This document shows, one piece after another, positions 1-64,000 of a stretch of DNA of 64,000 bases (positions are counted from its first letter, which is position 1; every line of letters starts with the position of its first letter). The stretch spans positions 1 to 64,000 of the forward strand of contig JACQZR010000147.1 of assembly GCA_016213775.1 (NCBI GenBank), in the 5' to 3' direction. A program made the position numbers and the translations under genes. Below the pieces are notes generated by a model. That model made no database searches. It saw only the letters and a program-made list of their open reading frames with translations, and was not told the DNA's origin. The DNA comes from Acidobacteriota bacterium (GTDB taxonomy: Bacteria; Acidobacteriota; Terriglobia; Bryobacterales; Bryobacteraceae).

Positions 1-3000
1 CCTCCTGTAGCGCCGATGCAGTCAGGGCTACTATCGGAAGGTGCTGTCCGTTGCATTCCTTGCGGCGAATGGCAGCCGTGGCTTCGTATCCGTCCATTTC
101 CGGCATCTGGCAATCCATCAGAACCAGGTGGAATGGGAAGTCCCCAATCATGCGCACTGCCTCAATCCCGTTGGCGGCCAGTTCCACGCGGCACCCGAGC
201 CGGTTCAACAAGGCCCGGGCCACCTTTTGATTGATAAGATTGTCCTCTACCAGGAGCACGCGCACACCTTCGAAAACGGGCGCGGGAATGGCTGCATGCG
301 CCACCGCGGCGGTCTCCATCCGGCGGACCTTGGCATTGGGCGACAGGCTGCTCAATACACGCCGTAGGGAACTGGGGCGGACCGGTTTTGGGAGCACTGC
401 CGAAGCCGAAACGCCGGTCATCGATTCCTGGGCCCGCGCATGCAGATCCTGAAGGAGGATCAGCGACGGTCTCGAGCGGCCGATGCCGGAGACGGACCAG
501 CGTTGCAACTCCTCCGCGGCGATTCGGGGATCGCCGGAGTCGCAAAGCAAGGCCCGGGCTGGTGCGCCAGCGCGCTCCATCCGGTCCAGTTCCTGACGAA
601 TCGCTTTCGGGTCCTCCGCCTGAGAGACCTTCATTCCCCAGCGCGAACAGAAGTCGGTGGTGATGAACCGGGCAATCGGGTGTTGCGCCATCACCAATAC
701 GGGAATCCCGGTAAGGTCCACGCCGGGACGGGGCGTCACGGAACCTTGCCCGGCAGGCAACGGAAGGGTGCAGAAGAAAGTGGAACCCTCGCCAACTTCG
801 CTATTGACGCCGATTTCCCCACCCATCAACTCAACAAGCTGCTTCACGATCGCCAAACCGAGCCCCGTCCCCGTCTGCTTCCGGGCGTAGGAGGAATCCA
901 CCTGGGAGAATCTGCGGAATAGCCGGTCCATGCGGTCCGGTCGAATCCCAACGCCGGAATCATGCACCGCCAGCCGCAGGGTCTCTCCTCTTTCGAGTGA
1001 GCGTTTGACTTCGACTTCCACCAGGATGTGTCCCTGGTCGGTGAATTTGATGGCGTTGGTGAGGAGATTGAGCAGGATCTGACGAATGCGGCCAGGATCG
1101 CCGAGATAGGATTGGCGCACGCCGGGAGCCAGCCAGCAGAGCAGTTCCAATCCCTTCTCGCGGGCTTTGACTGCCACCAGGTCCATTACATCCCCGATAG
1201 CAGCCTCGAGGTCGAACTCCACCGATTCTAATTCGATTCTCCCGGCTTCGATCTTGGAAAAATCCAGAATGTCGTTCACGATCTGGAGCAGGGCTTCGGC
1301 GGAGGTGCGAAGGGAGAGCGCGAAATCCTGCTGCTCGGCCGATAACTGGCTTTCCAGAAGAAGCCCCGTCATGCCGATAATGCCGTTCATGGGCGTTCGG
1401 ATCTCGTGCGACATCGAGGATAGGAACTCGCTCTTGGCGCGCGTCGCCGCCTCGGCGCGGTCCTTGGCCAGTTCCAGTTCCTGAATCATCAGCGACAGGT
1501 CTTCGGCGTGAAGGGCTTCCTTGATGGCCGCTTTTTCCAGTTCGGCCACGGAGCGGGCCAACTGCTCTTCCATCGCCTTCCGTTCGGTGATATCGCGCAA
1601 GACCGCGAAGACGCCGGTCATCCGGCCGTCCGCCCCGGTTTGTGGGGTGGCTGAGACGAGCAGCACGCGACGCTGCAAGTCAGTACGCTCGATCACCATC
1701 TCGATGACCGTCCGTTCGCCGTCGGCGCATTTGCCTACCGTAGCCCAAAGCGGCTCTGGGGCATAGATTCGCAATGCCTCCAGCGACTGGCCGATACAGC
1801 CCTCGGGGGAGAGGCCGAGGATTTCCCGAGCCGCGGGATTCAGGAAGGTGAACCTCCCTTGGGAATTGAGCACCGCAACGCCTTCTCCCTGGTTTTCAAA
1901 AATGTTGCGCAGCCGGTTTTCGCTTTCCTGCAACTGCCGCTGAAAGCGGCGATTCTCGGTGACGTCGGAGAAGGTGGTGACCACCGCGTAAGGCGTCTGT
2001 TCCCCTGGGCGGAAAAGGGGTTCGGAGTTAACGGAGATCCAAACCACGTTTCCATTTTCCTTGCGGAGCCCCATCAGGATCCCCGAGAGCGGCTTTCCGG
2101 TGCGGAGCGTGACCATTGCCGGATGGTCCTCAGTGGGGAAGGGAGTGCCATCTTCATGTATCGGCGCCCATGCATCGTCGGGCGTCCGGCCAGACTCGTC
2201 GTCCCGCCCCATGAGAAGGATTCGTTGGGCGGCGGGGTTGCGGTAGACGATCTCGCCAGAGGCATCCTGCACCACGAGACCCTCGGCGAGCGCGGTCACC
2301 ACCGAGCGGTACCGCTCCTCGCTGTCCCGCAGCGCAGCTTCCGCGGCCTTGCGGCTGGTGATATCGCGGTAGACACAGTAGAAGTGCCGTTCGCCTGCAT
2401 GGACGACAGCGCTGATGCTGACTTCCACATCGAACCGTGAGCCGTCCTTTTTTTGGTGGTGCGTTTCCAGGACGGCGCTGCTTTCCCCCACCGGCGAGAT
2501 CATCGCAAGGGCATCGGCTTCTGTCTGGTCGGCACACCAATTCCAGCCGTGAAGCGTCCCGGCCTCCTCCACCGTGTAGCCGTGCATTCGCGCAAAGGCT
2601 TCATTGGCTTCGCAAATCGCTCCTTCGGTGTCAATCACAGCGATGCCGTCCCTGGATTGCTCCATGAGAATGCGCCGCCGGATCTGGTCATTCTCATAGG
2701 CCAGTTGGGCCGATTTGCGGGCAGTGACGTCCACCAGGAAACCATGCCAGAGGATAGACCCGTCGGGCTCCTTCACCGGGCTGCTCCGGGCTTCCACCCA
2801 TATCTCGCCCTTGGTGGGATGAAGCATTCGAAACTCGACGTAGCATTGCGTGAGATGAGCAACTGAATCCTGTTGCGCCTGCTGCATGCGCAGCCAATCG
2901 CCGGGATGTACGTAGTCGCGCATGGCGGATGCGTCCACAGCCAGCATACGCGGGTCGATCCCGCAGACATCCTCGAATTTCGCGCTCGTATAGGGAATGC

Positions 3001-4753
3001 TGGTCCTACCGTCGGGGCGCAGACGGAACGAGTAAACGGCTCCCGGAGAAGCGGCTGTGATGGTTTCCAAGCGCTCCTGGAGCGCAAGCCGCTCCTGCAT
3101 CGCCAGGCGCGCGTTTTCGATTTCGCTAACGTCGCGCGCCACACCCACAACTCCCAACAGTTTGCCGCTGCTGTCGTACATGGGCGCCTTGATCGTCTGA
3201 ACCCTTTTGGCGTTTCCCATGGTCTCCAGGTGGACTACTGGCCGCCCCGTAGTCATGGCTTCACGGTCCCGCGAGACATAGGCGAGTGCATCGGCGCGAG
3301 CAAAGATATCGAAATCCGTCTTCCCCAGGATTTGCTCGCGGGTGAGGCCAAGGTCCTTTTCCATCATCGGATTCGAGGCCAGATAAACCCCATCGGGAGA
3401 TTTCATGAACACGATGTCCGGTATGGACTGGATGACCGAGTGAAGCAGGGCACGTTCCCGCTCGAGGTTCATCTCGGCATGCTTACGGTCTGTGATATCG
3501 TCCAGGACTTTGAGAATTGCGGCCTCGCCTTCAAAATTAAAGTGACTCGCGGAAATAGAGGCGTAGCGAGTGTTGCCGTCCGCGAGTTTGGCGCGCATCT
3601 CGTATCCGGTCAAGGATTCCGCTTCGAGGCATCGCGCCAGGAATTCGGAATGGTCGCGCCGCTCCGTCCAGAGTGACTCCGGACGCTGTTGGAGCAGTTT
3701 GTCGAGGGAAAGGCCGAAGAACTCCGCCGCGCTACGATTGGCAAGCAGTAGTTTGGGGCGCCCGACGGAAGTCACGATCATCGGTATCTCCGATTCCAGA
3801 ACCACCTGCCGGTAACGGGATTCGCTCTTGCGCAGAGCCGCCTCCACGCTGCGGCGTTCGCAGAACAGGATGGCCGGAATCAACGCCACAATCGTCAAAG
3901 TGCAGAGGTAGAGGCTCACTTCCCAATGGAAGGCATGAACTACTCCGTGCATCCCGGCTGGCATGCTCTGGATCCACTTCGAGGTTGCCCAAAGCCCCGC
4001 GAGTGCGCAAATCAGCGCGCCAAACGACGCCGCTCTCCCTCCAAAGCGCAGCCCAAGCCAAAGCAGCACTGGCATCAATAGGAACTTTAGCGTGAATGGC
4101 GGAGTCTGCCCGAACGCGAAATAGATTGCCGCAACCAGAACCGCTGCCAGGGCAGACAACTCTAACACCCACTTCCACCCCTGTTCCGGGTCCCTTAGCA
4201 GTTGTAGCCGAGGACATGGCTGGAGCAGAATTGGAGCTACCAGCAACCCGCCCAGGATGTCGCCACACCACCATACAGACACTGTTCCCCAAATCGGCAT
4301 GGAGGCGCCAACGACGCCCGACGCCGCCCCTAGCAGGGCACCAGGGAAGGAACCCGCAACCAGCGCCGTCGTGAACAGAAGCAATTCCCGCAGTGTTGTC
4401 AGCTCCGGACGCTGCCCAATCCACAGCCGGGCAAGGCTCGCGCTGAGTAACGACACCAATCCATTCAGGAGTGAGAGGGTTAGCGCTGCCAACACCGGAA
4501 GTCCTGTGAACAGATCGAAAGCGATGTTGGCTGCGAATGCCACGCCCGCCAGCAAAGGCCAGTCCTTGTGGCGATTGCGCAGAAGCATCCCGAGGTAGAG
4601 CCCTCCGGGAAGCCACAAGGGGTAAAAGCCTTGATCGTGGACCGACAACTGGTGCCCAAGCGCGGCGCTCAGTAGAAAGAAGGCGCCGAAGGCTGTACAG
4701 CCATATAGAGAGAGCTTCGCTGGCTCGACGGCCGCTCCCCGACTCGGTTCCAT
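1..4753 (-). CDS. MASE1 / multi-PAS hybrid sensor histidine kinase (C-terminus beyond left edge)
   Basis: Membrane-bound hybrid histidine kinase; about 1584 residues are in the window and the gene runs off the left edge. The frame is open from the ATG at 4753. Residues about 15-290 are very hydrophobic and resemble a MASE1 sensor. About six PAS-type modules follow (roughly 300-1060), each beginning with a pattern like SRYRQVV or SEERYRSV. The phosphoacceptor motif SHEIRTPMNG has H1116, and an HATPase domain follows with TGTGLGLAIV. Next is a receiver-like segment (about 1360-1470) in which I see no clear phosphoacceptor Asp, then a true receiver with LLVEDNLINQ and MDCQMPEMDG (D1547), truncated at ALTASAL. 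It probably senses several intracellular redox or ligand cues and signals by phosphorelay. No partner regulator is visible. The 362-codon frame at 3732-4820 on the same strand is a shadow with no recognisable domain. Confidence 0.93.
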   Translation of the reverse strand, partial: MEPSRGAAVEPAKLSLYGCTAFGAFFLLSAALGHQLSVHDQGFYPLWLPGGLYLGMLLRNRHKDWPLLAGVAFAANIAFDLFTGLPVLAALTLSLLNGLVSLLSASLARLWIGQRPELTTLRELLLFTTALVAGSFPGALLGAASGVVGASMPIWGTVSVWWCGDILGGLLVAPILLQPCPRLQLLRDPEQGWKWVLELSALAAVLVAAIYFAFGQTPPFTLKFLLMPVLLWLGLRFGGRAASFGALICALAGLWATSKWIQSMPAGMHGVVHAFHWEVSLYLCTLTIVALIPAILFCERRSVEAALRKSESRYRQVVLESEIPMIVTSVGRPKLLLANRSAAEFFGLSLDKLLQQRPESLWTERRDHSEFLARCLEAESLTGYEMRAKLADGNTRYASISASHFNFEGEAAILKVLDDITDRKHAEMNLERERALLHSVIQSIPDIVFMKSPDGVYLASNPMMEKDLGLTREQILGKTDFDIFARADALAYVSRDREAMTTGRPVVHLETMGNAKRVQTIKAPMYDSSGKLLGVVGVARDVSEIENARLAMQERLALQERLETITAASPGAVYSFRLRPDGRTSIPYTSAKFEDVCGIDPRMLAVDASAMRDYVHPGDWLRMQQAQQDSVAHLTQCYVEFRMLHPTKGEIWVEARSSPVKEPDGSILWHGFLVDVTARKSAQLAYENDQIRRRILMEQSRDGIAVIDTEGAICEANEAFARMHGYTVEEAGTLHGWNWCADQTEADALAMISPVGESSAVLETHHQKKDGSRFDVEVSISAVVHAGERHFYCVYRDITSRKAAEAALRDSEERYRSVVTALAEGLVVQDASGEIVYRNPAAQRILLMGRDDESGRTPDDAWAPIHEDGTPFPTEDHPAMVTLRTGKPLSGILMGLRKENGNVVWISVNSEPLFRPGEQTPYAVVTTFSDVTENRRFQRQLQESENRLRNIFENQGEGVAVLNSQGRFTFLNPAAREILGLSPEGCIGQSLEALRIYAPEPLWATVGKCADGERTVIEMVIERTDLQRRVLLVSATPQTGADGRMTGVFAVLRDITERKAMEEQLARSVAELEKAAIKEALHAEDLSLMIQELELAKDRAEAATRAKSEFLSSMSHEIRTPMNGIIGMTGLLLESQLSAEQQDFALSLRTSAEALLQIVNDILDFSKIEAGRIELESVEFDLEAAIGDVMDLVAVKAREKGLELLCWLAPGVRQSYLGDPGRIRQILLNLLTNAIKFTDQGHILVEVEVKRSLERGETLRLAVHDSGVGIRPDRMDRLFRRFSQVDSSYARKQTGTGLGLAIVKQLVELMGGEIGVNSEVGEGSTFFCTLPLPAGQGSVTPRPGVDLTGIPVLVMAQHPIARFITTDFCSRWGMKVSQAEDPKAIRQELDRMERAGAPARALLCDSGDPRIAAEELQRWSVSGIGRSRPSLILLQDLHARAQESMTGVSASAVLPKPVRPSSLRRVLSSLSPNAKVRRMETAAVAHAAIPAPVFEGVRVLLVEDNLINQKVARALLNRLGCRVELAANGIEAVRMIGDFPFHLVLMDCQMPEMDGYEATAAIRRKECNGQHLPIVALTASALQE

Positions 4754-4874
4754 TGCTGACTACACTTATCGGAAACTCGATGCTATTTCCCGTCCGGAGT
4801 TGATGGGAAACGTACGTCAAGTCTTGCCGATCGTTCTGGGTTGAGCATACAACTGTCGTGCGTGCGTTCTCTCC

Positions 4875-6890
4875 TCAGTTCTCCTTCTTTTCCCGAGTAG
4901 GCCGCTCTCGCCGTTCCTGACGCTGCTCGGCCGGTTTCTCCTCCTTCGGCGACTGGACTTGCGGGCGTTCGACTCGGGGGCGTTCCACAGGAGTGGATCG
5001 CTCGGGGGGCGGTGTGCGCTCGATGCGTGGGCGCGGCTGTTCCACACGAGGCTGCTCGACCCGTCGCTGTTCGATGCGGGGCTGTTCCACTCGCCGCTGT
5101 TCAATCCGAGGTTGCTCCACGCGAGGCTGTTCCACGCGCCGCTGTTCGATGCGAGGCTGCTCCACGCGTTGGCGCTCAATCGGATTCGACCGCTCGGTGG
5201 GATTCATTATCTGGACGGGATTGCGCTCCACGCGCCGGCGCTCGGTTGGCGCGGTCTGCTGCTGCGCGGGATTGGCCGGCTCGACGCTGCGCATGCGACG
5301 GTCGCCCGGTTGGCCCGTGGTCTGGCCCGCATCCGCCGCCTGCTGTCTTACGACGGAGCGTGATCCGCTGGAGACCTGCTGGCGCTGCAACTGCCGCACC
5401 TGATCGGTGGACAGCGGCTGCCCGGGATTGGCCTGATAGGACTCCCGGCGCGTGTTGAAGGGAACGGCCGGTGCAGGGGCCGGGGTACGCGCTACCACCT
5501 GCCTTTCCGTAACCGCCGCCGGAGGAGTGCTGCGTGCGGCCACCGCTCCTGCCAGCACGCTCTGCCGGGATGGTGCCACCGCTGCTGTCCTCGTCACCTG
5601 CGCCGATTCCACCGCGCTCGCGTTGACATTCACCAGACCCTGGCGCACGGAACGCCCGCGGGTAAACGTCTCGTGAGAGACCGCCGTGACGCCGCCCGGA
5701 ACGCCGCGGTTCACATAGTGCGTGTTATTAATCACCGTCGTGTTGTTATTAACGACCGTGGTGTTGTACACGTTTGTCACGTGAACGTTTGTAACTCGCG
5801 TGTTACTGACGTTGACATGATTGAAGTAACGCGAGCTGGTGCGGTAAGACGGCACAAAAACCTCGCCGGGGCCCAACGGGAACCACCCTACGCCACCGCC
5901 TCCGCCAATCGAAATAGACACTCCGAATCGCGGCCCGCCAATCCACCCCACCAGCGCCGGAGCGTAGGCTGGACGGCGCATCCGCGGTCCGGGGACCCAT
6001 ACCCAGCCGCCACCGGCATACACCCAGCGGCCGTAATGGAAGGGAGCAAATCCCCATGGGGCATCGTCCACCCATGTCCATCCCCACGGCTCGATCCACG
6101 CCCAATGCCCATAGCGGTAGGGCGCCCAATCAATGGAAACCGTCCGCGGCCGCCACACGGGTCCATATTCCGGAATCTCGCTCCATGCCCCGTGCTCGTC
6201 CAGATCGTCGTAGCCGATCATGTCGCGGGAGACATAGCGTGCCGAGATCGACTGTTCCTCGCGACGGCTGCGTTCGGCGCACCAGAAATCGAACTCATCC
6301 ATGGCAGGGGCGGGGAACACGTCGAAGGAGGGGCGGTCAATGCCGAGAACTCGCACCCGCTGCAGGGTACGCACTGGAACGGTCTGACCCGCTGCAATGG
6401 CATCGCCCTCGCCGTCGCGCACCGTAACCATCGTGGATTGCCCGGACGGGTCGACCTCGAAGCGGTAAATCCCCGGCCGCACCACGTTAAAGGAGACGTT
6501 CGGGGTATCCACTTCAATGATCTCGCGGTCTTCCACATCTGCGACTCGCAATTCGAGGACACCCTGCGACAGCCGTGCCTGGAGGGTCGTGTCGCTCAGG
6601 TTCAGGAATGAGAATCCCGTCAGGCGGCTGATCCGCAGGGTCGCGGTGCCGGCGTGAAACTCGGCCCGCGACTGGTCGTCCGCCCAAAACTGATCCCCAG
6701 TGGTGAGCGGGCGGTTGATGGGGGCCGCCACCCATTCGTCGACACCGCCAGGCTGGAAGGAAACGGTTCCGGAAACGTAGCTCATCCGCGCCACGCGGGC
6801 CGGCGGATCGTCCGGAGAATTATCGCTGGGCTGGGCGGACGCGCTCCCGATGCTCCAGGCAGCCAACAGGGCCATGATCGTGAATCGCAT
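4875..6890 (-). CDS. Secreted FecR-like / DUF6600 protein with pentapeptide-repeat tail
   Basis: Predicted exported protein of about 671 residues. The ATG at 6890 is preferred over the in-frame ATG at 6908 because an AGGGAGAG ribosome site lies between them and a signal peptide (MRFTIMALLAAWSIGSASA) follows directly. After the signal comes a FecR-like beta domain (about 35-190: VSGTVSFQPGG, RPGIYRFEV). Next is a Trp/Tyr/Gly/Pro-rich region of the DUF6600 kind (WRPRTVSIDWAPYRYGHW, APWGFAPFHYGRW), then an Asn/Thr/Val-rich stretch and a low-complexity tail of alternating QPRVE / QRRVE / QPRIE units. Such proteins are known from acidobacterial and related genomes but have no assigned biochemical role; surface or periplasmic location is inferred. 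The gene stands alone, divergent from mreB. Confidence 0.85.
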   Translation of the reverse strand: MRFTIMALLAAWSIGSASAQPSDNSPDDPPARVARMSYVSGTVSFQPGGVDEWVAAPINRPLTTGDQFWADDQSRAEFHAGTATLRISRLTGFSFLNLSDTTLQARLSQGVLELRVADVEDREIIEVDTPNVSFNVVRPGIYRFEVDPSGQSTMVTVRDGEGDAIAAGQTVPVRTLQRVRVLGIDRPSFDVFPAPAMDEFDFWCAERSRREEQSISARYVSRDMIGYDDLDEHGAWSEIPEYGPVWRPRTVSIDWAPYRYGHWAWIEPWGWTWVDDAPWGFAPFHYGRWVYAGGGWVWVPGPRMRRPAYAPALVGWIGGPRFGVSISIGGGGGVGWFPLGPGEVFVPSYRTSSRYFNHVNVSNTRVTNVHVTNVYNTTVVNNNTTVINNTHYVNRGVPGGVTAVSHETFTRGRSVRQGLVNVNASAVESAQVTRTAAVAPSRQSVLAGAVAARSTPPAAVTERQVVARTPAPAPAVPFNTRRESYQANPGQPLSTDQVRQLQRQQVSSGSRSVVRQQAADAGQTTGQPGDRRMRSVEPANPAQQQTAPTERRRVERNPVQIMNPTERSNPIERQRVEQPRIEQRRVEQPRVEQPRIEQRRVEQPRIEQRRVEQPRVEQPRPRIERTPPPERSTPVERPRVERPQVQSPKEEKPAEQRQERRERPTREKKEN
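5033..5180. repeat. 15-bp tandem repeat array coding for pentapeptides
   Basis: About nine to ten imperfect copies of a 15-bp unit (ggctgttccacgcga and variants on the plus strand) lie inside the 3' part of the DUF6600 gene. They encode, on the minus strand, pentads such as QPRVE, QPRIE and QRRVE. The period is a multiple of three, so copy-number changes keep the reading frame. Confidence 0.85.
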
Positions 6891-7124
6891 AATGTCTCTC
6901 CCTCTCATATTGTAGGAGCCCGCAAAGAGGTGCGGGGTTGCACGGTTGGGCCGGCAGGGTGTGTTTATTGCTGAAAATTAATGTGATTGCGCGCAACATC
7001 CTTCGAGGCGCTCGATGACCTCCTCCAAACAAGATTTTGTGACCCTCCATGTGGTACTCTCACTAGTTGCGCTCTATACTCTCGAGCGTGCGGCTCCCCC
7101 ATTGGTTCTGTCGTGTCAACCTTC

Positions 7125-8150
7125 ATGAATTTACGTTCCGTTTTCAGCCTCTTTTCGTCCGATCTCGCCATCGACCTCGGGACAGCCAACACCCTGGTGT
7201 ATGCCAAAGGCAAAGGTATCGTGGTGAACGAACCGTCCATCGTCGCCATCAACAAAGTGACCGGTGAAGTGGAAGCCGTGGGCAAGGAAGCCAAGGAGAT
7301 GCTTGGGCGCACGCCTGGCAACATCGTTGCCATCCGGCCGATGAAAGACGGCGTCATTGCGGATTTCAAAGTGACCGAGCGCATGCTGAATTACTTCATT
7401 CAGAAAGCGCACGGCCGCAAAATGCTCGTGCATCCGCGCATCGTCATCGGCGTCCCGAGCGAAATCACGCAGGTGGAAAAGCGCGCCGTCATTGACTCGG
7501 CGAAGCGCGCGAATGCCAGCGAAGTCCACCTCGTGGAGCAGGCGATGGTGGCCGCTATCGGCGCCGGACTCCCGATCACCGAGCCTTCCGGCAACATGGT
7601 GGTGGACATTGGCGGTGGCACCACCGACGTCGCTGTCATATCGCTCTCGGGGATCGTTTATGCGCGCTCCGTGCGCGTCGCCGGCAACGAGATGGACGAC
7701 GCAATCATGCAGTATTTGAAGCGCAAATACAACCTGCTGATTGGGGAGCGAACCGCCGAGCAGATCAAGATGCAGGTGGGTTCGGCCTACCCGCTCGACC
7801 GTCCGCTTACGATGGAGATCAAGGGCCGCAACCTGATTGAAGGGGTCCCGCGGACCATCTCCATCGAGGACACCGAAATCCGTGAATCGCTGTCCGAGTG
7901 CATCGCCACGATCATGAACGCTATCCGCGTAGCGCTGGAGCGTACGCCGCCCGAACTTTCGGCAGACATCAGTGATCGCGGCATTGTCCTTACCGGCGGA
8001 GGGGCGCTTATCAAAAACCTCGACCGGCGTATTCGCGAAGAGACGGGCCTGCCCGTGTCTATCGCCGAAGACCCGCTCGCGTCGGTGGTGCTAGGGACTG
8101 GGAAAATGCTGACGGATTTTAAACTGCTGCGCCGCATTGCGATCGAATAA
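7125..8150 (+). CDS. mreB: Rod shape-determining protein MreB
   Basis: Bacterial actin homologue that forms membrane-associated filaments guiding lateral cell-wall synthesis. The protein is 341 residues from the ATG at 7125, the normal family length; the 46 codons upstream of it in the same frame do not look like MreB. Visible signatures are the phosphate-1 loop DLGTANTLVY near the N-terminus, VGVPSEITQVEKRAV-like text (IGVPSEIT), the phosphate-2 motif DIGGGTTDVAVISL, and LTGGGALIKNLD near the C-terminus. A TATACT element at 7075-7080 could be the -10, with only a weak -35. I see no mreC or mreD next to it; the following gene is convergent. Confidence 0.96.
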   Translation: MNLRSVFSLFSSDLAIDLGTANTLVYAKGKGIVVNEPSIVAINKVTGEVEAVGKEAKEMLGRTPGNIVAIRPMKDGVIADFKVTERMLNYFIQKAHGRKMLVHPRIVIGVPSEITQVEKRAVIDSAKRANASEVHLVEQAMVAAIGAGLPITEPSGNMVVDIGGGTTDVAVISLSGIVYARSVRVAGNEMDDAIMQYLKRKYNLLIGERTAEQIKMQVGSAYPLDRPLTMEIKGRNLIEGVPRTISIEDTEIRESLSECIATIMNAIRVALERTPPELSADISDRGIVLTGGGALIKNLDRRIREETGLPVSIAEDPLASVVLGTGKMLTDFKLLRRIAIE

Positions 8151-8170
8151 GAAGCCAGGAGCGCGAAGAA

Positions 8171-8956
8171 TTAGAAGCGGTTCCCTGTGAAGCCGCCGTC
8201 GACGTAAATCTCCGCGCCCGTGATAAAACTTCCGGCGTTGCGCGAACACAGGAGCAGCATTGCGCCGACCAACTCGTGCGGCTCGCCGAACCGCGCCATC
8301 GGTGTCTGGCCTATGATATTGGCCACTCGCGACGAGTCGAGGATCTTGCGGTTCTGCTCGGCCGGAAAGAACCCCGGACAAAGCGTGTTCACCCGGACCT
8401 TCTTAGTAGCGTACTCGCGGGCGACGTTCTTCGAATAATTCACCACGGCCGCCTTTGACGCTGAATACGCAAAGACGCGCGACAGAGGGAGATGCGAAGT
8501 TACGCTGCCGATGTTGAGAATACATCCGCCACTCGACTGCACCGCCATCTGGGGCGCAAAAATCTGGCAACCCCAGTGAGTGGCTGTCAGATTCGTCTGG
8601 ATCACCTTGTCCCAGTCCTCGTCGGGGATCTGTTCATAAGGCACGGCGGAATTGATGCCGGCGCAATTCACCAGGATATCCACTTTGCCGTAAGTGGCCA
8701 CTAAGCGATCCCGCAGGGCCGCCATCGAGGCGCGCGCCATCACGTCCACCTCGGCAAAAGCAGCCTTGCCGCCCGCGCCTTCGATGGCCGCAACCCGTTC
8801 CGCGCCGCGTTCTTTTGAACGGCCGGCAACCACGGTTGTGGCTCCGGCCTTAGCCAGTCCTTCCGCCAGAGCGCCGCCAAGTACACCGGTGCCGCCGATG
8901 ATGATAGCCAATTGGCCGTCCAAGGAAAACAGGGAATCCAGATAGGAGTTCGACAT
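8171..8956 (-). CDS. SDR-family oxidoreductase (mannonate/gluconate dehydrogenase-like)
   Basis: NAD(P)-dependent classical short-chain dehydrogenase, 261 residues from the ATG at 8956 (an alternative start four codons upstream is possible). The nucleotide-binding loop is GGTGVLGGALAEG, followed by NCAG, the catalytic Ser in NIGSVTS and the YSASK Tyr/Lys pair. The C-terminus is a typical GAEIYVDGGF. The opening LFSLDGQLAIIIGGTGVLGG resembles SDR enzymes annotated as D-mannonate oxidoreductase or gluconate 5-dehydrogenase, so a sugar-acid substrate is likely but not proven. It is convergent with mreB and shares its strand with the next two genes upstream. Confidence 0.85.
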   Translation of the reverse strand: MSNSYLDSLFSLDGQLAIIIGGTGVLGGALAEGLAKAGATTVVAGRSKERGAERVAAIEGAGGKAAFAEVDVMARASMAALRDRLVATYGKVDILVNCAGINSAVPYEQIPDEDWDKVIQTNLTATHWGCQIFAPQMAVQSSGGCILNIGSVTSHLPLSRVFAYSASKAAVVNYSKNVAREYATKKVRVNTLCPGFFPAEQNRKILDSSRVANIIGQTPMARFGEPHELVGAMLLLCSRNAGSFITGAEIYVDGGFTGNRF

Positions 8957-8999
8957 GCCGGAGACCATTGTCGCTCAGGTGGGCGGAGGAAGGCCAGAA

Positions 9000-9869
9000 C
9001 TAACGCAGTTGCTGTACAGGAACGTTGAACGCCGACGTATTTACGACGCCGTTGTTCTGAAATTGCACCCAGACGCGATAGATACCCTCGCGCGGGAAGA
9101 TCATGTTGAACTGCACCTTGGGTCCTCCATCGGCGATGAACGGGTGAGTGTGCACGAGATCGATCAGGTCTTCACTACCCGCCAGCATGTGTCCCCACGC
9201 GCCGAGGTATTGTTCGAGCTTCAAGGGCGCGCCCGTGGTCGATTCGAGGGTGAAGAACAACAGCGTCTTGAAACCCGCCAGCGGTTGTGGCGGCTCGGAG
9301 GTCATCGAAACACGAATGTTCGCGGCCTGCTGTGGGTGCACGTCCGCTTTCAGCGGTGCTTTGACGCCCGCCTTGCCGGCGACGAATAGCGTGCTCACGA
9401 CCATCTGCGGTGTGCCGCCCGCGGGGTAGAAGTCTGTCGCGATGCGATAAGCCCCCGGCTTTGGCAGCGCCGTGCGGAAGGTGAACTCTCCGGATGACTG
9501 TGGCTCCGGATGTTCATGCGCAAAGAAGCTGAGGTCTTCGCTGATCAGAAACAGATGGAACAGCTTTTCGTGCACCACTTCGAAGTTCTTCACCGTTGCC
9601 GCCGTCTTCGGATGCTCCACCGTGAACGTCATCCCAACAGGCTTTCCGGGCTGCGCCACGCGCGGGGACAGCTTCAACCGCACCGGGTATTCGGCCGAAT
9701 CGGCAATGCCCGCCACAAGCTTCATCCCGCAGCGCGGGCACTTGCCGGGCCCTTTGGTGCGAACGTCCTTGTCCATCGGACAGATGAAATCGACGTCGTC
9801 CTCGGACTGCTGCGGCAACAGCGGTACGGCCAATACGATCGCGAGAATCAAGCCCGCCAACCAGCGCAT
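9000..9869 (-). CDS. Secreted protein with heavy-metal-binding (CPMD...CPRCGM) domain
   Basis: 289-residue exported protein. A signal peptide (MRWLAGLILAIVLAVPLLPQQ) is followed at about residues 28-52 by ICPMDKDVRTKGPGKCPRCG, the small heavy-metal-binding domain often found at the N-terminus of copper efflux proteins and SilB/CusB relatives. The rest has beta-sandwich-like segments (VKLSPRVAQPGKPVGMTF-type text, HEHPEPQ, VHTHPFIADGG) similar in style to YtkA-like domains and rich in His. A periplasmic metal-binding role is inferred. It starts 2 nt after the stop of the upstream dehydrogenase, so translation is probably coupled, although no functional link between a sugar dehydrogenase and this protein is obvious. 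Confidence 0.75.
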   Translation of the reverse strand: MRWLAGLILAIVLAVPLLPQQSEDDVDFICPMDKDVRTKGPGKCPRCGMKLVAGIADSAEYPVRLKLSPRVAQPGKPVGMTFTVEHPKTAATVKNFEVVHEKLFHLFLISEDLSFFAHEHPEPQSSGEFTFRTALPKPGAYRIATDFYPAGGTPQMVVSTLFVAGKAGVKAPLKADVHPQQAANIRVSMTSEPPQPLAGFKTLLFFTLESTTGAPLKLEQYLGAWGHMLAGSEDLIDLVHTHPFIADGGPKVQFNMIFPREGIYRVWVQFQNNGVVNTSAFNVPVQQLR

Positions 9870-9871
9870 GC

Positions 9872-10651
9872 TTACACCTCGAACGGCCAGACAGAGGTGG
9901 TCGTGTAGCCGCCATCCACCGCGATCACCTGGCCGGTGATGTAATCAGCAGCGGCGCTTGACAGGAACACCGCCACAGGTGCGATGTCTTCGGGCGTTCC
10001 CGTGCGCGGGTTCGCCTGCGAGTTCTTCAGCCACTGTTTCATGTATTCGGGCTCCCACATCCGGCGGTTCAAGTCCGTGATGATGAAGCCCGGCGCAATG
10101 CAATTCACTTGAATGTTGTGACGCCCCCACTCCGCGGCAAGGGTACGTGTGAACCCCGCCAGCGCGCTCTTGGTGATCGCGTACACCGTCAGATACGGCA
10201 GTCCCAGCACTGACATCAGGCTCCCTATATGAACAATCTTGCCGCCCTGTTTGCGTTCGATCATCTGCGCGCCGATCAACTGCGTCAGCTTCACGACCCC
10301 GTGCAGGTTGGTCTGCAGTAGCAGATCGTACTCTTCCTGGGTGTATTCGGTGAAGCGCTTGCGTATGTTGGTGCCCGCCACGTTGACCAGGATGTCCACG
10401 TCAGGGTGCGACTCCGCCGCCTGTGTCATCGTCTTCACGTCCGCCATATCCAGTTTGAGGGCTTCGGCCTGGTGGCCCTGATCACGCAGGTCCTTGGCTG
10501 CGGCGTTCAATTGCGTCATCGATCGCGCGGCCAGAATCGTCTTGGCTCCGGCGGCGGCCATCTGACGGGCGATGGCGAGTCCGATGCCGCGGCTGGCACC
10601 GTTGATCAGGGCTGTTTTGCCTTCGAGTGAGAACGGTTGAGGGTAGCTCAT
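9872..10651 (-). CDS. SDR-family oxidoreductase (gluconate 5-dehydrogenase / KduD-like)
   Basis: Classical short-chain dehydrogenase of 259 residues from the ATG at 10651, where MSYPQPFSLEGKTALI matches the usual family beginning. The frame also has an upstream ATG at 10672. It shows the cofactor loop NGASRGIGLAIA, NVAGTN, the catalytic Ser in HIGSLMS, YAITK with the Tyr/Lys pair, and the C-terminal TGQVIAVDGGYTTT. The pattern is close to gluconate 5-dehydrogenase and 2-deoxy-D-gluconate 3-dehydrogenase, so a role in sugar-acid catabolism is probable. It is the first gene of a three-gene minus-strand group and is divergent from the small gene at 10789. Confidence 0.85.
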   Translation of the reverse strand: MSYPQPFSLEGKTALINGASRGIGLAIARQMAAAGAKTILAARSMTQLNAAAKDLRDQGHQAEALKLDMADVKTMTQAAESHPDVDILVNVAGTNIRKRFTEYTQEEYDLLLQTNLHGVVKLTQLIGAQMIERKQGGKIVHIGSLMSVLGLPYLTVYAITKSALAGFTRTLAAEWGRHNIQVNCIAPGFIITDLNRRMWEPEYMKQWLKNSQANPRTGTPEDIAPVAVFLSSAAADYITGQVIAVDGGYTTTSVWPFEV

Positions 10652-10788
10652 GCGAATCTTACAACGTATCACCCCAACCGCGTCACAGCCAAACGCGATT
10701 TATTTCTCGTTCCTTTTGAATGTCTTGCGCGTCGAGTTCGCGTGCTGCCCACGGGCGCCTGGTTAGGGTGAGTGTAGGAGAATCCAAC

Positions 10789-11070
10789 ATGCGAAAGCAG
10801 ATTTCGACTCTCGACCAGCTACGGCGGCGTTACGCCGACAGCTTACGTCCTTATACCAATATTGAAGAAGATCTGGTGTCCGATTTGGCGTTGGCCCGCG
10901 CAAACATGCAGGAAATGGCGGAGAAAGCGGATCATGTAGGTGTTGTCCTGATGAACCGCCTGTTTCGGGAAACTCTGGAGACTATTTTCAGGCTGCGCCA
11001 GTACTTGCCGCAGCCCTCGCTTCCAAACACTATTCGCATCGAGGGATGGCGGGGGCGCAAAGTCTCCTGA
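10789..11070 (+). CDS. Small hypothetical protein
   Basis: A 93-residue frame whose ATG at 10789 is preceded by a good TAGGAG ribosome site. The product is Arg/Leu-rich and looks helical (LDQLRRRYADSL, DLALARANMQEMAEKADH). I do not recognise a family. The longer in-frame start at 10720 adds residues with no protein-like character. An overlapping minus-strand frame (10843-11178) lacks a ribosome site and is considered a shadow. It could be a small regulator, but there is no direct evidence. Confidence 0.5.
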   Translation: MRKQISTLDQLRRRYADSLRPYTNIEEDLVSDLALARANMQEMAEKADHVGVVLMNRLFRETLETIFRLRQYLPQPSLPNTIRIEGWRGRKVS

Positions 11071-11207
11071 CGGTCGTAGCTTTCCAGCCAGTGATGACGA
11101 AGTCAAAGAAACCGTGTGATGTTTTGCGATCTCCCGACAGTACTGGGTGAGGAACAGGCGCCGGGCCTGATTGCTCAATCAAACCTCTTGGGAGATCGAG
11201 ATTCACC

Positions 11208-13061
11208 ATGTCAAAGCGGTTGATCCTGCACAAATTCGCGGTCCTTGCGCTGGCGCTGACGGCGGGCCTGCCCGTATGGCAGGCCCAGACTATTCCCGTA
11301 CGTAAGGGCGATGGGGCGCACTCCGCGCCGATCCGGATATCTTCGTACGAGGACGACCCTTTTGTCTCGGAGTCCACAGTGAAACAGATGGATCCAGCAA
11401 GATTCGGTCTGAGTAAAGACGGACGACGGATCCTCATGGGCGCCCAAGTCCAGTTATCGGAGGAGTCGAAAGTTTATAGGAGGGACACGAAGACCAATGA
11501 GTTCGCGCCGTTCGCCTGGAACCCATGGCCGGCGCTGCCGCTGGCGAACGAGCAAGGAGATTTCCGGTTCCCGAACGAAAAGCGCTTCCCGTTCCTCCAG
11601 ATTGAGCGCGACCCAGAGGGGAAGCCCACCCTGAGAGACGGGTTGCAGGTCTGGCTGCCGCAAGACCTGCGCCTTGGGATGACCACAGCTTTCCATGCGG
11701 CCCACGCTGCGAAAGACGCGGCGGAATCATGGGCTGGGCGCGAGATCGTCTGGGGCGTGAATGGCCTCCTCGACATCGAACCTCACGCTTTCATTGATTT
11801 CAACGCATTCTACAGCCCGTCGGCTCGAAGCTTGTTCTTTGGCGTTGTGCCGTATCGGTTCCCTGGCCAAACGGACGTCAAGATCTTCGAGACAGCCACC
11901 TCCTGGGAGATGGTTGTGCACGAGTGCGGCCACGCGCTGCACCATGTCCTGAAGCCGAACATCGACGTAAGCTACAGAAACCTGGGATACGGGCCGTGGA
12001 CGGAGTCCTTAGCGGACCAAACAGCCATGTGGGCCCAGTTGCGATACCTGGATCGCGTGGTTAAGCTCCTGGCGGAAACCAATGGGGACTTGAACCAGTC
12101 GAACTTCCTCACCCGCATGACCGAGGCATTCGCCGCCTTGGTAGGCAAGGGGACAGGCATCCGCGATGCCTTCCACGACAAGAAGGTCTCTGACACCGAC
12201 GAGGAGGTACACGACCGCTCTCAAGTGCTCACCGGCGCGGCCTACCAATTCTTCCTGACGGTCTATGAAGGGCTGAGGCGACAGCTTAAGGCTGAGGAGG
12301 CGCTGCTGCAGGCCGGGCAAATCATGGGCTTCTTCCTGATGCGCTCCACCGATTACGTGCCGGAAAACCAGTTGACCCTGGAAGATGTCGCCAAAGCCTA
12401 CCTCAAAGTGGACAAGGAGTTTTTCGACGGACGCTACCACAACGTGTTGGTGAATGAGTTTGTGCGGCGAGAGTTGTTCGACGCCGGATCGGAGCACGAG
12501 TGGCTGACGCATGAAGCATCGATTCCTGCACTGTGGCGGCCATGGTGGCTGGCGGATGAGAGCCTGGAGTCGCTGATCGAGTACAGCCAGGACAAGCTTG
12601 GCATCGGACCGGACTTCGGATTGAAGCTGCAAAGCATCACGCATACAAGCGGCCCGGCGCAAACCCTGGTGCGCGTGCAACTGACACAGGGGCGCGGCGC
12701 AGGGGCGACGCCGCTCAACAATCACGGCATTCTCGTGTTCCGCGCCAACGGCACACTGGCCGACTACCACCCGCCGCTGATGCCCGATGCGGACACGCCG
12801 TTCCTGATGGAGACACGGGCGAAGTCGCTCCTGGGCAAGGCACGCCAACTGCGTCTGGAACAACACGGAGTGCCGCTTTCACTGGTGCGCAGGCCGGACG
12901 GACAAATGACGGTGGAGGCGCGCGTGCTGCGGGGCGAAGGGCTGAATCAATACGTGGAAGTGTTCACGCCGGAAAACCCGCGCGGGGAACGGCGCGAGGT
13001 TGTGATCCCGCCCATCCCGCGCGGCCAACAGCTTCGTATAGCGGAAGACCTGCTAAGGTGA
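11208..13061 (+). CDS. Secreted HExxH-type putative zinc metallopeptidase
   Basis: 617-residue protein with an N-terminal signal peptide ending near LPVWQAQ. The central segment VVHECGHALHHVL gives H238-E239-x-x-H242. The sequence PWTESLADQ 24 residues later offers E266 as a third zinc ligand, in the manner of gluzincin peptidases. The C-terminal third resembles a beta-rich accessory domain. I do not recognise a named peptidase family, so the substrate is unknown. The gene stands alone, about 250 bp upstream of prs and on the same strand. An intact HExxH plus a suitably spaced Glu argues for catalysis, but a non-peptidase role cannot be excluded. Confidence 0.7.
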   Translation: MSKRLILHKFAVLALALTAGLPVWQAQTIPVRKGDGAHSAPIRISSYEDDPFVSESTVKQMDPARFGLSKDGRRILMGAQVQLSEESKVYRRDTKTNEFAPFAWNPWPALPLANEQGDFRFPNEKRFPFLQIERDPEGKPTLRDGLQVWLPQDLRLGMTTAFHAAHAAKDAAESWAGREIVWGVNGLLDIEPHAFIDFNAFYSPSARSLFFGVVPYRFPGQTDVKIFETATSWEMVVHECGHALHHVLKPNIDVSYRNLGYGPWTESLADQTAMWAQLRYLDRVVKLLAETNGDLNQSNFLTRMTEAFAALVGKGTGIRDAFHDKKVSDTDEEVHDRSQVLTGAAYQFFLTVYEGLRRQLKAEEALLQAGQIMGFFLMRSTDYVPENQLTLEDVAKAYLKVDKEFFDGRYHNVLVNEFVRRELFDAGSEHEWLTHEASIPALWRPWWLADESLESLIEYSQDKLGIGPDFGLKLQSITHTSGPAQTLVRVQLTQGRGAGATPLNNHGILVFRANGTLADYHPPLMPDADTPFLMETRAKSLLGKARQLRLEQHGVPLSLVRRPDGQMTVEARVLRGEGLNQYVEVFTPENPRGERREVVIPPIPRGQQLRIAEDLLR

Positions 13062-13315
13062 CGTGGAAGGCGGTTGACCCTGGCCACAATCATTTCGTAA
13101 CATAATAATTCCAGTCCTTTGTCTCGACCGTAGGGAAGGGGACTCCCGGCAGCTTTCGTTTGAAGCATACCGCTTCATCGCTTCCATCAGGCCAAATGAG
13201 CGCCCGCACAGCGGATCGATCTGAAGTTGAGAATCCGGCCCGCTGACCGGTGTGCTTGTCCGCGCTAAACCGGAAGAGGGCGAGCCGGCAGGTTTCGAGT
13301 TACGCAAGGATCAGA

Positions 13316-14290
13316 ATGGCCGCCGCAAAGCCGGTACGCAAAATGAACTTCGATCGACTCAGGGTCTTCACCGGGAACGCCAACCCCGATTTGGCGGAGG
13401 AGATCTGCGCCGAACTGGGCACCGCACTCGGAGCCGCCAGCGTTCGCACGTTCCAGGATGGCGAGATCTACCTCCAGATCCAGGAGAATGTCCGGGGCGC
13501 CGACGTTTTTGTCGTTCAGCCTACCTGCACGCCGGTGGACCGCCACCTCATGGAATTGCTGCTGATGATCGACGCGCTCAAACGCGCCTCAGCAGACCGC
13601 ATCACCGCAGTGTTACCCTATTATGGATACGCGCGGCAGGATCGGAAGGATAAGCCCCGCGTCCCGATTTCGGCAAAGCTGGTTGCCAGCCTGCTGGAAA
13701 CCGCGGGCGCCAATCGCATCCTCGCTCTTGATCTGCACGCCGCGCCCATTCAGGGATTTTTCGACGTTCCAGTCGACCACCTGTTCGCCACGCCGGTCAT
13801 GATCGACTATTGGACCGAGGCTGGCCTCCCGGACCTGACCGTTGTCAGCCCGGACGCTGGTGGCGTGGAACGTGCGCGCGCGTTTGCCAAGCGGCTGAAT
13901 GCTCCGCTGGCAATCATCGACAAACGCCGCGAGGAAGCGAATGTCGCCGATGTCATGCATATCATCGGCGAAGTGGAAGGACGGCACTGTTTGATGGTGG
14001 ACGACATGATCGACACGGCCGGCACCCTGGTGAAAGGGGCCCATGCTCTGCTCGAACAGGGCGGCGCCGCTTCTGTCTCCGCCTGCGCCACTCATGCTGT
14101 GCTTTCCGGCTCGGCCGTGGAACGGATTGAATCCTCCCGGCTTCGCGAAGTCATTTTTACTAATTCCATTCCGCTGCGCCAGGAGGCCAGGCGGTCGGAA
14201 CGTTTGAAGGTGTTGTCGGTCGCCCCGCTGCTGGCGAGGGCAATTGAGTCGATTCACGAAGAGACGAGCGTCAGCACCCTGTTCGTTTAA
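13316..14290 (+). CDS. prs: Ribose-phosphate pyrophosphokinase
   Basis: Makes phosphoribosyl pyrophosphate from ribose 5-phosphate and ATP for nucleotide, His and Trp synthesis; cytoplasmic. The protein is 324 residues from the ATG at 13316, which has an AAGGA site just upstream. Signatures are FTGNANPDLAEEI, FQDGEIYLQI, the metal/ATP-binding DLHAAPIQGFFD, the flexible loop KRREEANVADV, and the PRPP-binding loop VDDMIDTAGTL. It heads a same-strand block prs-rplY-pth-rpsF-rpsR-rplI, an arrangement common in bacteria. The 254 bp in front hold no recognisable gene; I looked for a tRNA there and saw none. Confidence 0.97.
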   Translation: MAAAKPVRKMNFDRLRVFTGNANPDLAEEICAELGTALGAASVRTFQDGEIYLQIQENVRGADVFVVQPTCTPVDRHLMELLLMIDALKRASADRITAVLPYYGYARQDRKDKPRVPISAKLVASLLETAGANRILALDLHAAPIQGFFDVPVDHLFATPVMIDYWTEAGLPDLTVVSPDAGGVERARAFAKRLNAPLAIIDKRREEANVADVMHIIGEVEGRHCLMVDDMIDTAGTLVKGAHALLEQGGAASVSACATHAVLSGSAVERIESSRLREVIFTNSIPLRQEARRSERLKVLSVAPLLARAIESIHEETSVSTLFV

Positions 14291-14322
14291 CGAGTTTTCT
14301 TTAGATTTCAGGAGTTCAGTTT

Positions 14323-15003
14323 ATGCGTAAGGACATCACCCTCGCCGCTCAGCCTCGCGAAACGCGCGGCAAGAATGAAGCCCGCCGTCTGCGTGTGCAG
14401 AAGCTTAGCCCGGCCGTCCTTTACGGCGCCGGTAAGGACCCCGTTGCGGTTTCCATCAGCCCCAAGGAAGTCGGCAAAATCCTCAACAGTTCCAGCGGCG
14501 TCAACACTATTTTTAACCTCGATGTACAGGGCGTCGAGAATACGCCGGTCATGGTTGCCGATTGGCAGGTGGATCCCGTGAGGGAGCACATCCTCCACGT
14601 CGACCTCAAGCGCGTCGACCTCACGAAGCGGATCTCCGTTTTCGTTGCCGTTCACTACCACGGCGAACCCACTGGCGTGAAGATCCAGGGTGGTCACCTG
14701 GAAGTCGTCAACCGCGCAATCGAAGTCAACTGCCTCCCCGACGATATTCCGGAGCATTTCGATATTCAAATCGGGGAATTAATGGTCGGCCAGGCGGTTC
14801 GCGCCGCCGATGTCCCGCTAAAGGAAGGGACAACGCTGGTTTCCGCCGGCGAACAGGTGCTGGTCCACGTGGTCGGTCATAAGGAAGAAGCCGCGGCCCC
14901 GGTGGAAGGCGCTGCCGCCACCGCTGAACCCGAAGTTATCAAGAAGGGTAAGAAGGAAGCGGAAGGGGAAGCCCCGGCCGCTGAGAAGGGTAAGAAGAAG
15001 TAA
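14323..15003 (+). CDS. rplY: 50S ribosomal protein L25 / general stress protein Ctc
   Basis: 226-residue long form of L25 (Ctc type), which binds 5S rRNA. The N-terminal L25 domain (QPRETRGKNEARRLR, PAVLYGAGKDP) covers about residues 1-95. The TL5/Ctc C-terminal beta domain follows (VNCLPDDIPEHFDIQI). The last 40 residues are a charged Ala/Glu/Lys tail ending EKGKKK, a common low-complexity extension. It starts 32 nt after prs and its AGGAG site lies before the ATG. Confidence 0.96.
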   Translation: MRKDITLAAQPRETRGKNEARRLRVQKLSPAVLYGAGKDPVAVSISPKEVGKILNSSSGVNTIFNLDVQGVENTPVMVADWQVDPVREHILHVDLKRVDLTKRISVFVAVHYHGEPTGVKIQGGHLEVVNRAIEVNCLPDDIPEHFDIQIGELMVGQAVRAADVPLKEGTTLVSAGEQVLVHVVGHKEEAAAPVEGAAATAEPEVIKKGKKEAEGEAPAAEKGKKK

Positions 15004-15024
15004 GTTTTGTTGTAATTATTGTCC

Positions 15025-15627
15025 ATGGAAGCGGCGGGGTGGCTCATCGTTGGTCTTGGCAATCCCGGGCCAGAGTACGAACTCTCGCCGCATAACAGGG
15101 GCTTTATGGTTCTTGACCGGATCGCCGAACAAAACGGCATCCGGATCTCGCGGCCGGATTCCCAGGCGCTGACTGGTGTTGGCGCTCTCAAAGGAACTCC
15201 GGTCCTGCTTGCCAAGCCGCAGACTTATATGAATCTGAGTGGCGGTTCGGTGAGGCAACTGATGGCTAAGCATGAGGTGCCTGTCAGCCGCGTGTTAGTG
15301 GTATATGACGATCTGGACTTGCCTTGGGGCTCGGTTCGAATCCGGCTCAAGGGCTCGCCGGCCGGACATAACGGCATGAAGTCGGTAAGCGCAAGTCTCG
15401 GGTCTCAGGAGTTTCCCCGGTTGCGGGTTGGCGTGCACCCAGGCCATCCGCTCTCCGGTGGTACGGACTTTCTGCTGTCGCCCATGAAAAAGGCGCTTCG
15501 GGAAGAGTTGGCATCCCTGCTTGACTATGCCAGTCAGGCGGTGGAAGCCGTTATCGCTGAGGGCGTCGAAAAGGCCATGACGAGCTACAATCGTCGCGCC
15601 CAAGGTCAGAATACAGAGGAAGCATGA
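15025..15627 (+). CDS. pth: Peptidyl-tRNA hydrolase
   Basis: Releases tRNA from peptidyl-tRNA that drops off the ribosome; cytoplasmic. The protein is 200 residues from the ATG at 15025; a TTG two codons earlier is also possible and neither has a strong ribosome site. Conserved features are GLGNPG with N13, SPHNRGF with the catalytic His at H23, [11 protein letters not shown], and [10 protein letters not shown] followed by [11 protein letters not shown]. Its stop overlaps the start of rpsF by four bases (ATGA), so translation is coupled. Confidence 0.96.
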
Positions 15628-16118
15628 GAATCTACGAAGAGCTCTACATCCTGAAACCGGATGTGACGGAAGAGGAAGTCGAGGCGAGCATTGAGCTCAT
15701 CCGCGGCATCGTCACCTCCGCCGGCGGGACCGTCGACAAAGTCGACAAATGGGGTCTCCGCCGTCTAGCCTACCGCGTCGCCAAGGCGAGCGAGGGCTTT
15801 TATATCCTGATTCAGTTCTCCACGGGACCGGAAACCGTGAAGGAGATTGAACGCCGCTTGCGCGTTTCGGACAACGTGATGAAGTACATCACGGTCCGGA
15901 TCGACGAAAAACTCAAGTGGCTGGAAAAACGGAAAAAGATCCGCGAAAAACGCGCCGCCAAACGTCCGCCAGCTCCGCCACCGCAGGCTATGCCGGCCGC
16001 CCCGGCTCCGGGAGCACCCGCTCCTGCGATGCCTGGTGCGCCTGCGCCCGCGGCTCCCGCACCTGCTGCCCCGGCTCCACCTGTCCCCGAGCCGGATATG
16101 CCGCCCCCAACCGAGTAA
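15624..16118 (+). CDS. rpsF: 30S ribosomal protein S6 with Ala/Pro-rich C-terminal extension
   Basis: S6 sits at the platform of the small subunit and pairs with S18. Residues 1 to about 105 are a standard S6 ([39 protein letters not shown]). The remaining 55-60 residues are almost only Pro, Ala, Gly and Met and end PDMPPPTE. S6 is usually 95-135 residues, so this tail is long. The start overlaps pth, and rpsR and rplI follow as is typical. Confidence 0.96.
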
Positions 16119-16159
16119 CTCGTCACTCGGCTATTTAATAAACCAGGAAAGGAATTCAT

Positions 16160-16474
16160 ATGGCGGAACAACGAGGCGGAAGGCCAGTTAGTGCTTCGCA
16201 AAGGCCCACGGGCGGCGACAAAGCGTTTGCCGGCGGTGGCAAGAAACAATATTTCCGGCGCAAGAAGCTGTGCCGGTTTTGCGTCGATAAGATCGATGAT
16301 ATCAATTATAAGGACGTCCGGCTGCTCGGCGCGTTCATCAGCGAGCGCGGGAAGATTACGCCCCGCCGTATCTCCGGCGTGTGCGCACCCCATCAGCGCC
16401 GCTTGAGCGAGGCCATCAAACAGGCCCGCAACATTGCGCTCCTGCCCTTTGCCGGGCCGCTTGAGGGGAGGTAA
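16160..16474 (+). CDS. rpsR: 30S ribosomal protein S18
   Basis: 104-residue S18 with a Gly/Arg-rich N-terminal extension of about 30 residues. The core [29 protein letters not shown] and CAPHQRRL carries three Cys and a His in the pattern of the zinc-binding form of S18. An AGGAAAGGAA-type ribosome site lies upstream. It is in the middle of rpsF-rpsR-rplI. Confidence 0.96.
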
Positions 16475-16480
16475 CCGCTC

Positions 16481-16927
16481 ATGGAAGTCATTCTTCGCGA
16501 AGACGTCGAAAAGCTCGGAACCCGCGGCGATGTTGTCAAAGTCGCCGCCGGCTACGCGCGCAATTACCTGCTGCCGAAGAAACTGGCGGTGGCGGCCACC
16601 GAATCGAATAAGAAGATCATCGAACAGGAGCGCCAGGCCCACCTGCGAAAGGAAGCCAAGCTCTCCTCCGAAGCTGCCGATCTGGCCAAGATGATGAGCG
16701 GTATTACAGTTACCATCCGTCAGAAAGCCGGCGAGCAGGATCAGTTGTTCGGCTCCGTCACGGCCCAGGATATCGCCGATGGTCTTGCCAAACAGGGCTA
16801 TACCATTGAGCGTAAGAAGATCCAGCTTGCTGAACCGATCAAGCAAATCGGCGCTTATCAGGTGCCCGTTAAACTGCACCGCGATGTCACCGCCGACATT
16901 ACTGTAAACGTGGAGAAAGAAGAGTAG
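16481..16927 (+). CDS. rplI: 50S ribosomal protein L9
   Basis: 148-residue L9, full length. The N-terminal domain shows MEVILREDVEKLGTRGDVV and VAAGYARNYLLPKKLA; the connecting helix and the C-terminal domain (LFGSVTAQDIADGL, VPVKLHRDVTADI) follow. It begins 6 nt after rpsR and has a GGGGAGG ribosome site that overlaps the rpsR end. Confidence 0.97.
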   Translation: MEVILREDVEKLGTRGDVVKVAAGYARNYLLPKKLAVAATESNKKIIEQERQAHLRKEAKLSSEAADLAKMMSGITVTIRQKAGEQDQLFGSVTAQDIADGLAKQGYTIERKKIQLAEPIKQIGAYQVPVKLHRDVTADITVNVEKEE

Positions 16928-16934
16928 GCGCGTC

Positions 16935-17681
16935 ATGGCTTACTTTGATTTGTCCGGACAGGTGGCCGTCGTCACTGGCGCGGCCACCGGTATCGGCGAA
17001 GCTACCGCCCGGCGCCTGGCGCGGTCCGGGGCTACTGTGGCCTTCGCAGACATCGATTACGCGGCGGCTACCCTGGCCGCCGATGCGATGATGAAACCGC
17101 ATTTTCCGCTGGAAATCGACGTTACTTCCAGCGCTTCCGTCGAAAAGGCCGTCGCCGCCGTCATTGCGCAACACGGCCGTATCGACATCTGGGTCAATAA
17201 CGCCGGCATCGGCGGGAAGGCCGCTCCTATCCAGCAGCAGACTGATGAAGACTGGGCGCGTTGTATCGCCATTAACCTCAGCGGAGTCTTCTACTGCTGC
17301 CGCGCTGTGGTTCCCCATATGTTGCAGCGCAAGTATGGGCGCATTGTCAATATTGCTTCGATTGCCGGAAAAGAAGGTAATCCCAATATGACCGGTTACT
17401 CCGCCACCAAGGCCGGCGTTATCGGACTTACGAAGTCGGTTGCCAAGGAAGTGGCTAAAGAGGGTGTCTGTGTCAATGCCGTTGCTCCGGCCGTCGTCCG
17501 GACCAAGATCCTCGAACAGCTCACTGAAGAGCAGGTGAGTTACATGACCGCGAAAATCCCCATGGGGCGCACCGGCTCCACTGAGGAGATCGCCGCCGTG
17601 GTCCATTTTCTTTCCAGCCCCGACTGTTCCTTTGTTACTGGCCAGACCTATGATGCCAGCGGCGGACGCGCCACCTACTAA
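16935..17681 (+). CDS. SDR-family oxidoreductase (FabG-like)
   Basis: 248-residue classical short-chain dehydrogenase with the cofactor loop TGAATGIGEATA, NNAGIGG, the catalytic Ser in NIASIAG, and GYSATKAG with the Tyr/Lys pair. The end TGQTYDASGGRATY is typical of the family. The sequence is close to 3-oxoacyl-ACP reductase but also to sugar dehydrogenases, so the substrate is open. It starts 7 nt after rplI, so it may be transcribed with the ribosomal genes. Its stop lies inside or against the start of the following HEAT-repeat gene. Confidence 0.85.
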   Translation: MAYFDLSGQVAVVTGAATGIGEATARRLARSGATVAFADIDYAAATLAADAMMKPHFPLEIDVTSSASVEKAVAAVIAQHGRIDIWVNNAGIGGKAAPIQQQTDEDWARCIAINLSGVFYCCRAVVPHMLQRKYGRIVNIASIAGKEGNPNMTGYSATKAGVIGLTKSVAKEVAKEGVCVNAVAPAVVRTKILEQLTEEQVSYMTAKIPMGRTGSTEEIAAVVHFLSSPDCSFVTGQTYDASGGRATY

Positions 17682-19104
17682 AGTGATTATTACCGCACCC
17701 CAATACGCCACTACCCCGGTCTACGACCTGCTGGCCGCCGCGGCCAACGGTCTCATCGGCATCGACCAACGCCTCTTGCATGCCATCGTGGACCGTGGTG
17801 AGGCCGCTGTCGAGGACATTGTCCGGTTCGGTCTCGAAGACCGTCTCGATGACCGAATTAACCTCGATGATGACCTGATAACCATCCTGCAGTACATCGG
17901 TTCGCCGAAATCGCTGCCGCTGTTGATTGAGTTTCTCCGCCGCGATCCGGTGGAGCCATCTGAGGATATGCTCCACTCGCTCCAGCGCGCGGGCGATTCC
18001 GCCATTCCCGAGTTACTCAAGTTATACGCTGACTTAGGTCCCGAGATTGGCGGCGATCTGGCGTTTGTCCTCGCCTCGTTCCGCAATCGGGATGCGCGTA
18101 TCCTCAAAGTGCTGGAGCGCCGCGCCTCTCATGACCCCGGCGACGCCGCTTTCCTGATGGGCGTCCATGGCGATCCGGGAGCCAAGCCAATGCTCGAGAG
18201 GCTCAAACAACAGGCCATCACCGACGCGGCCCTCGCCACCAGCCTCGGCAAGGAAGCAGACGAAGCTTTGGCCTCCCTGGATGCTCCGGAGTCTCTGGAA
18301 ATCCCCGAGCCGATCAGCCTCTGGGACCTGTACCCGGAACACCTCGAGCCTGTGTTCGATGTCCTCACGATCGAGGAACGTATCGAGTTTCTGAAGTGCC
18401 CATCGGCCGAATTACGCGCCGATGCCGCTACCTCCTTCATCGACCGTGAACTGCCCGGGGAAGTGATCCCGGTGCTCGTGGAACTGGCCAAGGGCGACCC
18501 GAATGTCGGTGTCCGCGCCGTCTCCTGCACCGCACTGTCGGGCGTGGCTGATGAAGTCGAAGTAAGTGAGTTGCTGGTGAGTAAGCTGCGTGATAGAAAG
18601 CTGCCGCCGCCGGAGCGCTGCGGCGCGCTGCTCGGACTTGCTCCCGCCGCTAAGTCGAATCCGGAACTCAGAGGTTACATCGACGAGTTCTACGCGAACC
18701 CTGGCACCATGGCCCGCGCCATTGAAGCGATGTGGCGCAGCATGGACACCGCTTATGTCGATATCTTCAAACGGCATCTGAGCGACGCCGATTTCGATAT
18801 CCGCCGCCAGGCCATCAAGGGTGTCGGCTTCGCGCAGGCCGGCTCGGAAGCCAAGACCCTCCAGACGATGTTCGAGGACGAGGAGTTCCGCCTCGACGCC
18901 CTCTTCAGCTACGCCCTCTGCGTGCCTGTCGGCAAGCTCAAGCGCGGCGATATGCCGCAACTGATGCGCAAGATTGAAGACATTGCCGGCGGCCTCTCCG
19001 AAGCGGAAGGCGAGGTGGTGGAAACCGCTCTCGACACCCGCCTGGTGATGCACGGCCTCGAGCCCGTCTTCCTCAGCTACGACCCCGAGGACGAAGAAGC
19101 CTAG
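17650..19104 (+). CDS. HEAT-repeat protein
   Basis: About 484 residues of alternating helices with HEAT-like pairs (GSPKSLPLLIEFLRRD, GVRAVSCTALSGVADE, DFDIRRQAIKGVGFA). There is no signal peptide, so a cytoplasmic scaffold or protein-binding role is inferred. The start is not settled: ATGs at 17650 and 17653 overlap the upstream dehydrogenase by about 30 nt, and a GTG at 17683 begins just after its stop. None has a strong ribosome site. It is acidic overall (ends SYDPEDEEA). I do not recognise a specific named family. Confidence 0.78.
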   Translation: MMPAADAPPTKVIITAPQYATTPVYDLLAAAANGLIGIDQRLLHAIVDRGEAAVEDIVRFGLEDRLDDRINLDDDLITILQYIGSPKSLPLLIEFLRRDPVEPSEDMLHSLQRAGDSAIPELLKLYADLGPEIGGDLAFVLASFRNRDARILKVLERRASHDPGDAAFLMGVHGDPGAKPMLERLKQQAITDAALATSLGKEADEALASLDAPESLEIPEPISLWDLYPEHLEPVFDVLTIEERIEFLKCPSAELRADAATSFIDRELPGEVIPVLVELAKGDPNVGVRAVSCTALSGVADEVEVSELLVSKLRDRKLPPPERCGALLGLAPAAKSNPELRGYIDEFYANPGTMARAIEAMWRSMDTAYVDIFKRHLSDADFDIRRQAIKGVGFAQAGSEAKTLQTMFEDEEFRLDALFSYALCVPVGKLKRGDMPQLMRKIEDIAGGLSEAEGEVVETALDTRLVMHGLEPVFLSYDPEDEEA

Positions 19105-19461
19105 CTTAGCTAGAGACCCGCGAACGCAAGTACAAATGGACCCCCGTGCGCGCTTGCCGGTTAACATGACGTGCGGGTCGTGGCTCCCCATCGTGGAGAC
19201 GTTTCGAACTCTGGTGGCCTGCCCGCCGCCGGCGATCCGAGGGCTGTCCGCACAGCTTCAGCATCTTGCGGGTTGTTGAGTCGGGGCGGCTCTGGCGCGC
19301 CAGGGGAGATGAAGGGTATTCTGCGGAGTCCGGATTTACCGGGACATGCGGTCGCGCCACATGGGATGTATTGCCCACCGGTCGTGGAAGAAAGAGAGTG
19401 GAGGGGTCCTCGTTCTCCCGCGCGCCGCGAAAGGCGGGTGTAGAATCGGGGCAGAGGAATC
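19105..19461. other. Non-coding stretch, nothing recognised
   Basis: 357 bp between the HEAT-repeat gene and the next plus-strand gene. Short frames here have no ribosome site and no protein-like composition. I see no tRNA, repeat or clear terminator; it presumably holds the promoter for the gene at 19462, but no convincing -35/-10 pair stands out. Confidence 0.5.
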
Positions 19462-20457
19462 ATGATCACGCTGCATCGCGACGGGGGCCGGGCCTGGCTT
19501 GAGGGGGTGACCGGCTGGTCGTGGCGGAATCGGCGGAGCTCGATACACGCGGCGCAGGCAGCCGTGATGGAAGCGCTAGGCGAGGCCGTCTCGTATGAGC
19601 ACTTGGTCGGCGTATCCGCGCTCGCTTTTCGGATGCAACTCAGTAAAGAAGGCTTCTGCCCCAGTTCGCCGAATGCGTTCTGCGGCTATCAATGTGTGGC
19701 TCGCTCTACCGAGTCGCTGCCTTGGAAAGTACTCGTCTGCGGAGGGAAACCCGAAGGGGAAGAAGAAAGTACCGGCGAGATCCGTCGAGCGATTGTCGAT
19801 AGCATCGACCGTGGCGTCCCCGTGCAGTATGGACGAGAGGAAGACGGAATCATCGTCGGATATCAGAAGGGCGGCGAGGAGTGGCTTTGCTTTCACCCTG
19901 AGCGGGACGATGGCAAGACGATAGCCATAGAGACTACCTTGGGCTGGGGAGTGGCGATATTCACGGCCAGAAGGGAGGAACGGCCTGAACGTGGTGCTCT
20001 GGCCATGGCCGCGTTTCAGCAAGCAATTCGGATGGCCGGCGCACGGCGGGCTGGAGGCTACTTCGTTGGCCACGACGCCTGGGACGAGTACATCGCCCGC
20101 CTGGAGAACTACGATGCGGTGAACGGCAAGGCTTCCAGGGACGCCATTCTAGGAAACGCTTGGATCTATGTTTGTCTGGCACACCACAGGGCCTGCGCCG
20201 CGAGCTACCTCCGAGATGTCGCCGGCGTATTCCCAGCCGTGGTCGCCGGAGTCTTGGAGAAAGCGGCCGACCTGTATGACGCAATCTCGATGCATGTTCT
20301 GACGGACGACGGGCAGGTACTCACCGGTCTGTGGACTGGCGAAGCGTTTCGGGAGCAGGTCAAGAGACTCCAGCATGCGCTTCCGTTGGAGCGCCGCGCC
20401 ATCGCCGCTCTTGTGGAGGCGATCGGACTAGCGGGACAGCGGTCGAGCGCTGCCTAG
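19462..20457 (+). CDS. Hypothetical protein resembling BtrH / C39-peptidase-like fold
   Basis: 331-residue cytoplasmic protein with an AGAGGAATC sequence before the ATG. The pattern is a short beta start (LHRDGGRAWLEGV), a helix, LVGVSALAFRM, then SIDRGVPVQYGREEDGIIVGY and FHPERDDG, and a mostly helical C-terminal half. This recalls proteins with a BtrH-type N-terminal domain or cysteine-peptidase-like fold found in Bacillota and soil bacteria, some of them acyl transferases. The assignment is tentative: several Cys are present (FCGYQC) but I cannot identify a catalytic triad. No operon partner is evident. Confidence 0.6.
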   Translation: MITLHRDGGRAWLEGVTGWSWRNRRSSIHAAQAAVMEALGEAVSYEHLVGVSALAFRMQLSKEGFCPSSPNAFCGYQCVARSTESLPWKVLVCGGKPEGEEESTGEIRRAIVDSIDRGVPVQYGREEDGIIVGYQKGGEEWLCFHPERDDGKTIAIETTLGWGVAIFTARREERPERGALAMAAFQQAIRMAGARRAGGYFVGHDAWDEYIARLENYDAVNGKASRDAILGNAWIYVCLAHHRACAASYLRDVAGVFPAVVAGVLEKAADLYDAISMHVLTDDGQVLTGLWTGEAFREQVKRLQHALPLERRAIAALVEAIGLAGQRSSAA

Positions 20458-20509
20458 ACCGGCGTGGAAGCCGTGGGGGCTAAGCCGCCAGACCCGTGAT
20501 GGAGTACGC

Positions 20510-20989
20510 CTAGTAGCGCTTCGTCAACATCGGGACTCCGTCTTTATTGGGCTTCCGCGCCAGCCGCGAAGGACTGAATATCGAGATCGTGATCTCGGCC
20601 CGGTAGAGCACCTTACAGCCGTTCTCCAGGTGGCCTCCAAAGGCCGCCCCTTCGGGCGACGACAGCGTCATGTGCAGATGCGGTTCCCTCGCCGCGATCA
20701 GGCCGTTCACGTTCAGGATCTCCATTGGACCCTTCTTCGTCGTGAACAAGTCCTCCGGTTTGTCGGCCAGCGACTTCACACCGTGCCAGGTGCACTCCTG
20801 GAGAGATCCGGCCGCGGTCATCACGGCTCCGTCCCGGATGTCGTGCTTTTTGATGGCATCTTGAATGGATTCGAGCAGCAGATCGCCGCGATCCAGACGT
20901 AGCACGATGACTCTCTGCACGTTGAAGGGTCCAAAGCTCTCACCAGCCAGGGCGAGCAGCGGTGTCAGGGCGAGCAGTAGGCGTTTCAC
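20510..20989 (-). CDS. Secreted PPC (DUF296)-domain protein
   Basis: 159 residues: a signal peptide (MKRLLLALTPLLALAGE), then a PPC/DUF296 domain over most of the chain. The diagnostic text is ILRLDRGDLLLESI-like (VLRLDRGDLLLESI), AVMTAAGSLQE, HLHMTLSSPEGAAFGGHL and CKVLYRAEITI. PPC domains form trimers and occur in plant AT-hook proteins and bacterial proteins of unknown function; the conserved His residues may bind metal. Export of a PPC protein is unusual. It is convergent with the preceding gene and divergent from the dipeptidase at 21022. Confidence 0.8.
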   Translation of the reverse strand: MKRLLLALTPLLALAGESFGPFNVQRVIVLRLDRGDLLLESIQDAIKKHDIRDGAVMTAAGSLQECTWHGVKSLADKPEDLFTTKKGPMEILNVNGLIAAREPHLHMTLSSPEGAAFGGHLENGCKVLYRAEITISIFSPSRLARKPNKDGVPMLTKRY

Positions 20990-21021
20990 GTTGACAGTCT
21001 ATCGCATGCTACGCTCCCCAC

Positions 21022-22137
21022 ATGCGGCTTCTGTTCTGCTTGTTCTTCAGCGCGGCCCTGCACGCGCAGGCGATTCGTTATTCGGATGTCGACGTGATGC
21101 GCATTCACCGCTCGCTGTTACTGATCGACACGCACAACGACGTCACCAGTTTCACGGTTGAAGGAATGAACATCGCCCAGCCGCAGCCCAAGCGCCACAC
21201 CGATGTTCCCAAACTGCGGCAGGGTAACGTGGGCGCGGTGTTCTTTGCGGTCTACGTCGCCGCCAAATCGGTGGAAGGCAACCACGCCGCGCACCGCACG
21301 CTGGAGATGATCGACACGGTACGGACCGACATCATTGCGCGCCATCCAAAGGACTTTCAACTCGCCACAACTGCCGATGAGATCGTTGCGGCGCGCAAGG
21401 CCGGCAGGATCGCCGCGCTGCTCGGCATCGAAGGCGGCCACGCTATCGAAGACAGCCTCCGTCTGCTGCGAACCTATCGCGACCTCGGGGTCCGCTACAT
21501 GACGCTCACCCATTCGAACAATAACAACTGGGCCGATTCTTCCGGCGATGTGCCCAGGCACAACGGCCTCACCAGACTCGGGCGCGACGTGGTTGCCGGG
21601 ATGAACCGCCTCGGCATGATGGTGGACATTTCGCACGTCGCCGACCGGACTTTCTATGACGTCCTGCAGAGCACCAAAGCTCCGGTGTTTGCGTCGCACT
21701 CGTCCTGCCGCGCGCTCTCCAATATCCCGCGCAACATGACCGACGACATGATCAGGGCGCTCGCGAGAAACGGCGGCGTCATTCAGATCAACTTCGGCTG
21801 TGAGTTCCTTTCACAGGCGTCCGCGGACAGCTCGTCATGGTCGAATCCGAAGGTGAAGCCGGGGGCACGGACAACGCGCGCCAAACTGTCCGACGTGGTG
21901 TCGCACATCCGCCACGTCATCAAGATCGCCGGTGTCGATCACGCCGGCATCGGCAGTGATTTCGACGGAGTCCCGTGCACTCCGGAAGGGCTGGACGATG
22001 TATCGAAGTTCCCGAATCTGACGCGGGCACTGTTGGAGAGTGGTCTCACTGCAACGGACATCGAGAAGGTCTACGGGGGCAATCTGCTCCGGGTCATGCG
22101 TGCGGTGGAGAAGACCGCCACGGAACTGAGCCGGTAG
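21022..22137 (+). CDS. Membrane dipeptidase (peptidase M19 family), secreted
   Basis: Zinc dipeptidase of the renal dipeptidase family, 371 residues with an N-terminal signal peptide (MRLLFCLFFSAALHAQA). Metal-site motifs are IDTHND (H38, D40), GIEGGHAIEDS with the bridging Glu, MVDISHVAD and FASHSSCRAL. The C-terminus has GIGSDFDGV and the typical YGGNLLRV. It is likely to hydrolyse dipeptides in the periplasm. The next gene starts about 150 nt downstream on the same strand. Confidence 0.93.
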   Translation: MRLLFCLFFSAALHAQAIRYSDVDVMRIHRSLLLIDTHNDVTSFTVEGMNIAQPQPKRHTDVPKLRQGNVGAVFFAVYVAAKSVEGNHAAHRTLEMIDTVRTDIIARHPKDFQLATTADEIVAARKAGRIAALLGIEGGHAIEDSLRLLRTYRDLGVRYMTLTHSNNNNWADSSGDVPRHNGLTRLGRDVVAGMNRLGMMVDISHVADRTFYDVLQSTKAPVFASHSSCRALSNIPRNMTDDMIRALARNGGVIQINFGCEFLSQASADSSSWSNPKVKPGARTTRAKLSDVVSHIRHVIKIAGVDHAGIGSDFDGVPCTPEGLDDVSKFPNLTRALLESGLTATDIEKVYGGNLLRVMRAVEKTATELSR

Positions 22138-22283
22138 GCGGAGAGCATGGATGATATTTGCGGTAGGCGCGCCAATAGCGCGAGGTTGCGCAAACTCCGA
22201 CCGGACGATTGTGCCAAATCGCTCAAAACGGCGCGCCGTCCGTGGGGCTGTGTCACGGCCAGCGAATTGCTCTCAACCGGTGC

Positions 22284-23468
22284 ATGCCAGTTTCCACTTC
22301 TCGTCGAACGTTTCTTGCGGCAGCCGCCACAGCGCAATCGGCTGCACGGGTTTGGGGTGCCAATGAACGTGTCCGTCTCGGAATCATCGGCACCGGCGGG
22401 CGCGGCCAGCACCTCATTCGGATGGCTAAACAGGCTGGCGGCGTCGAGTGGGTGGCCCTCAGCGACGCATGGGACCGGCGGCGTGCGCAAGGGGCTGATC
22501 TGATCGGTCAGCCGGTGGAGAAGTTCGCCGATTACCGCTCGCTGCTGGACCGCAAGGACATCGACGCGGTTATCGTGGCCACGCTCGATCACTGGCATTC
22601 CCGCATGACGGTGGATGCCTGCAATGCGGGCAAGGACGTGTTTGTGGAGAAGCCGATGACTTCGCAGCCGATGCAGGGCCACGATGTCGTGAAGGCCGTA
22701 CGCCAGACCGGGCGCATCGTGCAGGTGGGCGTGCAGCAACGCAGCCTCGCCCATTTCATCGAAGCCAAGAAGCGCTTCTTCGACACCGGGCTTATCGGAA
22801 AAGTGAACATGGTCCGCACGCTGTGGAACGCCAACGGAGGCTATCTTACCCCGGTGCCGCAGGGGATGGAACACAAGCCCGATGGACTCGATTGGCACGC
22901 TGTGCTCGGCTGGCTGCCGAAGATCCCGTGGGACCCCAAGCGTTACTTCAACCGTTTTGCCTATTGGGATTTCGCTACCGGCGGACAGACGGGCGGCTTG
23001 TTCGTCCACATGGTGGATGTGGTCCACTGGTTTCTCGGCAACAGGCGTCCACTCTCGGCGGTGGCGCTGGGAGGCATTTACCGTTTCCCGGATGGACGCG
23101 ACACGCCGGACAATATCAACTTCATCCTCGATTATCCCGGCGGATTGAACGTCACCTTTGAGGCGACCATCACCGATATGCATCCCAAGGAATCGGCCGA
23201 CATCGTCTTCATGGGCGACGGCGGGCGGCTGAATATTTTCCGTTATGGCTACCGTTTCCTGCCGGCTGATCGCAAGGCGCCGGAGATCACCGCCGGATCG
23301 AGCCCCGAAGTGGCGCACATGGCCAACTGGATCGAGTGCGTGCGGTCGCGCAAACAGCCCAACGCCGATGCCGTCGAAGGGCATTATTCGGCGATGGCGT
23401 GCCACATCGGTAATCTGGCGTATCAGCAGAAGAATCGGGTAACTTGGAAGGCGGAATGGGACGTATGA
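22284..23468 (+). CDS. Gfo/Idh/MocA-family oxidoreductase, Tat-exported
   Basis: 394-residue NAD(P)-dependent oxidoreductase starting at the ATG at 22284. The upstream 25 in-frame codons are discarded because MPVSTSRRTFLAAAA is a twin-arginine signal. The Rossmann loop is LGIIGTGGRG, and the conserved EKP motif is in VFVEKPMTSQ. It ends with the usual helix ACHIGNLAYQQKN. Tat-exported members are abundant in Acidobacteria and Planctomycetes and probably act on periplasmic sugars or glycosides. The stop overlaps the ATG of the ThuA gene (ATGA), so the two are translationally coupled and probably work on the same compound. Confidence 0.9.
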   Translation: MPVSTSRRTFLAAAATAQSAARVWGANERVRLGIIGTGGRGQHLIRMAKQAGGVEWVALSDAWDRRRAQGADLIGQPVEKFADYRSLLDRKDIDAVIVATLDHWHSRMTVDACNAGKDVFVEKPMTSQPMQGHDVVKAVRQTGRIVQVGVQQRSLAHFIEAKKRFFDTGLIGKVNMVRTLWNANGGYLTPVPQGMEHKPDGLDWHAVLGWLPKIPWDPKRYFNRFAYWDFATGGQTGGLFVHMVDVVHWFLGNRRPLSAVALGGIYRFPDGRDTPDNINFILDYPGGLNVTFEATITDMHPKESADIVFMGDGGRLNIFRYGYRFLPADRKAPEITAGSSPEVAHMANWIECVRSRKQPNADAVEGHYSAMACHIGNLAYQQKNRVTWKAEWDV

Positions 23469-24907
23469 ACTGGAATGTGATTGCGCTCGGGGCCATCATC
23501 GCGGCGAGTGCCGCAGCGGCTGACCCGTCGCCGTTTTTCAAGCCCGGCAAGGCCCGGCTGTTGATTCTCTCGGGCCGCAACAATCATGACTGGCGATCGA
23601 CCACGCCGCGCTTGAGACAGATCATCGAAGCCACAGGGCGGTTCGATGTGCGCGTCACTGAGGAGCCCGGCGGACTGACTGCGGCAACGCTGGTGCCCTT
23701 TGACGCGATCCTCTCCGACTACAACGGCCCGCGTTGGGGCGAAGTGGCCGAGCGCGCCGTGGAGGAGTTCGTTCGTTCCGGGAAAGGCCTCGTTGCCTAT
23801 CATGCCGCAGCCTATGCATTTGGCGACATGGATATTCTGGGCGACAACCACGTCCACACCGGCGTGCATGAACCGCCGTGGCCCGCCTATGCGCGGATGA
23901 TCGGCGCGAAGTGGGCTGGTACGGACCCTAAGACCGGACACGGAGACCGCCATCTGTTTCAGGTGAAGTGGGCCAATCGCGACCATCCGCTCACCGGTGG
24001 CGACGCATTTGCCATCTCCGATGAGCTGTATCACAACTTCCGCATGCAGCCCGGAGTGCAGTTGCTGGCCACTGCGTTTGATGCGCCAGAGCGCCGCGGG
24101 ACGGGCAAGGATGAGCCGATCGCCTGGACGGTACCGTTCGGGCAGGGACGCGTGTTCTACACCGCGCTTGGTCACGACACCGCCGCGATGACTTCCCCGG
24201 GGTTCGTGGCGCTGATGCAGCGCGCGGCACTGTGGGCGGCGCAAGTAAAGCCCGCTGAAAGCGCGGTAGCCAAGCCGGTTCGCGTCACCGTCGTGACCGG
24301 TGGCCATGATCACGAACCCAGCTTTTACACCGTTTTCGACAAGGCTACCGGCTGGCAGGTACGCGTCAATCCGCACCCTATCGCCTATCGGGGCGACATT
24401 CGCAAGAACTGTGATGTGCTGGTCACCTACGACATGATTCAGGAACTCCCCGACGCGCAGAAGACGAATCTACGGAACTTTCTGGAGGCAGGCAAAGGCG
24501 CGGTGATCCTGCATCACGCGTTGGCGGGTTTTCAGGATTGGGAATGGTGGTGGAAAGAAGTGATGGGGGCGCGCTATCTTCTGAAGGCTGAGAACGGGAT
24601 GCCGGCTTCCACTTATTTGCATGACGTGCAGCTTGAGGTCAAACCGGTTGGGTCGCATCCGGTGCTGCGCGGCGTCCCGGCGATGACCATCGAAGACGAG
24701 ACCTACAAGAAGATGTGGTTTGCTCCGGATCTCAAGGTTCTGCTGCGGACGGAGCATCCAACGAGCGACGGTCCGGTGGCGTGGATCAGCCCGTACACCC
24801 GGTCGCGAGTGGTTGTCATTCAATTAGGGCACGGCTCGGCGGCGCACCGGCATCCATCCTTCCAGCAACTGGTGCGGAATGCGGTGCAGTGGGCGGCGGG
24901 ACGCTAG
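23465..24907 (+). CDS. Secreted protein with two ThuA domains
   Basis: 480 residues from the ATG at 23465, which overlaps the upstream stop; a signal peptide follows (MNWNVIALGAIIAASAAAA). Two ThuA-type glutamine-amidotransferase-like domains are visible. The first (about 25-240) has LLILSGRNNHDW, VAYHAAAYAFG and GQGRVFYTALGHDT. The second (about 255-480) has VTVVTGGHDHEPSF, AVILHHALAGFQDWEW and VVVIQLGHGS. ThuA is linked to trehalose and other sugar utilisation, but its chemistry is not firmly known. Single-domain proteins are the norm, so the tandem form is notable. Confidence 0.88.
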   Translation: MNWNVIALGAIIAASAAAADPSPFFKPGKARLLILSGRNNHDWRSTTPRLRQIIEATGRFDVRVTEEPGGLTAATLVPFDAILSDYNGPRWGEVAERAVEEFVRSGKGLVAYHAAAYAFGDMDILGDNHVHTGVHEPPWPAYARMIGAKWAGTDPKTGHGDRHLFQVKWANRDHPLTGGDAFAISDELYHNFRMQPGVQLLATAFDAPERRGTGKDEPIAWTVPFGQGRVFYTALGHDTAAMTSPGFVALMQRAALWAAQVKPAESAVAKPVRVTVVTGGHDHEPSFYTVFDKATGWQVRVNPHPIAYRGDIRKNCDVLVTYDMIQELPDAQKTNLRNFLEAGKGAVILHHALAGFQDWEWWWKEVMGARYLLKAENGMPASTYLHDVQLEVKPVGSHPVLRGVPAMTIEDETYKKMWFAPDLKVLLRTEHPTSDGPVAWISPYTRSRVVVIQLGHGSAAHRHPSFQQLVRNAVQWAAGR

Positions 24908-24910
24908 CCG

Positions 24911-24928
24911 AACACTTCGTCGAGTGTT
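24911..24928 (+). terminator. Possible hairpin after the ThuA gene
   Basis: AACACT-TCGTCG-AGTGTT forms a perfect 6-bp stem with a 6-nt loop, three bases after the ThuA stop. No T-tract follows, so an intrinsic terminator is only a possibility. Confidence 0.3.
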
Positions 24929-25029
24929 GAGGTGTGTAAGGAACGGATGGTTCAGCGCTCGATGCCGGACACCTCCGCGCGTCCCTCCGTCCGCACTCGC
25001 AGTCCAAGCTGCAGGTCACCGGCGGACGC

Positions 25030-25260
25030 CGCCGCCAGTCAGAATCGTATTGGGCAAACGATTCGAAGTGAATCGCTGTTTCAGCGCCGCTGTGGCTCAT
25101 GCGGTAGAGCTGGTCGACTCGCAGGGTGGGAATGTTCAATTCACGGTCGAGGCGTTCGATCACAGCCGGGAGGAATGGGCAGGTTGGCCACCACTCGCAG
25201 TAGCGAGAGTTCCTCGTCCTCGGCCAGCAATTTGAACGATCGGTCAATGGGCGCGCTCAT
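25030..25260 (-). pseudogene. Frameshifted remnant of an unidentified gene
   Basis: On the minus strand an ATG at 25260 opens MSAPIDRSFKLLAEDEELSL...VVANLP. The frame then breaks near 25168-25178, and the protein-like reading continues in another frame as LPAVIERLDRELNIPTLRVD and YRMSHSGAETAIHFESFAQY until about 25037. The two halves join into one plausible N-terminal domain, recalling Rpn/PD-(D/E)XK-like hypothetical proteins (the HFESFAQYD text), but that family call is weak. Nothing convincing follows, so the 3' part is lost or decayed. It lies in the 410-bp gap between the ThuA gene and the dehydrogenase at 25318. Confidence 0.5.
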
Positions 25261-25317
25261 TCTATGGAGATAGTGCCGCCAGCGAGTGATTCCTCTCAGA
25301 TGTGTTGAGATGAAAAG

Positions 25318-26079
25318 ATGCGAAGGTTGGAAAACAAAGTGTGCGTCATCACGGGCGCGGCGAATGGGATTGGCGCGGCGATGGCGGCGCTGTTTGCCCG
25401 CGAAGGCGCGCGCGTGGTGGTAGCCGATGTTGACGAGCGCCGCGGGACCGCAGTTGCCGCGGCCCTCCCGGACGCGCTTTTCGTGAAGGCTGACGTGTCG
25501 CGAAGCAGTGACGTCGACGCCCTGTTCGCGGCCACGGTGGAGCGTTACGGCGGTCTGGACGTGCTGGTGAACAATGCCATCAGCCTCACCGGCGATACCA
25601 CCATCGTCGAGGAAGACGAGGCCGTCTTTGATCACACGATCGCGGTGTGCCTGAAAGGCCCGTTCCTGTGCACGCGGCGGGCGATCCCGCTGATGGAGAA
25701 ACGCGGCGGAGGCAGCATCGTGACGATGTCGAGCGTGAACGCGCTGCTTGGTGTTGGTGAGACCGCCTACACGGCGGCCAAGGGCGGGCTCATCTCGATG
25801 ATGCGTCTCGTCGCCGCCGAGTACGGAAGCAGGAAGATCCGCTCCAACATGATTTGCCCCGGCACTATCGAGACCGAGACGTGCATGAGCTACTGGCAGC
25901 AGTTCCCGGAAGGCTACCGCAAGCTCCTCGACATGTATCCGCTGGGGCGGATAGGGAAGCCGGAGGAAGTGGCGCAATACGCGCTGTTTCTCGCATCGGA
26001 GGAATCGGCGTTTGTGACCGGGGCGGTGTGCGTGGTGGATGGCGGACTGCTGGCGGGGCGGCGTTTCGAGACGGCCTGA
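25318..26079 (+). CDS. SDR-family oxidoreductase
   Basis: 253-residue classical short-chain dehydrogenase with TGAANGIGAAMA, VLVNNAIS in the NNAG position, the catalytic Ser in TMSSVNA, and AYTAAKGG with the Tyr/Lys pair. The family end is TGAVCVVDGG. Its neighbours are a Gfo/Idh/MocA protein and a glycoside hydrolase, so oxidation of a released sugar is a reasonable guess. The start context is TGTTGAGATGAAAAG ATG, a weak ribosome site. Confidence 0.85.
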   Translation: MRRLENKVCVITGAANGIGAAMAALFAREGARVVVADVDERRGTAVAAALPDALFVKADVSRSSDVDALFAATVERYGGLDVLVNNAISLTGDTTIVEEDEAVFDHTIAVCLKGPFLCTRRAIPLMEKRGGGSIVTMSSVNALLGVGETAYTAAKGGLISMMRLVAAEYGSRKIRSNMICPGTIETETCMSYWQQFPEGYRKLLDMYPLGRIGKPEEVAQYALFLASEESAFVTGAVCVVDGGLLAGRRFETA

Positions 26080-26121
26080 CGGAGGTTTGGTGGTCGGCGT
26101 GCTTGGTTTCCAGGGAAACCT

Positions 26122-27324
26122 ATGGAACCAACCAACGAACGCCGTGCATTCCTTGGCTCTGCCGCCGCGGGCCTGCTGATTCTCAAACCGGAGACCGTTT
26201 TTGGCTCAGCCGCCAACTCGACCGTTGAGGTTGGACTCATCGGCTGCGGCGGAAGAGGCAACTGGATCTCGCCCTTCTTTGTGGAGTTCACCGGGGCCCG
26301 CTTCGTCGCGCTGGCCGACGTTCAAAAGGCCCACCTCGACACAACGCGCGAAAAGCTGAAGGTGGGTGCTTCCAGGGCCTACTACGGACCAGACGCCTAC
26401 AAGGAACTCGCGGCCTCAAAGCTCGATGCCGTGATCATCGAAACTCCTCCGTTATTCCACCCCGAGCATGCCGAGGCTGCGGTGGCCGCGGGAAAGCATG
26501 TATTTCTGGCGAAGCCGGTGGCGGTGGACGTTCCAGGCTGCAAGGGCATTCTCGCCAGCGGCGCAAAGGCGAAGCAGAAGAACCTGAGTTTTCTGGTGGA
26601 CTTTCAGACACGTGCCCAGCCGGTGTTTCAGGAGTGCGCACAACGGGTGCAGCGAGGCGACATCGGAAAGCCAGCCATGGGACAAGTCTTCTATTTCGCG
26701 GGCCGGCCGGCGGCGGACAAACGCAAACCGGGCATGGATCCGGGGCAGGGAAGGGTCCTCAACTTCTACATGGACCGGGCGCTTGGTGGCGATATTATTG
26801 TCGAGCAGAATATCCATGTCATCGATGTCGCCAACTGGTATCTGAACAGCCATCCGGACAAGGCGCACGGCACCGGCGGGCGCACGAATTGGAAGGGAAC
26901 TAAGTTCGATGCCGGGGATGCTTATGATCATTTCGTCATCAGTTTCTGGTATCCCGGCGATGTGCATGTTAGTTTCGCCTCGCACCAGCTTACACGGACG
27001 TTCCCGGATATGTGTATCCGCTGTTTTGGCATTGACGGCGCGGTCGATTCGCACTACGGCGGACTGGTGAAGATCACCGGCCCCAATGCCTGGGTTGGCG
27101 CGGAGAAGGACGACACCTTCCGGTCAGGGGCCATTAATAATGCCAAGGCGTTTATCCAGAGCGTGCGGGATGGTAAGCCGGTGAATAATACGGAAACGGC
27201 GGTGGAGAGTAATTTGACGGCCATTCTCGGGAGAATGGCGGCGTACCAGCAGAAGACTGTTACTTGGGCGGAGATGATGAGCAGTACGGAGCGGTTATCG
27301 GCGGATTTGAAGTTACGGTGGTAA
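26122..27324 (+). CDS. Gfo/Idh/MocA-family oxidoreductase, Tat-type N-terminus
   Basis: 400-residue oxidoreductase with an N-terminus of the twin-arginine kind (ERRAFLGSAAAGLLI). The Rossmann loop is VGLIGCGGRGNW; the EKP-equivalent reads FLAKPVAVD, so the usual Glu is replaced by Ala. The C-terminal beta domain has GGDIIVEQNIHVIDVANW, as in many secreted members from Planctomycetes and Acidobacteria. It starts 42 nt after the dehydrogenase and ends 10 nt before the glycoside hydrolase, which suggests a three-gene operon for uptake or breakdown of a glycoside. Confidence 0.9.
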   Translation: MEPTNERRAFLGSAAAGLLILKPETVFGSAANSTVEVGLIGCGGRGNWISPFFVEFTGARFVALADVQKAHLDTTREKLKVGASRAYYGPDAYKELAASKLDAVIIETPPLFHPEHAEAAVAAGKHVFLAKPVAVDVPGCKGILASGAKAKQKNLSFLVDFQTRAQPVFQECAQRVQRGDIGKPAMGQVFYFAGRPAADKRKPGMDPGQGRVLNFYMDRALGGDIIVEQNIHVIDVANWYLNSHPDKAHGTGGRTNWKGTKFDAGDAYDHFVISFWYPGDVHVSFASHQLTRTFPDMCIRCFGIDGAVDSHYGGLVKITGPNAWVGAEKDDTFRSGAINNAKAFIQSVRDGKPVNNTETAVESNLTAILGRMAAYQQKTVTWAEMMSSTERLSADLKLRW

Positions 27325-27334
27325 GGAGTTACAA

Positions 27335-29395
27335 ATGCGACGGCGTGAGTTTGCGTTCACTACCGCGGCTGCCTGCGCGGCCGCCGAACTACCATTGACG
27401 AAGCTGCCGCAACCGGAACTGACAGCCGGCGCGCGCAGGATCGATGGGCCGCCGCTGTTACCGGGCGGCGTCTGGTACAGCGCCTCCAAAGAAGGCGAAG
27501 GATTGGTGTTCCGCATTCCGCCGGGGAGCCTGGCCAAGGCCCGCTACCTCACCACGGAACTCCTGCTGGACGGCGACACGCTCTCCTCGTTCTCCGTCAA
27601 TCTTCAGGAAGGCGACAAGGGTCCCGTGTTCCGGTTCGGCTTCGGGGCGTTGAATCAATGCTCGCTGCGGATGCGGATGTCGCTGGCGCTGGTGGATCAG
27701 AACAAATGGATGGTGGAACGGGAGGGCGCTTTCCTCAAGCCGACGTGTGGTGGCGACCGCGTCGATCTCGACAAGGTTGATCGTATCCGGTTCGTGATTC
27801 GCCGAAAAGGCCCCGAAGATGTCCGCTGGACAATGACACCACTGCTGGCGACTGTCGATGAGGTGCCGAAACTGGAAAAGCCCATCCTTCCGAAGGGCGC
27901 TCTGTTGGACGAGTTGGGACAAAGCGCGCACCGCGCCTGGTCCGGCAAGACGCAATCGGCTGACGAGTTGAAGACGCGCATTCGCACCCAATTGGCGGAG
28001 GTTCCCAAGGCCTGCTGGCCGGATGAGTTCTCCGCATGGGGTGGTGACGCCGGGAAACGCATCCACAAGGGTACCGGCTATTTCGGAACGCATCACGATG
28101 GGACACGCTGGTGGCTGGTGGATCCGCAAGGGTTCGCGTTCTGGTCCGCCGGGGTGGACTGCGTACGCGTGGATTGCGTGGCGCGAGTGGATGGCATCGA
28201 ACCTGCCCTGGCCTGGATGCCTCCCGCCGATGGGGAGTACGTGGATGCCCTGGGCGGGGGCAACAGACAGGGTGGGAAATCAGTGAGCTATCTCGCGGCC
28301 AACATGATTCGCGCGCTCGGCAGGGACGGATGGAAAGAGCGCTGGGCGCGGATCGCCCTCGCCGAGATGCGGCGCATGCGGTTCAACACGGTGGGCAACT
28401 GGTCGGACTACGAATACGCCGCCGCCGAACGCTTTCCCTATGTCCGCCCATTGAGCTTTCGCGGCGAGCGCTCGCCGTTCATTTATCGCGATTTCCCCGA
28501 TGTGTTCCATCCCGGATTCGAGCAGGACGCCGCGGCCTACGCATCGCAACTGCAGTCCACTGTTAAGGACCCGGCGCTCATCGGCTACTTCCTGATGAAC
28601 GAGCCGACGTGGGGATTCTCAAGCGAGGTTCCGGCCGCGGGCATGTTGTTCACCTCGGACACCTGCTATTCGCGAAAGGAACTGGCGCGCAAGCTCAAAG
28701 CCAAATACGCTACTGATGCCGCCCTGTCCACGGCGTGGAAGCGCGAGGCGACGTTCGCTCAACTGGAGAGCGGCAAATGGAAAGGTGCTCTCTCGCAACC
28801 GGCGATTGCGGACTTGCGTGAGTTCAGCGTGTCGATGGTGCAGCGGTACTTCACGGTGCTGTCGCAAGCCTGCAAGCGAGCCGATCCCAACCACCTCAAC
28901 CTTGGCATGCGCTGGGCGGGCGTCCCGCCGGAATGGGCCGTCGAGGGCATGAAGACCTTTGACGTGTTCAGCCTCAACTGTTACATGGACAGACTGCCCC
29001 GCGAGCGCGCCCAGAGGATTGAACGCATGGTGGGGAAGCCGGTGCTGGTAGGCGAGTGGCATTTCGGAGCATTGGACGTTGGACTGCCCGCGAGTGGTAT
29101 CGGCAGGCTGCGCAATCAGGCTGAGCGCGCCAAGGCCTACCGCGCCTACCTGGAAGACGCGGCCGCCAATCCGTATTGCGTGGGCGTGCACTGGTTCACG
29201 CTGTATGACCAATCGGCGTTGGGGCGGTTTGACGGAGAGAATTACAACATTGGCTTCCTCGACATCTGCAACCGCGTGTATCCGGAGATGGCTGCGGCGG
29301 CGATTGCGAGCCACGAGCGGATGTACGAAGTAGCCGGCGGCAAGGCAGCGCCGTTCAGCGCGGAGCTGGAGTATCTGCCGAAGGTATTTTTGTAG
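27335..29395 (+). CDS. Putative clan-A glycoside hydrolase (agarase/beta-galactosidase-like)
   Basis: 686 residues with a short twin-arginine-like start (MRRREFAFTTAAACAAAE). An N-terminal beta-sandwich-like part (about 40-190) precedes a TIM-barrel-like catalytic part opening with GTRWWLVDPQGFAFWSAGVD, a pattern seen in GH50-type agarases and relatives. LMNEPTWG supplies a candidate acid/base Glu (E423), and VLVGEWHFG a candidate nucleophile (E574), the usual clan-A arrangement. The substrate is unknown; I would not claim agar. It is probably exported and acts upstream of the oxidoreductases in the same operon. Its 3' end overlaps the minus-strand gene by about 41 bp. Confidence 0.78.
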   Translation: MRRREFAFTTAAACAAAELPLTKLPQPELTAGARRIDGPPLLPGGVWYSASKEGEGLVFRIPPGSLAKARYLTTELLLDGDTLSSFSVNLQEGDKGPVFRFGFGALNQCSLRMRMSLALVDQNKWMVEREGAFLKPTCGGDRVDLDKVDRIRFVIRRKGPEDVRWTMTPLLATVDEVPKLEKPILPKGALLDELGQSAHRAWSGKTQSADELKTRIRTQLAEVPKACWPDEFSAWGGDAGKRIHKGTGYFGTHHDGTRWWLVDPQGFAFWSAGVDCVRVDCVARVDGIEPALAWMPPADGEYVDALGGGNRQGGKSVSYLAANMIRALGRDGWKERWARIALAEMRRMRFNTVGNWSDYEYAAAERFPYVRPLSFRGERSPFIYRDFPDVFHPGFEQDAAAYASQLQSTVKDPALIGYFLMNEPTWGFSSEVPAAGMLFTSDTCYSRKELARKLKAKYATDAALSTAWKREATFAQLESGKWKGALSQPAIADLREFSVSMVQRYFTVLSQACKRADPNHLNLGMRWAGVPPEWAVEGMKTFDVFSLNCYMDRLPRERAQRIERMVGKPVLVGEWHFGALDVGLPASGIGRLRNQAERAKAYRAYLEDAAANPYCVGVHWFTLYDQSALGRFDGENYNIGFLDICNRVYPEMAAAAIASHERMYEVAGGKAAPFSAELEYLPKVFL

Positions 29396-29798
29396 CGAGC
29401 GACGGATACAAGGCCGCCGCGAACTCGATTGTTCCAATTGGGGGTGATCCTACTGTCAGCCTCACGTACTGCCGGCCATACACGGTGCAGGGCGTCGGAT
29501 GCGAAAGCGCAGCCCAGGGGACCCGCAGCGGAGGGTGGCGCAGTAATCCCGCTTCGGCCAGATACAGCCCGTCAGCGCGCGCCGCGATCCGCATGCAGCG
29601 GCGGTAGCGGACGCGACCCACTTTCACGGTTTGGCCGCGCCAGTCCCAGGGCGGTAGGGGAGACGGGGCAGCATAGTGGCGCGCAAGTATCGGCCATCCG
29701 CTCAGCCATGCGAACACGCTTCGCAGCAGGAGCCACAACAGAAAGCCCCATAGCAGAATGCCCCCAAGGATCATGGCAATCAGGAGGGGCGTCGACAC
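29355..29798 (-). CDS. Membrane-anchored hypothetical protein
   Basis: 147 residues with one strong N-terminal membrane segment (LLIAMILGGILLWGFLLWLL), then a soluble part with LARHYAAPSP, GRVRYRRCMRI and GLYLAEAGLLRHPPLRVPW. This looks like a small family of membrane proteins of unknown function that often read RYR...GLYL...PPLLIPW. The start is GTG at 29798 or ATG at 29774. A TATAAT element ends 6 nt before the GTG, so a leaderless transcript is possible. The C-terminus overlaps the 3' end of the glycoside hydrolase gene tail to tail. Confidence 0.65.
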   Translation of the reverse strand: MSTPLLIAMILGGILLWGFLLWLLLRSVFAWLSGWPILARHYAAPSPLPPWDWRGQTVKVGRVRYRRCMRIAARADGLYLAEAGLLRHPPLRVPWAALSHPTPCTVYGRQYVRLTVGSPPIGTIEFAAALYPSLATKIPSADTPAPR

Positions 29799-29804
29799 AA
29801 GCCG

Positions 29805-29810
29805 ATTATA
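29805..29810 (-). promoter_or_regulatory. TATAAT -10 element close to a GTG start
   Basis: On the minus strand a perfect TATAAT occupies 29810-29805, six bases before the GTG at 29798. If used, transcription would begin at or next to the start codon. No clear -35 was identified. Confidence 0.4.
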
Positions 29811-29826
29811 AAGCCAGGAGGGTGGT

Positions 29827-30861
29827 ATGAGAGTGTGGTTTTTTCTCTATGCCGCGACTTTGTTTGCACAACCAGACGCTGTCCGGTTTGTGCGAGTAGC
29901 GGAACCCCGGGAGCAAGCGTTCACGATACTGCTGCCTGAAGGATGGAAGACTTCGGGTGGGATTGTGCGCGTGAACCCGTTAACGGCGGGGGGCCCGCTG
30001 AACTCCATCGCGGCGAAGGTCGATTTCACCATCACCAGTCCTGACGGCCGCACCGTGCTGCGCTGGTACCCGGAAACCAATTGGGTGGATATGCGCGGGC
30101 AGCCGGCGGCGATGGCCTTCCGGCAGGGCGGCAATTACAACGGGGCCATCGTGTGGCCCTAGCTCAACGCCATTGGCTACCTGCAACAGGTGGTGTTCCC
30201 GCGGTCGCATACGCGCCCGGCCAACGTCCGCATCAAAGGGAGTTATCCGTTGCCGAAGGTGGCGGCGGGCTATCAGCAAGTGGTCCGGCAGATGGGCCTT
30301 CCGCCGATTTTCCAATATGACGCGGCGCTGATAGTCGTCGAGTATCAGGAGGGCGGCGCGCCCTGTGAGGAGGCACTGTACACCGCCATTCAGGATTGGG
30401 GGGCAGCCGGCGCCGGGCTGTGGACCAACAAGGACACGTTCTCCGTCCGCACGGCCGCCGGCGGTTTGGACAAGGCCGGGCGGATCCTCTCGGTGATCCT
30501 CAATTCCACGCGGCTCAATCCGCAATGGGTGCGCGGCGAGATTCGCGGCCAGATGGAGCGCAATGAAATCGCCCTGCGGACACAGCATGAGATCCAGAAA
30601 CTGGAACGCGAAATCGTGGAGCATCGCCGCCGCACGAATGCCGAGATCAACAACCAGATGCACCACAACCTGATGCGCACTGAAGAGTATGTCAACCCGC
30701 ACACCAAAGAGGTGGAAGTGGGATCGAATGAATGGAACTACCGCTGGGTGAACGAGCGCGGCGAGGCCATCTATAGCGATGATGGCAACTTCAACCCCGA
30801 GCGTCTCGGCCTGCGTGGGTTTGTGAAAACCCCAGTGCGGAAGCGATTTCCCGATAAGTAG
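29827..30861 (+). pseudogene. Secreted hypothetical protein gene interrupted by an in-frame amber stop
   Basis: One reading frame of 344 codons broken only by TAG at 30160-30162. The ATG at 29827 has a strong AGGAGGG site, and a signal peptide (MRVWFFLYAATLFAQ) follows. The first part ends ...NGAIVWP. The same frame continues LNAIGYLQQVVFPRS and runs to 30861, with a coiled-coil-like Glu/Arg-rich stretch (HEIQKLEREIVEHRRRTNAE) and YRWVNERGEAIYSDDGNF. Codon usage and composition are the same on both sides and there is no frameshift, which points to a recent nonsense change, a sequence error or read-through. Function is unknown; homologue-like text (VFPRSHTRPANVRI) suggests a conserved hypothetical secreted protein. 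It ends 9 nt before the aldo/keto reductase gene. Confidence 0.75.
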
Positions 30862-30870
30862 GAGGATTGT

Positions 30871-32277
30871 ATGCTCTCACGACGGCAGATTCTGCAGATA
30901 CTCGGTTCGGCTACGGTGATTCAGGCGGGCCCCGCCCTGGCCGCGCAGGCTTCGCTCACCAGAAGGACGTTGGGAAGGACCGGCCGTTGGGTGGTTCCGT
31001 TCGGCCTTGGCGGACAGGCTTCGCTGCAGTATCCGGGCACCGGTGTGGATGTCGCGGACATCGTGGTGCGGGCCGTGGAAAGCGGCGTCAACTACCTGGA
31101 CACAGCCAATGCCTACGGACCAAGCCAGTCCATCCACGGGCAGGCGATCTGGCGCATGCGGCTGACACCCGGCCATGCGGAATATGATGCGGTGCTGCGC
31201 CAGAGCCTGTACTACGCCACCAAAACGGGGCAGCGGTACGCGCTCGACCGGTCGCGGCCGAACGCGTCCACCGCCGTGAGCGACCTGATGCGCTCTCTGA
31301 CCGTGATGTTCGGGGACGGCAAGGGCTGGATTCCCGACGGCGCTTATCTCGACGCCATCCAGATCCACAACATGACCAACATGACGGAAGTGGACCAGAT
31401 CTGGGAGGGGTTCGATCAGCGCGGCTCGCGCATGCCGGACCGCATCGGCGCGCTGGCGGGCTTGCTCGACTTTCGCGATGGCACCAACTTCACCGGGCTC
31501 AACCCCGAAGGCCGCCACTACATCCGCCACATCGGCGTGACGGGCCATCTCAGCTCACGCGTGTTGATGAGCGCCATTCAGCGTGACCGCGCCGACATTC
31601 TGGATACGGTGCTGGTGGCGTTGAATGCCAACGACCGGCAGTATTCGTCACACCAGTTCAACGTGGTCCCGCTGGCGCGCGCCAAGGGGATGGGCATCAT
31701 CGCGATGAAGGTGTTTTCCGCGGGCGGCATTTACACCGGGTTGCAGCGGCAGCCGTCCAACACCTCCGAGCTCATCCGCACAGTGGGCGTGCCGGGCGGT
31801 GTTGCGAGCGAGGATCTCATCCGCTATCCGCTATCGGTGCCCGGCGTGTCGGTGGTGATTGCCGGCGTCGGCGCGATTGACCGCGAGCGTCCGGAGCAGG
31901 ATCAGTTGCTGGCCAACCTCGCGGCGTCGCAGATGGACGCGACTTCCGCGGCCGAGCATAGCCGGATTGAAGATGACGTACGGCAGCAGCACGGAGCAAG
32001 GACCAACTACTTCCAGGAGCGGCAGAATGGGCTGATCCAACCGCCCGCGCCGGTGGTGGAGCGTGACGGCGAACGAGCCGTGATTCGCTGGACGAATGCG
32101 TTTGCAGGGGTGGATCCGATCCGTGCGTATAACGTCTATGCCGGCGACACCAGGCTGGCCAGCCTACCCTGGCGTCCACAGTTGACGGCGTCACCGCTTG
32201 AGTTGAGTGTGCCGGCGGAGTTGATCGGCGAAGGCGCCTTGCGGGTGGAGGCATCGACGGAATGGCCAGTGCCATAA
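30871..32277 (+). CDS. Aldo/keto reductase, exported, with C-terminal beta domain
   Basis: 468 residues: an N-terminal RR-type signal (MLSRRQILQILGSATVIQAG), then an aldo/keto reductase barrel from about residue 30. The tetrad candidates are D77 and Y82 in YLDTANAYG, K118 in YYATKTG, and the His in IQIHNM. It reads IRHIGVTGH and MGIIAMKVFSAGG in the usual places. There is an extra loop after the active-site Tyr, and a C-terminal extension (about 400-468) that looks like a fibronectin-type beta domain (AVIRWTNAFAGVDPIRAYNVYAG). A periplasmic sugar or steroid-type carbonyl reduction is plausible. Confidence 0.85.
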   Translation: MLSRRQILQILGSATVIQAGPALAAQASLTRRTLGRTGRWVVPFGLGGQASLQYPGTGVDVADIVVRAVESGVNYLDTANAYGPSQSIHGQAIWRMRLTPGHAEYDAVLRQSLYYATKTGQRYALDRSRPNASTAVSDLMRSLTVMFGDGKGWIPDGAYLDAIQIHNMTNMTEVDQIWEGFDQRGSRMPDRIGALAGLLDFRDGTNFTGLNPEGRHYIRHIGVTGHLSSRVLMSAIQRDRADILDTVLVALNANDRQYSSHQFNVVPLARAKGMGIIAMKVFSAGGIYTGLQRQPSNTSELIRTVGVPGGVASEDLIRYPLSVPGVSVVIAGVGAIDRERPEQDQLLANLAASQMDATSAAEHSRIEDDVRQQHGARTNYFQERQNGLIQPPAPVVERDGERAVIRWTNAFAGVDPIRAYNVYAGDTRLASLPWRPQLTASPLELSVPAELIGEGALRVEASTEWPVP

Positions 32278-32285
32278 TCGTTGCG

Positions 32286-32421
32286 ATGAGACCTGTAGGC
32301 ACGAGGCGGCAGTGGATTCGCGCGGGGGTGGGCGCGGTGGCGCCGGCGGTGTTGCGCGCACAGCCCGGTCACCGGCGGCCGAACTTCGTATTTGTGCTCT
32401 GTGACGACCTCGGCTACGCCG
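32286..32421 (+). pseudogene. 5' stub of a sulfatase gene
   Basis: The ATG at 32286 opens MRPVGTRRQWIRAGVGAVAP, a twin-arginine-type signal, followed by [16 protein letters not shown], the conserved first metal-binding segment of formylglycine sulfatases. After codon 45 the similarity stops at once, and the frame ends at 32492 in meaningless sequence. The C-x-P-x-R active-site region and the rest are absent. The stub lies 8 nt after the aldo/keto reductase, so a secreted sulfatase was probably the next gene of that operon before a deletion. Confidence 0.75.
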
Positions 32422-32544
32422 ATGCACCAGGTGACAACAGAACGGACACCGGATTCCAGGAATTCAGTACCAGCGCCGGCGAGGCAGAATAGCACTGCGT
32501 CAGCCGCAAGCCCTGGCTTGCGAAGTGATCGATGTTCGGAGTCC

Positions 32545-32757
32545 GGATTTCGTGGCTTCCGTAACAGCCTGCATCAGACTGCGTTTGCCAATGTCACCGA
32601 TTTCTGGATCACGTCGGAGTTCACCAACGGCGTGGTGGAGACCACCGGGTTGGACAACGTCAGCCTACAGTCGGTGGACACCAGTATTCTGGAGCCGGGT
32701 CTGGGGATTGTGGCGGGTTTGATCGGACTAGCCGTTGGGTGGAAAGCCCGCAAGTAA
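32545..32757 (+). pseudogene. 3' remnant of a PEP-CTERM-type protein gene
   Basis: The reading from 32545 gives [27 protein letters not shown] and then ILEPGLGIVAGLIGLAVGWK-ARK at the stop. This is the standard PEP-CTERM ending: an EP motif, one hydrophobic segment and basic residues. Such tails direct proteins to exosortase at the outer envelope. No start codon or ribosome site belongs to this frame and the N-terminal body is missing. The breakpoint with the sulfatase stub lies between 32421 and 32545. Confidence 0.7.
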
Positions 32758-32838
32758 TTGGCAAAACATTACCAACCGAGCCGCGCGCGCCAACAAGCGG
32801 TTCTTCGGCACCGCGGTTCGTCAACTTCACTTGAGGAA

Positions 32839-33987
32839 TCAGTTGAGCTTCCCTTCGTACACGTTGCCATCCTGGTCCGATGCAAGCACAATCCACGTCT
32901 GGCCCGGCGGCAAGGGCGCCTTGCTTCCGGTGACGTCATTCAACTGCGTGCCCGCATCCAGCAGCGGTGTCGCGACGGGCGCCAATTCCAGGCGGCTGAG
33001 CCCGGTTGTCTGCCACACGATGGTGCTCTGCCGCGGAATCGGGTGATCGAGGCGATACAGGGTGTGCAGCAGGAAGAGACGGGCCGGGTCTGCTAAGAGC
33101 AGCGCAATCGGACGGCTGGGATGATACTTCTCAGTCCGCTGCGCATAGGGAATGTTGGTCCACCTGCCCTGAGTGTCCCGGATGCGCAACACCAGTTGCG
33201 CTTGGCCGACGGCGTCCAACGAGTTCTTCGTCGCGACGTATAGTATGCCTCCCTCCGTCACTGCCGTATGGATGTGGTCATCAGCGTTCAGGCCGCCCTG
33301 CTGGACGACTTCGGCGGGGCTCCACTCATCCGGTGGGGCGGTGTCCAGGCGCCAACGGAAGTAGACCGCATCGTGAACCTGATCGGACCACACGACGCCA
33401 ACGCGATCTGGGAGCGCCACAATCGAGCACAGGTCATCGTCCGAGGCTTTGGATGTCGTCACCGCAACCGGGTTCGACCACTGGCGGCCGTCCAGGGAGG
33501 AGCGGACCCACATATCGCGATTCCAGTTGTAGGCAATCCACCACCGGCGGCGGCTGTCTCGAGTGATAGTCGCCGATTCGATCCCTTGTCCTCTGACGGC
33601 CGGCCCTGGCGTGCTCAACTTCACCGGGGGCGCGTCGAGTCGATAGCGCTGATCCGGACTGCTCCAGCGCAGGCCCACCACCGCGAGACCATTGGGTTCC
33701 ACCAAGACAGCGTGAACCTGCTCGCCATCGGCCCAGACGTCCGCCTGTCTCGGGAGCCCACGCAGATGCTGATCGAGGTGGCTCTGGCGCTCCCAGCCCG
33801 TGCCTGTTCGTTTCCAAACCCCGCTGCCTCCACGCACCGGCAACCACGTCCACCAACTGCCGCGGGCGAACCACAGCTTCGACTGAGGTTTGTCCCTGGT
33901 CGGATATGGGACATCGACCCGCAACACAGGCCGATCCGCCGCCAGGCAGAGGCCTTGGAAGGCGAGGAGGAGCGCGAGATTCAGCAT
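32839..33987 (-). CDS. Secreted BNR/sialidase-like beta-propeller protein
   Basis: 382 residues with a signal peptide (MLNLALLLAFQGLCLAAD). The body is all-beta in character, with Trp-rich repeats. SSLDGRQWSNPVAVTT is close to the Asp-box (S-x-D-x-G-x-x-W) of sialidase-type propellers, and similar strands recur (RWWIAYNWN, VGVVWSDQVHDAVYFRW, GRWTNIPYAQ). I do not see a full set of sialidase catalytic residues, so binding rather than hydrolysis is possible. It begins 10 nt after the TonB receptor on the same strand, so it is probably part of that glycan-related operon. Confidence 0.7.
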   Translation of the reverse strand: MLNLALLLAFQGLCLAADRPVLRVDVPYPTRDKPQSKLWFARGSWWTWLPVRGGSGVWKRTGTGWERQSHLDQHLRGLPRQADVWADGEQVHAVLVEPNGLAVVGLRWSSPDQRYRLDAPPVKLSTPGPAVRGQGIESATITRDSRRRWWIAYNWNRDMWVRSSLDGRQWSNPVAVTTSKASDDDLCSIVALPDRVGVVWSDQVHDAVYFRWRLDTAPPDEWSPAEVVQQGGLNADDHIHTAVTEGGILYVATKNSLDAVGQAQLVLRIRDTQGRWTNIPYAQRTEKYHPSRPIALLLADPARLFLLHTLYRLDHPIPRQSTIVWQTTGLSRLELAPVATPLLDAGTQLNDVTGSKAPLPPGQTWIVLASDQDGNVYEGKLN

Positions 33988-33997
33988 CAGGGCCAGC

Positions 33998-36900
33998 TTA
34001 CCATCCGGCTCTCAACCCAAGACGGAACAGCCTCTGATCAATGCCGTCGCGGCCTGTGTTGGCGGTGTCGCTGATGACGCCGAAATTGTTGCTCGATATG
34101 TTCGCGTTGGGGAGGGCAAAGTGCGGTGTGTTCGCGACGTTGAACGCCTCGCCCCGGAATTGCAGCGTCAGGCGTTCGCCGAGCTTAAACTTGCGGAACA
34201 CGCCCATATCCACATTGACAAGCCCGGGACCGCGCAGAACTCCCACTCCGCATGTGCCGAAGCGCGGGGTCCGTGGGTCCACAGTGTTTGGATCGGCAAG
34301 GCCAGGCCGATCCCACCAACGCTCGCGCAGCCCCAGCGTTGGTACGGTTCCGATGCAGTCGGCGAAGTTACCACTGCCAGGGGCGTTGAGCACCGTCGAA
34401 TTCGCGGTCGGGGTGGATGGGAAGCCGGTATAGGAAACGGCCGTGAAATTCACCTGCCATCCGCCCAGCACCTTGGCGGGGGCTCCGGAGGAAGCCCAAC
34501 GTTTATTGTGGCCGAATGGTATCTCGAACGCTCCGTGGGCAGTGAACTTGTGTCGTATATCGAGTGAAGTCGGCCCGTAGTTCCTCCCCCAATACTCCGG
34601 AATGGCAACCATCGGAGTTCCGTTTGATCCCTCCGCGAGACCGCCAAGGGAGTGAGCCCACGTGTGGCTGAGGCCCAGTTGATAGCCGCGAAACCGCCGC
34701 TGGACCCGCGTTTGCAGCGAATCGTATTTCTGGACTCCGATGTGTCCGAAATACTGCGTGGTAGCCGTGCGGCGGAAGGCTTTGAAGAGCGCCGTGCCTT
34801 GCGAGCCTTCCCCCGGGTAGGACCATGTAGCATTCAAAATCGCGCTCTGGCGCACGGACCGCGTGGCCACATAACCCGACGAGACTATCCAACTTCCCAG
34901 TTGCTTCTCCACAGTCAGGTTCCATGACTGAATGTAGCCCCGCTGGTAGTTTCCATCGGCAGTAGTGAAGGCTACCGTGGTTGGCAATGGAATGCGCCCG
35001 TTGCCGGCAGGGATTGGAGCCGGCTGCGGCAAGCCTTGCTCCAAGGTGGTGGAAAACGAGCGCGAGTCCGGGTAGGCCAACTGTTGCGCGATCGCCACGG
35101 GATAGTTGCCCCGGATGTCCCGCGCGAAAACATAGGGGTCGTAAGTGAGGCCGTAGCCGGCGCGCAGGACGAGTGTGGGCTTCAATCGCCACGCCAGTCC
35201 CACTCGCGGCGCGAACAGACGCTTGCTCTGCCCGAGACCGCAATCGCGGGGCACCGTGCCCGTGCCGCACACGAGCACTTCATTGGTCGAGAAATCGTAG
35301 CGTTCCATCCCGCGGTCCGCCCGTGTGAGCATCGGGAAGTACTCCCAGCGCAACCCATAGGACATCACCAGCCGGGAAGACAGTTTCCATCTATCGCCCG
35401 CGTACATACTGTATTGGTTTGCGCGCGGAGTGAGCACGGGCACGGTGAGCGAGGTACGGCCGGCCTCGCGCGGCAATCCGAGAAGAAGCGCGGCAATCGA
35501 GTTGTAGGCATTGCCGCTGGCGCCGCCACGCAGAACTGTCGTGTCGACGCGGAAATTGAACCCTCCCGCCGGGCCCGCGTTTGACCCGGGGACACTGACA
35601 TTCTGCTGGTTGTATATCCAGCGAAGCATCTCCATGCCGGCACGAAACTCGTGCTTGCCACGAGTGTGCGTCGCGTTGCCTGCGTACTGGATCATACCGT
35701 CGTGAAAGATGGATGGAGAAACCTGCGCATACCCAAGCTGATCGAAGTTGTCGATGAGGAAGCGGCCCATTCCGCCCGAGAATGAAGTCGGGCCATTGGT
35801 CCCGGGAACACCGAGGACGTCCCTCAAGAAAGCTACGTCCATGTTGTCGGGGCCGGAGTTGTTGTCCCGCAGGGTATAGCCGAAGTAGCCGTCGAGTATC
35901 AGCGTAGGGGACAACACGTAGGTGCTGGATACCGTGGACGAATATACACTGCCGTTGCCTCTTCCCGGGCGGGAGTTGGTGGGATGAACCGCCGGGCCCG
36001 CCAGATTGCCAAATGGGGCCGGGTTCTTCTGATCAATCCAAAGCGCACTCAGACGGTGGAAAAGGGTCCATTGATTCGTCAGGTTGTAATTGACCTTGGT
36101 GTCAATCTGGTCTCGCTTGGCAGTGTAGTCGATCCTCGAGAGATAGTTTCCGCTGAGGCCCAACGACCCGCCGCCCGGCGCGTTCGGCAGCGGCCAATCG
36201 GGTAGCGCCAGTAGCTTTCTGATAGGAGCGGAAATGCGGCTCGCGGGAACAAGGTTGCCCGCGAACGGGACGCGGTCCGTGGCGAACAGCGTAGGCCTTG
36301 CGGCATCGAAAGCCGCCCCTGTCAACGGGTCGTAAATCGTCGTGGGCGACCCCGTCAGGTCGCCGCTGCGCATAGCCGCGGTCGGCACTGTCAGGTATCG
36401 TTGCGGGCTCGAATCCTCGCCCGTCCGTTCATAGCTGAAGAAGAAGAACACGCGGTTCCTTTTGATCGGGCCACCCACCGTCCCGCCGAACTGATTGGAC
36501 CGGTACTTCGCTTTCGGTCCTGAGCGGCTGCCAAAGTACGGGTAGGCTGTCAACTCCTCATGATTGCTGTAAAGAAACCCCGACGCGCGAAGCTGATTGG
36601 TGCCGGACTTGATCTGGATATTCACCGCACCGCCGCCGGACAGTCCCTGTTCGGGGGAAAGCGAACTGGTAACCACGCTCACCGCTTCGATCGATTCGAG
36701 CGAAGGGTTGATAGCGGTTGCCTGCGGCTGGTTGGTGTTGTAGCTCGACGCGCCATCAATCCTCACATTGTTGGTGACGTTGGAGGTTCCGTTCACCGAG
36801 AACGCAAGGCCCCTGGATGGGTTTGCCGTGAAGGAATTCGACGTCTGCGGCGGGGCCACGCCGGGCAACAGCACCAGCAGCGACTCGTAGTTGCGGCCGA

Positions 36901-37375
36901 GCGGGATGGGGCTGTTTTCCAGTATGTCGCGGCCCATATCGTGCCGCACCTCGGCGCCTTCGGTTTGTAGCGTCTGGCCCGATGCGCTGACGGTAATCTG
37001 TTCACTTACTGCGCCCAGCTCTAGAGTTGTATCCATGCGAGTGGTGGTGTCCGCGGCAACTGTGATTCCCGTGAGCGTGACGGGGCGGAAGCCCTCGGCG
37101 CGGATGGTCAGCGAGTACACCCCGGGCGGCAAAGTGGAGAAAGTGTAGTCACCCGAATCACTCGTTGTCGTTGAACGGACCCCGCCTGTACCGGTCTGGA
37201 GGTTCGTAGCGGTTACTGCAGCCTTCGGGATCGAAGATGTGGTGTTGTCCGTGACGCGGCCCACGAGACCTCCATAGAGGCTCTGCCCTCGCGCTGATTG
37301 GGGTGCGGTGAGCACCGCCGACGCGAACGAGAAGAGGAGACAGGCGGCCCGGAAGCGGACGGTTGTCGGGAGCAT
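33998..37375 (-). CDS. TonB-dependent receptor with N-terminal carboxypeptidase-regulatory domain (Oar-like)
   Basis: 1125-residue outer-membrane protein of the type that is expanded in Acidobacteria. The ATG at 37375 is preferred over the ORF start at 37579 because AGGAGGT precedes it by 5 nt and a signal peptide follows (RAACLLFSFASAVLTAPQSA). Residues about 35-125 form a CarboxypepD_reg domain (GLVGRVTDNTTSSIPKA, GDYTFSTLPPGVYSL). The plug region has VNGTSNVTNNVRIDGASS, and a long beta-barrel follows with QFGGTVGGPIKRNRVFFFF and GLRWEYFPML. It is thought to import oligosaccharides or similar ligands using TonB energy. A GntR regulator is divergent from it and a secreted propeller gene follows it. 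Confidence 0.92.
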   Translation of the reverse strand: MLPTTVRFRAACLLFSFASAVLTAPQSARGQSLYGGLVGRVTDNTTSSIPKAAVTATNLQTGTGGVRSTTTSDSGDYTFSTLPPGVYSLTIRAEGFRPVTLTGITVAADTTTRMDTTLELGAVSEQITVSASGQTLQTEGAEVRHDMGRDILENSPIPLGRNYESLLVLLPGVAPPQTSNSFTANPSRGLAFSVNGTSNVTNNVRIDGASSYNTNQPQATAINPSLESIEAVSVVTSSLSPEQGLSGGGAVNIQIKSGTNQLRASGFLYSNHEELTAYPYFGSRSGPKAKYRSNQFGGTVGGPIKRNRVFFFFSYERTGEDSSPQRYLTVPTAAMRSGDLTGSPTTIYDPLTGAAFDAARPTLFATDRVPFAGNLVPASRISAPIRKLLALPDWPLPNAPGGGSLGLSGNYLSRIDYTAKRDQIDTKVNYNLTNQWTLFHRLSALWIDQKNPAPFGNLAGPAVHPTNSRPGRGNGSVYSSTVSSTYVLSPTLILDGYFGYTLRDNNSGPDNMDVAFLRDVLGVPGTNGPTSFSGGMGRFLIDNFDQLGYAQVSPSIFHDGMIQYAGNATHTRGKHEFRAGMEMLRWIYNQQNVSVPGSNAGPAGGFNFRVDTTVLRGGASGNAYNSIAALLLGLPREAGRTSLTVPVLTPRANQYSMYAGDRWKLSSRLVMSYGLRWEYFPMLTRADRGMERYDFSTNEVLVCGTGTVPRDCGLGQSKRLFAPRVGLAWRLKPTLVLRAGYGLTYDPYVFARDIRGNYPVAIAQQLAYPDSRSFSTTLEQGLPQPAPIPAGNGRIPLPTTVAFTTADGNYQRGYIQSWNLTVEKQLGSWIVSSGYVATRSVRQSAILNATWSYPGEGSQGTALFKAFRRTATTQYFGHIGVQKYDSLQTRVQRRFRGYQLGLSHTWAHSLGGLAEGSNGTPMVAIPEYWGRNYGPTSLDIRHKFTAHGAFEIPFGHNKRWASSGAPAKVLGGWQVNFTAVSYTGFPSTPTANSTVLNAPGSGNFADCIGTVPTLGLRERWWDRPGLADPNTVDPRTPRFGTCGVGVLRGPGLVNVDMGVFRKFKLGERLTLQFRGEAFNVANTPHFALPNANISSNNFGVISDTANTGRDGIDQRLFRLGLRAGW

Positions 37376-37421
37376 GGAGTACCTCCTAAAGCGCTTTTCC
37401 TGATTGCGGCGTTTTTGTAAA

Positions 37422-37442
37422 CTGGTATAATGAGTGTACCAG
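37422..37442. promoter_or_regulatory. Candidate GntR operator overlapping a TATAAT -10
   Basis: CTGGTA at 37422-37427 and TACCAG at 37437-37442 are perfect inverted arms separated by 9 bases, in the intergenic region between the TonB receptor and the GntR gene. A perfect plus-strand TATAAT (37426-37431) lies across the left arm, with TTGCGG (37404-37409) as a weak -35 sixteen bases upstream. Binding by the adjacent FadR-type GntR protein would block its own promoter and probably the divergent one. Confidence 0.55.
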
Positions 37443-37454
37443 ATGACGGGAAAC

Positions 37455-38270
37455 ATGCAACCAGAGTTTTGTGGCAGTGCGAAAATTAACGGAAGTGTGA
37501 CAAAGCACGTCAGCGCTCTCATCGAGGAACCGCCTGTCTCGCGCCGCAAACTGGCCGACGAAATTCTCGACCGCCTCATCCGCCTGATCGAATCGGGGTC
37601 GATTCTGCCGGGGGAGCAGCTACCCTCGGAGCGTGAGCTGATGGCGGTCTATGGTGTCGGCCGTCCGGCCGTCCGGGAAGCGTTGCAGTCGCTGCAGAAG
37701 CTGGGGATGATCAGCATCAACCACGGCGAACGAGCGCGCGTCATATCCATCACTCCGGACACTTTGTTCGAACAACTGCGGCTCACGGCGCGGCATCTGC
37801 TTTCGTCGTCTGCGGAGATGCTCGATCACCTCAAGGAGGCGCGCCTGATGTTTGAACAGGCTATGGTCCGCCGCGCGGCCAGGGACGCAACCGATGCCGA
37901 CCGCGAGCGCCTGCGCGAAGTACTCGCCGGCATGAGCGGGAAGGGCAAAAGTACCAACGAATTCATTCAGTCGGATATGGCGTTTCATGAGACGATCGCT
38001 TCCATCAGTGGCAACCCGCTATTTGCGGCGATCAGCAAGGCGATGCTCGACTGGCTGACGCATTTTTCTATTCCGACCGTCCACCAGCCTGGGGCGGAGG
38101 ATCTCACGATCGCCGAACATACGGCTGTCTACAACCGGATCGCGGCGCGCGACGAAGCGGGGGCTGCGAAGGCTATGTTCGACCACCTGACCCGCGCCAA
38201 CGAGCTGTACCGCACGCTGCATCGCGGCCGCCGCTCGCGCAAGCCTTCGCGGGGAAAAGCCGCTGGGTGA
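37455..38270 (+). CDS. FadR-subfamily GntR transcriptional regulator
   Basis: About 271 residues from the ATG at 37455. ATG 37443 and GTG 37497 are alternatives, and the GTG would avoid overlap with the likely transcript start. The N-terminal winged helix shows LADEILDRLIRLIESG, PGEQLPSERELMAVYGVGRP and AVREALQSLQKLG. An all-helical FCD ligand-binding domain follows, with FHETIASISGNPLF and HTAVYNRIAARD, whose Asp/His residues commonly bind a metal for organic-acid or sugar-acid ligands. It is divergent from the TonB receptor and is therefore probably its local repressor. Confidence 0.88.
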   Translation: MQPEFCGSAKINGSVTKHVSALIEEPPVSRRKLADEILDRLIRLIESGSILPGEQLPSERELMAVYGVGRPAVREALQSLQKLGMISINHGERARVISITPDTLFEQLRLTARHLLSSSAEMLDHLKEARLMFEQAMVRRAARDATDADRERLREVLAGMSGKGKSTNEFIQSDMAFHETIASISGNPLFAAISKAMLDWLTHFSIPTVHQPGAEDLTIAEHTAVYNRIAARDEAGAAKAMFDHLTRANELYRTLHRGRRSRKPSRGKAAG

Positions 38271-38538
38271 AGTGATGGTGACGGATACGAACACGGCGCC
38301 GGTGGCGAAGCGACGGGCCGGGTTCTCATGCAGAACGTCCACCATTCCGTGCTGGGCGGAAGCCCTCGAGGTTGGCCGAGTGGATTGGGCGCGCCGTTCC
38401 TCGTTCTGCTGTCGAGCGCGGCCGAACGCCAGATGCTGATGATCGATGGCTGTGTTTCCCGTTGGGCGAATGGCTTGCAGCGTCGCAGCGGTTGAATGCT
38501 ATAATTGTTGATCTGCCCATATTCATATCTTTAATTGA

Positions 38539-38898
38539 CTGGAACTTCGCAGCCCCGACCGCCTGATTCTGATCGGACTACTTACGGACACTGGGGCGGC
38601 GGCGGAACGCGCGCCCGGGTTGTACTCGCTCAGCCGCAGCGAATTCACCGCCGGCGGCTTGCTTCTCACGCTGACCGGCAGCGGATTCCATGCGGGCGTG
38701 CGAGTCTACGCCGGTGGCCTCCGAGCGGTAGTGGAACACGTCAATGAATCGGAGATTCGTGTGCTGGCGCCGGTGGAAGCCGCGCCTGGAGGTCTCCTCG
38801 CAATTCGCCTCGTGGATGGCGATCGGGAGACTCTGACGAAGGCGATTCAGATTGCGCCGGCCAACGCCACGGTGAGCCGCGCGGAGGCCGCCCGGTCC
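38539..38898 (+). pseudogene. TIG/IPT-domain fragment
   Basis: An open frame begins after a TGA at 38536 and has no proper ATG or ribosome site. It reads through SLSRSEFTAGGLLLTLTGSG, VRVYAGGLRAVVEHVNESEI and VLAPVEAAPGGLLAIRL, a fairly typical IPT/TIG immunoglobulin-like domain. The text becomes Pro/Arg-rich junk where it crosses the opposite-strand Rrf2 gene at 38899. It is probably a leftover of a larger secreted protein. The remaining part of this 628-bp gap (38271-38538) holds nothing I recognise, apart from a TATAAT at 38500-38505 with a poorly spaced TTGCAG. Confidence 0.4.
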
Positions 38899-39357
38899 CT
38901 ACCGCCTCTTCGAACGCCGCCCCGCGGGCCCCGCGGACCGCACAGTCCTGGACTTCTCCTCTGAGGAGATATCGAGCAGAGTCGTCGATTCAAGGAACTC
39001 GAAGTAGGCCACCTTGGCAGGGCGCCATGCGTGGTGCGCGGTGCAGGGATCGTCGTCCGAGCAGGTCTGACGCAAGCCAAGAAGGCAGTCCCGTTTCCCG
39101 GTGTGCCGGTCGAACAGCTCGACTACCCGAATGAGCGGGATTTTCTGTGGCGGCCGGGCGAGGCGATAGCCACCTGCGGCCCCCCGGACGGCCTCCACAA
39201 TTCCGGCGTTGCCGAGAACTAGCAGTATCTTGGAGAGGTAGTTCTTCGGCACCCCCGTATTACGAGACAACTCCTGTCCGCCTAGCATTGAGTCGCGCGG
39301 TTGGGTCGCCAGGTATGAAAGCGCGCGCAACGCGTGTTGAGAAGTCACAGAGAGCAT
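38899..39357 (-). CDS. Rrf2-family regulator, NsrR/IscR-like with three conserved Cys
   Basis: 152-residue winged-helix regulator: MLSVTSQHALRALSYLA, then the recognition region VPKNYLSKILLVLG and GAAGGYRLARPP. C91, C99 and C105 (C-x7-C-x5-C) match the iron-sulfur ligand region of NsrR and IscR-type regulators, so a redox- or NO-sensitive [Fe-S] cluster is likely. The basic tail RSAGPAGRRSKRR is an extension. It is divergent from the Fe-S repair gene at 39627, a common NsrR-type pairing, which favours NO sensing. The last part of its sequence overlaps the decayed TIG fragment on the other strand. Confidence 0.88.
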   Translation of the reverse strand: MLSVTSQHALRALSYLATQPRDSMLGGQELSRNTGVPKNYLSKILLVLGNAGIVEAVRGAAGGYRLARPPQKIPLIRVVELFDRHTGKRDCLLGLRQTCSDDDPCTAHHAWRPAKVAYFEFLESTTLLDISSEEKSRTVRSAGPAGRRSKRR

Positions 39358-39367
39358 TTGGTGAGGT

Positions 39368-39396
39368 CCGTCTTCATCGCATCAAATTGCAGACGG
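39368..39396. promoter_or_regulatory. Inverted repeat just upstream of the Rrf2 gene
   Basis: CCGTCT (39368-39373) and AGACGG (39391-39396) form a 6-bp inverted repeat with 17 bases between, starting 11 bp before the Rrf2 start codon. It could be an autoregulatory site or a leader hairpin. The evidence is symmetry and position only. Confidence 0.3.
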
Positions 39397-39512
39397 AAAT
39401 GTCAACAATGGCGGTGCGCTGGGTGTCCAGGCCAGGCGTTTTGCGATTCATGGTGTGACAGGTCTTTCAAGTCCACGTCGACCCTTCCGGTGCCTCACCG
39501 AGTCCACCGGGT

Positions 39513-39526
39513 GTGACTTCGGTCAC
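39513..39526. promoter_or_regulatory. CRP/FNR-type palindrome in front of the Fe-S repair gene
   Basis: GTGACTTCGGTCAC is a perfect GTGA-N6-TCAC palindrome of the CRP/FNR superfamily type. A TAGTAT at 39550-39555 is a fair -10. The predicted transcript start near 39562 puts the palindrome centre (39519.5) at about -42, the classic class II activator position. The sequence is nearly the same as the site at 47960. Confidence 0.6.
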
Positions 39527-39626
39527 GGACAACGTACGACTCCCGGCATTAGTATTGCTCGGAGAATGCAACAGCGCATGCAACGATCCTCAAGCATCCC
39601 GTACGGGAACAGGAAGGAGAACGACG

Positions 39627-40337
39627 ATGACAACCACCACAACTCTGGCGGAAGTGGCCGCACTATCACTGACCGCCGTGCGCACGCTGGAGCGTCATGG
39701 CCTGGATTATTGCTGCGGCGGGAAACAGCCGTTCGACGAGGCGTGCCTGGCAAAGGGACTCAAGCCGGAAGCCGTATTGCAGGAGATCGAACAGGCGCCC
39801 GGGACCGGCGCGCCAGAGCGCAACTGGCAGACCGCTCCACTCGGTGAACTGACGAAGTACATCGTTGCCACTCACCACGAATACCTCAAGCTCGAACTGC
39901 CGGTTTTGGGCAAACGCCTGGAGAAGGTGCATGCGGTTCATGGCGCCCGCGATCCGGAGGCCCTCAGCCGTATGGTCGAGGTATTCGGCGCCTTGCGCGA
40001 CGAGATGGACTTGCACATGCACAAGGAAGAGGCCATTCTGTTTCCCTTCATAGAGAGATACGGACTCGCCGAGGCCCAGGGCCGTCCCATCCCCCCTGTG
40101 CCTTTCGGATCCATCGCGCACCCAATCGCCATGATGGAGCGAGAGCACGTGAGCGCAGGGGACGCGCTGTCGCAGCTCCGCGTGCTGACCCACGACTATC
40201 AACTGCCGCCGTATGCTTGTGACACAGTTCGTGCTCTATACAAGGGACTGGAGGCTCTGGAGGCAGACTTGCACGTGCATATCCATCTCGAGAACAACAT
40301 CCTCTTCCCGCGGGCGATCGCACTGGAAACACGCTAG
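39627..40337 (+). CDS. Iron-sulfur cluster repair di-iron protein (RIC; YtfE/ScdA/DnrN family)
   Basis: 236 residues from the ATG at 39627, which has an AGGAAGGAG site 7 nt before it; the frame extends upstream but without support. The N-terminal ScdA-type domain has RTLERHGLDYCCGGKQ with the characteristic Cys pair. The hemerythrin-like di-iron part follows with ATHHEYLKLELP, DLHMHKEEAILFPFI, MEREHVSAGD and LHVHIHLENNILFPR, supplying the His/Glu ligands. These proteins restore Fe-S clusters damaged by NO or oxidants in the cytoplasm. The gene is divergent from an NsrR-like regulator and preceded by a CRP/FNR-type site, which fits nitrosative-stress control. Confidence 0.95.
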   Translation: MTTTTTLAEVAALSLTAVRTLERHGLDYCCGGKQPFDEACLAKGLKPEAVLQEIEQAPGTGAPERNWQTAPLGELTKYIVATHHEYLKLELPVLGKRLEKVHAVHGARDPEALSRMVEVFGALRDEMDLHMHKEEAILFPFIERYGLAEAQGRPIPPVPFGSIAHPIAMMEREHVSAGDALSQLRVLTHDYQLPPYACDTVRALYKGLEALEADLHVHIHLENNILFPRAIALETR

Positions 40338-40382
40338 GAGCAACAAGTCAACCCGCGAAGACTGCTTCCGCTGGAGCAAGAC

Positions 40383-42443
40383 ATGCAATCGCCAGAAGGT
40401 TCGGTGCGACGGATATGTACGGGCTGGGCGGCCGTGCTCGCCAGAGTGGTGGCAGCGATTCTCCTGTTCGAGGCGATTTCGGGTCTCGCCATCGCGTTCG
40501 GCCCGTTTCACGCCGTCATCGAGTGGGGCCTGCTGGTGCACACGCTGGTCGGCGTGGTCACGCTCGCTCCGCTGGCTTGGTATTTCGTGCAACACTGGCG
40601 GGACTACTCCGGCCAGGCGCTGACGGACGTCCTGCTGCTCGGTTACACCGGCCTGATCGCACTGGCTGTTTGCGCGGTGTCAGGATTCATCGTCACGTGG
40701 CAAGGATTGCTGGGGACTCACACGTCTGCCGTGATGCGGTACATTCACCTGGTCTCGACTTTGACGGCGCTGGTTGCCACGGTTCCCCACATCCTGATTT
40801 CGTGGCTGCGCCGGCGCCGTGCCGGCTTTACGCGGCCCGCGGCAGGATGGCTCAGGCAGTCGGTTGCCGCCTGCGCCTGCGGTCTCGGCTTGACGGTCGT
40901 ACTCACTTTCGCCTACTCGGGAACGAAGTACCGGAACGAGTTCCCAAAGGACTACAATTTCCTCTACGGCAAAACCCGGCCGTTCGCGCCGAGCCTGGCG
41001 CGCACCTCAACAGGCGGCGCGTTCGATGCTCGGTCGCTGGCGGGTTCGGATACCTGCGGATCGAACGGCTGCCACGCACAAATCTACGAGGAATGGCGGC
41101 CCAGCGCTCACCGTTACGCGGCGATGGACCCAATCTTCCAAGGCATCCAGAACGTGATGGCGAAGCAGAATGGTCCGGAGTCGACGCGATATTGTGGAGG
41201 GTGCCACGACCCGATCTCCCTGTTTTCCGGGACCAAGAACATCTTTGTGGAGAAACTGACGGGCCTGGATGGTTACAACGAAGGGGTTTCGTGCGTCGCC
41301 TGCCACGCCATTCAGAAAACCGACATTCAGGGCAACGCGAACTATACGATCACGCAGCCGGGCGAATATCTTTGGCAATGGAGCCGCGAGGGAACGGCTG
41401 GCGCCATGGCTCGCAACTTTCTCATCCGCACCTGGCCGGCGCAGCACAATCGCCTCAGCAAACGCATGTACAAGAAGCCGGAGTACTGCGCGGCGTGCCA
41501 CAAGCAGTTCATCGACCAGGAGGTGAATCGCGTGGGCTGGGTGCAACTGCAGAACCAGTACGACAACTGGGCGGCGAGCCATTGGAACAAAAAAGGTGAC
41601 GCTCGCGCGACGGTGGAGTGCCGCGAGTGCCATATGCCACTGGTGGCTTCAACCGATCCCGCCGCGGGGGACTCGGCCGATTACAACCGCAGCGCCCACG
41701 ACCACAAACATCGCAGCCATCGCTTTCTGGCGGCCAACAACTTCGTTCCGGGACTCCTGCGACTGGACGGTGCGGAGAGACATCTGGAACTGACCAACCG
41801 CTGGCTGCGGGGGGAGTTCGACATTCCCGAAATCCGGGACAAGTGGGCCGAAGGGCCGGTGGTCAAACTCCGCATCGAGACCCCTGCCACCGTGGCTCCT
41901 GGACAGAAACTGGTGGTGCGCGTGATCCTGGTCTCCAACAAAGTCGGACATGACTATCCCACAGGGCCGCTCGACATGATCCAGAGTTGGGTGGAACTGC
42001 GGATCAAGGATGACCGGGGCCGGAACGTGTTCTCGTCCGGGCAGCGCGACGAGCGCAATTTCCTGGAGCCTGGCACGTTTCTATTTAAGGCCGAGCCTGT
42101 CGATCAATATGGCAATCTGATCGACCGTCACAACCTGTGGGAAATGGTCGGTGTGCGATACCGCAGATCTCTGTTCCCCGGTTATTCGGACACAGTCGAG
42201 TACAACGTGATCTGTCCTTCCGGTGGGCCGCGCCAGACCTCGCGAAACGCCCCCGCTGTGCGGGAGTTCCCAGTGCCGGAGGCGGCTCGGGGGACCTTGC
42301 ATGTCACCGCCACGCTGCGCTATCGCAAGATCGACCAATTCCTGCTGAATTACGTTCTGGGCGAGAAATCGGGCCTGACGGCGCCGGTGGCCGACATTGC
42401 GAGCGCGACCACGCGGGTGACGGTGACGTCGAAAGGAGAGTGA
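40383..42443 (+). CDS. Membrane multiheme cytochrome c with cytochrome-b-like N-terminal domain
   Basis: 686-residue protein. Residues about 15-185 hold five hydrophobic segments with His in or near them (WGLLVHTLVGV, YIHLVSTL, VPHILISW), suggesting b-type haems and quinol contact. The periplasmic part carries haem c motifs at C225 (CGSNGCH, an unusual C-x4-C-H), C271 (CGGCH), C304 (CVACH), C369 (CAACH) and C413 (CRECH). The text CHAQIYEEWRPSAH is typical of the cytochrome c554/c' domain. A beta-rich C-terminal third (about 480-686) follows. A role as a quinol-linked electron carrier or N-oxide/other reductase is inferred; the catalytic partner is unknown. The next gene starts 3 nt later. Confidence 0.85.
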   Translation: MQSPEGSVRRICTGWAAVLARVVAAILLFEAISGLAIAFGPFHAVIEWGLLVHTLVGVVTLAPLAWYFVQHWRDYSGQALTDVLLLGYTGLIALAVCAVSGFIVTWQGLLGTHTSAVMRYIHLVSTLTALVATVPHILISWLRRRRAGFTRPAAGWLRQSVAACACGLGLTVVLTFAYSGTKYRNEFPKDYNFLYGKTRPFAPSLARTSTGGAFDARSLAGSDTCGSNGCHAQIYEEWRPSAHRYAAMDPIFQGIQNVMAKQNGPESTRYCGGCHDPISLFSGTKNIFVEKLTGLDGYNEGVSCVACHAIQKTDIQGNANYTITQPGEYLWQWSREGTAGAMARNFLIRTWPAQHNRLSKRMYKKPEYCAACHKQFIDQEVNRVGWVQLQNQYDNWAASHWNKKGDARATVECRECHMPLVASTDPAAGDSADYNRSAHDHKHRSHRFLAANNFVPGLLRLDGAERHLELTNRWLRGEFDIPEIRDKWAEGPVVKLRIETPATVAPGQKLVVRVILVSNKVGHDYPTGPLDMIQSWVELRIKDDRGRNVFSSGQRDERNFLEPGTFLFKAEPVDQYGNLIDRHNLWEMVGVRYRRSLFPGYSDTVEYNVICPSGGPRQTSRNAPAVREFPVPEAARGTLHVTATLRYRKIDQFLLNYVLGEKSGLTAPVADIASATTRVTVTSKGE

Positions 42444-42446
42444 CGG

Positions 42447-45056
42447 ATGCAAGCGGGACCTCGCCCGCCTCTGTCGAGAAGACAGCGCCGCGTTTTGTGG
42501 ACGGCATCCACGCTAGCGGCGTTGACGCTGATCGCAGCTTTGCTCACGTGGCGAATTCAGCGCGAGCACGCACTTGAGCAGTACACTCCGGGCGAGGCCT
42601 CCACCGACGTCACCAGTACGATCAGCGATCGGGCGGCGCGCAAATCCACCTCCGTCCCAACTCGAATGGAAGTGACCTCACGGGCGGTTGACCCGTTGCG
42701 CGACGCCGGCCGGAAGCTTCCGCCGGGTGCGCCCGAGCCGCGATTCACTGACGTTACCAGGATGGCGGGCCTCGCCGCGTTCCGCCAGTTCCAGGGTCCG
42801 CGTACATCACAGTTACCTGAGGATATGGGATCGGGTGTCGCCTGGGGCGACTTTGATAACGACGGGTACGAAGATCTGTTTGTGGTGAGCGGCGGCGGCC
42901 CGTTGAGTGTCTCCACATCGCAACTGGCCCGCTCGCTGCTCTATCGCAATCGCGGCAATGGCAGTTTCGAGATAGTGCCGGAATTCCCCGATACACACGT
43001 TCGCGGTATGGCGGCTGCCTGGGGCGATTACAACAATGATGGCTGGCTGGATCTGCTGGTCACCGGCTTTGATGCCATCATTCTCTACCGCAACGATCGC
43101 GGCCGTCTGGGGCGCGACCAACGATTCACTTCACTCCAAGGTTTTTGGGCCGGCGCCGCGTGGGGCGACTACAACCGCGATGGCTACCTGGATCTGTATG
43201 TGTGCGGATATGTGAAGTACGTTCCGGGCAAGGGTGATGCCAGCCGCGGCACGCAACAGTTCGGCAAAGAAGTTCCCTTCACGTTGAATCCGGCGTCGTA
43301 TGAGCCCGAGCGCAATCTGCTGCTCCGGAACAACGGTGATGGCACGTTCACGGAAGTCGCGCGGAAAGCCGGTGTTGCGAATCCCGAGGGCCGCAGCCTG
43401 AGCGCGCTATGGCACGACTTCGATGGCGATGGATGGCTCGATCTCTACGTCGCCAACGACATCTCCGAAAACAAGCTGTACTTGAACCGCCAGGGGAAGT
43501 TCACAGATGCCGGGAGAAGCGCGTGGGTAGAGGAGTACCGCGGCTCGATGGGCCTGGCGGCGGGGGATTTCGATCGCGACGGTGATGACGACCTGGTCAT
43601 TTCGCATTGGATCGCGCAACAGTACGCGCTCTACCAGTCATTGCTCACCGAGCAGAAGCTGACTGGCGGCGTGAAGCAGGAACTGCACTTCACGGACGTG
43701 GCTGAGATGCTTGGGATCGGGCAGCCCTCGATGCAATCTATCGGATGGGGCGCCGTCTTCGCTGACTTCGACTCCGATGGCTGGCCGGATCTGATGGTGG
43801 CAAACGGAAGCACGTTCGAACGAAAGGAGACTTCTCCACGCATTCTGGCGCCGATGCCGTCGTTTCTCTTCTGGAACGCACGGGGGGAGTACTTCCACGA
43901 TCTGGCGCCCTGGAACCGCTCCCTCGCTGAGCCGCACGTCAGCCGCGGGCTCGCCATTGCCGATTTCGATAACGATGGTTCGATGGACGCCGCTATTGTC
44001 GACCATGGCGAGGGGGTGCGTTTGCTGCGCAACGATGTTCCCCATGGCAACTGGGTGGAGTTGCGTCTGCACAGCCGTGTGCCCAACAGCCGGACTCCGC
44101 TGGGGTTTGGTGATGGCGCAACAGTAATTGCGTGGATTGGCAACATCCCGCTGCGCCGCACTGTGACGAGCGCATCGTATCTGTCGCAAGACAGCCGCCG
44201 CGTGCACATCGGCCTGGGCTCGGCGACGAAGGTCGACCGGGTCGAGGTGCGATGGTTGGGCGGACGTCAGCAGACCTGGACGAATCTGGCTGCGAATCGC
44301 ATCTGGAGCATCACGCAGGGAGAGCAGGAAGCGCAGGTGTTTGCGCCGCCGGCGGTGGTCTCAGGGCTGGTGCGATTTTGGGAAACGCAGCGCGCAGCCA
44401 TGGATGCGATGAAGCGCGATCACGACTTTCCAAAGGCAGCGCGGCTTTTCCGGGAAGCGCTCTCGCTCAATGCCGGCCACGAAGATTCGCATTACTACCT
44501 GGCGAATTGCCTCGCCGCGATGGGGGATACCGGCGGCGCGGTCGCCGAACTGGACGCTCTCGTGGGAGTCAACGCGCAAAGCCATCGCGCCTTTCAACGC
44601 AAGGGCGAGCTACTGGCCGCGTCAGCCTCATCGCGCGCGCAACTGGAGGCGGCTCGCCGCTCCCTGGAGGTAGCGCTGCGACTCAACTCTGAAGAGACGG
44701 GCACGCTGCTGTTGCTGGGAGAAGTGGCGCTGGGAGCGGGTGACTTGAATGCTGCGGAACGGTACTTCACGCACGTCTGTCAGGCCAACTCGCGCGCCGC
44801 CAATGCCTGGTTCTTCCGTGGCTACATCGCGTGGAAGCGGAATGATCCTCGCCAGGCCACCGCAATGCTCTCGGCCGCGCGGGCTGCCGTCGGTCCCGAC
44901 TGGAAACCGGCGGGATCGGCCCTGGAAGGCGATGTGCGCCGTCGAATGTACAGCGAGTCGGGATTCCTTAGCGTGTTCGCCCAACAGTGGGATGGGGGGA
45001 TGACGCCGGAACGCGCCTACCAACGCCTGGAGCAATACTTGCGTCAGCTCCGCTGA
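42447..45056 (+). CDS. FG-GAP (VCBS) / ASPIC-UnbV / TPR protein
   Basis: 869 residues. One N-terminal membrane segment (VLWTASTLAALTLIAALLTW) anchors it. About seven FG-GAP-type units with calcium-binding loops follow (GDFDNDGYEDLFVV, GDYNNDGWLDLLVT, GDYNRDGYLDLYVC, HDFDGDGWLDLYVA, GDFDRDGDDDLVIS, ADFDSDGWPDLMVA, ADFDNDGSMDAAIV), enough for one seven-bladed propeller. An ASPIC/UnbV domain (VELRLHSRVPN, VRWLGGRQQTWTNL) comes next, then three to four TPR repeats near the end (ARLFREALSLNAGHEDSHY). The extracytoplasmic location suggests a scaffold for the multiheme cytochrome encoded immediately upstream; a good AAGGAGAG site overlaps that gene's stop. Confidence 0.88.
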   Translation: MQAGPRPPLSRRQRRVLWTASTLAALTLIAALLTWRIQREHALEQYTPGEASTDVTSTISDRAARKSTSVPTRMEVTSRAVDPLRDAGRKLPPGAPEPRFTDVTRMAGLAAFRQFQGPRTSQLPEDMGSGVAWGDFDNDGYEDLFVVSGGGPLSVSTSQLARSLLYRNRGNGSFEIVPEFPDTHVRGMAAAWGDYNNDGWLDLLVTGFDAIILYRNDRGRLGRDQRFTSLQGFWAGAAWGDYNRDGYLDLYVCGYVKYVPGKGDASRGTQQFGKEVPFTLNPASYEPERNLLLRNNGDGTFTEVARKAGVANPEGRSLSALWHDFDGDGWLDLYVANDISENKLYLNRQGKFTDAGRSAWVEEYRGSMGLAAGDFDRDGDDDLVISHWIAQQYALYQSLLTEQKLTGGVKQELHFTDVAEMLGIGQPSMQSIGWGAVFADFDSDGWPDLMVANGSTFERKETSPRILAPMPSFLFWNARGEYFHDLAPWNRSLAEPHVSRGLAIADFDNDGSMDAAIVDHGEGVRLLRNDVPHGNWVELRLHSRVPNSRTPLGFGDGATVIAWIGNIPLRRTVTSASYLSQDSRRVHIGLGSATKVDRVEVRWLGGRQQTWTNLAANRIWSITQGEQEAQVFAPPAVVSGLVRFWETQRAAMDAMKRDHDFPKAARLFREALSLNAGHEDSHYYLANCLAAMGDTGGAVAELDALVGVNAQSHRAFQRKGELLAASASSRAQLEAARRSLEVALRLNSEETGTLLLLGEVALGAGDLNAAERYFTHVCQANSRAANAWFFRGYIAWKRNDPRQATAMLSAARAAVGPDWKPAGSALEGDVRRRMYSESGFLSVFAQQWDGGMTPERAYQRLEQYLRQLR

Positions 45057-45095
45057 GGGTCGCGAAGACGGACCGGACCGCAGGACTCGCTGCCG

Positions 45096-45132
45096 TTACA
45101 CCGGGACGAGGACCGCGCGAACCATCGGGTTC
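45096..45132. repeat. Short hairpin-containing repeat, copy 1
   Basis: TTACACCGGGA, three variable bases and GGACCGC are followed by the hairpin GAACC-ATCG-GGTTC. It lies about 27 nt past the stop of the CBS-domain gene. A related copy is at 45888-45944, where the stem is GAGCC/GGCTC, so the difference is compensated in the pair. It could be a terminator-like element or a leftover of duplicated gene-end sequence. Confidence 0.4.
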
Positions 45133-45159
45133 CGCTGCGTAAGGCGCGCCCCTACTCGA

Positions 45160-45648
45160 TCATCCAGGGTATTTGCCCGCGATATAGCTGCTCAGTTGAT
45201 GAACCGTTTCCGCCTGTGCCGAGATGATCGTATTCACCAAATCGCCAATTGAAACTACGCCGGCTACTTGCCGTCCCTCCTTTACGGGCAGGTGGCGGAT
45301 GTGGTTGTGCGTCATCACTCTGAGGCACTCGTCGACACTATGGTGCGGAGCCACGAAAATCACTGGGCTGGTCATAATCTCTTCGACCAGTGTGTCAGTG
45401 GATGAGCGGCCCCGGAGAAATACCTTCCGGGCGTAGTCCCGCTCTGAAACGACACCAACCAGATCGCCATCGGTAACCACCATGAGGGCGCCAACGTGCT
45501 TTGCGTCCATGAGTGCTATCGCCTCATACACGGTAGCCCTCGCGGAAACGCACCAGACGTGACGGCCCTTTCGTTCGAGGATCGAGGCAACCGAGACCGC
45601 CTGCGCCGCACCCATCGCTTCATTCATGCAGACAGATTCGATATACAT
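45160..45648 (-). CDS. CBS-domain protein
   Basis: 162 residues from the ATG at 45648, chosen because AGGAGAAATCC precedes it. Two CBS domains: the first about residues 20-80 (VWCVSARATVYEAIALMDAK, VVTDGDLVGVVSERDYARK), the second about 90-145 (SPVIFVAPHHSVDECLRVM, HIRHLPVKEGRQVAGVVSIGDLV). Stand-alone CBS pairs bind adenine nucleotides and regulate partner proteins; the partner is unknown. A TATAAT at 45767-45762 on the minus strand would give a leader of about 105 nt. The gene sits between the respiratory genes and the nitronate-monooxygenase-like gene. Confidence 0.92.
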   Translation of the reverse strand: MYIESVCMNEAMGAAQAVSVASILERKGRHVWCVSARATVYEAIALMDAKHVGALMVVTDGDLVGVVSERDYARKVFLRGRSSTDTLVEEIMTSPVIFVAPHHSVDECLRVMTHNHIRHLPVKEGRQVAGVVSIGDLVNTIISAQAETVHQLSSYIAGKYPG

Positions 45649-45761
45649 GGATTTCTCCTGAACAATCTGTTGTTTCGGTCCGTTCTTCACAGTCCCGCTG
45701 GTAGATACAGCACCGGGCCCATCAGAGCCTCGGCCTCATTCAGAACCAAAGGCAATCAGCA

Positions 45762-45767
45762 ATTATA
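45762..45767 (-). promoter_or_regulatory. TATAAT -10 for the CBS-domain gene
   Basis: A perfect TATAAT on the minus strand, about 114 bp before the CBS-gene start. No -35 at standard spacing is clear (a TTGAAC lies only 11 bases upstream), so activator dependence is possible. Confidence 0.35.
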
Positions 45768-45887
45768 CCTTTGTTCATGTTCAACTCTATAATCATCACA
45801 CTCCGTTGTCAATCCGAAAGTGAGCCGGGCAGGGTCCCAACAAGGCCAGAAGGCGCCTTCACCGCGCACAGGAGGTGGAACACCGAA

Positions 45888-45944
45888 TTACACCGGGATT
45901 GGGACCGCAGAGCAACCGGGACGCCGTTCCGAGCCATCGGGCTC
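45888..45944. repeat. Short hairpin-containing repeat, copy 2
   Basis: TTACACCGGGA, three variable bases and GGACCGC, then about 20 extra bases, then GAGCC-ATCG-GGCTC. This copy forms the last codons and stop of the nitronate-monooxygenase-like gene. Compare copy 1 at 45096. Confidence 0.4.
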
Positions 45945-47384
45945 CGCCCAACGGGCCGGAGGGACTTCGCAGAGCAGCTTGGCGAGTACGTCCGCGGCGC
46001 TAAAGGCTAACCCGTCAGCCGGCAGAAAGAGGGTCAAGGTACTCAGGTCGTTGCCGGATGTGATGAGGCCCTTCTCCAGGTAGCCTCCGCCGCGCCGCTG
46101 GGGATGTCCGATGTTCGCCAGCAGCGCGTTGCAGAGGCACTTTCGGCCCGCGGTGTTTTCCGCGGCACCGCCTTTGGAGACGTAGGCGGTTACCGGCTCG
46201 GCGGCGCAACGGTACCCGATCGTGCCGTCCGGGGTTCTGTAGGCTTGGCGTAGATAGCCCAGATCGCAGACGCGAGGCCTGGCCAAATAGACCGTGGGAT
46301 CCGACAGCGAATCTTCCAACTGGACGACTTTGAATGGAAAATCCGTAGGAGATGCCACCGGATCAGTGAACACCCGCGCCTGCCCGCGACGAACGCTGTT
46401 CAGGATGGCATGCTTGTATTGGGCGCTGATTCCAGATTCCGTACAGAAGGCAAACGCCGTTCCCACCTGCACGCCGGCCGCTCCGGCCGCCAAGGCTTCG
46501 CGCAGCTTCTCGGGGCTACCATAGCCGCCCGCGAGCCAGAAAGGCAAATCCAGCTCCCGCAACTTCTGCAGGTCAACGCGGTCGCGCAACCCATACGCCG
46601 GTTCTCCTGCTTCATTGAGCGGCGGGTTACCGCGAGGCGGTGCGTTATGCCCCCCGGCCTCCGGCCCTTCAATCACGAACCCGTCCACCCTACCGTTGGA
46701 CTTCTTCTGCATCGTGGTAGCCAGGACGTTGGAGGCAACGATGGGGAGGAACTTGGGGCGTGTGAGCGGCGGATGATCGCGGTCCATGTAGTGCCGCGGC
46801 ACGAACGTCATGGTGCGATCGTCTCCCTCACATGCCCCATGGACTTGTAGTTCGTAGGTCGCCGGTTCATGCTTTGCCAGCCGATCGAGCACGCCGGGAA
46901 TCTTCAATGGGATGCCCGCTCCCATCAAGACGTAGCCGACCCCACCGAGCATGGCGCCATAGATCGAGGGGAGGTGGGGGATCTGGACCTTCTCCAGGTA
47001 GTTGATGCCCACCGGATAGGTATGGCCTTGGCGGGCGAGATACACCTCGACAAAATTCGCCGCGAGGCACAACTCCACCAGCTCAATGGAATTGTCTTTC
47101 GCGTGCAGGCGCAGCTTCCGGTAAGGGGCGCCAGCCGGTTTGCCGCCGGGAATGAAATACCGGCTCCAGACCCGCTCAGCGACTTCGGAGAACGGAAAGT
47201 GGTCCAAACCGAGGCGCATGTGCCCACCCGGATCGCCATCCTGTAGCCGTCTGGCGAAGATCTGATCGAGAGCTGTTCCGGAAACTACACCAAGTTGGCC
47301 GAGCCGCGAAACAGAACTGGCCAGCCGCCAATTGGAGACGCCGGCTCCCATACCACCCTGGATGACCGTGGGAAGCGTATTCAT
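45888..47384 (-). CDS. Nitronate monooxygenase / 2-nitropropane dioxygenase-like flavoprotein
   Basis: 498 residues from the ATG at 47384, where MNTLPTVIQGGMGAGVSNW is the typical family start; an upstream in-frame ATG at 47414 is less likely. The FMN-barrel motifs are VVSGTALDQIFARR, GYVLMGAGIPLKIPG, FVIEGPEAGGHNAPP with the likely catalytic His, and LAGGYGSPEKLREALAAGAA followed by VQVGTAFAF. It is longer than class I enzymes (about 320-360) because of an insertion and a C-terminal Cys-containing part (RKCLCNALLANIGH). This long version is seen as a stand-alone type in several phyla. It may detoxify nitronates or act as another FMN reductase; the NO-related context supports nitro chemistry. 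Confidence 0.88.
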   Translation of the reverse strand: MNTLPTVIQGGMGAGVSNWRLASSVSRLGQLGVVSGTALDQIFARRLQDGDPGGHMRLGLDHFPFSEVAERVWSRYFIPGGKPAGAPYRKLRLHAKDNSIELVELCLAANFVEVYLARQGHTYPVGINYLEKVQIPHLPSIYGAMLGGVGYVLMGAGIPLKIPGVLDRLAKHEPATYELQVHGACEGDDRTMTFVPRHYMDRDHPPLTRPKFLPIVASNVLATTMQKKSNGRVDGFVIEGPEAGGHNAPPRGNPPLNEAGEPAYGLRDRVDLQKLRELDLPFWLAGGYGSPEKLREALAAGAAGVQVGTAFAFCTESGISAQYKHAILNSVRRGQARVFTDPVASPTDFPFKVVQLEDSLSDPTVYLARPRVCDLGYLRQAYRTPDGTIGYRCAAEPVTAYVSKGGAAENTAGRKCLCNALLANIGHPQRRGGGYLEKGLITSGNDLSTLTLFLPADGLAFSAADVLAKLLCEVPPARWAEPDGSERRPGCSAVPIPV

Positions 47385-47409
47385 GTCTGATTCAATTGTT
47401 TCATGGCCC

Positions 47410-47425
47410 GACAATTGGAATTGTC
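47410..47425. promoter_or_regulatory. Perfect 16-bp palindrome before the nitronate-monooxygenase-like gene
   Basis: GACAATT-GG-AATTGTC has 7-bp arms and covers the last base pair of the hemerythrin stop region, 25 bp upstream of the flavoprotein start. A second CAATTG lies at 47393-47398. It could be an operator within the hemerythrin-flavoprotein unit or an RNA hairpin. Confidence 0.4.
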
Positions 47426-47906
47426 AGAGTTGCGTAATTTTCCTGCCATTCGTGCGCGATGGGACCGTCAGCTTCCGTATGGCGGCCCATTGTGCACCGA
47501 GGTCCTCCAGCAGTTCCAGGGAGAGCTCACGATCCGCGGTGGGGAAGATAATGTTCTCTTCTTTGCGGAAGTGCTTCCGGGTCATGGTGACAGTGTCCAT
47601 CAGCAGGCGGCGAGCCTCTTGCCCGTCACCAGCGTCGATCACGGATTGAAGGCCGATGGCGATGGCCTGATGGTCGGTTGGAGGAACAGCGCCATCCGGA
47701 CCAGGTGTGGGTTTCTCCAGATAGGGAAGGACCACCGGGCGGAGCAACGCATCCTCAATATCAGCGTGGCTGATGAGGGTGGCTTGCAGGAAGGCGGCTT
47801 GTAGCTTGAGTTCCATCAGGCCAGCCGAGGTTGCTGTCTGCTCGATCATGTCCAGCAGTGGGTACATTGCTCCGTGCTCGCCGAGTAGCGCCTGGGTGAT
47901 TTTCAC
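47424..47906 (-). CDS. Hemerythrin-domain protein
   Basis: 160-residue four-helix protein with His/Glu positions of a di-iron hemerythrin (HHE) domain: LLGEHGAMYPLLDMIE, ISHADIEDALLRPVV, DHQAIAIG and KHFRKEENIIFPTADREL. These proteins bind O2 or NO, or act in iron and redox sensing; this one is cytoplasmic. It is preceded by a CRP/FNR-type site at 47960 and followed after 39 bp by the nitronate-monooxygenase-like gene, so the two probably form an operon under nitrosative or anaerobic control. Confidence 0.9.
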   Translation of the reverse strand: MKITQALLGEHGAMYPLLDMIEQTATSAGLMELKLQAAFLQATLISHADIEDALLRPVVLPYLEKPTPGPDGAVPPTDHQAIAIGLQSVIDAGDGQEARRLLMDTVTMTRKHFRKEENIIFPTADRELSLELLEDLGAQWAAIRKLTVPSRTNGRKITQL

Positions 47907-47959
47907 AGTGTTGCTCCTTCCCCAATAAGTGATCCTAAAGCAGGACGGTTGACGGAGCA

Positions 47960-47973
47960 GTGACTTAGATCAC
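47960..47973. promoter_or_regulatory. CRP/FNR-type palindrome in front of the hemerythrin gene
   Basis: GTGACTTAGATCAC is a perfect GTGA-N6-TCAC palindrome. On the minus strand TAGGAT (47937-47932) fits a -10, giving a start near 47925 and placing the palindrome centre at about -41.5. This is the same architecture and almost the same sequence as the site at 39513. Confidence 0.6.
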
Positions 47974-48050
47974 ATGTCGCTCTGGGATGAGCGTTAACCC
48001 TGTGCACCGTGACGCGCGGGATATCCAATGCGAGCCTCTCCCCGGCCGCC

Positions 48051-48215
48051 GCCGGCGTTCGGGAGAAGAAGTTGATCGCGGACTGCCTTCACGCCCGCAA
48101 GTTCGTGGTTGGCGTGTGTCTCGGATCGCAATCACTGGCGGAAGCCACGGGCGGCCATGTCTATCGAACCGCTTGAAGGAAATGGATTGGTTTCCCGTCG
48201 CGCTCAGCAGCGGAG
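48051..48215 (+). pseudogene. Frameshifted class I glutamine amidotransferase fragment
   Basis: The plus-strand frame at 48063 reads EKKLIADCLHARKFVVGVCL-GSQSLAEATGGHVYRTA, the region around the nucleophilic Cys (TGT at 48117-48119) of class I glutamine amidotransferases. It then hits TGA at 48174. One base away, the reading goes on as LKEMDWFPVALSS, the expected following segment (compare KEIGWFPV). Both ends are lost. It lies in the gap between actF and the hemerythrin gene, so it is a decayed insertion or relic. Confidence 0.6.
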
Positions 48216-48268
48216 GCAAGGATGCATGGTCCTCCTGTGAGCCTCGAATGCGCGACTTCAACGCCGCT

Positions 48269-49429
48269 TCAGTTGTGGTAGTGGAGGCTCTCGGCGAGCA
48301 TCGGGTCGCCCATGGGAACTGGTAAGGCTCGCCGCATGGCGCGAAGGAATATGAGAACGAACAGCGAGCAGGCACCGGTGAACGCACCGATTTCCCACAA
48401 GCCGAACCGCGGCGCGGACCCGCTCGACATGGGTTGTGTCATCAGGTAAATGTCCAGCCATCGGCCCAGTAACACGATCAGCGCCGCCTTGCCCAGGATC
48501 CCGGCATCGCGCTTGGTCCTGGTGGGTAAGAGCACCACAAACGGCACCACCCAGTTCAGCAGGAAGTTGAGGATGAACAGAGGCAGCCAGAAGCCATGCT
48601 GCCGTTGGACGTAATAGACGGTTTCTTCCGGTATGTTGGCGTACCAGACCAGCATGTACTGGCTGAACCAGATGTACATCCAGAACGTGCTGAAGGCGAA
48701 CAGAAGCTTGCCCAGATCGTGCAGGTGCTCCTGATTGACGAAGTCCCGCAATGGGCCTGCGCGCCGCATCCAGATGACCAGAAGGATCATAACCGCAAGG
48801 CCCGAGGAGAACATGCCGGCGAAGTTGTAGATACCGAAAATGGTGCTGTACCAATGCGGAGTCAGCGACATCAGCCAGTCGAAGCTGGCCAGCCAGAACG
48901 TGACGGCGAACACCACCAGGAACAGAATCGACGTCCGGGCATTCTTCTGAGTGTCCATGGCAGCCCGCGTCACATCCTGGAGCCGGGACCTGCGCACAAT
49001 CGCACGAGCGAACAGAAACCACAGGGTCAGATAGAGGGCCGCACGAGAGAGAAAAAAGGGCAGGTTCAGCCACATGGCCTGAAAACCGCCGTGCGCCTTT
49101 TCCGCTGTCCACGGATAAAGCGACGAGCCGAACAGGAAGACCGCGGCCAGAATGCCGGCCCCGTACGGCAGAATAGCAGTCATCGCCTCCGGCACCCGGC
49201 GGAACGCCACATGCCACGCGGCGCCCGCCGCATAATGCGTGGCCACGAAGAAAACCCCCGCCAGTCCCAGGCACACCAGAAAGTATCCGGCGAGCAGCAA
49301 GCTGCTCCAGGTGCGTTGCGGTGCCCACATCAGTCCCGCGGCCACGATAAGAGCGCCCGCCAGCGTGACGCCGCGCAGAAAACCGTTCAGGCCGACCGGC
49401 ATCTTGAAGTCCATCTCCGGGACGTTCAC
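48269..49429 (-). CDS. actF: Alternative complex III subunit ActF (NrfD/PsrC-like membrane protein)
   Basis: 386-residue integral membrane protein with about ten hydrophobic helices (GVTLAGALIVAAGLMW, LLLAGYFLVCLGLAGVFFV, FWLPLFILNFLLNWVVPFVV). It belongs to the NrfD-like quinol-interacting family that supplies ActC and ActF of alternative complex III, the quinol:electron-carrier oxidoreductase replacing bc1. The start is GTG at 49429, overlapping the ActE stop (GTGA), with GGGAGGTG as ribosome site. It is the last gene of the nar-act array; I see no ActG gene after it, and the next sequence is the non-coding stretch with a decayed amidotransferase piece. Confidence 0.93.
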   Translation of the reverse strand: MNVPEMDFKMPVGLNGFLRGVTLAGALIVAAGLMWAPQRTWSSLLLAGYFLVCLGLAGVFFVATHYAAGAAWHVAFRRVPEAMTAILPYGAGILAAVFLFGSSLYPWTAEKAHGGFQAMWLNLPFFLSRAALYLTLWFLFARAIVRRSRLQDVTRAAMDTQKNARTSILFLVVFAVTFWLASFDWLMSLTPHWYSTIFGIYNFAGMFSSGLAVMILLVIWMRRAGPLRDFVNQEHLHDLGKLLFAFSTFWMYIWFSQYMLVWYANIPEETVYYVQRQHGFWLPLFILNFLLNWVVPFVVLLPTRTKRDAGILGKAALIVLLGRWLDIYLMTQPMSSGSAPRFGLWEIGAFTGACSLFVLIFLRAMRRALPVPMGDPMLAESLHYHN

Positions 49430-50067
49430 TTCTTCACCTCCCGAGGCGCATTCGGTTGACCCGTTGTTTGCGGCGCAGCCGCTTCCTCATCCGCCGCCTG
49501 CGCTGCCAGTTGACTGCGCTGCAAAGACCGGACATAAAGGATGACCTTCCACCGATCCTCTGGGGCCACCTGCACCGCATAAGACGGCATGTTCTTCTGG
49601 CCGAAGGTTAGGATGTGGAACATTTGCCCGTCCTTCATCGCCAATGCTTTCTCGTTGAGGAAGGGCGGAGGCGCGGGATAGCCGTGCATGGCCACCGCGC
49701 CATCACCGCGGCCAGCGGCGCCATGGCACGGCACGCAAAAGGTTCGATACAGTGCGGCCCCGCGAACAAACACGTTGAGGTCTTCGACATTCAGCGGGTT
49801 CTTTAATTCCTCGCCGGCGCGCATTGCCTCTTCCGGAGTCGCCTCGTAGTCCAGGCTGCGAAATCCGCGGCGGATCGTGTGTGGAGGCGCTTCCTGACTC
49901 GTCTTTCCGTCGGCGAAATTAGGGTTGGCGTCAAAGGATCCGAACGAGATCGGATGCACCATGTTGGGAAGATACTCGGCGTTCGGCTTGCTGGGATCCG
50001 GACGAACCACGACGTTGCCGAAGGCGGTGAGCAGCAACAGGGCGGCGAGAATCAGATTGAATCGCAT
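49426..50067 (-). CDS. actE: Alternative complex III subunit ActE (monoheme cytochrome c)
   Basis: 213 residues with an N-terminal signal or anchor (MRFNLILAALLLLTAFGNVVV). There is one haem c motif, FCVPCHGAAGRGDG, and a later Met in KNMPSYAVQVAPEDRW as the axial ligand candidate. The C-terminal tail is Ala/Gln-rich. In alternative complex III it passes electrons out to a soluble carrier or terminal enzyme. It starts directly after the ActD stop. Confidence 0.93.
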   Translation of the reverse strand: MRFNLILAALLLLTAFGNVVVRPDPSKPNAEYLPNMVHPISFGSFDANPNFADGKTSQEAPPHTIRRGFRSLDYEATPEEAMRAGEELKNPLNVEDLNVFVRGAALYRTFCVPCHGAAGRGDGAVAMHGYPAPPPFLNEKALAMKDGQMFHILTFGQKNMPSYAVQVAPEDRWKVILYVRSLQRSQLAAQAADEEAAAPQTTGQPNAPREVKK

Positions 50068-50595
50068 TCAGCGCGCCTCCTCCACGCGTTCCAGCACTTC
50101 CACGGCATTGTGCCCTTCCAGCAGCCTGCGCGCCGCTGCTTTGTCAAAGGCTGCATCGGTCTGCTCCAGCACCAAAGCGAACCGGTCATTGGTGCTGCGC
50201 GGGTGAATCAACTGCTTACTGCGGCCGGGCACGAGACCGCTGACCGCAAAGAATGCCAGCACGGTGCTGATGCCGGCAAACAGCACCATTACTTCGAACG
50301 TGATCGGAACAAAGGCCGGAAGCGAATCCCACGGCTTGCCACCCACATTGATCGGCCAATCCGTGGCCGTGGTCCAATACTCGAACCAGACTTTCAGGGC
50401 GGCGCCCGACAGCCCCAGCAGAAAGCATACCCAAGGCAAGCGCGAGGGAGGCAGCCCCATCGCCTTATCCATTCCGTGCACGGCGTACGGTGCGTATACG
50501 TCCACAATCCGGTAGCCGCGTTCGCGCGCGGCCTTCGTCACATCGAGAATGTCGTGCTCGTCGGAAAACATGCCAATCAGCAGACGGCGGCTCAT
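50068..50595 (-). CDS. actD: Alternative complex III subunit ActD (DUF3341)
   Basis: 175 residues: MSRRLLIGMFSDEHDILDVT, YRIVDVYAPYAVHGMD, then two membrane helices (LPWVCFLLGLSGAALKVW, FVPITFEVMVLFAGISTVLAF). This is the standard DUF3341 layout of ActD. It overlaps ActC by four bases and touches ActE. Confidence 0.93.
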   Translation of the reverse strand: MSRRLLIGMFSDEHDILDVTKAARERGYRIVDVYAPYAVHGMDKAMGLPPSRLPWVCFLLGLSGAALKVWFEYWTTATDWPINVGGKPWDSLPAFVPITFEVMVLFAGISTVLAFFAVSGLVPGRSKQLIHPRSTNDRFALVLEQTDAAFDKAAARRLLEGHNAVEVLERVEEAR

Positions 50596-52004
50596 GCGAC
50601 CTCCTTTGTCTCGGCGGCCAGCGCGCCGTGGCGGGCCAGCACTCCTTTCACCTCGGCCATCGCGATCACCGGAAGGATCCGGCAGAAGATGAGAAAACAG
50701 GTGAAGAACAAGCCGAAGCTCCCGACAAGCGTGGCGATCTCAATTGCAGTCGGCGAGTAGTTGGCCCAGTTCGCGGGAAGGTAGTCGCGGTGCAGACTCG
50801 TGACGATGATCACGAACCGCTCGAACCACATCCCGACATTCACCAGAATGGAGATCACGAACACTGCCGGGATATTCGCGCGCACACGCCGGAACCAGAG
50901 CAACAGCGGAACAAGCACATTGCAGCTCACCATCGTCCAATAAGCCCATGCGAACGGTCCCATCGCACGGTTCAGGAAAACGAACTGCTCATACTGATTG
51001 CCGGAGTACTGCGCGGTGAAGAACTCGGTTCCATACGCCAGAGCCACGATGCCGCTGGTGACAATCACCAGCTTGCACATCACGTCGATGTGCCTTCCCG
51101 TAATGTAGTCCTCAAGGTGCATGACCTTCCGCGCGATGATCATCAGCGTGAGGACCATGGCCATCCCTGAGAAGATGGCCCCGGCGACAAAGTACGGCGG
51201 GAAGATCGTAGCATGCCAGCCCGGAATCACTGACGTCGCAAAGTCCCAGCTCACAATCGTGTGTACCGACACGACCAGTGGCGTGGCCAACCCCGCCAGC
51301 AGCAGATACACCACCTCGTATCGCTGCCAGGTCCGGTACGAGCCATTCCAGCCGAGGCTGAACCATCCGAAAATCCGTTTACGCAAGCCCGGCTGTGCAC
51401 GGTCACGAATCGTTGCCAGGTCGGGAATCAACCCCACATACCAGAAGGTCAGTGAGATCAGGAAGTAGGTCGAGATCGCAAACGCGTCCCAGGCCAATGG
51501 CGAGCGGAAGTTGATCCACAACGGCCCGCGGAAATTGGGATATGGGAAGATCCAGTAGGCAAGCCAGGGGCGCCCCATATGAATCACGGGGAACAGCCCG
51601 GCGCACATCACGGCGAACAGAGTCATCGCCTCGGCCGAGCGGTTGACCGAGGTTCGCCACCGCTGGCGGAAGAGAAACAGAATGGCCGAGATGAGCGTGC
51701 CGGCGTGGCCGATCCCGATCCAGAACACGAAATTAGTAATGTCGAAGGCCCAACCGACAGTCGTATTCAAACCCCAGGTGCCGATGCCGGTGGCAATCTG
51801 ATAGGAGACCGCGGCCACGCCAAGCACCAAAGCGGAAAGGGCCGCCAGAAACGCCAGCCACCAGAGCAACCCCGGGCGGCGTTCCATCGCCGAGCAGATG
51901 TCTTCGGTGACTTGCGAGAGACGCTTCTTGCCCGTGATCAAAGGCGGCCGCAAAAGAGGTGTTGGATCGGTTACGGCCGTGTTGGCCCCCACCACACTAG
52001 CCAT
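50592..52004 (-). CDS. actC: Alternative complex III subunit ActC (NrfD-like)
   Basis: 470-residue polytopic protein with about ten membrane helices (LLWWLAFLAALSALVLGVA, FVFWIGIGHAGTLISAILFL, AIFSGMAMVLTLMIIAR). It is the larger quinol-site NrfD-like subunit of alternative complex III, longer than ActF as is usual. The start at 52004 overlaps the ActB stop by 8 nt, and its stop overlaps ActD (ATGA). Confidence 0.94.
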   Translation of the reverse strand: MASVVGANTAVTDPTPLLRPPLITGKKRLSQVTEDICSAMERRPGLLWWLAFLAALSALVLGVAAVSYQIATGIGTWGLNTTVGWAFDITNFVFWIGIGHAGTLISAILFLFRQRWRTSVNRSAEAMTLFAVMCAGLFPVIHMGRPWLAYWIFPYPNFRGPLWINFRSPLAWDAFAISTYFLISLTFWYVGLIPDLATIRDRAQPGLRKRIFGWFSLGWNGSYRTWQRYEVVYLLLAGLATPLVVSVHTIVSWDFATSVIPGWHATIFPPYFVAGAIFSGMAMVLTLMIIARKVMHLEDYITGRHIDVMCKLVIVTSGIVALAYGTEFFTAQYSGNQYEQFVFLNRAMGPFAWAYWTMVSCNVLVPLLLWFRRVRANIPAVFVISILVNVGMWFERFVIIVTSLHRDYLPANWANYSPTAIEIATLVGSFGLFFTCFLIFCRILPVIAMAEVKGVLARHGALAAETKEVA

Positions 52005-54999
52005 GTCGGCTTCCTCCTTCGTTCGTCTCTCCCTGGCGCACCACCTTCAGGTAGCCCACCGAAGGCCTGACGTTGATCTCCTCCAGCACCCGATAGCGCC
52101 GCAGGCTGTTCATCCACTTTGAGAGCCGGCTGTTCGGATCGTTCCAATCGCCAAAGACGATGGCCTGCGCCGGACACGATTGCTGGCACGCCGTCTGGAT
52201 CTCGCCGTCGCGCAGCGCCCGTCGCTCCCTCTTGGCTTCGATCTTGGCGTCCTGAATACGTTGCACGCAGAAGGTGCATTTCTCCATGACACCGCGAGAG
52301 CGCACAGTCACATCGGGGTTCAGCACAAGGTTTGCCAGACGGTCTTCCCTCGCATATTCGAACCAGTTGAAGCGGCGGGCTTTGAACGCGCAGTTGTTGG
52401 CGCAGTAGCGGGTGCCGACGCAGCGGTTGTAGATCTGCTGATTCAGCCCTTCTTCGCTGTGGACCGTCGCCAGCACCGGGCACACCGTTTCGCAGGAAGC
52501 GTGTTCGCACTGCTGGCACATCATCGGCTGGTGAGCCACCTGAGGCGCGGTGGGATCTCCCGAGTAATAGCGATCCAGGCGCAGCCAGTGCATCTCACGG
52601 TTTCGAATCACTTCGTCCTTGCCGACCACGGGAATGTTGTTCTCCACCTGGCAGGCCACAACGCAGGCTGAGCATCCCGTGCATGCGCTGAGATCCACCG
52701 CCAGGGCCCAGCGGTGTCCGGTAAAAGGATGGTCGCGCGGCCAGAGATCTTCTTCGCTCTTGTCGGCGGCAGTCTCTCTTCGGACGTTGCTCAACTCCAC
52801 AAGCCGCGTTTCCTGCACAATGGGGCGGCTGCCTCCCCCGGGATCGAGATGCTTCGGGACCGACAATGTATGGTGATTCTGCGTAAGCGCGAGCGGGTGC
52901 AGCTTGCCCGTATCGGTCAGGCGCAAGTCGGACCGCCAGTAGCGCAGCGCTCCGTCCTCGAAGCGGAGGAACGAACTTGCATTCCCCCCCACCAAACCCT
53001 TCTCGCCCAACGACGGCCTCCGGAATAGCCACCCCGGACCAACTCCGGCAAACCGTGCCGACTCTTTTCTTCCGTAGCCGAGGGCTACCGCGATCACCTT
53101 CTCGTGTTGCCCGGGCTGAAGCAGCGCCGGCAGTTCGAGCGAATGGCCACCCGCTTCGAGCCGCACGACATCGCCTTCCTTTACCTTCAGCCGTTCGGCA
53201 GTCGACGGAGCCAGGCACGCATAATTGTCCCAGGTGCATTTGCTCACCGGATCGGGCAGTTCCTGGAGCCAGGGGTTGTAGGCATGACGGCCATCGGGTA
53301 TCGACGGTTTGGAGTACAGCACCAGGGTGAGATCTTGAGCCGGCGTGGGCGTGAGCGGCCGCACTGCCTTGACATCGAATGGCTTCACGGCGGTGTTTTG
53401 GGGACGGACCGCGGCGACGCCGTCGTGCAACGATTTCCGCCAGAAAGCTTCAAAGTCTTCCTTGCCTGTGGACCTGGGGTGGATTTCGCGCTTCCACGTC
53501 GTCCGCACCAGATCATACGCGGCGCTCTGGCCACCGGCCCACCGCGCCAGCGTTTCCACGGCCGGCCGCGTCTGTGCCAGCGTCTGAACGGCGGGCTGCA
53601 TCAGACTTGCAATGCCGCTCACCGCCTCGGTATCGCCCCAGCTCTCGAGCGGATCGCTGTCCGGGCAGACATATGTAGCCACGCTCGCAGTCTCATCGAG
53701 CCGTGGCGACAGGCTCACCAGCAGCGGTACCCGCCTCAACACGTCACCTCCTGGCAAGTCCGCCAAGGGATTCACGCCGGGTACGACCAATGCGGCTACC
53801 TTCCCCCCCGCGATCTCTTCGAGAAGGCGCGCCACAGCACGATCATCGCCCTGCCGCTGGCGCGACGGAGCCTCGACATCGAGTGTTGTGCCGTAGTTCC
53901 CCAGCAGGTGATTCAGATAATTGCACAACACCTGCGCTCCCGTATCGGCGAGACCGCACACCACCAGGCTTCGCCCGCGCGCCGATACCAGCCGCTCGGC
54001 GAGCTCGTCCAGCTCCTTGGTGGCCAGGGCCACGGGGGCATCCTTCGCCCAGTCCGCCGCTGCACCTGTCCTCCGCGCCACACGCAGAGCCAGTTGCTCG
54101 ATCACCTGGGGGACTTCGCCGGGAGAGAGCCGATAGCGCCGGTCCGCTTTGCTGCCCGTCACCGACATCCGCGACTCCAGTTGCGTGTGATGTGACATCC
54201 GTGGCGGCTTGGCATCGGGCTGCCGTCCGGCACTGTAGCTTTGGGTGAATTCCACTGGCGAAATCCACGTTCCCAGGAAATCGGCGTCGAAGCTGACGAT
54301 CACCTCCGCTTTGTCGAAGCGATATCGCGGCAAGATCCGTGCGCCGTGCGTCAGTTGATGAGATTCGAGGATGGGAGATGCGGATTGGGGATCGCAAACG
54401 ATATGCTGCGCGTTTGGGAAGCTCTGCACAAACCCCCGGACCACCGCGTTCAGCGTCGGACTGGCGATGGTCGCGGTGAGAATGCGGACTGCGCGCTTCT
54501 CTTTCCGGATTCTATCGAACTGCGCTGCGATCTCCGCGTCCACTTCGTCCCACCTGGCTTCCTTGCCGTGACGCAAAGGCTGCTTCAAGCGAAGACCGTC
54601 GTAAAGGCTGAGAATAGATGCCTGGCCCACGGCGCAGAGGCCGCCTCGCGATAGCGGATGCTCCGCATTGCCCTCGAGCTTGATCGGCCGGCCGTCGCGC
54701 GTCTTGGTGAGCAAGCCGCATCCGGCCGGACAACCGCTACACGTCGAGGCGTAATAATAGGGGCGGCCGGGCGACATTCCTTCCACCTGGCGCAATAACG
54801 GAATCGCCTTTTCCACCGGTGCCTGCCGGCATCCGCTGAGCGTCGCGCCTGCAAAGGCGAACCCCGCCGCCTTGAGAAAGCCGCGCCGGTCAGGCCCGGC
54901 TGTGATGCGAAGTGGGGTGTCTTCGAATTCGGTCTCCGCACGGGCGCGGATCTCCGGGCCGCCTTCGAACTCCTCGATGCTCTTCCAATACGTCATCAT
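51997..54999 (-). CDS. actB: Alternative complex III subunit ActB (molybdopterin-like plus Fe-S protein)
   Basis: 1000 residues from the ATG at 54999, which follows TAGGAGACAGA. The twin-arginine signal is DRRGFLKAAGFAFAGATLSG. The N-terminal two-thirds is a molybdopterin-oxidoreductase-like fold that in this family carries no molybdenum (STCSGCPAGCGLLTKTRDG at its start). The C-terminal ferredoxin part, from about 730, has CTGCSACVVACQVENN, CQQCEHASCETVCP, CVGTRYCANNCAF, KCTFCVQRIQDAK and CQQSCPAQAI, enough for four clusters. In some species this subunit is split; here it is one chain. It lies on the periplasmic side and passes electrons to ActA and ActE. Confidence 0.95.
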   Translation of the reverse strand: MMTYWKSIEEFEGGPEIRARAETEFEDTPLRITAGPDRRGFLKAAGFAFAGATLSGCRQAPVEKAIPLLRQVEGMSPGRPYYYASTCSGCPAGCGLLTKTRDGRPIKLEGNAEHPLSRGGLCAVGQASILSLYDGLRLKQPLRHGKEARWDEVDAEIAAQFDRIRKEKRAVRILTATIASPTLNAVVRGFVQSFPNAQHIVCDPQSASPILESHQLTHGARILPRYRFDKAEVIVSFDADFLGTWISPVEFTQSYSAGRQPDAKPPRMSHHTQLESRMSVTGSKADRRYRLSPGEVPQVIEQLALRVARRTGAAADWAKDAPVALATKELDELAERLVSARGRSLVVCGLADTGAQVLCNYLNHLLGNYGTTLDVEAPSRQRQGDDRAVARLLEEIAGGKVAALVVPGVNPLADLPGGDVLRRVPLLVSLSPRLDETASVATYVCPDSDPLESWGDTEAVSGIASLMQPAVQTLAQTRPAVETLARWAGGQSAAYDLVRTTWKREIHPRSTGKEDFEAFWRKSLHDGVAAVRPQNTAVKPFDVKAVRPLTPTPAQDLTLVLYSKPSIPDGRHAYNPWLQELPDPVSKCTWDNYACLAPSTAERLKVKEGDVVRLEAGGHSLELPALLQPGQHEKVIAVALGYGRKESARFAGVGPGWLFRRPSLGEKGLVGGNASSFLRFEDGALRYWRSDLRLTDTGKLHPLALTQNHHTLSVPKHLDPGGGSRPIVQETRLVELSNVRRETAADKSEEDLWPRDHPFTGHRWALAVDLSACTGCSACVVACQVENNIPVVGKDEVIRNREMHWLRLDRYYSGDPTAPQVAHQPMMCQQCEHASCETVCPVLATVHSEEGLNQQIYNRCVGTRYCANNCAFKARRFNWFEYAREDRLANLVLNPDVTVRSRGVMEKCTFCVQRIQDAKIEAKRERRALRDGEIQTACQQSCPAQAIVFGDWNDPNSRLSKWMNSLRRYRVLEEINVRPSVGYLKVVRQGETNEGGSRHG

Positions 55000-55007
55000 T
55001 CTGTCTC

Positions 55008-55661
55008 CTAGAAGTGACAAGTCGAGCAGTCCACTGAGGCATAGACTCTCTTTCCCTCAACGCCACTGCGATTCACCTCGCGATGGCAGTTCACGCACCA
55101 GCCCATTGTGAGGTCGGAGAACTGGCGCATCCGCTCCATCGTCTCCACTGGACCATGACACGTCTGGCAGACGACTCCGGCGTTCACGTGGGCCCGATGA
55201 TCGAAATAGACAAACGCCGGCAGGCGATGCACGCGCGTCCAGGCAATGGGCGCCGGCTGTTTCGTCGCCGCCGGTTTCCTCTCATCGTCCAGGCCGAGGG
55301 CATCGTAGATCTTGCGGATCTCCGCCGATATCAGCGTGCGCGGTTTGCGGTTTTCCTGAATCGCCAGCTCATCTTCGGCTCGAAACACACCAAACGAAGT
55401 CGTGACCAGCCGGTGGCAATTCATGCAGATGCTGGCTGGCGGAATTCCCGCATGGCGGCTGCTCGAGGCGTTGAAATGGCAATACTGGCAGTCGATCTGG
55501 AGCTCACCGGCATGCAGCCGGTGTGAGTAGGCGATCGGCTGAACGGGGGAGTAACCCTGCTGGTTCCCCGGCAGCCGGAACGCTCCCACGCGCGTAACCA
55601 GCCCCCAGGAACTGAACAGGAGTCCGGTGGCCAGGACGACGAAGGTGATACGTGGGTTCAT
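55008..55661 (-). CDS. actA: Alternative complex III subunit ActA (pentaheme cytochrome c)
   Basis: 217 residues from the ATG at 55661, preceded by AAAGGACTCCCC; the GTG at 55676 overlaps the narK stop and is rejected. A membrane or signal segment (ITFVVLATGLLFSSWGLV) is followed by five haem c motifs, CQYCH, CMNCH, CQTCH, CVNCH and CSTCH, with extra His residues for bis-His ligation (YSHRLHAGEL, YFDHRAHVNAG). It is the first act gene and lies 11 nt after narK. Confidence 0.95.
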   Translation of the reverse strand: MNPRITFVVLATGLLFSSWGLVTRVGAFRLPGNQQGYSPVQPIAYSHRLHAGELQIDCQYCHFNASSSRHAGIPPASICMNCHRLVTTSFGVFRAEDELAIQENRKPRTLISAEIRKIYDALGLDDERKPAATKQPAPIAWTRVHRLPAFVYFDHRAHVNAGVVCQTCHGPVETMERMRQFSDLTMGWCVNCHREVNRSGVEGKRVYASVDCSTCHF

Positions 55662-55672
55662 GGGGAGTCCTT

Positions 55673-56998
55673 TCACCTTTCACTCGCGGCAACGGGCTGT
55701 GGTTCGACTTTGGCCGCCGGCACATCCATCGTGTACTTCAACACCCAGGCCGTAGACAGTGAGAGCAGTGCCAGAAAAACAAAAATGATAAATCCTATCG
55801 GATATCCCTTTTGTCCCAAATCAGACACCGCAAAAGCCATCATCGGCGGAATAGCGAAACCGCCAAACGCCCCCAGACCGCCAACCCAACCGGCGGCTCC
55901 GCCAACTGCCTGCGGCACCGCCTGCGGCACCACTTTGAATACGGCCGCGTTACATACTCCCATGCCGAACGCCATTAGGATTTCGCCCGGTACCGCCAGC
56001 TCGAACTGTTGCGCGTTTACCATCACCAGAGCGCCAGCCATCAAAATGAACAACGCCAGAATGGCGGTGTTCTCGCCGCCTTCCCGTAAATGGTCCGACA
56101 AGATGCCGCCCCCAATGCGGATCACGGATGTCAGTACCGAGAACAGTGCGGTCAAGAGACCTGCTGTCAGCGGGCCCACGCCGTGGAATCCGGTCCAATA
56201 CGTGGGTAGCCATGCCGTCAATGCCACGAACCCGCCGAATGTGGTGAAGTAGATCAGGACAAGCCCCCAGGTTCGCCATGCCCCCGCCGAGACGCGAAGG
56301 CTCTCTTTCAGGCTGCCGCGGGGAAACAATTCCTGCCCGCGTTCTTGCGCGATGCGCCGCGACTCATCGGGCGGCAGACCACTGGCGCGCAACTGAAAGA
56401 ACCACGCGTTGCGCCCCAGCATTCCATACAGGATCACCCCCGTTGCCAGCAGGCCCAACCACGCCACATAGGAGCCTGCCAACCCGACACTGGAAAGCGC
56501 CAGCGGAATAAGAACCGAAAACAGTCCTGGCGCGATGTTCCCGGCGCCACCGAAAATGGCCAGCGCCACGCCCTGCTGTTTCTGAGGAAACCAGTAGGAG
56601 ACCTGTCCGATGCCTACGGAAAAGCAGGCGATCCCGCAGCCGCAGAGCAACGCCAGAACGAGCAACACCGGATACATGCCCGGCCCAAGATTCCGCGGAT
56701 AAAGAAACGACACTACCGCAGTCAACCCAGTCATTCCGATGAGCGAGAGGATCAACAGAACCAGAAACGGTTTTCTGCCGCCTGTCGTGTCCACCCACGC
56801 CGCGAATGGAATGCGCAGCAGCGATCCGGACAGCGACGGCATGGCGATCAGAAATCCCACGGCGAGCGGGCTGAGATGCATCGCCTCCTGGAATTTTGCC
56901 GCCGTCGGACCAAACAGGGCTACGGCCGCGAATCCAATGAAGAACCCAAGCGTTGCTCCGAAGAGCCCTTGTCCCGGAGTGCCTCGTAACGTGGGCAT
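55673..56998 (-). CDS. narK: Nitrate/nitrite transporter, NarK family (MFS)
   Basis: 441-residue major facilitator protein with about twelve membrane helices. The nitrate-porter glycine-rich signatures are present: ALAIFGGAGNIAPGLFSV in helix 5 and GWVGGLGAFGGFAIPPM in helix 11. It imports nitrate for NarG and/or exports nitrite. A CAGGAGAGCC ribosome site precedes the ATG, 15 nt after narI. Its position between narI and actA links the two parts of the cluster. Confidence 0.93.
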   Translation of the reverse strand: MPTLRGTPGQGLFGATLGFFIGFAAVALFGPTAAKFQEAMHLSPLAVGFLIAMPSLSGSLLRIPFAAWVDTTGGRKPFLVLLILSLIGMTGLTAVVSFLYPRNLGPGMYPVLLVLALLCGCGIACFSVGIGQVSYWFPQKQQGVALAIFGGAGNIAPGLFSVLIPLALSSVGLAGSYVAWLGLLATGVILYGMLGRNAWFFQLRASGLPPDESRRIAQERGQELFPRGSLKESLRVSAGAWRTWGLVLIYFTTFGGFVALTAWLPTYWTGFHGVGPLTAGLLTALFSVLTSVIRIGGGILSDHLREGGENTAILALFILMAGALVMVNAQQFELAVPGEILMAFGMGVCNAAVFKVVPQAVPQAVGGAAGWVGGLGAFGGFAIPPMMAFAVSDLGQKGYPIGFIIFVFLALLSLSTAWVLKYTMDVPAAKVEPQPVAASER

Positions 56999-57013
56999 AG
57001 TCGGCTCTCCTGT

Positions 57014-57709
57014 TCAAGCTCCCTGCGGCGGACGGTACCACCGCACCACTTGCGGTCTCCGCCACAAGTACGGATTCGGCGCCACCAGGATGTGAACGAG
57101 GCGAGTGAACGGGAAAAACCCGATCAGCACATAGGCGTTCACGATGTGCCATTGCACCAGAGACGGCATGGAACTGACGTACCCGGTTTCGGGATTCAGC
57201 TTTAAAAGGGACCAGAGGTACGGCGTTGCCGATGCGGCGAACCACGACGATCCCCAGGGATGGAACATCGCCACACCCACTCCGCTGAGCAACTGCAGCA
57301 ACAACAGGACATAGAGAATCCAGTCCACGGTGCTGGTGACGCGTTTGACTTTGCTCACCGTCAGGCGCCGGACAAGCGCCGCTCCAAGCCCAACGACGCT
57401 CAGCAGACCGAAGATCAGCGCGCTCACTTCCAGCACGTACAGCCGCAGCGGCTGGCTGTTCCATAACAGCAGCTCGCGCGGAATGAGAAACGCCACAATA
57501 TGACCACCCACGACCGTCAGGATGCCGTAGTGAAACGGCACCAGACCCCAGAAATGCTGCTGGTTCTCCAGAAACTGCGAGGAGAGGCTGGAATAGGTGA
57601 ACTTCTGCGAACGGTAGCGCTGAATCGTCACCAGAAAGAAAGTGAAGAACGCCACATAGGGCAAACCCACGAACAAGAGTTGATCCAGGTAATGCGTCGC
57701 CTCGTTCAT
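57014..57709 (-). CDS. narI: Respiratory nitrate reductase gamma subunit
   Basis: 231 residues from the ATG at 57709, which overlaps the narJ stop (ATGA); the longer frame upstream is a shadow of narJ. Five membrane helices with His near the ends (FHYGILTVVGGHIVAFLIP, VQWHIVNAYVLIGFFPFTRLVH) provide ligands for two b haems. It oxidises quinol and passes electrons to NarH. E. coli NarI is 225 residues. Confidence 0.95.
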   Translation of the reverse strand: MNEATHYLDQLLFVGLPYVAFFTFFLVTIQRYRSQKFTYSSLSSQFLENQQHFWGLVPFHYGILTVVGGHIVAFLIPRELLLWNSQPLRLYVLEVSALIFGLLSVVGLGAALVRRLTVSKVKRVTSTVDWILYVLLLLQLLSGVGVAMFHPWGSSWFAASATPYLWSLLKLNPETGYVSSMPSLVQWHIVNAYVLIGFFPFTRLVHILVAPNPYLWRRPQVVRWYRPPQGA

Positions 57710-58242
57710 GCTTGTGTCTCCTTCTGACAGGCCTCCGGCCGGATCTCGAGCACGCAGGCCAGCGCAGAGAGCAGTTTCGAGTAGGGGTTGTCCGCGCCTA
57801 CGGCTGCGCTCAGCTTGCGCCATGCAGGGTCGAGGAAATTCTCCTGGAACCGCCTCGCTTCGCTATCCTCCATCCGCGCCAACACGGGCAGGACGCGTGT
57901 GATGTGGTCCGGCAGCTCGTGCGATTCGGCGAGACCATAGCGCCGGATCTCCTGGTTCATCTTGACCAAAAACTCCCCGCGGGCGTAGTCCTCGCCGAAA
58001 AGATGCCAGCCGATATCCAGGCACGCCGCAGGGTTCAGGTCGAACGTCTGAATGTAGAGTTCTTCCAATTCGCTCAGCGAGCGGTCTCGGATCTCCGACA
58101 GGAATTGACGAAGGATCGCGGCGCTCTCCTCCTGCGCGGATGCGAAGTTCGCGAGACATCGCTCGATTTGATCCGGGTAATCCGGGCCGGGGTATTCAAA
58201 CAGCCGGACCAGACACGCCAGCATTTCTATGGAGTGTGGCAT
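57706..58242 (-). CDS. narJ: Nitrate reductase assembly chaperone
   Basis: 178-residue TorD/NarJ-family chaperone needed for molybdenum cofactor insertion into NarG; cytoplasmic. Signatures are LACLVRLFEYPGPDYPDQIE, LEELYIQTFDLNPAACLDIG and FGEDYARGEFLVKM. It starts directly after narH (stop 58243) and overlaps narI. Confidence 0.93.
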   Translation of the reverse strand: MPHSIEMLACLVRLFEYPGPDYPDQIERCLANFASAQEESAAILRQFLSEIRDRSLSELEELYIQTFDLNPAACLDIGWHLFGEDYARGEFLVKMNQEIRRYGLAESHELPDHITRVLPVLARMEDSEARRFQENFLDPAWRKLSAAVGADNPYSKLLSALACVLEIRPEACQKETQA

Positions 58243-59733
58243 TTACAGACCCCTCCGCGGTCCGGTCAAAAATCCGAATCCTACATTCTGCTTGTGCTCC
58301 AGTGGATCCGCCATCATTTCGATCGCTTCCTCGCGATGCATGGGTGGGATCACGAACCGCTCGTCAAAGGTGCACAGCGAGGTCAGCCGGTAGATCGCTT
58401 CGGCCTCCTCCCGCGTGCAGTCCGCTTCGTGCAGCATGCGATCCGCTGTTTCCGCGTCCACGTCACCCACCGTCAGCGAACGCCGGTACCAGCGCACCGC
58501 TTTCTGCTTGCGTAGCGCATAGCGCACTTTTCCTTCGTGCCCGCCGCCGAACAGGTTGGCGAGAAACTTCATCGGCACCCTGGCGTCATCAATGTCGTGG
58601 AACAGGTCCTCGGAGATGTTGTGCACCGAGCCGTTCTCCTTTCGCGCCATCACCGGCGCCATTGGCGGCACATAGAACAACATCGGCAAGGTGCGGAACT
58701 CGATATGGGGCGGCAGGGCGATCTTCCAGACCTTTACAAACTTGTAGACCGGCGACTTCTGTGCCGAGGCGATCACCGAGTCGTGAATTCCGTTGGCTCG
58801 GGCCGCCGCGATCACCTCCGGATCGAATGGATCCAGAATCATCGAACGTTGCGCCTCGATCAATTCCTCCAGCGGCAATTTGGCTACTCGTTCCAACCGC
58901 TCGGCATCATAGAGCAGAACCCCGAGATAACGGATCCTTCCCACGCAGGAGTGGAAGCACGCCGGAGCCTGCCCCGTCTCCAGGCGCGGAAAGCACAGGA
59001 TGCATTTTTCCGATTTGCCCGTGAACCAGTTGAAGAAGGTCTTCTTGTACGGACAGGCTGCGACGCACGAGCGCCACCCGCGGCAGCGGTTCTGATCGAG
59101 CAGTACAATGCCGTCCTCACCCCGTTTGTAGAGCGCGCCCGAAGGGCACGAAGCCACGCACGCCGGGTTCAGACAGTGATTGCAGATGCGGGGAAAATAG
59201 AAGAACACCAGCCGCTCGATGGCCGACAACTGTTCCCGTTGCGCGGCATCGAGCCCCTTCAGGTTCGGATCGTTTTCCGCATACACCGGCGAACCGCCGA
59301 GGTCGTCGTCCCAATTCGGGCCCGCCTTGATGTTGATCAGCTCGCCGGTCACCATGGACAACGGCCGCGCGGTAGGCTGGTCGGCGCCCTCCGGTGCGTT
59401 GAACAGGTGCTGATAGTCGTAGGTCCACGGCTCGTAATAATCGTCCATCGTGGGCACGTGCGGATGATGAAAAATGTTGAAGACCGTCTTTGTCTTGCTG
59501 GTGGACTTCAGCCGCAGATCACCGTTCTGGGCTTCCCAGCCGCCGTTGTACTTCTCCTGATCCTCCCAGGCGGTCGGATAGCCGGTGCCGGGCTTGGTTT
59601 CGACGTTGTTCCACCACATGTATTCCGCGCCCTTGCGGTCCGTCCAGATGTTCTTGCAGGCAATGCTGCAGGTGTGGCACCCGATGCACTTGTCCAGGTG
59701 GAACACCATCGCGACTTGCGACCTTACGTTCAT
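58243..59733 (-). CDS. narH: Respiratory nitrate reductase beta subunit
   Basis: 496 residues from the ATG at 59733, 13 nt after narG. Four Fe-S clusters are visible: C16, C19, C22 and C26 in CIGCHTCSIACKN (same numbering as E. coli NarH), CNHCLNPACVASCPSGA, CRGWRSCVAACPYKK where Trp replaces one Cys as in the family [3Fe-4S] site, and CILCFPRLETGQAPACFHSC. It carries electrons from NarI to NarG on the cytoplasmic face. Confidence 0.96.
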   Translation of the reverse strand: MNVRSQVAMVFHLDKCIGCHTCSIACKNIWTDRKGAEYMWWNNVETKPGTGYPTAWEDQEKYNGGWEAQNGDLRLKSTSKTKTVFNIFHHPHVPTMDDYYEPWTYDYQHLFNAPEGADQPTARPLSMVTGELINIKAGPNWDDDLGGSPVYAENDPNLKGLDAAQREQLSAIERLVFFYFPRICNHCLNPACVASCPSGALYKRGEDGIVLLDQNRCRGWRSCVAACPYKKTFFNWFTGKSEKCILCFPRLETGQAPACFHSCVGRIRYLGVLLYDAERLERVAKLPLEELIEAQRSMILDPFDPEVIAAARANGIHDSVIASAQKSPVYKFVKVWKIALPPHIEFRTLPMLFYVPPMAPVMARKENGSVHNISEDLFHDIDDARVPMKFLANLFGGGHEGKVRYALRKQKAVRWYRRSLTVGDVDAETADRMLHEADCTREEAEAIYRLTSLCTFDERFVIPPMHREEAIEMMADPLEHKQNVGFGFLTGPRRGL

Positions 59734-59746
59734 CGAGTTCTCTCCA

Positions 59747-62700
59747 TTACCAGACCAGTTCCGGCAGCCGGCGAACCAGCACATGCGTGTCGCGGTTCAC
59801 TCCTGTCGGCCCCCAATAGTTGAAATGAAACGTGAATTGCCCGTAGCCGCCTACCATGAGATTCGGCTTGAGACGCGTCCGCGTGAGGCTATTGTGCCCA
59901 CCGGCCCGACGGTAGTCGCGCAGCGGCGATTTCGGAACTGAGAACGTCCGTTCCGGCGAATGGTACTGGATACAGACCCCTCTCGGGATGCGTGCGCTCA
60001 CCGCGGCGCGCGTCACTAACACGCCGTTGTCGTTGTGCACCTCTACCCAGTCGTTGTCCACAATATCCAAACTCGCCGCGTCCTTGTCGTTCATCCAGAA
60101 CGGTTCCACCCCGCGCGACAGCGTCGTCATGCGCTGGTTGTCGCCGTAGGTCGAGTGGATGTGCCACTTGCCGTGCGGCGTGAGGTAGTTCAGCATCATC
60201 GTCTTCCCCACCTCCTTGCTGATGCGGAGATCGGCGTAGTCCTTGGGCAGAGGCTTGGGCTTGAACGTCGGCACGTGCTCGCCGTACTGAATGTAGCCGG
60301 GGTGATCGAGATAAAAATGCTGCCGGCCCGTCAGCGTGCGCCAGGGCATCTTTTCATCTACGTTGTAAGTGAACGGCGAGTACGCGCGCCCGTTCTCGAT
60401 CAGTCCGGACCACATCGGGCTGTTCACGAACCGCTGGATGCGAGACTGCAGCTCCTTGTAGCTGATGCGCGCACCGCGGTTCTTTTCCGCCAGGTGGACC
60501 AGTGGAACGCCAGCACGCTCCTCCATCTCCTTGTAGGCGCGCCATGCCAGCTCTCCATTGGTGACGCTGGCGAATCGCAGGATCGTGTCGCAAACGCTCT
60601 CGTCTTCGAACAGGGATGGATACGTTTGTCCGTTCCAGGTCACGGTCGCCGTGGTGCGCAGTGCTTCCTCGTAAAAGTCGGCCACCTCGTAATGAGTGCC
60701 ATGCGCGCCCAACCCGTTTTTGGGCACCATTGGGCCGAACGAGATGTATTGGTTGTACAGGTTCCTGTAATCCCGCTGGACCACCTTCAGGCCAGGCATC
60801 GTCTTGCCCGGAATTGCTTCCACTTCCCCTTTGATCCACTCTTTAATGGCTGGCTGGGCGATCTCCGCGGCTGTGTCGTGTGCAAGCGGGGTCGCCACCA
60901 GATCGGGAACGGGCTCGGGAAAGTGCCGTTCCGCCATCTCGGAGAACTTCTTCGAGATGGTACGGAAGATCTGCCAGTCACTCTTGGACTCCCAGCAAGG
61001 GGGGACTGCCGCCGACAGCGGATGTATGAACGTGTGCATGTCGGTGGAGTTCAGATCCGCCTTTTCGTACCACGTCGCCGCCGGCAGGACGATGTCCGAA
61101 TACAGCGCGGAGGTGTCCATGCGGAAGTTCAGATCCACCACCAGGTCCATCTTTCCCTGCGGCGCTTTCTCGTGCCAGACGAGATCCTTCACCGCCCCCT
61201 CAGCCTGTTCCGGCGCGATGGCGTTATCGTGCGTGCCGAGATAGTGCCGTAGGAAAAACTCGTGTCCTTTGGAACTGGCCATAAGCGCGTTGCCGCGCCA
61301 GATAAACCACACCCTCGGCCAGTTCTCAGGCGCATCGGGGTCCTCCACCGAAAAACGCAGCTTGCGGCTCTTCAGATCGTCTATGACACTGGCGAGCACT
61401 TCGTTGTCGTCCTTGGCGCCCGCAGCCCGCGCCTCGCGCACCACGTCAATCGGATTGCGGTTGAACTGCGGATAGAACGGCAACCATCCGTTGCGTACCG
61501 CCTGGGCCTGTACATCGGCGGTATGAGTGCCCGGCATGCTTTTTATCAGCGGATCCTCGGGCATGGTGTGGTAATCGGCGAAGTCGCGCTCATAGCGCCA
61601 CTGGTCGGTATTGATGTAATGCCAGCTTGGCGCGTTCTGTAGCCGCGACGGCGGAATCCAGTCCTTGCCGAAAGCGATCGCCGACCACGGCTCACCGGGC
61701 GCGAGCTTTTCCTGGCCTACGTAATGCGCCAGCCCGCCGCCGTTTACTCCTACGCACCCGCACAGCATCAGCGCGTTGATGGCGGAGCGGTACATGAGGT
61801 TGTTGTGATACCAGTGGTTGATCCCCGCCCCGATAATCACGATGCACTTGCCTTTGGTGAGGCGCGCCGTATTGCCCCATTCGCGGGCAAAACGGATCAC
61901 TACATCCCGGCCGATCCCCGTATATTTCTCCGACCAGGCAGGCGTGTAGACCGCGTCTTCATCGTTGTAGCTCGCCGGGTAATTTCCTTCGAGACCGCGC
62001 CCGACCCCGTATTGCGCCATCAATAGGTCGTAGACCGTGGTGACCGTGACCGTCGAGCCGTCCGCCAGCAAAAGCTTCTTCACAGGTACTCCGCGCATCA
62101 CCTGCATACCTGCCCCGAAGTCGTCCAGCCGGACCTGTACCGATCCTTCTTCGCTGCCCAACAGTGTCAGCGCCGGTTGAATCTCACTGCCATCCAAGCC
62201 ATCTTTGAGCAACAGGTTCCATTTGCCCTTTTCCTTCTTGGCCCAGCGATCCCCGCTGCTGCCCATCGGCATCTTTGGCTTGTTCTCTCCCGTGTCCCAC
62301 ATCAGAAACTTCCAATCGCCGTTCTCGATTCCGGCATATGGCGCCACCCGGTTGGCTCGCAGCAGTTGACCGGCCTGATAGGAACCGTTGCTCTCGACGA
62401 GTTCCACCAGGTACGGACAATCCGTAAAACGCTTGCAGTAGTCGACGAAATATGGCTCCTGAGCCTCGTGGTGGAACTCCTTCAGCAGCACATGCGACAC
62501 GGCCATCCAGAACGCGCCGTCCTGGCCTGCATTGACCGGAATCCACTCGTCGGCGTACTTGGCCACTTGGTTGAAGTCCGGTGCAAACACCCACATCTTG
62601 GTGCCGTTGTGCCGGGATTCGGCGGCGAAATGACAGTCCGGGGTGCGGGTCATGTTGAGGTTTGAACCCATCACGGCCAGCAGCTTGGCGTTGTACCAGT

Positions 62701-63397
62701 CCGCCGATTCGTGCACGTCGGTCTGCTCTCCCCAGATCTCCGGAGATGCGGGAGGCAGGTCGGAATACCAGTCGTAGAATGAAAGAGCGACGCCGCCCAT
62801 CAACTGCAGCATGCGCGCTCCCGACGCATAGCTGATCATCGACATTGCCGGGATTGGCGAGAAGCCAGCGATGCGGTCCGGACCCCATTTCTTGGTTGTA
62901 TGGATGCAGGAGGCGGCAATCAGCTCAGCAGCGGTGTCCCAGTCCATGCGCCGGAATCCACCCTTGCCACGCGCCCGCTGCCATCGTGCACGCTTCTCCG
63001 GATCCTCCACCAGTGATCGCCATGCATCGACGGGATCGTCGTGTTCCGCGCGCGCGATCCTCCAAAGGTCGAGCAGGGCGCCTCGCACGTAGGGGTACTT
63101 CACCCGAAGCGGGCTGTACAAATACCAGGAATAGGAGATACCGCGCTGGCAACCGCGCGGCTCGTAGGGTGGCAGGCCGCTTTCCAGCTTCGGGTAATCC
63201 AGCCCTTGCATCTCCCAGGTGACGATCCCGTCTTTGACGTAGATCTGCCAGGTGCATCCGCCCGTACAATTCACTCCATGCGTGCTGCGGACAATCTTGT
63301 CGTGCTGCCACCGGTTGCGATAGAACTCCTCCCAGCCGCGCAACGCCGGGTTCGTCTCGTCCTTGATCCACGTCAGTGGTCCATTGCTCTCGGTCAT
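59747..63397 (-). CDS. narG: Respiratory nitrate reductase alpha subunit
   Basis: 1216-residue Mo-bisMGD nitrate reductase (E. coli 1247). The FS0 cluster ligands are H40, C44 and C48 in [11 protein letters not shown] and C83 in [12 protein letters not shown], the same spacing as H50/C54/C58/C93 of E. coli. The segment [15 protein letters not shown] corresponds to the region with the Mo-binding Asp. No twin-arginine signal is present (start [16 protein letters not shown]), so this is the cytoplasm-facing type. The ATG overlaps the stop of the upstream cytochrome gene (ATGA). Confidence 0.97.
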
Positions 63398-64000
63398 TCT
63401 TCACCTCGGTGCGTGCTGCTCAACACGAGCGGTTTCCGTACGGCTCGAAAACGTGCTTTCCACGCCGAATCGAACATCACCAGACTAAATGCCGCACCGC
63501 CCAAGCCCAGCAGCAGGAACGTGAGCGGTGCGGCGGATTGATCCTCTCCGCCTTTCTTCGCCTCATCCTCCAGGAACGCCACCAAGGGCAGAATCTCCTC
63601 TGACTGCAGAGCGTGCCGCTTGAAGATCGGCGACATCGTTGGCCCAGGCGGGGCGGTCAGCCATGCCGCAAGCTGCTTGCGACCCTCCAGCCGTTCGAAC
63701 ACCAGCGTCAGATCCGGCCCCAACTTCCCTCCGCCAAGACCGCCCAAATCTCTCGCCGTATGGCAGGACACGCAGGAAGGGCCGCCCTTGACAAGATGCT
63801 GAATCCCCAAAAACACAGTCTTGCCCTGCGCGATTTCTGCTGATGTGAACGGGCGATCGGTAATCTGGAGCCCGATGAACTGCGATTTCTCCAGCTTGGA
63901 TTCAGCGGCAATCAGATTCAGAAGCGATTCGGCCCGGTTACGGTTCATGCCGCTGATGGCAGGCATCACCACGCCTCGTGCTTCCTGTTGCAGCTTCTGC
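63394..64000 (-). CDS. Cytochrome c upstream of narG (N-terminus beyond right edge)
   Basis: Open to the right edge: the frame continues above the first internal start as [19 protein letters not shown], so about 201 residues are in view and the start is outside. One haem c motif, [20 protein letters not shown], is followed by [20 protein letters not shown] and the axial-Met candidate [15 protein letters not shown] hydrophobic segment near the C-terminus ([18 protein letters not shown]) anchors it. Further haem motifs may lie upstream. Overlap with narG indicates co-translation; it may exchange electrons with the nitrate reductase, as diheme NarC does in Thermus, or serve as the acceptor for the alternative complex III in the same operon. 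Confidence 0.85.

Follow-up and report, generated by a model that had tools for sequence, protein, structure and literature searches.

Two matching palindromes in a 64,000-nucleotide stretch of DNA (the window) are very probably operators of a single CRP/FNR-type regulator, encoded on contig C268 of the same genome, that activates a defence regulon against nitric oxide (NO) or nitrite. The box itself, its fixed distance from the -10 element, its conservation, and its match to and covariation with the regulator's recognition helix were computed. From the sequences we infer binding, activation, NO as the signal and the extent of the operons: the regulator, as a dimer, would bind GTGAC-N4-GTCAC at a site that overlaps the -35 position and whose centre lies some 41.5-42.5 bases before the inferred start, and would recruit RNA polymerase from there (class II activation), the signal most likely being NO or nitrite. 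The regulon would comprise genes for quinol NO reductase (qNOR), NrfH, the iron-sulfur cluster repair protein (RIC) and hemerythrins.

Acidobacteria are abundant in soil. In the metagenomes and metatranscriptomes of two soils, acidobacterial qNOR reads have been described as relatively abundant (PMC8692524), and NO reductase homologues have been described in acidobacterial strains that lack dissimilatory nitrate and nitrite reductases (PMC5900883). Among the papers listed by our literature searches, we found no regulator of the acidobacterial NO response, and literal box strings gave no match. Operator, promoter geometry and candidate regulator would together make acidobacterial NO defence testable, and the box with its promoter geometry would make the regulon readable from genomes.

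Two boxes with the same promoter geometry

The host genome is acidobacterial and Solibacter-like. The window contains the following features.

38899..39357, - strand: Rrf2-family regulator, divergent from RIC (PF02082 104 bits; TIGR00738 above cut-off)
39513..39526, + strand: predicted operator of the RIC gene group, GTGAC-N4-GTCAC, GTGACTTCGGTCAC (sequence and orthologous loci)
39550..39555, + strand: predicted -10 element TAGTAT, 23 bases past the RIC box (sequence, family spacing)
39627..40337, + strand: RIC, iron-sulfur cluster repair di-iron protein (TIGR03652 231 bits, cut-off 204.7)
40383..42443, + strand: membrane multihaem cytochrome c with 4 CXXCH (PF13435, CXXCH count, homologues in L039 and L041)
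42447..45056, + strand: FG-GAP/ASPIC-UnbV/TPR protein (domain matches)
45888..47414, - strand: nitronate-monooxygenase-like protein (PF03060 71 bits)
47424..47906, - strand: hemerythrin-domain protein (PF01814 49.7 bits, cut-off 25.3)
47932..47937, - strand: predicted -10 element TAGGAT, 22 bases past the hemerythrin box (sequence)
47960..47973, - strand: predicted operator of the hemerythrin gene, GTGACTTAGATCAC on the + strand (sequence and orthologous loci)

The original prediction had placed both boxes and both box-to--10 distances correctly. It had also counted two differences between the boxes, both in the spacer, which is true of a plus-strand reading with a 6-base spacer only. Because the hemerythrin gene lies on the minus strand, its box has to be compared in gene direction, as GTGATCTAAGTCAC, and four positions then differ from the RIC box, one of them within a half-site.

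The agreement between the sites had been called unlikely by chance. By itself, the box is weak evidence against chance: the window holds 39 box-like sites (at most two mismatches), compared with a mean of 32.19 in 100 shuffles; as many as 39 were reached in 14 of these. For the box combined with its -10 element, two sites with at most one mismatch and TANNNT at a spacing of 22 or 23 were present in the window, whereas 200 simulations under a first-order Markov model averaged 0.01 (maximum 2, reached in one).

The boxes head two separate convergent gene groups, from 39627 to 45056 on the plus strand and from 47906 to 45888 on the minus strand, and do not bracket one transcription unit. The 45-base gap after RIC suggests that the cytochrome c gene probably belongs to the RIC operon; its homologue in L041 is divergent from RIC. 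Gene spacing likewise makes the FG-GAP/ASPIC-UnbV/TPR gene a probable member of this operon and the nitronate-monooxygenase-like gene the probable second gene of the hemerythrin operon. In genome G033, a homologue of the latter with 72-73% identity adjoins hemerythrin and RIC (L109, L037). The proposal that one activator controls both ends of the region is supported: the shared box, its conservation and a candidate reader point to a common activator. The ends are two convergent groups, and the predicted regulon is wider than the region.

Conservation of the box and of its distance from the -10 element

Lack of conservation upstream of orthologous genes had been named as a result that would count against the prediction, and the box proved to be conserved there. 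We fetched 30 RIC loci from 51 listed matches in 37 genomes and found the box (at most one mismatch) upstream of RIC in 27 of them, whereas no more than 2 of 30 carried one in any of 500 shuffles of these upstream sequences; as the family members are related, such counts overstate independence. TANNNT at 22 or 23 followed the box in 18 of the 27 boxed loci, the three unboxed ones being left out of this count. In one of those three (L048), RIC comes after a boxed 4Fe-4S gene; the others (L045 and L046) have no box at RIC, although the regulator is present in their genomes. Two of three close hemerythrin orthologues (49-55% identity) have the box, both with a -10 element at 22 or 23; no box was found at the third, nor at four more distant matches (27-34%).

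We then pooled sites from this genome and from relatives' loci, most of them picked for target genes, and counted each palindrome in both orientations. Across these 278 oriented sites, TANNNT occurred 50 times at a spacing of 22 and 26 times at 23; no other spacing between 5 and 49 had more than five. It is extremely improbable that two boxes merely happen to be alike in a GC-rich window: box-like sites are common there, and one of the 200 simulations also yielded two box-plus--10 sites, but chance is contradicted by the conservation upstream of orthologues and by the spacing peak.

In the 76 sites with the 22/23 geometry, the box is followed by W and then G (the G in 55 of 76). Within the box, conservation extends to the inner C and G but not to the outer T of TGTGA (27 of 76). 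This arrangement bears on whether the C268 regulator might bind the box as a repressor, covering the -35 position and leaving upon NO or nitrite. The box extends up to or over the -35 position, and the W and G after the box look like a fragment of a TTGAC -35 element, normally spaced from the -10 element. However, spacing fixed at 22/23 across unrelated targets is the requirement of an activator in contact with RNA polymerase, whereas a repressor would tolerate more positions, and a good TTGACA -35 element was not seen. We therefore consider repression unlikely and activation by the C268 regulator the better reading.

Further predicted targets

Among the further targets predicted earlier, qNOR and nrfH are boxed in this genome, but hcp was not found in it. 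The box was present upstream of qNOR in 22 of 30 loci (from 34 listed matches), this genome included, with TANNNT at 22 or 23 in 13 of the 22. The other eight qNOR loci have no box; in G018, G035 and G045, the qNOR without a box follows RIC on its strand at a distance of about 1.4 kb. For nrfH, 6 of 17 good, full matches were boxed and 11 were not; a partial match (L234) also has the box. Across 61 genomes, hcp scored above the cut-off in one (G058), with no box within 1500 bases upstream. For narGHJI, no box with at most two mismatches was found on contig C49 from 62500 to 68962, a stretch that takes in the upstream flank of the nar operon.

In this genome, the box with a -10 element at 22 or 23 was found at RIC 1, hemerythrin 1, hemerythrin 2 (beside the regulator), nrfH and qNOR; the box also stands before RIC 2 and a cupin gene, there with a weak -10 element. 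When 51 box-like sites of the genome were examined, only five had TANNNT at 22 or 23; one (C77) lies before no recognised gene.

A candidate CRP/FNR regulator whose recognition helix fits the box

The original prediction had called for a CRP/FNR-family gene with a matching recognition helix. By searching the genome for PF13545 matches, we found such a gene on another contig.

C268, 12052-12735, outside the window: CRP/FNR-family regulator (PF13545 66.8 bits, cut-off 27)

The encoded protein has the cyclic-nucleotide-type beta-roll, long dimer helix and Crp-type helix-turn-helix of the CRP/FNR family. An AlphaFold model of an orthologue (L206) had a mean pLDDT of 90.4 and a pTM of 0.65, and the best full-length PDB matches were CRP/FNR proteins. 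Of 31 genomes whose RIC is nearly full-length (at least 170 bits), 29 had an orthologue of the regulator (at least 119 bits), as did 11 of the 30 others, among which six genomes with partial or weak RIC matches were counted (Fisher p=2.4e-6). In 11 of the 29 genomes holding both, the regulator gene lies at most 5 kb from RIC.

Residues R189, E190 and R194 of the recognition helix (R-E...R) are invariant in all 28 aligned orthologues (of 30 fetched loci; L077 and L089 were left out), and R189 and E190 align with the R-E of CRP-type recognition helices. The C268 family offers an independent check of the published recognition code, in which R180 goes with G3 and E181 with A6 (PMC1274295). Of 18 distinct loci where a protein with the R-E helix is encoded near RIC, 17 have a GTGAC-type box; L171 has the R-E helix, yet no box. 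Two Ignavibacteria without the helix R (P-E and I-E) have the boxes TTGAC and TTGAT, that is, TTGA in place of GTGA. In this comparison, L067 and L070 duplicate the sites of L050 and L033, and L160, L193, L208 and L209 are weak CRP matches with no recognisable helix; a Fisher value computed on 19 rows, duplicates among them, is given no weight.

The box could also be read by C215, the second CRP-like protein of the genome, or by another regulator that has no PF13545 match. C215 also codes for a CRP/FNR-type protein, and a reader other than C268 would fit four genomes that have boxed genes and no close C268 orthologue: G038 (RIC), G057 (qNOR and the 4Fe-4S gene before RIC), and G015 and G051 (both qNOR), the last with no match whatever to the C268 regulator. 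The C215 helix, however, reads R-E-T-T-S-S and lacks the second R, which disfavours it as the reader, and it is C268-type genes that adjoin RIC and boxes. A reader of this sort is very unlikely, although the four genomes also count against the C268 regulator and, with G015 and G051, somewhat lower our confidence in it.

RIC-type genes are common NsrR targets. Another conceivable reader of the box is the Rrf2 (NsrR-like) protein encoded divergently at 38899-39357, which would keep both gene groups repressed until its Fe-S cluster is damaged by NO. In the window, the Rrf2 gene lies next to RIC, and in G003 (L040) it comes after RIC. Each of the 12 genomes that have a close Rrf2 orthologue (at least 47% identity) also has RIC, and in G027 (L253) boxes lie upstream of the Rrf2 gene itself. 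Nevertheless, 17 of 27 genomes with a boxed RIC have no close Rrf2 orthologue, several Rrf2 loci have no box, and the Rrf2 promoters in L253, L255, L257 and L258 carry, as read by eye, a palindrome of another kind, TTCTTCATGAAGAA-like, close to the start. The box is also unlike the NsrR motif gATGyAT-N5-ATrCATc given in one comparative study (PMC1274295), and the covariation of box letters with the CRP/FNR helix counts against an Rrf2 reader. We reject this highly improbable reading on the distribution of the Rrf2 gene, its own different palindrome and the helix-box covariation, and retain the C268 regulator as the probable reader. Separately, a possible NsrR-like element at 39563-39582, just downstream of the RIC -10 element, was noted by eye only and was not evident in L032-L035.

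As for the signal, C50 and C119 are the only cysteines invariant in all 28 aligned regulator orthologues, which have no N-terminal cysteine cluster. HcpR and DNR are haem-dependent NO sensors; in the C268 family, the sensor-domain columns listed as invariant include no His or Met, but ligands differ from one family to another. It is conceivable, though rather doubtful, that this NO regulon is widespread in Acidobacteriota and that its regulators form a CRP/FNR subfamily not yet described, in which NO is sensed with no FNR-type Fe-S cluster and perhaps with no haem either, for example via C50 and C119.

Comparison with known systems

As judged by comparison of features, the putative C268 regulon is of the HcpR/DNR kind. 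It shares with NsrR a RIC-type target, dnrN/ytfE being named among NsrR targets (PMC1274295), and an Rrf2 gene stands next to RIC here; the operators differ (gATGyAT-N5-ATrCATc in NsrR, GTGAC-N4-GTCAC here), as do the distributions. Unlike FNR, the 28 aligned members of the C268 family lack the N-terminal cysteine cluster for [4Fe-4S].

The C268 family resembles cAMP-CRP and GlxR in fold and in the R-E recognition helix. In CRP, an Arg and a Ser/Thr bind the cAMP phosphate. The C268 family does not share this arrangement: where mycobacterial CRP and GlxR have GPRTSS in the cAMP pocket, its alignment shows GPYPAS or GPYPAT. The targets predicted here concern NO rather than carbon sources. DNR of Pseudomonas aeruginosa and the NnrR-type denitrification regulators have, like the C268 family, a CRP/FNR fold without the FNR cysteines and an NO reductase among their targets, but DNR-type sites start with TTGA and the box here with GTGA. 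A PDB search with the single regulator sequence gave DNR 76.0 bits against 77.4 for the best match; the family profile placed GlxR and mycobacterial CRP ahead of DNR (128.7 versus 98.8 bits).

HcpR controls hcp and frdX, and differs in that hcp, its main target, scores above the cut-off here in the single genome noted above and is unboxed. In its site, wTGTGAnnnnnnTCACAw, the outer T is one that only 27 of the 76 sites here retain, and the inner C and G are conserved here. In the PDB comparisons, Porphyromonas HcpR ranked 18 (Foldseek) and 22 (VIA-align), within a tied range. In the descriptions of HcpR (Rodionov et al. 2005, PMC1274295; PMC5701242), the Geobacter and Desulfuromonas regulons include nrfHA, and hemerythrin-like genes are named as predicted members. 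The Desulfovibrio proteins HcpR/HcpR1 are described there as having R, E and R for helix residues 1, 2 and 6, with GTGA-N6-TCAC as the core of the site, HcpR1 having been studied in Desulfovibrio desulfuricans (PMC5701242). Like HcpR, the C268 regulator is a CRP/FNR protein, and the GTGA..TCAC core and the R-E helix are common to both.

Two convergent gene groups headed by a box and a predicted -10 element

The box GTGAC-N4-GTCAC and its -10 elements (TAGTAT and TAGGAT) lie at the two promoters where the original prediction had placed them. That prediction also held that the boxes differ at two bases; they differ at four positions when each is read in gene direction, the hemerythrin gene being encoded on the minus strand. 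Both boxes do head genes in this region, not as the two ends of one unit but as the starts of two convergent groups, whose extents we infer from gene spacing:

39513-39526, + strand: box of the RIC group, comprising the iron-sulfur cluster repair di-iron protein (RIC; TIGR03652), a multihaem cytochrome and an FG-GAP/ASPIC protein
47960-47973, - strand: box of the hemerythrin group, comprising hemerythrin 1 and a nitronate-monooxygenase-like protein
48269-63397: nitrate respiration island, with narGHJI, narK and an alternative complex III cluster

Because the window (1-64000 of a 131 kb contig; genome 10.96 Mb) holds this island, the two groups adjoin nitrate respiration genes. A scan of the nar operon's upstream flank revealed no GTGAC box.

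The agreement between the two promoters had been called unlikely by chance. For the box by itself this does not hold, with 39 matches at two or fewer mismatches in the window against a mean of 32 in shuffles. It does hold for the box combined with a -10-like TANNNT 22 or 23 bases downstream: this pair occurs twice, whereas 200 Markov simulations averaged 0.01, with a single simulation also reaching two.

Conservation of the box upstream of RIC

Conservation upstream of orthologous genes, on which the prediction had been staked, was found for RIC, matched in 37 of the 61 family genomes. In 27 of the 30 loci fetched, the match start is preceded at 57-119 bases by a box with at most one mismatch; comparable boxes occupy 9 of 93,512 positions elsewhere in these loci, and in 500 mononucleotide shuffles of the upstream sequences the boxed loci averaged 0.15 and never exceeded 2. 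One unboxed locus (L048) has RIC directly 3' of a 4Fe-4S gene bearing a box and a -10; the other two (L045 and L046) have no box upstream of RIC, though their genomes encode the candidate regulator described below. TANNNT stands at 22/23 in 18 of the 27 boxed loci versus 3 of 1215 other positions. Among 278 oriented sites pooled from the fetched loci it occurs 50 times at 22 and 26 times at 23, and no other spacing between 5 and 49 has more than five, although neither box nor spacing counts are independent events, because the genomes are related.

Among named RIC loci, those nearest to this one (69-71% identity) come from three acidobacterial MAGs, one of them assigned to 'Candidatus Solibacter'. 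The 300 bases ahead of RIC were inspected in 80 named loci, one of which (L207) has a single base of upstream sequence. A GTGAC-type box was present in 17 of the 25 that are acidobacterial by record title, including Geothrix and Polarisedimenticola, which we take to belong there, and in one of the 55 others (L163, a planctomycete).

Sites with this geometry are not symmetric: towards the promoter the box is followed by W and then by G (the G in 55 of 76), and its downstream half often reads GTCAT. This asymmetry may reflect partial -35 contact.

A CRP/FNR-family candidate reader

A CRP/FNR gene with a matching recognition helix, which the prediction had said to look for, is present on contig C268. 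A PF13545 profile search of the genome gave seven hits; two of these proteins have CRP/FNR architecture, as read from their sequences, and of the two only the C268 regulator carries R-E-x-x-S-R. Its orthologues (at least 119 bits) occur in 40 of 61 genomes. Of the 31 genomes with near full-length RIC, 29 have one, compared with 11 among the remaining 30 (Fisher p=2.4e-6). Regulator and RIC are within 5 kb in 11 of the 29 genomes having both, and a box lies directly 3' of the regulator gene, ahead of the next gene, in roughly 12 of the 30 regulator loci.

R189, E190 and R194 are invariant in all 28 aligned regulators, and this R-E aligns with that of CRP-type recognition helices, in which R180 pairs with G3 and E181 with A6 of the site, according to PMC1274295. 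Of 18 distinct loci where a regulator with an R-E helix is encoded near RIC, 17 have a GTGAC-type box; two Ignavibacteria have P-E or I-E and the box TTGACTTAAGTCAA or TTGATTTAAATCAA. This covariation is the strongest tie of the C268-type protein to the box, and it depends on those two exceptions, which are possibly not independent.

The box centres at about -41.5/-42.5 relative to the inferred start, the class II activation geometry of CRP/FNR proteins. The C268 regulator would bind at a class II-type activation position; that it is instead a repressor overlapping the -35 element we consider improbable.

Boxed genes also occur in four genomes lacking a close regulator orthologue (G038, G057, G015 and G051, the last with no match whatever to the C268 regulator), and these therefore imply another reader, an idle box or a missed gene.

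The adjacent Rrf2 protein (38899-39357) is a very unlikely reader: its close orthologues are absent from 17 of the 27 boxed RIC genomes, and four Rrf2 promoters bear a different palindrome. In these four (L253, L255, L257 and L258) a TTCTTCATGAAGAA-like palindrome, seen by eye near the start, is a site at which the Rrf2 protein may control its own gene. Genome G027 has two boxes upstream of its Rrf2 gene, which makes Rrf2 a possible target. Three cysteines spaced CX7CX4C, like those of Fe-S-binding Rrf2 regulators, occur in the Rrf2 protein of the window. A second Rrf2 gene lies at 64266-64703 of the contig, just beyond the window and upstream of the nar operon.

Predicted regulon members

Hemerythrin 1 has a box and a -10 at 22 or 23 in two of three close orthologues (49-55% identity); no box was found in the third (L109) or in four distant matches. 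The expectation of nor and hcp targets was borne out for the former. qNOR has a box within 300 bases in 22 of 30 loci (13 with TANNNT at 22/23), its copy in this genome included (GTGACTAAAGTCAT, N22, TAGTCT); hcp exceeds the cut-off in one of 61 genomes and has no box there.

A box precedes nrfH (TIGR03153 over cut-off) in six of 17 good matches, this genome included, five with a -10 at 22/23, and in several loci it is common to nrfH and a divergent alginate-export-type porin. In five loci (L220, L222, L223, L225 and L234) these two genes share a single box that mostly has a -10 at 22/23 towards each of them, and one operator may thus activate in both directions. Also boxed, among other neighbouring genes, are those for a NapH-like 4Fe-4S protein and a TIGR04053 radical SAM protein. 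A box is missing from many nrfH genes and from some qNOR genes; in G018, G035 and G045 the qNOR without a box follows RIC on the same strand at a distance of about 1.4 kb, and it may use RIC's promoter.

Within this genome, five of 51 box-like sites inspected have TANNNT at 22/23, one with no recognised gene beside it. Two boxes flank the regulator gene, one that it shares with another hemerythrin gene (hemerythrin 2) and one before a cupin gene; the box of the genome's second RIC gene is one mismatch away from the consensus, and its -10 is weak. Start codons of nrfH (C243), hemerythrin 2 and cupin (both C268) fall about 6-8 bases past the predicted -10, which suggests leaderless or nearly leaderless transcripts. 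One box sequence occurs identically three times (C121:31572, C122:3388 and C192:47), two near a contig end, perhaps inside a repeated element.

Relation to known systems

The regulator's putative sensor is not of the cAMP type: mycobacterial CRP and GlxR have GPRTSS, whereas C268-type regulators have GPYPAS. An FNR-type cysteine cluster is absent from the aligned family, in which C50 and C119 are invariant; of the more distant regulators, L189 lacks C50 and L175 lacks both. From the targets, we infer that the signal is NO or nitrite. Among the matches listed from the open-licence PMC literature, we found neither an acidobacterial version of the regulon nor the literal box. Its kind is already known from the CRP/FNR regulons for NO governed by HcpR (PMC1274295, PMC5701242), DNR and NnrR.
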